Origin: Clostridia bacterium
GTDB lineage: Bacteria > Bacillota > Clostridia > Oscillospirales > CAG-272
Direction: 5' to 3'
Length of the DNA stretch: 32,525 bases
Assembly: GCA_017411605.1 (NCBI GenBank)
Contig: JAFQPR010000091.1
Location: forward strand, 1 to 32,525
Part shown: in pieces, positions 1 to 32,525 of the stretch
How positions within the stretch are numbered: the first letter of the stretch is position 1
Layout: each line of letters opens with the position of its first letter
Position numbers and translations under genes: made by a program
The notes under the pieces: generated by a model
What the model saw: only the letters and a program-made list of their open reading frames with translations
What the model was told of the DNA's origin: nothing
Databases searched by the model: none

Positions 1-140
1 AAAAACATTAATAAAAACGAGGAAAACCATAGGTTTTCGACCTTGATTTCCTCAAATTTGTGCTTACTATTAAAGGGGTACTGTGTTTATTTCACAATAC
101 CCCTGTTTTTTATTCGGTTATGCCTAAATGCGACAGCCCC
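1..140. mobile_element. Left terminal inverted repeat (probable IS tip)
   Basis: Bases 3-140 are the exact reverse complement of 32388-32525. The inner boundary reads GGGGCTGTCGCA on the minus strand, which resembles insertion-sequence ends of the IS1182/ISL3 kind (recalled resemblance, not searched). Two hairpins lie inside: one around GAAAACCATAGGTTTTC and one with an 11-of-12 bp stem starting AGGGGTACTGTG. No transposase reading frame lies within the window. The element most likely continues outside it. Confidence 0.6.
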
Positions 141-189
141 CTTTAGATATTAAGTTGAATTTTGAGGTATTATCGTGCCTTAGCGCAAT

Positions 190-219
190 TAAGGGCAACG
201 CCAACCGCGTTGCCCTTTT
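190..219 (-). terminator. Hairpin terminator after the LRR lipoprotein gene
   Basis: A perfect 9-bp stem (GGGCAACGC at 193-201, GCGTTGCCC at 207-215) with a 5-nt loop lies 20 bp past the stop codon of the minus-strand gene. The T-rich tract is better on the plus strand (CCCTTTTC) than on the minus strand (CCCTTAATT), so it may work in both directions. Confidence 0.6.
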
Positions 220-234
220 CATATAAAACGAATA

Positions 235-1866
235 TTATTCGCCTGTGTAATTGTACGTTATCTTACAGTTATACGGTATATAACTGCTACGCTTCGTTAT
301 AGCATTCCACTGCTCTTCCGTTCCTCGGTATTTTATGCTCTTAAGGCTGTCGCAACCTAGGAACGCATTTTCACCAATACTCGTAACGCTATCCGGGATT
401 ACTACGCTCGTAAGGCTCGTGCACTCAAAGAACGCACTATCACCAATACTCATAACGCTATCTCCGATTACTACGCTCGTAAGGCTATAGCAACTAAAGA
501 ACGCCTTATCACCAATACTCGTAACGCTATCGGGGATAGTAATATTAACAAGGCGTTCGCATCCGCTAAACACATCGTATGCTATTACGCGGGTTGCGGG
601 ATGTATATTATACGTGGACATATTTTTATTCGTTACTTCGATTAAAACGGCATAAGGATTCTCGCCATCACCTACGTACCTTCCGTATTCATACTCGGTA
701 TAGAGTGCAGAGTTGCAATTAGAGAACGCCCGAGCACCAATACTCGTAACGCTATCTCCGATTACAACATTTATAAGTCTATAACAATTAGAGAACGCAG
801 AAGAACCAATACTCGTAACGCTGTCGGGGATTACTACGCTCGTAAGGCTGTAGCAATTAAAGAACGCATAATCACCAATACTCGTAACGCTATCCGGGAT
901 TACTACGCTCGTAAGGCTGTAGCATTTATAGAACGCATCATCACCAACACTCGTAACGCTATCCGGGATAACCACAGAGGTTATTGACGTTCCATTAAAG
1001 GCTTCGCTAAATATATCTTTGACGGGCACGCCCTTATACGTATCCGCAATCTTTACCGCTGTATCGGTACCCTCATAGCCGATAACTACGGCATACGTAC
1101 CGTCAGCCGAGAGGTCGTATAATATTCCCGCGGTTGCGGATAAGGGGATTTTGCACTTTACGCAAAGGTTATCGTCACCTGCGACGTGCATTTCCTTATC
1201 CTTCGCCTCTCCGCAAGCGATGCAATCAAACCAATGGTAATCTCCCGCTACCGTATAAGTATCCGAATAGTCATGCTCAAGCTTTTCGGTTTCATTGCTC
1301 TTGGCACTCTTGCCGCAGAGCTTGCAGCTCGTTGTGTCATATCCTTCCGCGGTGCAGGTCGGCGGTGTCGTTACGGTTTCCCAGATATGAGGGCACTCGC
1401 TGACTTTATACTGTGTTCTGACTCCGTTAACGATGAGATAACCCTCTTCATCAACGGTAATCTCGTCCTCGGTATCAACCTTATGCTCTGTTGTAACTCC
1501 GTTAACAACAACGTAGCCATCGGCATTCACGATAATCTCGTCTTTGGTATCAATCTTATGCTCTGTTGTAACTCCGTTAACAATGAGATAACCCTCTTCA
1601 TCAACGGTAATCTCGTCCTCGGTATCTACCTTATGCTCGGTCTTTTTACCATTGACAACCACATAGCCGTCGGAGCTTACCGTGATTTTATCCTCGGTAT
1701 CAACCTTATGCTCGGTCTTCTTTCCGTTGACTACTACGTAGCCGTCATCACTTATTTCGATTTCGGGCTCTGCCGCGCCGCCAAGCGCACCAAGTTGGTC
1801 GCACGCCGCAAGCGAAAGCGTTGCCGCTATTATAAGAAGAACGGCAAGTAATACTTTTTTCAGCAT
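235..1866 (-). CDS. Surface lipoprotein with BspA-type leucine-rich repeats
   Basis: A 543-residue exported lipoprotein. The N-terminus is a lipoprotein signal peptide with lipobox LSLAAC, the lipidated Cys being residue 22. Residues about 37-155 hold five tandem copies of a ~25-residue unit with core DGYVVVNG...TEHKVDTED. Residues about 158-240 form a Cys-rich linker with three CxxC pairs (181/184, 215/218, 235/238). Residues about 294-525 carry seven BspA/Treponema-type LRR units of the form SLTSVVIPDSVTSIGDxAFxxC, interrupted once after the fourth. The family mediates binding to host or microbial surfaces; the ligand here is unknown. AAGGAG lies 7 nt before the ATG. The gene stands alone, with its own promoter and terminator. 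Confidence is high for class, low for function. Confidence 0.88.
   Translation of the reverse strand: MLKKVLLAVLLIIAATLSLAACDQLGALGGAAEPEIEISDDGYVVVNGKKTEHKVDTEDKITVSSDGYVVVNGKKTEHKVDTEDEITVDEEGYLIVNGVTTEHKIDTKDEIIVNADGYVVVNGVTTEHKVDTEDEITVDEEGYLIVNGVRTQYKVSECPHIWETVTTPPTCTAEGYDTTSCKLCGKSAKSNETEKLEHDYSDTYTVAGDYHWFDCIACGEAKDKEMHVAGDDNLCVKCKIPLSATAGILYDLSADGTYAVVIGYEGTDTAVKIADTYKGVPVKDIFSEAFNGTSITSVVIPDSVTSVGDDAFYKCYSLTSVVIPDSVTSIGDYAFFNCYSLTSVVIPDSVTSIGSSAFSNCYRLINVVIGDSVTSIGARAFSNCNSALYTEYEYGRYVGDGENPYAVLIEVTNKNMSTYNIHPATRVIAYDVFSGCERLVNITIPDSVTSIGDKAFFSCYSLTSVVIGDSVMSIGDSAFFECTSLTSVVIPDSVTSIGENAFLGCDSLKSIKYRGTEEQWNAITKRSSYIPYNCKITYNYTGE
1396..1761 (-). repeat. Five in-frame coding repeats of about 75 bp
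   Basis: This stretch of the lipoprotein gene encodes five copies of the DGYVVVNG/EGYLIVNG unit. Copies alternate between two variants (DGYVVVNG and DEEGYLIVNG) and are close to identical at DNA level, so copy number could change by slippage or recombination. Confidence 0.8.
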
Positions 1867-1933
1867 TTCTTTTCTCCTTAAAACTGTCTTTTTAAATAAG
1901 GGTATTTTAAATCTAAAAATTAAGTCTTACCCC

Positions 1934-1962
1934 ATTCTAACACTTTTTGGCAAAATAATCAA
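1934..1962 (-). promoter_or_regulatory. Sigma-A promoter of the LRR lipoprotein gene
   Basis: On the minus strand, TTGATT (1957-1962), a 17-nt spacer, then TAGAAT (1934-1939). The predicted start is near 1927, giving a leader of about 60 nt before the ATG at 1866. Confidence 0.55.
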
Positions 1963-1971
1963 GTGCATTTT

Positions 1972-2160
1972 AGCCTTCTCCAGTGGGTGAGGTGAATTTG
2001 CCTTCCCCAGTGGGGGAAGGGGGACCACTTTAGTGGTGGATGAGGTGCCCTGTAAATCTTGAACTTTGTAACTCCTCATCCGTCAGCCGCCTCCGTGCGT
2101 CTGCCACCTTCTCCCGCAGGAGAAGGCTATATGGGGGACCGCTCGCGGTGGATGAGGTGT
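1972..2160. repeat. REP-like hairpin repeat pair
   Basis: Two related modules: 1972-2046 and about 2072-2160. Each has an 8-bp-stem hairpin (2001-2020, CCTTCCCCAGTGGGGGAAGG; 2107-2126, CCTTCTCCCGCAGGAGAAGG). Each is followed by a second small hairpin (2024-2037 and 2138-2149) and the tail GTGGATGAGGTG. No reading frame is supported. From memory, repeats with CCTTCCCCAGTGGGGGAAGG and GGATGAGG are widely scattered in gut Clostridia; no search was run. Confidence 0.7.
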
Positions 2161-2179
2161 GCTCGCGCTCCGCGCTCAC

Positions 2180-2285
2180 GTTCACCTTAAGTGAACATAT
2201 TGATCTTGCGTAGCAAGAATATCGAGATACCGATCAGGTATCTATATCGAGTTGCAGAGCAACATATCGACGTCACACAGGTGAC
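2180..2285. repeat. Array of five hairpins with ATATCGA linkers
   Basis: Five short inverted repeats occur in tandem: 2180-2196 (GTTCAC/GTGAAC), 2205-2217 (CTTGC/GCAAG), 2226-2242 (GATACC/GGTATC), 2251-2263 (GTTGC/GCAAC) and 2272-2285 (GTCAC/GTGAC). Stems differ completely in sequence. The 7-8-nt linkers between them are conserved: ATATTGAT, AATATCGA, TATATCGA, ATATCGA. The last hairpin abuts the stop codon of the minus-strand NTPase gene, so the array would form its 3' untranslated region. Confidence 0.8.
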
Positions 2286-5200
2286 CTACTCCTCATCGTC
2301 ATCCGACAGCAGCTCGTCGATTGAAATTCCCCATTTCTCAAGAGTAGCCATCATATCCTCGATGGACATATCCTCTATATCCGAAATATCATCGTCACCG
2401 TCATCATCCTCGTCATCGAGTGAGAACTCATCGTCATCGTCATCATCAAGTGAGAAATCGTCGTCATCTTCGTCATCGAGGTCAAAATCGTCCTCATCGT
2501 CAAGATACGAGTCGGCATCGTCCACGTCCTCGCGTGAATAATAACCGTCATCCTCGTCACCGTCGAGCGAGTATTCATCGTCACCGTCGCCCTCGGCGCA
2601 GGGAGCGGTCTTAAGTCCCGACGAGTACATAAATTCGTCATCCGCCGCAATCTCCTCGGGCGTTCTGATATCGAGCTTAAGATACATAAGCTCGGGCGAG
2701 TAGGACGCCTTATACAGCGCGTAGTCGGGATCGGTGTCCACCGTGTTAAGAAGCTCACGGAGCCTATCACGCAAGTCCACGTTATCGGGGCAGGAATTTC
2801 TGTATATCAGCGAGCCGATAAACAGCTCGGGCAGAACGGGCGCGTCCGCGTCCTCTATCTCAAGTCCCGAGAGGAAGGAGAGAAGCTTATTTTTCGCGCT
2901 TTCAAGCTCGTAGATATCGAATATTGAAAACAGCTTACGAAGCGACATATAGCAGCGGTAGAACGTCCTCGGGTCGCCCTCCGAGGCGTTTATTATCATT
3001 TTTACAAATCTATCAAGGTGATTGACGATAGCGTAATGCTCCGCACCGTCGATATGCTCCGAGAGAATATCGTACGAATGCTCCATCTGCACAGCGGCAT
3101 AGAGGAAATCGTCAATGGTGATAGCGCCACCCGCAACGGCGCGAGAGGTAGCGCAAAGTCTAAGCAGAAGGTTTACGGTCTCGGCGTTAAAGTCACTCTC
3201 GTCGGTATCGAGGGAGTACTTCGCGCCCGCAAGAATTCTCGGCAGGTATTTCTGCAGTCTTGAATTTACGTGAGTTTGACCCGCCGCCATAATTTTCAGC
3301 GCGGTGGAAACGCTCTCCACGTCGGCGCGAAGCATATCGTCGCTCTCGTCGAGCATCGAGTCTATCATCGTCGCAACGTCATCGGCGGTAACGTTAAGCT
3401 CACCCTCGGAGAGCGCGCCAAAGAGCGTTTCATACCCCTGCTTTGCCATCGAGTGGAACTCCTCGTGCGAGGGCTCGTAGGCGCGCTTGAGGTACGCCGC
3501 AAAGCTGCCGAAAAGATGCGAGGAGAGGAGAAGCTTCTCTTCAAAGCTATCAAGCTCCTCGAGCAGGTCTATCGACTCGGGCACCTCGCACTCTGGCGAG
3601 ATTATCTTCATAGAGTAGAACGCCTCGTTTGCAAGATATCTGTAATAAATAACGTCAAGCAATATTCTCGAGCGCGGCGTCATTACGAACTCACGCTTAC
3701 CCGCGCGGGTAAAGTCGTGGAAGAGTCCCGATGCCTCGGACGTGTTGACCTTCATTTTCATACTGACGAGCTTCGACCACGCAACAGCGGCAAACGAATT
3801 ACGGTTTATATTCTCTTCTCCGTCGGGTTTTATCTCGATTTTGTCAAGAATTGTTTGCAGAATCTCCTCATAAGCCTCTCTGTCATCATACGTTAGGCAC
3901 GCGGTAGGTATCTCGCGGAGAATGAACGAAAAGTCGCATTCGGGAGAGTCAAGGACGAGACGGACGAGCATATCTGCCACGCGCTCCGCTCCGTGGCGGT
4001 GGACGAGCCACGCGGTTTCCTTTGAGAGGAAGCGCTCGTTATCTATCTGCTTTTTATAGAACTCTGCCATACCTTGCGGATACGCATAGGACGCGGCGCG
4101 GAAAAGCGCGCTCGCCATAGTTCGCGTATGAGTTTTGCCCTCGCCCGCTATATGTAAAACGAGCTCCCTTGCAACGTAGGAGTAGCCTTTGGAATCGAGC
4201 AGCTCTTCAAGAGCAGAAATAACGTCGGGATTTGCTATGCGATAGCTCTTATCCTTTGAATTGTAGCTGAGAAGAGAGGAAAGTCCCCTCGTTACAAGAG
4301 CGAACTCGAGCGAGCTGAAGTCCCAACCCCGTGTTAAGTAAACGCGCTCTATCTCACCTTCCGTCAAGCGGACTGCGCCATAGGTCAGAAGCGCGAGCAG
4401 GCGCAGAGTGAAATCCTTGCCAACGCGCTCCGCTGTGCGCTCTATAAGCTCGCGCGCCATACCCTCTGCCGTATCGGGCAGACTTTTCACCACGGATATC
4501 TGATAGCGGTTTATATTATCCATTCCGTCGCCCATCTCGCGTATCTTCGCAAAATCGGCAGAGTCAAGCATAAGCATACGGTCAACGGCAAGCTTAAGGT
4601 AGAAGGGCGATGTCGCCTGCTCCTTTTCGGCTATTGCCGCGATGACCGACCCGTCAAGCTCCTTATGCTTCTGGCGAAGGAGCATTTTTATAAGCGGTAT
4701 CTCTTCCTCCTCGGATACCGTATTTAAAACGTAGGTGCGCGAGAAGTCAAACCACGGGGTAAGCATAACCGCTTCCTCATCGGCAGAATACGCCACGGTA
4801 AACTCAAGGTTTGATACGTAGCTCTCCTCCCTTCCGAAAAAGTCGAGGTCACCCGCGGCAAAATGCCTGTCAAGAATACGCACGGATAGGGTGTTCTGCA
4901 GGTCGTACGAGCAGTTATCTATAAAGCTTGCGACGACAGCGGGAGCCTCGGCGGAAAGCGCGAGAATGCGGTATATCACCTCATCGTCAAGGTACTCCTC
5001 ACCAAAGTCGCACTCCATATGCTCCTCACCCGTGACCTCCTCGAGCATATACGCGAGGAGCTTGAAGTAGTCTGCCTCGTAGGTCGAGTACTTGTCGAGT
5101 CCAAGCACGAAGGGCAGGAGCGCCACGTCTCCCGACTTCTCCGCCTCGCTGTAGCTATGCGCCAAAAACGCGCTCTTACCGACGCCCGAGTCTCCCTTGA

Positions 5201-5990
5201 TGAAGCGCATACAGGTTCTCCTATGAGAGAACGTACCGTCGAGCATACTGTGCGGCTCTCTTTGCGCGGGGTAGTAATTTTTCGCAAGCTCCGCATAGTA
5301 GCGGCTCGCGTTATGGATAGCGCGCTCCTGCCAGGGCAGACTCTCCTCCGCCTCGATATCCGAGAGAAAAGCGCCCGAGAGGTCGGCTATAACACTCTCT
5401 AAGAATCCCTCAAGCCCGACTATTTTTCCGCTCGCCTCGTCATACCTTGCGGTATATTCCCTCACCGCGTCGGGGTAAGACCGACGTATACGCGCCTTCA
5501 GCGCGTCGATCTTCTTTCGGTGAAGCTCGCTCTCGGCAAGGTAGTCGCGCCGCAGCTCCTCACTCATTCCCGAGGTATCAAGCTCTCGGAAATAGAAGAA
5601 CACGCGCCCCTCTGCGTCACCCGAGAGCAAAGCTCCGTACTCTATTTCAAGCTCCGTGACGGACATCTCGTCCGAAATCTGCGCGCCCTTGGCTGCGGCT
5701 GCATCGCGGACGAGTCCGCCCTCGGGAATCCAGCCGTAGCGCTCGCCGACGAGCACTATCATATAGGGGCGGCAGTCGTCGATCTCGTCGAGGCAGACCT
5801 CGAGCACACGGCGGCAGCCCTCGTCACTGTCAAGAGAGGTGGTATTGACCCCCCAGCGCAGGTCGCCAAAGTATACCTCCTCACCGTAGGGTGAGAGCCT
5901 TTCATTTATATTCAGCGCGGCAAAGTTATGCAAAGCGTCGCGCTCGTGCTGCATATCCTTAAAGGTGGATGAAACAAAAACGTGCTTCAT
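2286..5990 (-). CDS. DUF4062-STAND NTPase with acidic tail
   Basis: A 1234-residue protein with no signal peptide. Residues 1-~130 match the DUF4062 domain (start VFVSSTFKDMQHERD, later VGERYGWIP), a TIR/STIR-related module found at the N-terminus of NPHP3, TEP1 and bacterial STAND proteins. Residues 266-273 (GDSGVGKS) are a Walker A P-loop. Residues 351-360 (hydrophobic strand ending in FIDN) are a likely Walker B. The following ~750 residues are helical and probably form the sensor or repeat region. Residues about 1132-1201 are almost entirely Asp/Glu with spaced FSLDD units, followed by a short amphipathic end. AAGGAG precedes the ATG. STAND NTPases act as ligand-triggered switches, several of them in phage defence. 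No partner defence gene is adjacent, so defence is an inference. Confidence 0.8.
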   Translation of the reverse strand: MKHVFVSSTFKDMQHERDALHNFAALNINERLSPYGEEVYFGDLRWGVNTTSLDSDEGCRRVLEVCLDEIDDCRPYMIVLVGERYGWIPEGGLVRDAAAAKGAQISDEMSVTELEIEYGALLSGDAEGRVFFYFRELDTSGMSEELRRDYLAESELHRKKIDALKARIRRSYPDAVREYTARYDEASGKIVGLEGFLESVIADLSGAFLSDIEAEESLPWQERAIHNASRYYAELAKNYYPAQREPHSMLDGTFSHRRTCMRFIKGDSGVGKSAFLAHSYSEAEKSGDVALLPFVLGLDKYSTYEADYFKLLAYMLEEVTGEEHMECDFGEEYLDDEVIYRILALSAEAPAVVASFIDNCSYDLQNTLSVRILDRHFAAGDLDFFGREESYVSNLEFTVAYSADEEAVMLTPWFDFSRTYVLNTVSEEEEIPLIKMLLRQKHKELDGSVIAAIAEKEQATSPFYLKLAVDRMLMLDSADFAKIREMGDGMDNINRYQISVVKSLPDTAEGMARELIERTAERVGKDFTLRLLALLTYGAVRLTEGEIERVYLTRGWDFSSLEFALVTRGLSSLLSYNSKDKSYRIANPDVISALEELLDSKGYSYVARELVLHIAGEGKTHTRTMASALFRAASYAYPQGMAEFYKKQIDNERFLSKETAWLVHRHGAERVADMLVRLVLDSPECDFSFILREIPTACLTYDDREAYEEILQTILDKIEIKPDGEENINRNSFAAVAWSKLVSMKMKVNTSEASGLFHDFTRAGKREFVMTPRSRILLDVIYYRYLANEAFYSMKIISPECEVPESIDLLEELDSFEEKLLLSSHLFGSFAAYLKRAYEPSHEEFHSMAKQGYETLFGALSEGELNVTADDVATMIDSMLDESDDMLRADVESVSTALKIMAAGQTHVNSRLQKYLPRILAGAKYSLDTDESDFNAETVNLLLRLCATSRAVAGGAITIDDFLYAAVQMEHSYDILSEHIDGAEHYAIVNHLDRFVKMIINASEGDPRTFYRCYMSLRKLFSIFDIYELESAKNKLLSFLSGLEIEDADAPVLPELFIGSLIYRNSCPDNVDLRDRLRELLNTVDTDPDYALYKASYSPELMYLKLDIRTPEEIAADDEFMYSSGLKTAPCAEGDGDDEYSLDGDEDDGYYSREDVDDADSYLDDEDDFDLDDEDDDDFSLDDDDDDEFSLDDEDDDGDDDISDIEDMSIEDMMATLEKWGISIDELLSDDDEE

Positions 5991-6043
5991 ATTTACTCCT
6001 TCGATTTTCTAATCACTTAATATAATTATTTTTATTTTAATAT

Positions 6044-6072
6044 ATTATACAATAAAAAAAGCGATAGCTCAA
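6044..6072 (-). promoter_or_regulatory. Sigma-A promoter of the STAND NTPase gene
   Basis: On the minus strand, TTGAGC (6067-6072), a 17-nt spacer, then TATAAT (6044-6049). The start would be near 6037. The -35 box and spacer lie inside the terminator of the upstream corrinoid operon. Confidence 0.6.
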
Positions 6073-6100
6073 TACCTTCCCGTAAAAAACTATCGCCTTT
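6051..6100 (-). terminator. Terminator of the corrinoid operon
   Basis: A 7-bp stem (GCGATAG at 6061-6067, CTATCGC at 6090-6096) with a 22-nt loop is followed on the minus strand by a run of seven Ts. It starts about 20 bp after the stop codon of the activator gene. Confidence 0.7.
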
Positions 6101-6116
6101 TATCAAATTAAAAATC

Positions 6117-7619
6117 TTATATCTCCAAAAACATCATACCCTCAATATACTTCTCCGTGAAGGTGGGGCTTGAGGTGAGGTCGAGGGTTTTCGCGCTTTT
6201 TGCGATAGACTCGGCGCGCGCCCTCATATCCTTGTCAAGGAGCAGCATAGATGCGCCCGAGAGAGCCGCGTTGCCGACGGTTTTCGATACTCTCGCGAGT
6301 TTTTTCGGCAAAAGTCCTATCCTCGCGGCATTCGCAAAGCTTAAGTAGTTACCGAAGCCGCCCGCTATATAAAGCTTAGGAACGTCGGATACCGCGAGCT
6401 TCGCGCCGTCAAGCAGAGTCAGAAGTCCCGCGCATATCGCGCTCTTCGCGAGCTGAAGCATACGGATATCCTTCGGGGTAAGGGCTACGGGGTCGAGAAT
6501 CGTATACTCGTCATCCTCGAGATACCCACCCTCGTCTATTATCTCAAGCTCGAGCATTGCGGCTACCGCATCAACAAGACCGCTGCCGCAGATACCGCGA
6601 GGTAATACGTCGCCTATAACGTGAGCCGCAAGGCTACCACCGATAGGACTCACTCTGTCAATAGCGCCGACACCTCCGCGCATACCGCAGGAAATGCCGA
6701 CACCCTCAAAGGCGGGTCCCGCCGCCGTGGAGCAGACGGTGAGCCGCTCACCGTGCCAAAGCGCCATTTCTCCGTTAGTTCCTATATCGCAGAGCATAGC
6801 GGTATCCCTCTCGCATAGCTCCGTCGCAAGGATAGCGCAAACCGTATCCGCGCCAACGAAGGCGGATATACAGGGCGCGAGGTATATCTCGGTTTTCGCG
6901 CCAAGGCACTTTATACCGAGCTCGGATGCGAGGAGAGCTTCGCCAAAGAGCCTTTTTGCCGCAAAGGGCGCGTGAGAGTGCGGCTCGACAGACTCGCAGA
7001 CCAAAAGAGATAGCATAACCGTGTTACCCGTTATAACCACGCCGTCGATATCCGCCGCGCTGATATTCGCGCCTCGCGCGAGCTCCAAAATAAGGTCGTC
7101 AAGCGCTCCCCTTACCGCCTCGGCAAGCTTCAGGTCGCTGCCTCCGAGCGCCGCCTCTATTCTCGATATAACGTCAGCTCCGAACTCGCCCTGCGGATTG
7201 ATAGCCGCCGCAGTTGAAAGAGCCGCGCCCGAGGTGTCATAGAGCTTTGCCGCAAGAGTCGTCGTGCCTATATCGATCGCTGCACCGTATTTTGAGAAGG
7301 TAGGCTTTGGCTCAAATGAAGGCAATGCTCCGCCCGTCACTATCTCTGCGCCGCCGTCTTCATCTATACTCCTTACCGTAACGTCACCGAGAGGATAAGT
7401 CAAGCAAGAAAGGCGCACGCCCGAGCTAAGCTCGCTCTCGGACAAAAGAGCGCGCTCGGTATCCGAGATAGGCGAAATCTCACCCTCGATTATATATTTG
7501 CATTTTCCGCATTTTCCGTGACCGCCGCATGGGCGCTCGCCGCCTATTATCTCTGCGACAGATTTATCACGGGTGGCAGGTATTACCCTGCCAAGATATG
7601 TTACGTTTATTTCTTTCAT
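6117..7619 (-). CDS. RACo/RamA-like reductive activator of corrinoid proteins
   Basis: A 500-residue cytosolic protein. It uses ATP to re-reduce Co(II) corrinoid that has fallen out of the methyl-transfer cycle. Residues 1-80 form a plant-type 2Fe-2S ferredoxin domain: Cys31, Cys37, Cys40 and Cys72 (CX5CX2CX31C). From about residue 112 comes a DUF4445 ASKHA ATPase domain with phosphate motif DIGTTT (116-121) and a later CDIGTNGE motif. It is shorter than typical RACo (about 600+ residues by recollection). It is the last gene of the operon, and its ATG overlaps the stop of the DUF2284 gene (ATGA), implying coupled translation. Its presence is the strongest sign that the operon runs a real corrinoid methyl-transfer pathway. 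Confidence 0.88.
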   Translation of the reverse strand: MKEINVTYLGRVIPATRDKSVAEIIGGERPCGGHGKCGKCKYIIEGEISPISDTERALLSESELSSGVRLSCLTYPLGDVTVRSIDEDGGAEIVTGGALPSFEPKPTFSKYGAAIDIGTTTLAAKLYDTSGAALSTAAAINPQGEFGADVISRIEAALGGSDLKLAEAVRGALDDLILELARGANISAADIDGVVITGNTVMLSLLVCESVEPHSHAPFAAKRLFGEALLASELGIKCLGAKTEIYLAPCISAFVGADTVCAILATELCERDTAMLCDIGTNGEMALWHGERLTVCSTAAGPAFEGVGISCGMRGGVGAIDRVSPIGGSLAAHVIGDVLPRGICGSGLVDAVAAMLELEIIDEGGYLEDDEYTILDPVALTPKDIRMLQLAKSAICAGLLTLLDGAKLAVSDVPKLYIAGGFGNYLSFANAARIGLLPKKLARVSKTVGNAALSGASMLLLDKDMRARAESIAKSAKTLDLTSSPTFTEKYIEGMMFLEI

Positions 7620-8167
7620 TCTTCCTTACCGCGGAAAAGCACAGCGCCGAAGTAGGTTACCGTGTCCTTTCCGTTAATATATTTCATTCCCGCCGCCTTT
7701 GCTAAAAGGGATACGTTTATCCCGTACGCCTCAAGGGACGGCATTGCAAGCTCGGGATATCTGCATACCTCACCCGTGCGCTTAGCGCAGGTCTCGCAAA
7801 CACCGCAGCCGCCGCACCCGAGATGCAATGCGTCGGTAATGCCCATATCGCGGAAAACGGCGCGAAGCTTCTGCGCGAGTGGATACGTTCTTTTTTTCGC
7901 CGCTACCATTCCCTCAAAATCAAAGCTGTCCTCAAGACGGGATACAGTCTGATATACGAGAGCGCGGTCATACTTTCCCACCTCTGCCATAAGCGTATCT
8001 ATATCCCCCACGTCGGGCGGACACATATAGCATTTGCCGTAAACACCGCAGGCATTCCTCTCGCACATCTCGCGAAAGGCTCTGTCAAGCGAGATATCCT
8101 TTACTTCAATTATGCTCGCGCGATATGCGCCGAGCGCCAGAGCCTCGGATACAAGCTTTTCTGTCAT
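7616..8167 (-). CDS. DUF2284 cysteine-rich metal-binding protein
   Basis: A 183-residue predicted iron-sulfur or metal-binding protein. It has an N-terminal Cys set (35, 40, 46, 49, the last two in KCYMCPP) and a C-terminal ferredoxin-like set (118, 121, 124, 127, 135, starting GCGGCGVC). The frame stays open to 8299, but that would run into the URO-D gene. The ATG at 8165-8167 has a GAGG 9 nt upstream and is preferred. DUF2284 proteins are recurrent neighbours of corrinoid methyltransferases. A role in electron delivery to the activator next door is plausible but not shown. It lies 10 bp after the URO-D gene and overlaps the activator by 4 bp. Confidence 0.82.
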   Translation of the reverse strand: MTEKLVSEALALGAYRASIIEVKDISLDRAFREMCERNACGVYGKCYMCPPDVGDIDTLMAEVGKYDRALVYQTVSRLEDSFDFEGMVAAKKRTYPLAQKLRAVFRDMGITDALHLGCGGCGVCETCAKRTGEVCRYPELAMPSLEAYGINVSLLAKAAGMKYINGKDTVTYFGAVLFRGKEE

Positions 8168-8177
8168 TAAGTCTGCC

Positions 8178-9206
8178 TCATTTCCTTGAATTTTTATACT
8201 CCAGCCGCATAAAGCACTCGAGCATTGCGATAACGTTCTCGGGCGGTGTGTCCTGAGGTATCGCGTGAGTGGGAGCGAGTATGTACCCGCCGCCGGCACT
8301 CATAATTTCCGCAGTTTTTTCAATAATGTCAACAAGCTCCTCGGCTGAAGCATTCGGCAGATCGCGCTGAGTTGATATCGCGCCCCAGAAGCACAGCCTG
8401 TCGCCGTATTTTTCCTTTATGCTTTTTAAATCGTATATCTCGGGCTGTACCGTCTGATAGCAGTCGAGTCCTATTTCTATAAGGTCGGGAAATACCTCCT
8501 CGATATCTCCGCAGGAGTGCTGAATAACGAACTTTCCCGAGGACTTCACGCGTCGGTACATCTCTCTCATACGCGGCTTTATAAACTCTCTCCAAAGCGG
8601 AGCGCCCATTATCATACCGCGTTGCTGCCCCCAATCGTCACCGAAATAGATTGCGTCAAAGGGATATTCAATAAGTATATCAATGACCTTGAGATTGAAC
8701 TCGAGTATCTTATCGAGCAGCGCGTGAGTGAATTCGGGCTCCGTCAGCATATAGACGAGAGCGTCCTCCATTCCGACGTAGCTCCAGAGTCGCTCGAACA
8801 TCGAAAATCCGATGCCCGCAAAGGTGAACTTATCCCCCGCCGTCGCAAGCAGGCGTTCGCACTCTTCTCTGATGCGAGCTTCATTAAGATAGGGCTCGCG
8901 GTAAAGTGATATATCGGGCTCGTCGATTATGGGAGAGTCCACAACTCCGATATCCTTATCCGCGCCCGTCCTGTTCCAAGTCACGCCAAAGTCGTCGGTG
9001 AAATACCCCTCTCTTCCGTCCCTTTCGGTAGGATATCCCCAATACTGTATGTAATGGAGATAGCATCCGTATTTATCTAAAAAATTACGGTCGCCCGTAT
9101 ATTCCGCAACTCTGAGATATTCCTGATCTGTAAAGTCTGCGTGATAAGGAAGTCTTTCGCACACCTTATGATTTAAGGCGGCTATAACCGCTTCTCTTCT
9201 GTTCAT
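8178..9206 (-). CDS. URO-D family corrinoid methyltransferase-like protein (A)
   Basis: A 342-residue member of the uroporphyrinogen decarboxylase (URO-D) superfamily, which includes the methylcobamide methyltransferases MtaA and MtbA. The metal-site motif is HSCGD (His230, Cys232). Where MtaA has its third zinc ligand Cys, this protein has His314 in APTHAIP. The same end contains the family pattern YGDRLCFWGAIS. It is probably a methyltransferase passing methyl groups to or from the corrinoid protein, not a heme enzyme: no heme genes are nearby, and a corrinoid protein and activator are. AAAGGAG lies before the ATG. It sits 10 bp downstream of protein B. Confidence 0.82.
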   Translation of the reverse strand: MNRREAVIAALNHKVCERLPYHADFTDQEYLRVAEYTGDRNFLDKYGCYLHYIQYWGYPTERDGREGYFTDDFGVTWNRTGADKDIGVVDSPIIDEPDISLYREPYLNEARIREECERLLATAGDKFTFAGIGFSMFERLWSYVGMEDALVYMLTEPEFTHALLDKILEFNLKVIDILIEYPFDAIYFGDDWGQQRGMIMGAPLWREFIKPRMREMYRRVKSSGKFVIQHSCGDIEEVFPDLIEIGLDCYQTVQPEIYDLKSIKEKYGDRLCFWGAISTQRDLPNASAEELVDIIEKTAEIMSAGGGYILAPTHAIPQDTPPENVIAMLECFMRLEYKNSRK

Positions 9207-9216
9207 ATATTCTCCT

Positions 9217-10260
9217 TTATCCGTGCACTACTCCACACGGTACGCCGTCATCGACGAACTCATCTGCCTTCGGGAAGCCTACTATGCGCTTGTCCGCATT
9301 CGCAGCCGCGCGGAATACTTTATTCATATCGTTAAGGTGCGGCTGAGACATATTAAAGCCGTACATCTCGGGTATCTCGCAAAGCGACTCTATATAGTGG
9401 TCGCCTCTGCCGCAAAAGTGCATGCATCCGCCCCCGAAGTGGCGGAAAAGCTCGGTATCGTAAGGCTTGCTGAACTCATCGTAGAACTCGGGCGAGAGAT
9501 TCATTGCCGAGTCAAGGCGTATCATAAGCGCGCCGCGGTGGAGCACCGCCCAGTGCAGCGAGAGTCCGTCCCTTTTCGGTATTATAGAGTACCAACGTTC
9601 AAGAAAGGCGCGGTAGGTATCGGTGATGAGCCTAAGCGCGCTATGCACAAAGTCGGGCTCGTCATACATCTCGTAGAACATCTCACTGCCCCAAAGCAGC
9701 TCCGCTATATCGAGAGGACCTTGCGCGTCGGGGTGATAAACCTGAACGTACTTGCTGATTTTGGGGTATTTTGCAAACAATTCTTTGCACAGCTCACCAA
9801 ATCGAAGCACATCGCCGCCAAAGCCTCCCGAAAGACTCGGCATACCGCGCTCGAGTATTTCGCGTATTTTATCGCTGTCGTTAAACGATCTGGTTGTCGG
9901 CAGAGTGTTATTCTCTCTCGGCATCATAAAGACCTCAGCGCCAAAGAGCGAGGTCATAATACCCGTTCCGTAATTCGCGCGGATACCTAACGCCTGTCCC
10001 CGCGATGCGAGCTTTTTCGACAGCGAGGTCAGCTCCGAGGCGAGCATTAAGTCCATATCCCCTATCGCGTCGTTTATATTAATGTCACGAAGCTTGACTC
10101 CGGGCTCGCTGACACGCAGCCTCTCGGGACGGAAAATTCTCTCGCGGCGCTCTCCCGCCCAAAAGCTCTCCCACTGACGGATATAATCGTCCTCAACCTC
10201 GGGGTCTATTCTTCTTTCAATATCCTCAAGCAAGGATAAGGTATAACTCGATAATTCCAT
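9217..10260 (-). CDS. URO-D family protein with a short C-terminus (B)
   Basis: A 347-residue URO-D superfamily protein with motif HFCGRGD (His281, Cys283). Only 66 residues follow the motif, against about 110 in its neighbours, so the usual C-terminal strand with the third ligand is missing or replaced by the end CGVVHG (Cys342, His346). The N-terminal part is correspondingly longer. A GGAGG precedes the ATG at 10260. Gaps of 10 bp to gene A and 15 bp to gene C place it in the operon. Methyl transfer is inferred from family and context; the substrate is unknown. Confidence 0.78.
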   Translation of the reverse strand: MELSSYTLSLLEDIERRIDPEVEDDYIRQWESFWAGERRERIFRPERLRVSEPGVKLRDININDAIGDMDLMLASELTSLSKKLASRGQALGIRANYGTGIMTSLFGAEVFMMPRENNTLPTTRSFNDSDKIREILERGMPSLSGGFGGDVLRFGELCKELFAKYPKISKYVQVYHPDAQGPLDIAELLWGSEMFYEMYDEPDFVHSALRLITDTYRAFLERWYSIIPKRDGLSLHWAVLHRGALMIRLDSAMNLSPEFYDEFSKPYDTELFRHFGGGCMHFCGRGDHYIESLCEIPEMYGFNMSQPHLNDMNKVFRAAANADKRIVGFPKADEFVDDGVPCGVVHG

Positions 10261-10275
10261 TTTTATACCTCCGCG

Positions 10276-11295
10276 TCACGCGTTTTTATTGTAAAACTCC
10301 TCAGATGCCGCAAAGAAGGCGTCTATATTCTCCCACGGGGTAAGGGGTGGTATATCACAGCCCGAGGATAAAACAAAGTTTTCATATCTTGCGCAGCGCG
10401 AAAGCAGAGCGAGAGTTTCCTCTTTGACGCTCTCGGGCGTACCGAGTCTGAGCACGCCTGCGGGGTCGATATTTCCCATAACGATAGTGTCCTTCGGCAC
10501 TCTTGCAATTATATCACTTTCCATATCAACGGCGTTGCCGAAGTGATATGCGGCAGAGCCCGTTGTCAGTATCGAGTCGAGCATTTTCGGCACGTTATCA
10601 CCGCAGTTGTGATATATAACCGCAAAGCCGTCATCCTGCACCGCATCAACGATTTTCTTTATATAAGGCGAGGAGAACTCCTCCTCAAGCGCGGGAGACA
10701 GAAGTCCCGCAACGGGCTCTGCCATAACGATACCGTCAGCGCCCGCCGTCTTATATGCCCTCGCGTATTCGGTGAGGAATTCCGTGGCTTTTTCAAGCAC
10801 GGTATGTACCATATCGGGGTCGTCGTAGCAATCCATCATTATCTCGGACACATCGAGAAGCCTTGCCGCAAGCGAGAACGGACCTATCATCCCCGCAAGG
10901 GTGGGTCTGTCCACAATAGCGGCGGACGCCTCGCGTATCGCGTCTATATAGAGCTTTGTTCTGCCCGAGCCGACGGGCGGTACTGCGAGAGCCTCTGCCT
11001 CATCCGCATCGTTTATAATTCTTCCCTTCACCGTCGGCACCTCACCGTCGGATATTACGACCTCGGCTCCGAAGCACTCCGCTTCGACCGAAAGGTCCAT
11101 AAAGCTTACAGCCGCCGCGGCATCCGTACGGCTTGCTACCGTCAGCATTCCCTTTGCCTGAAGGGCGCTGTCCGAAATAAGCTCGCGCACGGTAACACCG
11201 AGCAGGCTCACGCACGGAAAAGACAACACGGGCAAGGGCTTTTTCTTACCCGTACCCTTCAAGCTTTCTATCCATTCCTTCATATTATATTTCAT
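10276..11295 (-). CDS. MtaA/MtbA-type methylcobamide methyltransferase (C)
   Basis: A 339-residue URO-D family protein and the operon member closest to MtaA/MtbA. It keeps the full zinc set: His229 and Cys231 in HNCGD, and Cys313 in SSGCDIPPLTP. In MtaA/MtbA this zinc activates a thiol that accepts the methyl group from the corrinoid. Here the acceptor is unknown, as coenzyme M is not expected in Clostridia. The frame is open to 11337, but the ATG at 11293-11295 has GGAG 8 nt upstream and avoids overlap with gene D, so it is chosen. It is probably the second-step methyltransferase, unloading methyl from the corrinoid protein. Confidence 0.83.
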   Translation of the reverse strand: MKYNMKEWIESLKGTGKKKPLPVLSFPCVSLLGVTVRELISDSALQAKGMLTVASRTDAAAAVSFMDLSVEAECFGAEVVISDGEVPTVKGRIINDADEAEALAVPPVGSGRTKLYIDAIREASAAIVDRPTLAGMIGPFSLAARLLDVSEIMMDCYDDPDMVHTVLEKATEFLTEYARAYKTAGADGIVMAEPVAGLLSPALEEEFSSPYIKKIVDAVQDDGFAVIYHNCGDNVPKMLDSILTTGSAAYHFGNAVDMESDIIARVPKDTIVMGNIDPAGVLRLGTPESVKEETLALLSRCARYENFVLSSGCDIPPLTPWENIDAFFAASEEFYNKNA

Positions 11296-11311
11296 ATCAA
11301 ATCTCCAAAAA

Positions 11312-12382
11312 TCAATAACTGCCAAGCTTATGAGCAAGCTTCGCGATCTCGGTCATATTTTCAAATGAAACCGAGTTCGGTATAGAGTGGTCGGACGCAA
11401 ATACGTAACCGCCCCCCTCCTTCATTACGGGGATGATACGCTCCATTTCAGCCTTTACAAGCTCGATATCGTCCCAAAGCTGAGCATTGATGCCGCCGTG
11501 GAAGGCAAGCTTATCACCGTAGAGATTTTTAAGTCTCGCGGGGTCCATTCCCGCCTTTACCTCGAGGGGGTTGAGCATCTCGAGCCCGATATCAACAACG
11601 TCGGGCAAAAGCGGCTCGATATATCCGCAGGAATGCATCTCGGTAACGAGTCCGCGCTCGTGCGCCCAATCCACCGCCTTTTTGTGATACGGCTTAAGAA
11701 GCGTTCTGTATAGCTCGGGGGAGAAGAAGGGCGAGCCCTTATATCCCATATCGTCGTACCAGAAAACGCCGTCAAATTCATATCCCGCAGCAAGGATCTT
11801 CTCGGCAAGACGGAGCGAGGTAGTAAGATAGGTATCGAAAATATCCGTTACCCATTCGGGCTCCTCGTACATACCTATAAGCATATTCTCCGTACCCGTC
11901 AGGCGCGTATGCGCTACGTCAAAACCAAACCAGAGTCCGAGCTGAAGGAATCTTCCCTCGGCACGCCACTTCGGATAATTCTCTTTGAGGTATTTCCAGT
12001 TTATACGGTCGTCGAGGTCCTTAAGCATTGCCGCCTTTGCCTCTTCCCACTTATCCGAGCTGTCGTAATAAAAATCCAGCACCTCGGGCGTGGAATCAAG
12101 CTCGCGGAATACCTTCTGCGTAGCTCCCCAATAGGTCGTTTCAATTCTGTATCTCTCGTTCTCCTCGAGTATTCTTCTTTCGTATCTCGGGGAGTTGTCG
12201 GGCATCACTCTGATCCAACGGTCAAATCCAAAATGATCCTCCCACGCAACACCTTCAGGCAGTCCCTCAGCCCTCCATCTTTTGACAGTTCCACGCCAGG
12301 CGTTATCAAGCATCGGAATTCTGTCAACGGGTTCTCTTTTATACGTTCTCAGTATTCTTTCTCTTTCGGTAAGCTTTACCAT
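11312..12382 (-). CDS. URO-D family corrinoid methyltransferase-like protein (D)
   Basis: A 356-residue URO-D superfamily protein. Motif HSCGY carries His250 and Cys252. The third-ligand position is His332 in ASDHSIP rather than Cys. The N-terminus starts with the usual TxRERILxxxxxxPVDRIP helix. It lies 16 bp downstream of gene E and 16 bp upstream of gene C. It is likely a substrate-side or partner methyltransferase of the corrinoid protein. Sequence clearly differs from the other URO-D members, so it is not a recent tandem copy. Confidence 0.8.
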   Translation of the reverse strand: MVKLTERERILRTYKREPVDRIPMLDNAWRGTVKRWRAEGLPEGVAWEDHFGFDRWIRVMPDNSPRYERRILEENERYRIETTYWGATQKVFRELDSTPEVLDFYYDSSDKWEEAKAAMLKDLDDRINWKYLKENYPKWRAEGRFLQLGLWFGFDVAHTRLTGTENMLIGMYEEPEWVTDIFDTYLTTSLRLAEKILAAGYEFDGVFWYDDMGYKGSPFFSPELYRTLLKPYHKKAVDWAHERGLVTEMHSCGYIEPLLPDVVDIGLEMLNPLEVKAGMDPARLKNLYGDKLAFHGGINAQLWDDIELVKAEMERIIPVMKEGGGYVFASDHSIPNSVSFENMTEIAKLAHKLGSY

Positions 12383-12398
12383 AACATCCTCGGATCAA

Positions 12399-13523
12399 TT
12401 ATATCTTTATTTTCTTTATTTCTTCCGTGTAATACTGCACGAGCTCAAATTTCGTGCCGGGCATCAGTCTGTGGTCGGGACACGGAATAAATCCGCCCAT
12501 AGCGGCAAGGCGCGAAAGTCTTTCTATCTCCGCGTCAACCGCCGCCTTATCGCGTCTGAGCGCGATCTTATCCATACCGCCTACACCGAGTATCCTCTCT
12601 CCGTACTTTTTGCGCGCGGACTCAAACTGATCGCCCCACGTTCCGATCTCTATCGGGAAAAGCACGTTTACACCGTTCTCAAGCCATGTCGGTATGAGAG
12701 CCTCGGTTACGCCGTCGCAATCAAGAGAGATTATATCTATGCCGTGCTTATGGCACAGCTCGTTTCTCTTCTTATAATGCTTTGCGCAAAGCTCGTCAAA
12801 CAGTGAAGGAGAAAGCAGCGGTCCACTCTTAAAGCAGATATCCTCCCAATAATGCGCGAAGTCGAAGGGTAAGCCAAGCTCCAGCACCGCCTCGGCGCAC
12901 TTATACTGCATATCGGCATAGGTATCGACGATATCGGCAAAAAGCTCCTCGTCCTCGTCGTACATAAGGTAGCTCATACCCATAACCGTGGTTATATCTC
13001 TTATCGCTCCCATAACGCTTCCGAGATAGTATCCGACGGGTACGTCCTCTTTATATTTCTCCTCAAACTGCGTTTTTATTTTCTCTCTGTTGATGCGCTC
13101 GGGCGAAAACTGCATCCTCGGCTTAAAAAGAGTTTCAAACGCCTCCCTGTCCCTCAGCAAATAGTCATCCTCCGACGGGATAGAAACGATACCCGGCTTA
13201 ATCCTTTCGATAACGCCATTTTGCGTCTGCACTCTGCGCGATCCGTCGGGTAAAACCTCGAGGATCTTATGCTCAAACTTCGGGAAAAGACCGCAATTCA
13301 CTTCAATATTATTGTTCCAATTGCAATCCCAGCCTAAAATTTTATCAAGCTCACGCTGAGCGGCAGAGCCGTCTCTGCCTGCCCCCTTTGCAAGCTCCTC
13401 GGAAATATATCCCGAAGCAGCCCATTCGGAAAGCAGCTCCGCCCAATAGCCAAAATGGACAGCAGGCATTCTGTCAACGCTTTTGTAATGAAGGAGGTTC
13501 ATACAGCGTTCTCTTGTGTTCAT
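12399..13523 (-). CDS. URO-D family protein with altered metal site (E)
   Basis: A 374-residue URO-D superfamily protein. The HxC motif is changed to LDCDG (Leu267, Cys269). The C-terminal position is His351 in CPDHRLMPG. The open frame reaches 13547, but its first eight codons contain the AAGGAG that serves the ATG at 13521-13523, so that start is chosen. It follows a 102-bp gap after gene F, the second largest within the operon. With only part of the metal site kept, it may use a different substrate or metal set; this is inference. Confidence 0.78.
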   Translation of the reverse strand: MNTRERCMNLLHYKSVDRMPAVHFGYWAELLSEWAASGYISEELAKGAGRDGSAAQRELDKILGWDCNWNNNIEVNCGLFPKFEHKILEVLPDGSRRVQTQNGVIERIKPGIVSIPSEDDYLLRDREAFETLFKPRMQFSPERINREKIKTQFEEKYKEDVPVGYYLGSVMGAIRDITTVMGMSYLMYDEDEELFADIVDTYADMQYKCAEAVLELGLPFDFAHYWEDICFKSGPLLSPSLFDELCAKHYKKRNELCHKHGIDIISLDCDGVTEALIPTWLENGVNVLFPIEIGTWGDQFESARKKYGERILGVGGMDKIALRRDKAAVDAEIERLSRLAAMGGFIPCPDHRLMPGTKFELVQYYTEEIKKIKI

Positions 13524-13625
13524 AAAGCAGTTCTCCTTATATTTCAATACGATCTACGCAATTCTTGCTTCTTATCTATTGACAATAAAAGCGTCGTTAA
13601 AGTTCGCAAAACGAGAAAAATGTAA

Positions 13626-14666
13626 TCATTTCTTTTCAAATACGGGACATGGAGCGATATTTTCCCCCTTATGAGTAGCCTTCTCGCAATACTCGTAAAG
13701 GAGCTTTGCGTACTCCTTATAATACTCCATCGGCACGTCGGGCGGCGTCTGATGATCCACGGAAACGATTACCTTGCCCCGCATCATCGAGGGTAAAATG
13801 CGCTCAAACTCCGCGCGCATAGCGTCCTTGCCGTCCTTCATACACATTTTATCAAAGTGACCGATAAACGCCAATTTAGGCTGCTTATCAAGGTAGGTGG
13901 AAACGTCGACTCCAGCCTTTCTCTCAAGAGGGAGCATACCGTCAGCGCCGACCTCGGCATACCAATCCACCGCCTCGGTTATATCTCCGTCCGAGTCGAT
14001 TATAACGGGAATACCGTACTCGTGGATCACGGGTATGACCTTCTTATAGAAGGGAGCTAAAAATTCGTCGAAGCACGCCTTCGAGAGCATCGGTCCCCGG
14101 TTATAGCTCATATCCTCGGCAAAGGTCATAAAGTCAAACCTGAATTTTTCGAAGGTATAACGGAAAAGCTCAATAAGCCAATCCGAATAAAGCTCGCACA
14201 TCTCTTTGTAAAGCTCGGGATAGTCGTAGAAGCTGTAAAGATGATTTTCGATACCGAAGATCGTTCTCGGATACCAGAAAAAGCCCTCTACCGTGAAAAA
14301 GCTTATGGTATCGCCGCGCTGACGCGCCCTCTCGAAATAATCAAGGGTTTTCGTATTGATCACCGTCTCAACGGGCGGAAAAAGAGTTTTCTTAACTCTC
14401 TCCCAATCGTCCTCGTCGTTTACTATTCCAAGACCGTTTCCCGCGGAGCGCGGAGTGTCCTTCGTTCTGTAGCCTATCCACATCTGCAGGCACTTATCGA
14501 GTCCGAAATAGTCCTGTATCTTTTCATTGTTATCGACATCCGCCGGAAGCCCCTCTTTGTGCCAGCGGTCAACGGTAAGGTTCCACCAGGTAGCCCACTC
14601 TATCGCGGGGCAACGGTCTACCTCCTCGCCCGAAAGGTATTTTCTGAAGCGTTCCGATGCAGTCAT
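13626..14666 (-). CDS. URO-D family protein with Asp-Ser-Asp site (F)
   Basis: A 346-residue URO-D superfamily protein lying 5 bp after the free corrinoid protein gene. At the HSC position it has Asp224-Ser-Asp226 (IDSDGD), and His305 (SVDHQTPP) replaces the third Cys, so the thiolate zinc site is gone. Acidic residues might bind another metal or act as acid/base, closer in spirit to decarboxylase URO-D, but this is inference. Tight coupling to the corrinoid gene makes it a strong candidate for the substrate-side methyltransferase. Ribosome binding is weak (GAGCTGGG around the preceding stop). Confidence 0.8.
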   Translation of the reverse strand: MTASERFRKYLSGEEVDRCPAIEWATWWNLTVDRWHKEGLPADVDNNEKIQDYFGLDKCLQMWIGYRTKDTPRSAGNGLGIVNDEDDWERVKKTLFPPVETVINTKTLDYFERARQRGDTISFFTVEGFFWYPRTIFGIENHLYSFYDYPELYKEMCELYSDWLIELFRYTFEKFRFDFMTFAEDMSYNRGPMLSKACFDEFLAPFYKKVIPVIHEYGIPVIIDSDGDITEAVDWYAEVGADGMLPLERKAGVDVSTYLDKQPKLAFIGHFDKMCMKDGKDAMRAEFERILPSMMRGKVIVSVDHQTPPDVPMEYYKEYAKLLYEYCEKATHKGENIAPCPVFEKK

Positions 14667-14671
14667 ATACG

Positions 14672-15313
14672 TTAACCCAGCTCAGCGCAGAATTTCACTG
14701 CCGCATCAGCCGCGCTAGCCGCATCAACGGTATAACAGTCCGCGCCTATCTTGTCGCAATACTCCTGCGATACGGGCGCGCCTCCTATCATAATTTTAAC
14801 CTTATCTCTGATACCGCGCTCCTTCGCGAGCTTAACGACCTCTTCCATAGCTCCCATAGTGGTGGTAAGAAGAGCCGAGCAGCAGATGACCTGACATCCC
14901 TCGCTCTCAGCGGTGTTGACAAAGGTCTCGGGAGAAACGTCCGTTCCAAGGTCAACGACCTCGAGTCCCTTGCCCTCCATCATCATTTTAACAAGGTTCT
15001 TACCTATATCGTGAAGGTCTCCCGCAACGGTACCGATGCAAACCTTACCGCGAGCGACTACACCGCTTGCCGCAAGATGAGGCTTTAGCACCTCAGCGCC
15101 CATATTCATAGCTCTCGCCGCGACGAGAACCTCGGGAACGTATACCTCGTTATTTTTGAACTTCTCGCCGACAACGTTCATTCCCGCAAGAAGTCCCTCG
15201 TTGAGTATCTGTTCGGGATCCATCCCCTCAGCGATAGCCTGCGTAACAAGCTCCTTAACTATCTTAGCCTTACCCTTCTGCAAATTTTCCGAAATTTCAC
15301 TTAATACTACCAT
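14672..15313 (-). CDS. Corrinoid protein (MtaC/MtbC type)
   Basis: A 213-residue methyltransferase corrinoid subunit. Residues 1-~85 form the helical cap domain of methionine synthase type. Residues ~88-213 form the Rossmann B12 domain with GDLHDIGKNL, where His101 is the lower axial cobalt ligand, plus the later SALLTTT and GGAPVS loops. It carries the methyl group on cobalt between methyltransferases. AAGGGG precedes the ATG. Over residues 6-206 it matches the C-terminal half of the AraC fusion two genes upstream at 184 of 201 positions, so the two arose by recent duplication. It presumably serves the URO-D proteins of this operon. Confidence 0.92.
   Translation of the reverse strand: MVVLSEISENLQKGKAKIVKELVTQAIAEGMDPEQILNEGLLAGMNVVGEKFKNNEVYVPEVLVAARAMNMGAEVLKPHLAASGVVARGKVCIGTVAGDLHDIGKNLVKMMMEGKGLEVVDLGTDVSPETFVNTAESEGCQVICCSALLTTTMGAMEEVVKLAKERGIRDKVKIMIGGAPVSQEYCDKIGADCYTVDAASAADAAVKFCAELG
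14696..15298 (-). repeat. Copy 1 of a 603-bp dispersed coding repeat
   Basis: This stretch, coding residues 6-206 of the free corrinoid protein, is a direct repeat of 16706-17308. Long runs are identical at DNA level, and many synonymous sites are shared. Confidence 0.9.
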
Positions 15314-15398
15314 AATAGTTCCCCTTTTGTTAGTTTTTCATTTTTATTTATGTTATTTGTTTTCCGTGTATGCGGTTATCTTATTTCGTAAGCCGCCG

Positions 15399-15404
15399 CG
15401 TCAA
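15399..15404 (-). promoter_or_regulatory. Possible internal promoter -35 box
   Basis: The 120-bp gap before the free corrinoid gene holds TTGACG (15399-15404, minus strand), with a weak -10 (AGATAA) 17 nt on. It could boost corrinoid protein levels. The match is poor at -10, so this is tentative. Confidence 0.25.
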
Positions 15405-15433
15405 GTTGTTGACCGATTTTTTCAAAGATTATA

Positions 15434-16657
15434 TCAGTCGTAATATTTATCAAGCACGTCGCTTACCGTCTGCGCCCATACGATAAGGTTATCGGGGCGG
15501 TGCGATACGGTGCTGATATCCTTAAGAACGACGTCGTAAGGGCATCCGTACTTAATACAGGTCTTAACAGTATCCTCGATCTCCCGTTTTATAACCTCGG
15601 GATCTGTTTTTATGGCTACGTGAGCGGGGTTGGGTTTTCTTGCGAGAACGTAATCCTTACCTATCTGCTCGGCGCATTTTTCTACGTTTGCCCAAGGTGA
15701 GCAACCGATCTTTCTGAGGTTGGATATCTTTTTCAATACCTCTATCTTATCGTCAAGCGGCTCGCAGCAGCCGTAATATGTATACTTAAACCTCTCGGCT
15801 ACCGAATGAAGATAATTTACCTCAAACTCCTCAAACATCGCGGGGGAAATTACTCCGAAGGTCTGCGCCATGCTGCGGCACCACGTCGCTTTCAGTCCTT
15901 CGTTCTCAAGCCCCGATACCGCAGACGGCGTGCAATGCAGCGACGGCTGAAGCGATACCGCAAGATTTTTCTCCGCAAAGTCAAGCTCCGCGTGTGTGGC
16001 TGAGACAAATTTTTCAATTATCCTGTGCAGGTATTCGGGACGGTCATACATATCCATAAGGATGGGCTCGACGCCGCGTAATCTGGTGATCTTATCCCAA
16101 GGCGCAAAATAAAGGAAATTGAAGCCGCTCAGCTTTATCGGAATAGAATCACCGAGAAGCTCGGTATAAAACTCCATATTTTCCTCATCCTTATCGGGAC
16201 GAAGCGTAAATACGGGAGAATGCATTTTCACAAGCGCGGACTCATCCTCAAGCACGTCCTCAAACTCTCTTGAAACGATATTGTTTACACTGTCTGTACG
16301 CTTCATATCGGAAGTCTTCATCGCTATTCCGATACCTGTCGATTCTACCGCTTGCTTTACACGAAAAACGGGCTCATAGAGATTATCCGCCTTGAAGTGA
16401 GTCATATAAAATATGGCTTTTCTGAAATAAAGCTCGACGTTACGCGCGCGTTCATCCTCGCAAACGCAAGTAAGCTCGCCGTCTATATTCATCTGATACC
16501 ACGGTATCTCTTCAAGAATGACGGGAGGTCTTACGAGCTTTAAATCGTTTGTGGCTCTGAATCTCTCTGTCATTTTTTTCTGCTTCTCGGTACAGACAAG
16601 CGCCATATACCTTTTGACAAGCTCTCTTACGGTTGATTTGTCGTTTTGAGTAATCAT
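15434..16657 (-). CDS. Divergent URO-D-like protein (G)
   Basis: A 407-residue protein I assign to the URO-D superfamily with moderate confidence, from overall layout and from TYYGCCEPLDDKI (residues 293-305). That motif takes the place of HSCGD, giving Tyr295, Cys297, Cys298 and Glu299. Further Cys and His residues (Cys319 in RKIGCSPWANVEKC, His240-ish in LHCTP) could complete a metal site. It has about 60 extra residues relative to its neighbours, mostly N-terminal. AAGGAG lies before the ATG, 18 bp after the regulator stop. As second gene, between the regulator and the free corrinoid protein, it may be the dedicated substrate enzyme. Confidence 0.65.
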   Translation of the reverse strand: MITQNDKSTVRELVKRYMALVCTEKQKKMTERFRATNDLKLVRPPVILEEIPWYQMNIDGELTCVCEDERARNVELYFRKAIFYMTHFKADNLYEPVFRVKQAVESTGIGIAMKTSDMKRTDSVNNIVSREFEDVLEDESALVKMHSPVFTLRPDKDEENMEFYTELLGDSIPIKLSGFNFLYFAPWDKITRLRGVEPILMDMYDRPEYLHRIIEKFVSATHAELDFAEKNLAVSLQPSLHCTPSAVSGLENEGLKATWCRSMAQTFGVISPAMFEEFEVNYLHSVAERFKYTYYGCCEPLDDKIEVLKKISNLRKIGCSPWANVEKCAEQIGKDYVLARKPNPAHVAIKTDPEVIKREIEDTVKTCIKYGCPYDVVLKDISTVSHRPDNLIVWAQTVSDVLDKYYD

Positions 16658-16675
16658 ATCCGTTCTCCTTAATTT

Positions 16676-18262
16676 CTAACAGTTATTCTGTTTCTTTAAA
16701 AAATCAACTGCAGCATCTGCCGCGCTTGCCGCATCAACGGTATAAAGGTCCGCGCCTATCTTATCGCAATACTCCTGCGATACGGGCGCGCCCCCTATCA
16801 TAATTTTAACCTTATCTCTGATACCGCGCTCCTTCGCGAGCTTTACGACCTCTTCCATAACGCTCACAGTGGTGGTAAGAAGAGCCGAGCAGCAGATAAC
16901 CCCGCAGCCCTCGCTCTCAGCGGTATTCACGAAGGTCTCGGCAGAGACGTCCGTTCCGAGGTCAATAACCTCGAGCCCCTTGCCCTCCATCATCATTTTA
17001 ACGAGATTCTTACCTATATCGTGAAGGTCTCCCGCGACGGTACCGATACAGACCTTTCCCCGAGTGACGGCGCCGCTTGCCGCAAGATAGGGCTTTAGCA
17101 CCTCGGCGCCCATATTCATAGCTCTTGCAGCTACGAGAACTTCGGGAACGTATACCTCGTTATTTTTGAACTTATCGCCGACAACCCTCATTCCCGCAAG
17201 AAGCCCCTCGTTGAGTATCTGTTCGGGAGAGCCGCCCTCGGCAATCGCCGCCGCGACAAGCTCCTTAACGAGCTTTGCCTTACCCTTCTGCAGGTTCTCC
17301 GAAATCTCACCCAATATCTCGGTCAGCCTTTCTCTTTCAGCCTCTTTTTTATCCTTGCTTATAATCTTCGTTTTCTGTGTTTTCGTCTTTCTGTATTTAC
17401 CTGGGGTCATACCCACCGCGCGGGAGAACACCTCGTAAAAGGTATTCATATCGAGAAATCCGCACGAGCGCGCCGCATCCTCAACGTTCATATCCGACTT
17501 TAAAAGCAGCTCGCACACGTGAGAAACTCTGACGCTTCGAAGATAGCTCGGGAAGGATACGCCCGTCGCTCTTTTAAAAAGTCTGCTCAGGCGTGACTCG
17601 CTGACGTAAAGCTCCTCGGCAACGGAGCCCATAGTAAACGCGCTGTCCGTGTATCTCTCGTTTATAAGCTTCATGGCGGATGCGGTGATCCCCCACTCAC
17701 CCGCCGTTATCGGGAAGCTCGTTTTTATCGCGAGATTTATATATCTCGCAACGTTGATAAAAAGATCGGTGAGGTACGAGCGTATCAGCTCCGCCCAGCC
17801 GGACTTTCTCTCGAGCGACTCGCACTCGATATAATCGTATAAAAGATAAACTCTGTCGAGCATATATGAGTTGAGCGTGGCGTATGCGATAACTCCCGTC
17901 GCGGCGAAAACGCCGTAGCAGTAATTCGGGCTTTCCCTCTCCGTGACGTCGGCTGAAAACCAATCGCGGATATCGAACTCGAGCTGCCTTACGGAAAGCT
18001 CGCCTGCGCCGTCATTTAAGAAATATCCGTGGGGCACGTCGGGCGGTATTATGCAAATATCCCCGACAGAACAGGGTATCTCGCAGTCGAGCACTCGGTG
18101 TATTCCCTCACCCGATGTGACAAGGCAGACCTTGAATCGATTGCTCGTCTTAAGGCTTGACAGCTCCGTTTTCGCGTCGTATATCTTCTCGCAGGAGAAA
18201 ACGTTGCATTTTATGAATACTCCCTCGCACGAAGAAACGCGCGCCGCGTTGCCGTTTTTCAC
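16676..18262 (-). CDS. AraC regulator fused to a corrinoid-binding protein
   Basis: A 528-residue two-part protein in one uninterrupted frame. Residues 1-~100 look like an AraC-type cupin sensor (PPDVPHGYFL). Residues ~190-293 are a double helix-turn-helix AraC DNA-binding domain ending in the hallmark GMTPGKYRK. Residues ~294-315 are a charged linker. Residues 316-528 are a complete MtaC-type corrinoid protein with cap and B12 domains; GDLHDIG with His414 is intact, so cobalt binding should be kept. It starts with GTG, with GGAGG 9 nt upstream. It is the first gene after the operon promoter, so it probably controls its own operon. The likely role is sensing corrinoid presence or methylation state (inference). 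It resembles CarH in principle, but with AraC in place of MerR and a catalytic-type corrinoid module. Confidence 0.9.
   Translation of the reverse strand: MKNGNAARVSSCEGVFIKCNVFSCEKIYDAKTELSSLKTSNRFKVCLVTSGEGIHRVLDCEIPCSVGDICIIPPDVPHGYFLNDGAGELSVRQLEFDIRDWFSADVTERESPNYCYGVFAATGVIAYATLNSYMLDRVYLLYDYIECESLERKSGWAELIRSYLTDLFINVARYINLAIKTSFPITAGEWGITASAMKLINERYTDSAFTMGSVAEELYVSESRLSRLFKRATGVSFPSYLRSVRVSHVCELLLKSDMNVEDAARSCGFLDMNTFYEVFSRAVGMTPGKYRKTKTQKTKIISKDKKEAERERLTEILGEISENLQKGKAKLVKELVAAAIAEGGSPEQILNEGLLAGMRVVGDKFKNNEVYVPEVLVAARAMNMGAEVLKPYLAASGAVTRGKVCIGTVAGDLHDIGKNLVKMMMEGKGLEVIDLGTDVSAETFVNTAESEGCGVICCSALLTTTVSVMEEVVKLAKERGIRDKVKIMIGGAPVSQEYCDKIGADLYTVDAASAADAAVDFLKKQNNC
16706..17308 (-). 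repeat. Copy 2 of the 603-bp dispersed coding repeat
   Basis: This codes residues 319-519 of the AraC fusion and is a direct repeat of 14696-15298. The flanks on both sides differ from copy 1, which argues against an assembly artefact. Confidence 0.9.
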
Positions 18263-18296
18263 CCGAAACCACCTCCCGTCTTTGCTTTATAATGCA

Positions 18297-18325
18297 ATTA
18301 TACCACCTATTTTTCGCTTTGTAAA
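18297..18325 (-). promoter_or_regulatory. Promoter of the corrinoid operon
   Basis: On the minus strand, TTTACA (18320-18325), a 17-nt spacer, then TATAAT (18297-18302). The start would be near 18290, only about 28 nt before the GTG. This leaves no room for a cobalamin riboswitch, so control is probably by protein. Confidence 0.7.
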
Positions 18326-18392
18326 TGCGGTTTTAATGTTTTTTATTATTTCGCGTGCAAAAAAACCGTATAAAACAAAAAATGCGAAGCAC

Positions 18393-18430
18393 AAAAAAGG
18401 ACGGCACAGACAATAAGCCGGTGACCGCCC
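18393..18430 (-). terminator. Terminator of the LysR gene
   Basis: On the minus strand, GGGCGGT (18424-18430) pairs with GCCGTCC (18399-18405), including two G-U pairs, and is followed by six Ts (18393-18398). The loop is 18 nt. It lies about 100 bp past the LysR stop. The rest of the 270-bp gap holds the corrinoid operon promoter and no gene. Confidence 0.55.
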
Positions 18431-18532
18431 GATATATTTATAAAATTTCAAAAAGGATTAAATTCTTCGTTTTTTAAGGCACAGACCGAAGGTTTTTCGC
18501 GCGCCTTCAGTCGAAGCTCTTGCAATCTTCGC

Positions 18533-19489
18533 TCATTTTATCCCCGAGACCTCGCGCGCAACCTCCAGGAATTTTTCTGCAGCCGCGGAAAGCGTTATGT
18601 CTTTTTGCATTATAATGTAAAGCGTTCTTTGCAAAAAATCGGATTTCGGCAGAAAATATAAAATATTATCGTCGTCAAATTTGCTCATCCTTATATGATA
18701 ATCCGTCGTCATAATAGCTCCTATTCTTTCCTTCATAAGGCTATTGTGCATACCGACTTGGCGCGCGTTCTCAACGACGTAGTTGACAACCTTATAAGAG
18801 CCGAGTATCTGCTTCATTTTGTACCTTGTGTTTGAAAAATAGGAGTATTCGAAGAATTTTATATCCCGAAATACGGATAGGTCTGAAACGTAGTCCCCCT
18901 TCGTGAGCGCACCCGAGATGATGCGCTCTCTCGGCACGGCGAGGTGGGCGATCTTACTTGCGCCCTCCATATCCTTATGCATGGCAATCAGCATAGTCTC
19001 GTTCAAAATCGGTATTCCCACGCATTCCGAAGGGTCAAAATCGTAGCCTAACATCATATCAAGCGAGTGGCTTCTCATCTTTTCGCTCAGATTTCCTATC
19101 CGACCGATGCTGCCCATATCAAGCCTTACGTTAACGTTTGGGTATTTCTCGTTGAATACCGAGCATATTTTTGCAAGCATTTCGGATGCGCTGTAAGAAT
19201 ACACGCCTATCGAGACCGCGCCGTATGATGCGTCGCGCAGCATTTTTATACGGTTGAGCATATAATTTTCGCTTTTTTCCTTTTCGTCAAGATATTCGAC
19301 GTATATCCTCCCCTCGGGCGTGAGAGCGATCGGTATAACGCTTCTGTCAAAAATCGCGAATCCGAGATTTTTTTCGTGCCTTGCTATCGCCGTGCTCAGA
19401 GCGGGCTGCGATATAAACAGCTCCTTTGCCGCGGCGGAAAAGCTGCCCGTCTGATAAACAGTATATGAATATTTTTCCAAAAGCTCCAT
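18533..19489 (-). CDS. LysR-type transcription regulator
   Basis: A 318-residue LysR family activator or repressor. Residues 1-60 form the winged helix-turn-helix (GSFSAAAKELFISQPALSTAIARHE-type pattern, then LTPEG). Residues ~90-300 form the periplasmic-binding-like effector domain (SIGVYSYSASEMLAKI start). GAGGG lies before the ATG. It diverges from the peptide/SGNH lipoprotein unit across a 120-bp AT-rich gap, the usual layout for a LysR regulator and its target. The effector is not predictable. It sits behind the corrinoid operon promoter but is a separate transcript. Confidence 0.9.
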   Translation of the reverse strand: MELLEKYSYTVYQTGSFSAAAKELFISQPALSTAIARHEKNLGFAIFDRSVIPIALTPEGRIYVEYLDEKEKSENYMLNRIKMLRDASYGAVSIGVYSYSASEMLAKICSVFNEKYPNVNVRLDMGSIGRIGNLSEKMRSHSLDMMLGYDFDPSECVGIPILNETMLIAMHKDMEGASKIAHLAVPRERIISGALTKGDYVSDLSVFRDIKFFEYSYFSNTRYKMKQILGSYKVVNYVVENARQVGMHNSLMKERIGAIMTTDYHIRMSKFDDDNILYFLPKSDFLQRTLYIIMQKDITLSAAAEKFLEVAREVSGIK

Positions 19490-19506
19490 TGTATTCCCTC
19501 ACAGAT

Positions 19507-19536
19507 ATAATATAAATCTTATAAAACTTATCACAA
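19507..19536 (-). promoter_or_regulatory. LysR gene promoter
   Basis: On the minus strand, TTGTGA (19531-19536), an 18-nt spacer, then TATTAT (19507-19512), with a start near 19500. It lies back to back with the plus-strand promoter 10 bp away, so one LysR site could control both. Confidence 0.5.
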
Positions 19537-19545
19537 TATTAGTAA

Positions 19546-19574
19546 TTGATTATAACATATTATTATGATATAAT
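19546..19574 (+). promoter_or_regulatory. Promoter of the peptide-lipoprotein unit
   Basis: TTGATT (19546-19551), a 17-nt spacer, then a perfect TATAAT (19569-19574). The start would be near 19581, about 29 nt before the small gene. Confidence 0.7.
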
Positions 19575-19609
19575 CAATACGTCAGTAAAAAAAATAAGGA
19601 AGGACTAAT

Positions 19610-19744
19610 ATGAAAGAGTATTCAAAACCCGAATTCGAAGTCAAAGTATTCGGGATATCCGACGTTATAACAACGTCCCTCGGCACCGAAACAACGCCGA
19701 AGGAGGATAACGACGGAATCTGGGATATGGACATAAATCCGTAA
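19610..19744 (+). CDS. Small 44-residue peptide with DVITTS motif
   Basis: A short gene starting MKEYSKPEFEVKVFGISDVI and ending in an acidic GIWDMDINP. It has a good Shine-Dalgarno (AAGGAAGGA) 8 nt before the ATG, a strong promoter 36 bp upstream, and is followed 18 bp later by the lipoprotein gene in the same direction. It has no Cys, signal peptide or membrane segment. Its layout (basic/aromatic KPEFEV start, central DVITTS, acidic tail) resembles short uncharacterised Clostridia peptides I recall with DVI-x-TS motifs. Function is unknown; a modified-peptide precursor or regulatory peptide is possible. No modifying enzyme is nearby. Confidence 0.75.
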   Translation: MKEYSKPEFEVKVFGISDVITTSLGTETTPKEDNDGIWDMDINP

Positions 19745-19762
19745 AAGGAAAGGAAAAGAAAA

Positions 19763-22700
19763 ATGAAAAAGAAGATTTTATTGCTATTACTCACGCTCTC
19801 CGTTTTGCTTGCGGCGGTTATTACGGTAAGCTGCGCCGCGGAAACGGAGTCGGAATCGGAGAGTGGATTTACACCCGGCTACAGAAACGGGTTATACACG
19901 GTAAGTGACGCCTATAAGGATTCCAAGGTATGGTATTTTGACAGCACCAATACCAATACGGCGGGATATACCAACCTCATCGCAAAGAACAGCAATACCT
20001 CCTCTGCCCTTAAGAAGGCAAGAAGCGAGCTTTCCACCGTTGCGAACAAGGACAAAACGGTAACGCTCGTTCTTAACGCCGACGCTACCGTAGAAACCAA
20101 ATTCGACAACGAAGGTCAGATCATGGGAACGGTCATCGTCGACCTCAACGGATACACGGTTGACGCTACGGCGGTTGAGATGATCAACGCGCAGGCTAAA
20201 ATATCCAACAGCGCGGTATACCCTTCGCGTATTATCTATAAAAACGGAAACATCGTCATCGGAGACAGAGGACTTATTATGTGCGGCATCTACGGCGCAA
20301 CGTACAATTCGACCGCTACCAACTATAAAACGATGCACTATGAATTCGATAACGTAAATATTTCCTTCAAGGAAGGAACGAGCTGTCCCTCTCTGATATA
20401 CGCTTATACCGAGGACAGCACCGTCGGTAGAGTGGCGCAGGATGCATACAATACGGCAGCCGACGCGGGCACGCTCGGTACGGACTGTCCCGCAGCGCAT
20501 CAGCAGTTTATGGGACTCGATATCAAAATCGGCGAAAGCTGCACCTTTGACCTCACAAACGCCCCCTCGGGCTTTACCCTCTTTAACGCGTGCGACCCCG
20601 ACACGGTTGACACCAGAAAGGAGTGCACGGCAACCGTAAACGAAGTTGCTAATACAAAATGCTATTATTTCAACACGAACTGTATAACTACCGTTAATAT
20701 CAACGGCGGAAAGATCATCGTCGGTGAAAACGCCGTAAATTGGTACCGTGTCAACGAGGAAAACGGCTCGTACGTTAAATTCGGCAAGGGCGCGAGCGGA
20801 AGCTATACGCAGTTCGTTATCCCCGAGGGCAGCGCGGCAGACACCTCGGCGGCTTTCGACTCGGATGACGGCAAGCTCGTTCTTATGAAATCGGGCAGCA
20901 AAGATTCCTACAAGATGGTAACAAAGGAGTTTTACGATACTCTCTGCGGAATAAGCTTTGCTCCGAAAACCTCTATCACTCTCTCCTCGAGTCTTTTGTT
21001 TAACGTATATATTCCGAAGTCCACCGAGCTCAACTACTTTGTTTTCGACGGTAAGGAATACAAGACGGAAGCGGATTTTGCTTCTCTTGATAAAAGAATC
21101 ATCTCGGAGAGCGAGTATTACCTGATACAGACCGAGCTTGATGCCGCTTTTGCGGACATAGAGCTCCCTCTCACCGTCAACGTTGACGTCGGAGATACTG
21201 CCGTGAACAGAGCCTACACCTTGAGCATTCCGAAATATGCGGCAAAGCTTATGAGCTCCGACGACGCAAGCGGTAACGAAAGGGTAATCGCGAAAGACGT
21301 TCTCTCGTACATAAGAGCCGCGCAAAATCATTTTGATACCGTCGGCAGCGGCAAGATCGACTCTGTGCTCGATCCCGATCACGAAAAGATGAGCAAGCCA
21401 AAGATAGAGGGCGCGGCAGAGCCCGTAAACCTCGATGGAATAAAGTCCGCTACCTTCGTGCTTGAAGCAAAGCCCGCGGTGCGCTTCTATCTTACCGAAG
21501 GCACGGACGGATCAAAGTTTAGATTTTTCGTCGGCGGTAAAGAAATAAAAACCGTTTACAATAAGGATGCGGGATATATCGACACAGACGTATACGCATA
21601 TCAGCTTTGCGATACCGTAACCTATACCGCGGACGGTGAAAGCTACGGCAGCTTCCATATAAATGCCTACTACGAGTACGCAAAAGCTCTTGGTGACAGC
21701 GAGCTCGTTATCCTCGTTGAGCGCTTCTGGAAGTATCTTCAGAGCGCGAGAGCATACAGAGAGGAATATATAGGAAACAGCGAGTATGCGCACAGTCATT
21801 CGTATTACGAGAGAAGCTTCGAGATAAGCGCGTACAACCCCGACTATACCGAAAAGGTCTGCGCCTGCGGCGATAACGAGATCACGCAAAACACCGGACT
21901 CGACTTCGGAGACAAAAAAGTCAGCGTTTACTTCCTCGGAAACAGCTATACGAACTATAACAATATGTCCGAGACGTTCAGACTGATATCCAATTCTATG
22001 GGAATAGAGGTTGACGTCACGAAGAGAACCAAGGGCTCGTGGCATTTGTGGAAATTCCAGAACCCGAACGATCAGGGCGGAGTAACCTTCCACGAGGACC
22101 TTGCAAATTACGACTTTGACTACGCGTTCCTTCAGGACGGAAGCACGCAGACTCTCGCGGCAATAGCGGAGTTCTACGACGGTGTCAGACTTGTCGGTGA
22201 GCTCCTTGAGAAGGACGGGGCGGTTCCTATCCTCTATCAGACCTGGGGAAGAAAAGCGGGACACGCGATACTCGAGCAATACGGTCTTGATACCGACAGT
22301 ATGGCGCGCACCGTAGCGGCGGCTTACGAGGCTATCTCCGCGGAGACCGGCTACGCAAACTCACCCGCAGGCTCAGCGTTTCTCGACGTTTATACTAACC
22401 ACCCCGAGATAGAGCTCTACGACCCCGACCTCACTCACCCCTCCGCGACAGGAAGCTATCTCGTAGCGCTTTGCCACTACGCAACCCTCTTCGGACGCTC
22501 ACCGATAGGCGTTAAATATCTCGCGGGGCTTGACGCGGATACCGCGCTTATTCTTCAGACCGCGGCGCATAACGCCGTTTTCGGTGAATCAATAGTAACC
22601 GACGAATATAAGACCTCCTCCGAGGGCATCCACGTTGTCAAGGCTGAAAACAACCTTTACGAGCTTCCCGAGGGCTCGGAGCTTATCTCCGCGGGAATAA

Positions 22701-24004
22701 CGGGAGACAACGGTCTTACCGCTTCCACCGTAACGGTTGCAAAGGACGGCACACTCACCGAAGAGCAAAAGAAGGATATGTCAAATATCGCATACGGCGT
22801 GTCGGTCATTGGAAACAAAAATATGGTCACCTCTCTTACCAGAGCTACGAACGGCGCGTGGAAGAGCTCAAGCGGAAACAGACTTTCATTCGACTTTGAC
22901 GGAAACTATTACGATATCACGGGCGACGTGGATATGCACGAGCCTTATCGCGCGCTTATCACCTACAACTTCGGCGGAATAGTCAATATCACCGCTATCG
23001 GATATATGTCGGGCAATATGGACGGTTTTGCTCAGATCCAGGACGTTTATATCTCCAACGACGGCGAGAGCTGGAGTATAGTCGGCAGCGCATCCTACGA
23101 CGCGATCCTTCTCGGCAAGGAAAACGGCTCGCTGCACAGCCTTACGACGCTTCCCGCGGATAAGAACGGCGACGTCCCCGGAGTATGCGCGGTATTCGAT
23201 ATGAACAGCGCAAACGGCGGCGTATGGGCAAAGTACGTTCGCTTCGCCATCAAGGAGGGCGTTGTGGTATCCAACAAATCCTACGATATCAACACTCTCG
23301 AGCTTGCGGTATGGGGTAAGGCAGAAAACAGCACCCTTGCGGCTATCCCCGAGGATTCCGAGCTTATTTCCAAGGGGCTCAGCGCTTCCGAGGAATTCAG
23401 CGCAACGGTTGACGGTGCGTTGGCAGAGCTCACCGAGGATCAGCGCGCGGATATTGCCGATACGTCGAAATACGGTATGACGCTCATCGGCGCAAAGACG
23501 CTCGAAAGAAGCATCAAGTACGGCTGCGACGGCGTATGGAGCGGCACAAAAAGACTATCCGTAATCTTCTATGACGACTTGGATAGCTCAAAAAGATACG
23601 ATATCTTGGGTAAAGAGGCAACAGACGGAAAATACGAATGCCTCATCACGTATAACTTTGGCAAAAAGGTTACCCTTGATTGCATAGGCTATATGTCGGG
23701 CAACTTTGACGGAATAGCTCAGGCGCAGGAGGTCTGGATCTCGAATAACGGAATTGATTGGATAAAAGTTACCACCTGCTCATATGACAGAACGTCGGGC
23801 GACGTGCTTTCGAGCGTATCAAACAAGCCCATCGACAGTAAGGATGACGGTGGGAGCGGCAAGGCGTCGGCTGAGTGCGTTATGTTTGATATGGGCGGAC
23901 TCAAGGCTCAGTACGTAAGAGTTGCCATAATCGAAGGAATGGCAGACAGCTACGCAAAGGATCTGAATACCTACGAGCTGGCTGTTTTTGGCAAAAAGAA
24001 CTAA
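19763..24004 (+). CDS. Large SGNH/DUF4886 lipoprotein with paired C-terminal modules
   Basis: A 1413-residue exported lipoprotein. The signal peptide ends in VITVSC (Cys24), followed by an acidic ESESES spacer. Residues ~40-340 are repetitive beta-strand sequence, possibly a beta-helix. Residues ~718-920 are a DUF4886 SGNH hydrolase domain with nucleophile Ser728 (FLGNS), LQDGSTQ near 790, and the catalytic pair Asp889/His892 (DLTHPS). Residues ~972-1190 and ~1195-1413 are two copies of a discoidin-like (F5/8 C) domain sharing LITYNFG, IGYMSGN-DG and QVWISNNG-type strands. It is probably a surface esterase acting on a glycan, anchored by the C-terminal pair. GGAAAGG lies before the ATG, and a terminator follows. 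Substrate unknown. Confidence 0.85.
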   Translation: MKKKILLLLLTLSVLLAAVITVSCAAETESESESGFTPGYRNGLYTVSDAYKDSKVWYFDSTNTNTAGYTNLIAKNSNTSSALKKARSELSTVANKDKTVTLVLNADATVETKFDNEGQIMGTVIVDLNGYTVDATAVEMINAQAKISNSAVYPSRIIYKNGNIVIGDRGLIMCGIYGATYNSTATNYKTMHYEFDNVNISFKEGTSCPSLIYAYTEDSTVGRVAQDAYNTAADAGTLGTDCPAAHQQFMGLDIKIGESCTFDLTNAPSGFTLFNACDPDTVDTRKECTATVNEVANTKCYYFNTNCITTVNINGGKIIVGENAVNWYRVNEENGSYVKFGKGASGSYTQFVIPEGSAADTSAAFDSDDGKLVLMKSGSKDSYKMVTKEFYDTLCGISFAPKTSITLSSSLLFNVYIPKSTELNYFVFDGKEYKTEADFASLDKRIISESEYYLIQTELDAAFADIELPLTVNVDVGDTAVNRAYTLSIPKYAAKLMSSDDASGNERVIAKDVLSYIRAAQNHFDTVGSGKIDSVLDPDHEKMSKPKIEGAAEPVNLDGIKSATFVLEAKPAVRFYLTEGTDGSKFRFFVGGKEIKTVYNKDAGYIDTDVYAYQLCDTVTYTADGESYGSFHINAYYEYAKALGDSELVILVERFWKYLQSARAYREEYIGNSEYAHSHSYYERSFEISAYNPDYTEKVCACGDNEITQNTGLDFGDKKVSVYFLGNSYTNYNNMSETFRLISNSMGIEVDVTKRTKGSWHLWKFQNPNDQGGVTFHEDLANYDFDYAFLQDGSTQTLAAIAEFYDGVRLVGELLEKDGAVPILYQTWGRKAGHAILEQYGLDTDSMARTVAAAYEAISAETGYANSPAGSAFLDVYTNHPEIELYDPDLTHPSATGSYLVALCHYATLFGRSPIGVKYLAGLDADTALILQTAAHNAVFGESIVTDEYKTSSEGIHVVKAENNLYELPEGSELISAGITGDNGLTASTVTVAKDGTLTEEQKKDMSNIAYGVSVIGNKNMVTSLTRATNGAWKSSSGNRLSFDFDGNYYDITGDVDMHEPYRALITYNFGGIVNITAIGYMSGNMDGFAQIQDVYISNDGESWSIVGSASYDAILLGKENGSLHSLTTLPADKNGDVPGVCAVFDMNSANGGVWAKYVRFAIKEGVVVSNKSYDINTLELAVWGKAENSTLAAIPEDSELISKGLSASEEFSATVDGALAELTEDQRADIADTSKYGMTLIGAKTLERSIKYGCDGVWSGTKRLSVIFYDDLDSSKRYDILGKEATDGKYECLITYNFGKKVTLDCIGYMSGNFDGIAQAQEVWISNNGIDWIKVTTCSYDRTSGDVLSSVSNKPIDSKDDGGSGKASAECVMFDMGGLKAQYVRVAIIEGMADSYAKDLNTYELAVFGKKN

Positions 24005-24100
24005 TCCTCAACTGCAGACGAAAGCGGCGTTTCGCACGGCATCGACATATGGAGGATTTTCACAGATTGCCACGCGAGCGCATGCTCTGCAAAAAACAAA

Positions 24101-24175
24101 AGCGCTATACCAAGGCAGCATATCTCGGCAAGCAAAAGCTCCGAGAGCGGTCTATGGTATAGTGCTTTTTTTATT
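24101..24175 (+). terminator. Terminator after the SGNH lipoprotein gene
   Basis: AGCGCTATACCA (24101-24112) pairs with TGGTATAGTGCT (24154-24165) with a single mismatch. An inner CTCGG/CCGAG hairpin lies within, and seven Ts follow. The 96 bp between the stop codon and this hairpin show no other feature. Confidence 0.75.
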
Positions 24176-24204
24176 TTTGGTATTATATATGCTCTTATTC
24201 CGTA

Positions 24205-25122
24205 TTATTCTTCACACGCACCGCCGCTTCCGAAGTATTTCCGATATAGCGGCGTATCCTCATTCGGCAAGCTCTGAAGCTTATAGGTATCGGGCCTTCT
24301 TTGGCTGAGCCTCGTCTTGCGCATTGAGTGAGAGGGGTAATATCGTGTCGAGCCGTACTGCGGCGCGGGCTCCTTTTTTATATCTATCTCCGCTGTTGCC
24401 ACGCACACCCGACCAACCTCTGCCGAGGCTACGATGCTTCCCATATTATCAACGATACAGCTAGGGCTCACGAGCGAAGGATCGTCTTTGTCAAATACAC
24501 GCATTGCCGCGGCGATATTTACGCTGTTTTCATATGCGCGCGAAAGACCGTATATATTCTCCCAACCGAGAGTCGGGCAGCAGATAAGATCAGCTCCGCC
24601 GAGCGCAAGCTCGCGCGCCGCCTCGGGAAATTGCATATCCCAGCAGACGAGCATACCTATCTTGCCAAATTCGGTATCGAATACGTCATAGCGGTCCCCC
24701 GCCGCAACGTGAAGCTCTTCCCCTGCGGGCAGATGCACCTTTTTATGTATGCCGACTATCTCTCCGCGCCTGTCAAACAGCACGGCGCAGTTATACGCGG
24801 CTCCGTCGATAGAGAGAAGCAACCCCGCTACGATATATATTTTATGCCGACGAGCTGCCTCGGAAAATCTTTTCGCGCACTCACCCCCCGTCCCCTCGTA
24901 AAGCTCGGTATAGGGATAACGCACGTCGCCGAGAGCTGTCTTCGCGTTGACGGTTTCTATCGTTACCGCGAGGTCGCACCCCGCCTTTGCCGCCTCACCG
25001 ATCATCAAAAAGCACTCGTCGAGCCTCTCCTCCGCGCGTGCGGTAAGCATCTCAAGACTCGGGAGCTCCCCCTCGTGATCATATCCGAATTCGAATTTTT
25101 GCTGTATTACCGAAATTTTCAT
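24205..25122 (-). CDS. Nitrilase-superfamily carbon-nitrogen hydrolase (1)
   Basis: A 305-residue cytosolic amidase-type enzyme hydrolysing non-peptide C-N bonds. The catalytic triad is visible: Glu56 (TIETVN), Lys128 (HKKVHLP) and Cys160 (VCWDMQFPE). The usual DxxGxIVGIHKK strand precedes the Lys. Length fits the family. The Shine-Dalgarno is weak (AGAGAGAG). It stands alone, behind a leader of about 215 nt with its own promoter. The second nitrilase at 25648-26523 is clearly different in sequence. Substrate is not predictable. Confidence 0.85.
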   Translation of the reverse strand: MKISVIQQKFEFGYDHEGELPSLEMLTARAEERLDECFLMIGEAAKAGCDLAVTIETVNAKTALGDVRYPYTELYEGTGGECAKRFSEAARRHKIYIVAGLLLSIDGAAYNCAVLFDRRGEIVGIHKKVHLPAGEELHVAAGDRYDVFDTEFGKIGMLVCWDMQFPEAARELALGGADLICCPTLGWENIYGLSRAYENSVNIAAAMRVFDKDDPSLVSPSCIVDNMGSIVASAEVGRVCVATAEIDIKKEPAPQYGSTRYYPSHSMRKTRLSQRRPDTYKLQSLPNEDTPLYRKYFGSGGACEE

Positions 25123-25340
25123 TTTACTCTCTCTTTTCTGATTTTAAAGCACAGTCAGCTTTAAATTCGCATCATTTTGGCTTTTATAGCAACTATTGTT
25201 TACATAAACCTGCTTTTTTATAAAACATCTACATTACCCAAATCACAAATCCCCGTTCAAAACGAGGTGTTGATAGCTTCAATGCTCTACAATCATTATA
25301 ACGACAATCGAAAGTCGAAATTCAAGAATTTCGACTTACT
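25123..25340 (-). ncRNA. Structured leader of nitrilase 1 (candidate)
   Basis: Transcription from the promoter at 25347-25375 would give about 215 nt before the nitrilase ATG. It begins with a perfect 12-bp inverted repeat (AAGTCGAAATTC/GAATTTCGACTT, 25312-25337). An imperfect hairpin follows at about 25267-25292, then a 7-bp hairpin CCTCGTT-TTG-AACGGGG (about 25251-25268). No reading frame is supported. It could be a regulatory leader or a small RNA. I could not match it to a known riboswitch class. Confidence 0.35.
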
Positions 25341-25346
25341 ATAACC

Positions 25347-25375
25347 ATTATACCATACCTAAATAATTATTTCAA
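25347..25375 (-). promoter_or_regulatory. Extended -10 promoter upstream of nitrilase 1
   Basis: On the minus strand, TTGAAA (25370-25375), a 17-nt spacer, then TATAAT (25347-25352) preceded by TGG, an extended -10. The start would be near 25340. Confidence 0.65.
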
Positions 25376-25484
25376 TAAAAATCCGCCTTTTCGACATTCT
25401 GTAATCATTAAATCTGGGGGGCGTCGGTTTTTTACCGCGTTTACCCTCTTGGGTAAGTGAAGCTTTGCTCGTTTGCTCGCAAGG

Positions 25485-25643
25485 TGGGCTTACTGTCATC
25501 CTGAGCGGATGCGGCAGAGAGCGAAGCGAATCTGTGCAGAAGTCGAACCCGTAGGGCGATGCGGAGCATCGGGATCCGTTTATTTAACTTTGTTCTGCCC
25601 GAGATCCTGCTCCGCAGTTCGACTCCGCTTACGCTGTCATTTC
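25485..25643. repeat. REP-like intergenic repeat
   Basis: The stretch begins near CTGTCATCCTGAGCG and ends near GCTGTCATTTC. It is rich in short GC hairpins (for example CGATGC-GGA-GCATCG at about 25557-25571) and phrases such as GAAGTCGAACC and CAGTTCGACTCCGC. It reaches the stop codon of nitrilase 2. Related CTGTCATCCTGAGCG repeats are, from memory, widely scattered in bacterial genomes. No clear T-tailed terminator was seen. Confidence 0.5.
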
Positions 25644-25647
25644 AAAA

Positions 25648-26523
25648 TTACCATTTGACCGGCGGCACTTTTCCGTAAAAGATATTTTCCCAGCTTTCCG
25701 TTTTCGGTAAATTGTTTATCGCGCCGTAAGCCTCGGGGCGGCGGCAACGCTCGGTCATTAGCTTAATATTTTCAAAATAAGCCGGATTGCCGGTCGTATG
25801 AGTTATCCAGGGCTTGCCTATATCAATTTCAACCACCTTATACGAGGGCTCTCTGAAGCGCTCGATTATCTCACCGTCAGGCGCGACTATTCCCGTAAAG
25901 GCACCGTCGCAATAACCGTCAATTTGCGTGCAGGCTATATGCATCACGTTATCTATCGCTCTTGCTCTCAGCTTGAGCTCCCATTGCGGAACAAGAGTGT
26001 CTCCGTATAGCGGATACAATACAAGTTCAGCACCGTTATTCCCAAGACATCTTGCGCTTTCGGGGAAATAGTTATCCCAACATATCATTATTCCGACCTT
26101 GCCTATATCAAGGTCAAATACGGGGAAGTCATCTCCGCCCGAAAGTCCTCGCATTTGTTCACCGTAAGTTAAATGCACCTTCCTGTATCTGCCTATCTCA
26201 ACTCCGTCACGATCGAGGATATAGGATGAATTATATACCTTTCCGTCCTTAAGTTCGTAATCCCATGGCACAAGGTAAGCGTGATATCGCCTCGCAAGCT
26301 CGGAGCAACGAGTCTTCCATTCACTCGATATCCGCTCGAGCCTTGGGTGATCCTTTACTATTCTTCTGTCAGGGACGTGCTGATAAGCCTCGGGGAAAAA
26401 TACAAGATCCGCGCCCGATTTAAAGCATTTTTCGGCATAATCGTAAAGAATATCGGTTCTTCTTTTATATCCATCCTCCGCGCGCTGATCAACTTGAATA
26501 AGACCTATTTTAGCTTTTGCCAT
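25648..26523 (-). CDS. Nitrilase-superfamily carbon-nitrogen hydrolase (2)
   Basis: A 291-residue amidase-type enzyme, last gene of the glycosidase operon and 13 bp after the DUF2264 gene. Catalytic residues: Glu45 (FFPEAY), Lys115 (YRKVHL) and Cys148 (ICWDNYFPE). A GGGAG lies before the ATG. The C-terminal ~30 residues (WITHTTGNPAYFENIKLMTERCRRPEAY pattern) extend beyond the core fold. Its place in a sugar operon suggests deamidation of an amino-sugar or amide-bearing product, but this is inference. Confidence 0.85.
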   Translation of the reverse strand: MAKAKIGLIQVDQRAEDGYKRRTDILYDYAEKCFKSGADLVFFPEAYQHVPDRRIVKDHPRLERISSEWKTRCSELARRYHAYLVPWDYELKDGKVYNSSYILDRDGVEIGRYRKVHLTYGEQMRGLSGGDDFPVFDLDIGKVGIMICWDNYFPESARCLGNNGAELVLYPLYGDTLVPQWELKLRARAIDNVMHIACTQIDGYCDGAFTGIVAPDGEIIERFREPSYKVVEIDIGKPWITHTTGNPAYFENIKLMTERCRRPEAYGAINNLPKTESWENIFYGKVPPVKW

Positions 26524-26536
26524 TTTTTCTCTCCCT

Positions 26537-28411
26537 TTAAACGGTTATAGTTTTCTCATTTAACTCCTGCTTTACGGTCACTTTGTTACCCTGTATAGCT
26601 ATTTTCGGTGAAATTTCCTCTTTTCCGTCGGTTGCAAAATAGAATGCGGAAGCAAAGATATATTCACCCTTTTCAAGCACGTCGGTCTTATACGCGGGAT
26701 AAAACGACTGAGGACTTAAAAGATGCATTCCCGGTTGAGCGGAATTGACGAAATACTTGATATCGCAGCTCGCCACCGTTTCAATTTTGCTTATATAATC
26801 ATTATAAACGAACGCGTTTCCTTTTATCTTATAATTATCGTCGCGGACGCCAATGCAAAATCCGCCCTCATACACTCTGTACGCCTGCGAGAGAACGACC
26901 TTATGCACTCTTGCGTGCCAACCGCTTTCAAGCGGGATAAGCCAGGTTTTAATATACGTGTCATTATCGTTTGAAAAAGGAATATGCTTTGATATAAGTA
27001 CGCCGTCCTCTATGACGTTTTCAAGAATTCTTCTTCGGTGAGATGCCATTGTTCCGTCCGTTGAATATAAAGATATCATATTATCCGACGAAACAAGATC
27101 GACCGTTGATAACGAAAATCCCGAGCGTGAATTATATACGAACTTCGAATACGCGCCCGCCATATCGTTGAAGCGGTGACCGAAAAAGTCATTTTGATAA
27201 TAATGAAGAGCGTTATTGTAAAAAGTAACGCCGTTTTTATTATCACCCGCTATTACCGTTTGAAGCTCGGCTAAGGGATTCCTTAAGCTGAACACCCCAC
27301 CCTCTATCGGCAAAGGAGTGATCTTAGATTTCCAAAGCGGATGCCCGTCGTCCGCAAGGAAGCATAAGAATCCCTCTGTATAACAGCTTATAGCACCGTC
27401 AGACGCGTATCCCTCTCCAAATCCGGGCGAGGAATACAAATATCCGACGGGAAAGCATCCGTCCTCGGTCGGAATACTGTTGTTATAAAAATACTCAATG
27501 CTTTTAATTACGACGTTTTTGCAAAGTCCCGCGTCAACGTCGCAGCCCGTAATTACCGCAAGCGCAAACGGCGCGACAGCGGCAAAGCGATAACCGATAG
27601 ATCTGCCGTACGCAGCCATTCCGCCGTCGGAGTCAAAGTAATGGATGAAATACTTTAGGAATTCCTCGCTTCTTTTTCTGTAGCTCTCGCTTTTTGCGAA
27701 ATAATCGGGACTGCTTTTATCGGCAATCAGTATCCACAGAAGCGTATAGGTATGATGAGCCCAAGCTTCATAGTAGTCAAACCGTCCAAGCTCGCCGTCG
27801 CTGTACCAACCGTTACCGTAATAAAGAGTTTCGAGAAAATCATATCCCCCCCGAACGTCACCGTCAACCTCCGAGCAATCGTAACCGAGCTGCTTCAGTA
27901 TCTCGATGCAGTATATCGGATACCAATAATGATTATTTTGCCACGAGTGTTTAATAGCATAGAACGCCCACTTCTTTATCCAATCGGCAATAGTATTTTG
28001 CTGATCCCTTGTAAGAACGTCCCAGAGCGCTTCTTTCGCGAAGAATACCGCAACAAGATATGCGGCAATTTCAGTAATTGATTGATTTGCGAATGAATAT
28101 TCGGTTTCCCTCGTCACGTTTCGGTCAAAGCGCTTCGGTGAATCGGGCGAAGTTCCCTCCAGCATTATCCTGTTTACAAAATCGACGGCTGTCAGTTCTT
28201 TTCCGTCGAGTACAACCTTCAGATCTCCATCCTTTAAAAAAGGAGCGATACCCCACATAGGGCGGAAAATTTCCTCGATCTTTGTGCATTCATAGCTCAC
28301 TTTATCGCTGATGACGTACTGATAACTGTCATCATACCGCTTTGCCATTCTGTTTAGCAGCGATCTGTAAGTGTCTTTTGCTCTGTCATACAGTTCTTTT
28401 CTTGAATTCAT
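26537..28411 (-). CDS. DUF2264 (GH154-like) protein
   Basis: A 624-residue cytosolic protein with no signal peptide. Residues ~25-370 match DUF2264, an (alpha/alpha)6 barrel, with characteristic FRPMWGIAPF near 45, NNHYWYP near 160 and FDYYEAWAHHTY near 215. A C-terminal beta-rich domain follows. DUF2264 proteins are grouped with CAZy GH154, where a beta-glucuronidase has been described, as I recall. It is likely to act on uronic-acid-containing oligosaccharides taken into the cell. AAAGGATG precedes the ATG, 4 bp after the manA-like stop. Confidence 0.75.
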   Translation of the reverse strand: MNSRKELYDRAKDTYRSLLNRMAKRYDDSYQYVISDKVSYECTKIEEIFRPMWGIAPFLKDGDLKVVLDGKELTAVDFVNRIMLEGTSPDSPKRFDRNVTRETEYSFANQSITEIAAYLVAVFFAKEALWDVLTRDQQNTIADWIKKWAFYAIKHSWQNNHYWYPIYCIEILKQLGYDCSEVDGDVRGGYDFLETLYYGNGWYSDGELGRFDYYEAWAHHTYTLLWILIADKSSPDYFAKSESYRKRSEEFLKYFIHYFDSDGGMAAYGRSIGYRFAAVAPFALAVITGCDVDAGLCKNVVIKSIEYFYNNSIPTEDGCFPVGYLYSSPGFGEGYASDGAISCYTEGFLCFLADDGHPLWKSKITPLPIEGGVFSLRNPLAELQTVIAGDNKNGVTFYNNALHYYQNDFFGHRFNDMAGAYSKFVYNSRSGFSLSTVDLVSSDNMISLYSTDGTMASHRRRILENVIEDGVLISKHIPFSNDNDTYIKTWLIPLESGWHARVHKVVLSQAYRVYEGGFCIGVRDDNYKIKGNAFVYNDYISKIETVASCDIKYFVNSAQPGMHLLSPQSFYPAYKTDVLEKGEYIFASAFYFATDGKEEISPKIAIQGNKVTVKQELNEKTITV

Positions 28412-28415
28412 ACGA

Positions 28416-29438
28416 TCATCCTTTCTTTGGCGGATAGCATATCACGGCTCTTGCGCCTTTGAGCGTAAATTCAGCCGCCGAAGGTATAAAGAATCTATCC
28501 CCGCGCTTTAATTTAAAGCTTTCATTATTACAAATCAATTCACCACTGTTTTTTAGAGCTACAACGGTTACGAAGTGTTCGTTTTTCGCGGTGTAATCAA
28601 CCTCATCAACAAGATCGAGCGCGAAGCACGGTGTGTCACTGTAGCTTACCTGCCGTAAAGCTCCGCTCGGCTCTGCCGAGCCCTTTATGAAGAACAGTTT
28701 TTTTGTTTCATCAAACGATCTTGAAGTGTAGTCGAAGCAATCCATTAGCGCGTCCTCTCCCGCGCCGCAATGGAGCTGCAATGGCGTCATATGCTCGCCT
28801 GCCACAGTAATCCTTTCCACTCTCATAGTGTAGTCGGTCGGCTCCTGGATCTCAAGAAGAAAGCATCCCCCGCCTATCGCGTGAGGCATACCGCCCCGAA
28901 CCAGAATAACGTCCCCCTCGTTTACCTCAAAACGGTGCATCGCGCCAAGCATTCCGTCGATATCCTGACGGTCAAAAAGGTCTTTCCATACTTCTCTCGT
29001 AACGTATTCCTTGAATCCGAGATAAACGCAAGCGTTACTATCTCTTTTACCGAGAATGTACCAGCATTCGGTTTTCCCGTATTCCGAATCAAATATCTTT
29101 TTTGCGTATTCCTTCGTAGGATGCACCTGAATCGAAAGTCTTTCGGCAGAATCAAGAAGCTTGATAAGAACTCCGCTTTCTCTTCTTCCCTGCCCGAAAT
29201 CATTTTTGTCAACGATTTCCGTTATCAGCTTTGTGCCAAAAGAGGTAGCAGCTCTTGATATCCCCTCATCCTTAACGTAATCCTTGTTTTTCGCTTCGGT
29301 AAACGACGATATCCAATCCTCGGGGTAAAAATCGTCACGCGGATCACGATAACCGAGGAATTCACGCAAAACCTTACCGCCCTTATACGTCCTCTTCGCA
29401 AAGGTCGGTATCTGCTTTATCGCGCCTTTAACTTCCAT
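28416..29438 (-). CDS. manA: Mannose-6-phosphate isomerase, class I
   Basis: A 340-residue zinc isomerase interconverting mannose-6-phosphate and fructose-6-phosphate. Metal ligands are visible: Gln104 and His106 (QVHP), Glu124 (KTECWYIL) and His186 (GMPHAIGGG), and the C-terminal cupin half is present. Length fits short bacterial class I enzymes. It starts 1 bp after the GH42-like stop, with AAAAGGA before the ATG. It suggests the operon feeds mannose or a related hexose into glycolysis. Confidence 0.88.
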   Translation of the reverse strand: MEVKGAIKQIPTFAKRTYKGGKVLREFLGYRDPRDDFYPEDWISSFTEAKNKDYVKDEGISRAATSFGTKLITEIVDKNDFGQGRRESGVLIKLLDSAERLSIQVHPTKEYAKKIFDSEYGKTECWYILGKRDSNACVYLGFKEYVTREVWKDLFDRQDIDGMLGAMHRFEVNEGDVILVRGGMPHAIGGGCFLLEIQEPTDYTMRVERITVAGEHMTPLQLHCGAGEDALMDCFDYTSRSFDETKKLFFIKGSAEPSGALRQVSYSDTPCFALDLVDEVDYTAKNEHFVTVVALKNSGELICNNESFKLKRGDRFFIPSAAEFTLKGARAVICYPPKKG

Positions 29439-29439
29439 A

Positions 29440-31407
29440 TTATTTATCCTTTTCGTATATTACGGAATCGTTTGCCTTTATCTCAACCGTAAACGTGTAT
29501 TTTTTATATGATATTTCGGCTCTTTCGTCTTTATCGGAATAATTGAAAATAAAGAATAAGTATTTATTATCATTTTCACTTACTCTGACCGTAACGTTTC
29601 CGTTTACGTTAAGCTCGGAGAGCAAAAATTCATCGGCAAGAGCTTTCGCAAACAGGGTGGCGCCGTCGGCGGCGCATTTAGCATATCCGTACCATAAATA
29701 CGTATTAACGGTAATAACCGTTCCCTTGCCGTATTTTACACGGCTTACAGCGCATTTGCCGTCATCAAAAGTGCCGCACGGCTCACCGTTTGTAATATTA
29801 ACTATATCTCTCGCGTAATATCCCTTATAGCTTTGACCGCCGTATGTAAAACCAAGACCTTCATAATCCGTATCAATATAATCTGTGCCGCAAAGCTCAT
29901 TCATTTCTCCGCCGGGCAGCTCACGGTTTACAAGCGATTCATCATTGGTTACTCCGAATCTTCCGTCTATTATAAGAACTCCGCCACCCTTGACGTATTC
30001 CTTCAGTATCTCAGCCCGATGCCCGTCGATAACAAGCTGATTGGTCAGAATTACCGCGCCGTAATCATTTACTTCGCAAAATGTAATTATATCGGATTTT
30101 ACGTTAACGTCAAACAGTGCCTTATAAGCTCCGAAAATTGATGATGTATAAAGAGCTTCGTCAAGACCGTATGACTTCGCGAAAACACGCTGAAAATCAT
30201 CGCATAACGGATCGAACAATATTCCGATATTACCTCTCACGGGAGTCAGCGTGCCGTATTTTTCAAACGTAAACGAAAGCTCCCTTGCAAGCTCGTAACG
30301 CTCTGTCGGTCTGTCCTTATAATCAACAAGGCCTCTTCCCATCGTCTGAAGACCTTTGTTAAAAGGCCGCCACATCCAGTATATAAGTCCCTTTGCGCCC
30401 GCAGAGTAGCCCTCGTAACACCATCTTTTAAGCTCGTGCGGACGAACGCAGGTGGTTGGATTATGTAACGCCTGAATATGAGTCTGCATCTCGGAGATAT
30501 AAAAGCCTTGACGCTTTGATGCCGCGAAAAATCCGTCAAAAACCTCGTGCCGCAATGCGTTTTCCATCGTCCCTTTGATATACTTGGGATAAAATGACAT
30601 TCCGATCTCGTCTGCGATCTCCCTCAGCCCGAAATCATCCTGCGGACGCTCGTATTGGCAGGTGGGACTTACCATTGAATGAATATTATCGGCAATCAGG
30701 AAATGCTCCGTATCAACCCGACGGACAGCATCGCACCAATTCTTTAAGAATCTTCCTATCGCCGCCTTGCGAAATGCTCCGAGATCCGCCTCCGGCATTA
30801 TGCTCATCCATTTCCACCGCTCGTATTCTATCTGTGACCAATCGCTGTAAGTGCGCTCCCATACCTCGTTGAGCTTTTCGATGCTTTTATATTTTTCCTT
30901 CAACCAGGCTCGGAACTCCGATATCGTGTATTTATCAAATGAGCGGAACATCGTTTCATTAAACACGTCGTAAGCCATGAGCGCGGGAAAATCTTTATAT
31001 GCGGCAGCGGTTTTTTCAAAATGATCGCATATAAGCTCATTTACTTCGGGATCAAAATAGTTTAAAAATCCAAAGCTGCTTTGACCGAACTCGCGGTTTC
31101 CGTTTTTATCGATCGGATGATATGATTTTTTCATCAAAAAATCGGGTATATATTCAAATACCGATAGCTGTCCCGCAAGCTCCATTATCACCCCGAGCCC
31201 ATATTTCTCCGCAGCTCTCAGAATCTGCTTTCCCGTATTGAAGGGATATCCCGCCTTCTTCTCTTCCCACCAAAACGCCGCAGGCCAGATAACAACGGTA
31301 TCCATTCCGCACTCCTTCATCAATCCAAAGTGCCTCTCGATATCAGTTATTGTGTCATAGCGTGTGATTTTCAGCACGCTTCCGTATTTAAAAGAATTGT
31401 TTTTCAC
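29440..31407 (-). CDS. GH42-like glycoside hydrolase
   Basis: A 655-residue cytosolic enzyme in the beta-galactosidase GH42/GH-A clan. It has a (beta/alpha)8 barrel with acid/base Glu151 (AYDVFNE) and nucleophile Glu306 (FYISEMQ), then a trimerisation-like domain (GVLIIDGRFG) and a small beta-domain. The frame is open to a GTG at 31449. The GTG at 31405-31407 is preferred: AAAAGGAG lies 10 nt upstream, and the protein then begins KNNSFKYGS, matching the usual short GH42 start. It leads a four-gene operon diverging from an AraC regulator. True sugar specificity is not predictable. Confidence 0.8.
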   Translation of the reverse strand: MKNNSFKYGSVLKITRYDTITDIERHFGLMKECGMDTVVIWPAAFWWEEKKAGYPFNTGKQILRAAEKYGLGVIMELAGQLSVFEYIPDFLMKKSYHPIDKNGNREFGQSSFGFLNYFDPEVNELICDHFEKTAAAYKDFPALMAYDVFNETMFRSFDKYTISEFRAWLKEKYKSIEKLNEVWERTYSDWSQIEYERWKWMSIMPEADLGAFRKAAIGRFLKNWCDAVRRVDTEHFLIADNIHSMVSPTCQYERPQDDFGLREIADEIGMSFYPKYIKGTMENALRHEVFDGFFAASKRQGFYISEMQTHIQALHNPTTCVRPHELKRWCYEGYSAGAKGLIYWMWRPFNKGLQTMGRGLVDYKDRPTERYELARELSFTFEKYGTLTPVRGNIGILFDPLCDDFQRVFAKSYGLDEALYTSSIFGAYKALFDVNVKSDIITFCEVNDYGAVILTNQLVIDGHRAEILKEYVKGGGVLIIDGRFGVTNDESLVNRELPGGEMNELCGTDYIDTDYEGLGFTYGGQSYKGYYARDIVNITNGEPCGTFDDGKCAVSRVKYGKGTVITVNTYLWYGYAKCAADGATLFAKALADEFLLSELNVNGNVTVRVSENDNKYLFFIFNYSDKDERAEISYKKYTFTVEIKANDSVIYEKDK

Positions 31408-31488
31408 GCTTTTAAAACTCCTTTTGTATCGGTAATCTAATACTATCACGGCTTTCCCCTTATTTCTTATTCTATTTTAATATTAAAG

Positions 31489-31517
31489 TTGACTTTTTTA
31501 TGTTTTTTTGATAAAAT
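31489..31517 (+). promoter_or_regulatory. AraC regulator promoter
   Basis: TTGACT (31489-31494), a 17-nt spacer, then TAAAAT (31512-31517). The start would be near 31524. The same 139-bp gap must hold the promoter for the minus-strand operon, where only a weak TAGAAT at 31469-31474 was seen. Confidence 0.65.
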
Positions 31518-31546
31518 CTGTATATAAACAAAAGAAAGGCAAAAGA

Positions 31547-32374
31547 ATGTCCGGAATATTAAAATTTGATAAGGATCAGCTTTACGGCGCAAATATACAT
31601 ATACACAAAAAAATCGGAGATACAAGCTATATAGCTCACAGACACGATTATTATGAAATGATATTTTATCAGGACTGCGGCGGTATATGCGTGCTGAACG
31701 GTGAGGAGCATAAGATTTCGGAAAACTGTCTGTTTCTTTTAACTCCAAACGATTATCACCGTATTGATGCGCAAAATACCAATATATCAAAATCTACCGT
31801 TATTTCCTTCTCGGAAAATGCTGTTGACGGTGAGCTGATTACCTCGCTTGCGTTTTGCCCAAGAGTCTGGCACGGCATTGACCAAAGCACTATCAATATG
31901 ATAAACGCCCTTTGTTCAAGCTACTTCGGGAAAGATAAACGGCGGGATTTACTTACGGTACATCTTCTCAACGCGCTTATCTGCCGTATTTTGGACGAGG
32001 GAACAAAATTGAAAATGACGTCGGAGCATTTAAGTCCCACCGTCCTCAGAGCAATGACTTTGGCGCTTACGGATATTTCGGCAAATATAACTCTCGAGAA
32101 GGTAGCAAACGAATGCAAAATGACTCCTGCGTACTTTTCATCGTTATTCAGTAAGGAGATGGGAAAACCGTTCATAAAATGGCTCACCGAGGTCAGGATA
32201 GAGCACGCTAAGCGTTTTTTGGAAAGCAGCGAATCGGATATACTTGACATCTGCTACGAATGCGGCTATAATACTCCTTCGCAGTTTATAAAAATGTTCA
32301 AACGCGAAACGGGCACCACACCTTCCGGATACAGAAAAACGAAGATATCGCCAAAGAATGTAAACAATTCTTAA
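31547..32374 (+). CDS. AraC-type transcription regulator
   Basis: A 275-residue regulator. Residues ~10-90 form a cupin sensor (AHRHDYYEMIFY, then LLTPNDYHRID). The last ~100 residues are the AraC double helix-turn-helix with LEKVANECKMTPAYFSSLF, ICYECGYNTPSQFIKMFK and GTTPSGYRK. The frame is open from 31508, but the ATG at 31547 has GAAAGG upstream and lies after the promoter, so it is chosen. It very probably controls the divergent glycosidase operon in response to a sugar. Confidence 0.88.
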   Translation: MSGILKFDKDQLYGANIHIHKKIGDTSYIAHRHDYYEMIFYQDCGGICVLNGEEHKISENCLFLLTPNDYHRIDAQNTNISKSTVISFSENAVDGELITSLAFCPRVWHGIDQSTINMINALCSSYFGKDKRRDLLTVHLLNALICRILDEGTKLKMTSEHLSPTVLRAMTLALTDISANITLEKVANECKMTPAYFSSLFSKEMGKPFIKWLTEVRIEHAKRFLESSESDILDICYECGYNTPSQFIKMFKRETGTTPSGYRKTKISPKNVNNS

Positions 32375-32387
32375 CTTTTATATATAA

Positions 32388-32525
32388 GGGGCTGTCGCAT
32401 TTAGGCATAACCGAATAAAAAACAGGGGTATTGTGAAATAAACACAGTACCCCTTTAATAGTAAGCACAAATTTGAGGAAATCAAGGTCGAAAACCTATG
32501 GTTTTCCTCGTTTTTATTAATGTTT
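32388..32525. mobile_element. Right terminal inverted repeat (probable IS tip)
   Basis: This is an exact reverse complement of bases 3-140. It begins GGGGCTGTCGCA 13 bp after the AraC stop codon and runs off the window. With the left copy it brackets all 32.2 kb of genes. Confidence 0.6.

Follow-up and report, generated by a model that had tools for sequence, protein, structure and literature searches.

What does a transcription factor do with a methyl carrier? The question is raised by a stretch of 32,525 nucleotides from a Clostridia bacterium (contig JAFQPR010000091.1 of assembly GCA_017411605.1; the whole stretch is called the window here), in which one uninterrupted frame joins a cupin sensor, an AraC DNA-binding domain and a corrinoid module. 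We favor the reading, with a probability of roughly 0.6, that the product is an AraC regulator that carries a copy of its operon's own carrier and would sense the state of that carrier, regulator and carrier being nested in one gene in most relatives and split into two genes in the window.

The fusion gene of the window

The original prediction placed at 16676..18262 a 528-codon frame with a cupin, an AraC helix-turn-helix (HTH) and a full MtaC-type corrinoid module containing His414. The frame and the Pfam searches bear this out and the coordinates are correct; the strand, left unstated, is the minus strand. The gene is laid out as follows.

16676..18262 (-): fusion gene, cupin, AraC HTH and corrinoid module, 528 aa; GTG start at 18262, stop ending at 16676
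17972..18139 (-): AraC_binding (cupin) sensor stretch, residues 42-97; Pfam PF02311
17387..17620 (-): AraC DNA-binding domain HTH_18, residues 215-292; Pfam PF12833, 82.8 bits
17324..17386 (-): linker, residues 293-313; internal Shine-Dalgarno site in nested relatives, none in the window
17321..17323 (-): codon 314 (ACC), corresponding to the internal ATG of nested relatives
17093..17308 (-): corrinoid helical cap B12-binding_2, residues 319-390; Pfam PF02607, 69.7 bits
16730..17056 (-): corrinoid Rossmann part B12-binding, residues 403-511, with DLHDIG; Pfam PF02310, 86.7 bits

The cupin profile is barely above its cut-off (23.4 bits versus 21.1), and a second AraC profile also matched (PF00165, 62.1 bits). 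AraC was the only HTH class found with Pfam, which detected no MerR-type HTH of the CarH/LitR kind. In the corrinoid module, DLHDIG starts at residue 412, so that the histidine is residue 414, and the helical cap is followed by a Rossmann B12 domain with DxHxxG, SxLxT and GG, which we take to be the motifs of MtaC-type corrinoid proteins. Judged by its sequence, the module is related to the MtaC-type family without a named subtype; it missed the NCBIfam cut-offs for named members (corrin_MtgC_2, 219.1 of 370; pyl_corrinoid, 186.9 of 215.3). The best Foldseek matches of the module were MttC (7xcn) and a Moorella corrinoid protein (1y80); ToxT and Rns were matches to the AraC fold. The predicted structure is good inside the domains (pLDDT 85.7) and does not fix their arrangement (pTM 0.43); the model puts a long helix, residues 287-325, over the linker, with low confidence in its middle. 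Pairing with the anti-Shine-Dalgarno sequence is strong just before the GTG (-18.3).

The surrounding operon

Downstream of the fusion, all on the minus strand, come first the genes of a URO-D methyltransferase and the free corrinoid protein, then six more of the URO-D type, and finally those of a DUF2284 protein and a RACo-type reactivase.

18297..18325 (-): promoter-like site TTTACA-17-TATAAT with an extended -10; best site upstream of the fusion, 11/12, by consensus match only
15434..16657 (-): URO-D family methyltransferase, 407 aa; Pfam, 24.3 bits, cut-off 23.9
14672..15313 (-): separate free corrinoid protein, 213 aa; Pfam; Shine-Dalgarno-like AAAAGGGGA upstream
13626..14666 (-): URO-D family methyltransferase, 346 aa; Pfam
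12399..13547 (-): URO-D family methyltransferase, 382 aa; Pfam; homologue often directly upstream of the fusion in relatives
11312..12382 (-): URO-D family methyltransferase, 356 aa; Pfam
10276..11337 (-): URO-D family protein, MtaA-like candidate second methyltransferase, 353 aa; best NCBIfam match PRK06252, 159.7 bits, cut-off 244
9217..10260 (-): URO-D-like protein, 347 aa; 21.4 bits, under the Pfam cut-off of 23.9
8178..9206 (-): URO-D family methyltransferase, 342 aa; Pfam
7616..8299 (-): DUF2284 predicted metal-binding protein
6117..7619 (-): RACo/RamA-type corrinoid reactivase, 500 aa; Pfam

The operon thus contains the methyltransferases and the reactivase that accompany an MtaC-type carrier. 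A contig scan, in which the best 80 of 310 relatives were kept, gave 43 loci with both halves in one frame, which together with the window make up the first set of 44. The predicted linkage of the fusion to methyltransferases and reactivase held in this set: URO-D methyltransferase homologues are present in 42 of the 44 loci, the RACo-type reactivase in 33 and the DUF2284 gene in 30. That the fusion opens an operon, as was also proposed, is supported in the window by the promoter-like site upstream of the GTG, but fails as a general rule, a methyltransferase gene lying directly upstream in 18/44 first-set loci. Promoter-like sites are abundant in the region upstream of the fusion (15, versus 7.1 expected in shuffles), and a repeat search for an operator near the promoter gave only weak, chance-like repeats. 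The gene immediately upstream of the fusion (18533-19489, also on the minus strand) encodes a LysR-type regulator; at E 1e-6, none of the other 43 loci has a homologue within the stretch that was fetched. Positions 2286-5990 (minus strand) encode a 1234-aa DUF4062 protein with an acidic, repetitive C-terminus. As a check for acetogenesis, FTHFS is present in the genome, and CdhC (acetyl-CoA synthase domain, PF03598) was not found in the 81.8% complete assembly. That assembly, of 104 contigs, has three matches to the B12-binding domain: the fused module, the free module and an 822-codon, MetH-sized frame.

An internal start signal in most relatives

Window included, 51 fusion genes were found in 48 genomes; one of these genes (locus L015) leaves its contig at the 3' end. 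In the alignment, most fusions have a methionine at the position where free corrinoid proteins start. An in-frame ATG at that position, or one codon off, occurs in 36 of the 37 fusions without a separate carrier copy, in four of the five with a copy elsewhere and in one of the nine with a copy downstream in the same cluster; an ATG plus a Shine-Dalgarno-like motif occurs in 34/37, 4/5 and 0/9, respectively. Pooling the fusions without a downstream copy gives 40/42 for the ATG, compared to 1/9 with a downstream copy, and 38/42 versus 0/9 for the ATG with its Shine-Dalgarno motif (Fisher p=2e-7, genes being treated as independent). Counted by lineage, the latter becomes 0/7 split versus 38/42 (p=4e-6), with kinship corrected on one side only. 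The absence of the start signal from split loci is thus directly visible in the sequences.

The sorting has a few particulars. "Same cluster" means a separate copy downstream of the fusion, so that L010, which retains its internal start despite a free gene about 1.5 kb upstream on the same strand, is outside this class; recounted as same cluster, it changes the result to 37/41 versus 1/10 (p=2e-6). L154 (genome G180) was shifted from "copy elsewhere" to "same cluster" after the first counts, its copy lying just downstream, split over two frames; under the first sorting the ATG counts were 35/36, 4/5 and 1/8. L009 and L156 were missed by the first anchor pattern and placed with a looser one. 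By the pattern used, L016 and L032 have the ATG without a Shine-Dalgarno motif, and L162 and L156 have neither.

The motif is specific to this position. AGGAG precedes 29 of 38 module starts and only one of 751 other in-frame ATGs in the same genes (a count made without L029, two of 40 near-alike rows having been removed), and the median anti-Shine-Dalgarno energy is -9.3 at module starts versus -3.0. The Shine-Dalgarno block is conserved at 0.81 bit per base, compared to 0.22 for the preceding 70 bases. Because an ATG and a Shine-Dalgarno motif sit where free corrinoid proteins begin in most fusions without a downstream copy, and no other corrinoid-protein gene was found in 33 of the 43 fusion-bearing relatives, most relatives look like single nested genes that give both an AraC-corrinoid regulator and a free carrier. 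The full-length regulator would be made together with a free carrier of about 213 residues, translated from the internal ribosome-binding site and ATG, and the two would share the corrinoid module. A conserved in-frame start with a Shine-Dalgarno motif is found in the relatives and is absent from the window gene, where codon 314 is ACC and no such motif precedes it; a TTG with some anti-Shine-Dalgarno pairing at codon 317 may act as a weak internal start. The original prediction missed the main point, namely that a nested two-product gene looks to be the usual state and the window an exception.

We initially read the fusion as the only carrier, a view superseded by the internal ATG and Shine-Dalgarno motif. 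It survives as an unlikely alternative in which the full-length fusion is the catalytic methyl carrier, the DNA-binding half is an autoregulatory add-on, as in a trigger enzyme, and the internal start is minor. The cobamide-site residues, present in every fusion compared (see below), would fit such a role, as would the fact that the fusion is the sole MtaC-type gene found in 33/43 genomes: whole-assembly searches with the cap domain found no standalone corrinoid protein (a frame of 200-260 codons) in these 33, although nearly all named genomes are metagenome-assembled and the missing gene counts for less than appears. Three of the genomes without a separate carrier gene are nearly complete (G328, 96%; G132, 98%; G214, 96%; paired through identical coordinates with loci L043, L042 and L025, respectively). 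Searching the fusion genomes with the Rossmann domain brought in, besides MetH-sized frames, two short frames (one each in G015 and G016) and others of about 380-930 codons whose size makes them probable radical-SAM or mutase proteins. The fusion of L162 also speaks for a catalytic chain, since it adds a methyltransferase and is without an internal ATG. On the other hand, a conserved internal ATG with a Shine-Dalgarno motif would be purposeless if the full-length chain were the carrier, and the signal is missing exactly where a separate carrier gene comes next.

Two unusual frames also turned up. In L162 (6686-9373, minus strand; genome G765, contig C45), a single 895-aa frame comprises cupin, AraC HTH, corrinoid module and URO-D methyltransferase, which at the level of sequence shows that the regulator can adjoin the chemistry; G765 also carries L161, a nested fusion of the ordinary kind, and searching it with the cap domain revealed no free corrinoid gene. 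In L149 (2456-4429, plus strand; genome G082, contig C13), a 657-aa frame joins a URO-D methyltransferase to a corrinoid module, an order like that of CmuA.

Loci with a separate carrier

A separate free corrinoid gene lies within the fetched stretch in only 8 of the 44 first-set loci, the window among them. The two modules of the window share 186 of 206 residues (90%) and 540 of 610 bases (89%), so that the free protein is indeed a close copy, for which the earlier "nearly identical" was slightly strong. The window looks like a derived, split state in which the internal start has been lost, a separate carrier is present and the cobamide-site residues of the fused copy are retained. In a quick tree of the AraC halves, the label "separate copy" changes seven times, at least six of them forced; one change, near L007, may be a reversal. 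In the module tree, the fused and free copies of the window are sisters (100/99), with end branches of 0.12 and 0.022 (the tree leaves out the second, short corrinoid match of L051). Fused and free copies are not sisters in L021, L023, L071 and L034, and the separate carriers there need not, therefore, be duplicates of the adjoining fusion. Gene conversion between the two modules of the window found no support (longest identical run 50 nt, p=0.12). The free copy of L154 (8755-9386, minus strand), which lies over two frames downstream of a fusion without an internal start, reflects either real decay or an assembly error.

For the window lineage we propose that the module was duplicated to give the separate carrier (15313-14672), and that the fused copy would then have lost its internal start and retained its cobamide site. 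The methyltransferases and the RACo-type reactivase most likely still have the fused module as a substrate or docking partner, and its state (empty, Co(II), Co(I), methyl-Co(III) or partner-bound) would report on the carrier pool to the promoter at 18325-18297; the ligand of the cupin, whatever is bound there, would act beside it. By this route the fused module of the window would most likely monitor the carrier pool. That both products are translated, that the fused module binds cobamide and that its state alters DNA binding and thereby regulation is what we infer from the sequences. A more specific version, to which we would give slightly less than even odds, holds that one nested gene supplies both a carrier and a transcription factor that uses the carrier as its sensor, that the pathway enzymes imprint their catalytic state (methyl-Co(III), Co(I), Co(II)) on the regulator, and that the window is one of six or seven independent splittings. 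The coupling may run through cobalt state or methylation, through docking of a partner enzyme, or through plain co-expression with the cupin as sensor.

Regulators that are titrated by enzymes are known in general, and the resemblance of the fused module to the operon's own carrier means that the same partners could dock to it. The module might accordingly be a docking site by which operon enzymes bind the regulator and titrate it on or off DNA, cobamide chemistry not being the signal. We hold this to be improbable, in that residues of the cobamide-contact motifs, beyond those at the surface, are present in all the fusions compared.

Selection on the fused module

All 44 fusions compared retain the residues of the cobamide-site motifs (H414, S459, T463-465 and G490-G491). 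In the window, NG86 estimates of dN 0.061 and dS 0.433 for the fused-free pair give a ratio of 0.14, indicating purifying selection. The ratio lies between 0.10 and 0.20 in seven of eight fused-free pairs and spans both branches (the eighth pair has no value); dS is near saturation in most pairs (0.77-1.97; 0.43 in the window). By these ratios and the retained cobamide-site residues, the fused modules are not decaying.

They do seem to change faster than free ones. With near outgroups, the fused:free counts are 12:4 in the window (p=0.077) and 29:13, 30:11, 31:9, 22:6, 21:5, 37:10 and 14:6 elsewhere. Measured against one distant outgroup clade, the fused module is faster by median count in 8/8 split loci, the excess being significant in four of the eight (L021, L071, L029 and L034, with outgroup L047); the window gives 9:5 (p=0.42), and its faster change is thus a matter of direction only. 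These rate counts do not include L154. A lean to faster change is also seen in the 35 fusions without a copy (486:305 summed, 6/35 significant), but their share is smaller than that of the split loci (difference, p=3e-4). Faster change is thus common to fused modules at large and more marked after a split, which is modest support for the preferred reading, short of proof. A neutral-looking control (464:489) was discarded, the outgroup for some fusions being a near-copy of the fusion itself. Deviating conserved columns differ between the 11 fusions with a copy in the genome and the 33 without (p=0.009), a result that is not relied upon because the columns were defined on free proteins.

The same data bear on a further alternative, in which sensing of a substrate is left to the cupin alone and the corrinoid module, a remnant of the translational fusion of adjacent genes, is carried along passively and passes no signal. 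An easy route to such a fusion exists through loss of a stop codon: an unfused AraC gene lies directly upstream of a free corrinoid gene, on the same strand and within 200 nt, in 10 of 81 order-sample loci. Conserved residues persist in the cupin half, and the lean of fused modules to faster change points the same way. A passenger should decay, however, whereas the cobamide-site residues persist, and in the six or seven lineages with split loci even a redundant fused module stands at the low dN/dS given above, measured against the free copy with both branches covered. We therefore consider a passive module quite unlikely.

Distribution of the fusion

The 43 fusion-bearing relatives are records with Clostridia-type titles, mostly metagenome-assembled genomes and many from ruminant guts. 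The fusion is rare: it was found in at least 9 of 394 genomes sampled from the window's order (window included), in at least one other among 391 of the class sample and in none other among 398 of the phylum sample, the samples overlapping and three candidates being scored per genome, so that all counts are lower bounds. With a profile of the AraC half, the nine fusion genomes of the order sample scored 283-418 bits and the best unfused AraC protein 168 bits (six candidates scored per genome, again a lower bound); given this gap, the AraC half of the fusions looks like a separate family. Across 49 aligned fusions the HTH residues are conserved, and the cupin half likewise retains conserved residues. 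Cysteines C64, C115 and C267 of the AraC half are conserved in 46, 47 and 49 of the 49, respectively, and a thiol or metal role in the sensor half is possible.

The database search that had been suggested, for an AraC HTH joined to an MtaC-type B12 domain with its neighbors tabulated, thus returned a recurrent fusion linked to methyltransferases and reactivase. Although the window lies in an incomplete, 104-contig assembly with two 89% identical modules, an assembly or annotation artefact, including the misassembly at the linker (17310-17380) that had been named as a concern, or a chance frame can in practice be set aside, since there are 50 other fusion genes in 47 other assemblies and the AraC halves of 19 aligned relatives are only 31-43% identical to that of the window.

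Relation to known systems

Like the fusion, CarH/LitR joins a DNA-binding domain to a cap-plus-Rossmann cobalamin module, and CarH (5c8f, rank 44) and another MerR-type B12 domain (8jbt, rank 27) are among the Foldseek matches. In the descriptions available, CarH/LitR has a MerR HTH and light-sensing adenosylcobalamin, whereas the fusion has an AraC HTH with a cupin, a module of the methyl-transfer type and a methyltransferase operon. The nested genes have a parallel in AerR of Rhodobacter capsulatus, a B12-binding regulator with a long and a short form (LAerR and SAerR), the short one made from a second, internal translation start, according to the portion of the source available (PMC9144470). 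As described there, both AerR forms are co-regulators of the DNA-binding CrtJ; in the fusion family, DNA binding would fall to the long form, with the short form serving as an enzyme subunit. MtaC, MtbC, MttC, MtgC and CdmC belong to the same family as the module by sequence and fold but are free proteins, whereas the module of the fusion is also the C-terminal part of a transcription factor. In CmuA and similar proteins the corrinoid module is likewise fused to a part of the pathway (CmuA being MTI and corrinoid protein in one, by the excerpt available; PMC13222342), but the partner is an enzyme rather than a regulator; L149 is the one such case here.

HTH and diguanylate cyclase domains are among the partners named in a survey of light-responsive cobalamin domains, whose text nowhere uses the word "AraC" (PMC11796333). 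We found no AraC-corrinoid fusion in the open-licence literature, as represented mostly by listings and the beginnings of abstracts. B12-domain regulators as such are already known; what appears to be new is a regulator that incorporates the methyl carrier of its own pathway and is nested with that carrier. If the pathway enzymes do imprint their catalytic state on the regulator, the fusion would be a B12 regulator that responds to enzyme turnover rather than to light. The family would add a class of cobamide-reading transcription factors next to the CarH-type photoreceptors. It would also illustrate a way in which enzyme supply could be matched to methyl flux in anaerobes that remove methyl groups from plant or diet compounds. 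The family offers a directly testable regulator whose sensor is the carrier, and its nested and split genes would be a natural experiment on one module shared between catalysis and control.

Unfused neighbors suggest where such genes could have come from. Of the 81 order-sample loci, ten have an AraC gene on the same strand no more than 200 nt upstream of the corrinoid gene, and nine have one there on the opposite strand. An apparent tendency of unfused AraC and corrinoid genes to be kept in one frame (10/10) was an ascertainment effect: the frames in the order sample are 4:4:2 (n=10 same-strand neighbors within 200 nt). PocR-type AraC regulators adjoin free corrinoid genes in the same type of locus; they differ from the fusion in their PocR sensor domain and in being unfused, with separate stop and start. 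In L046, L047, L048, L049, L054, L055, L069, L122, L123, L125 and L135, an AraC gene precedes the free corrinoid gene by 3-102 nt, and the three of these loci that were scanned have a PocR domain (L046, slightly under the cut-off, L055 and L122). Such loci possibly picture the state before fusion.
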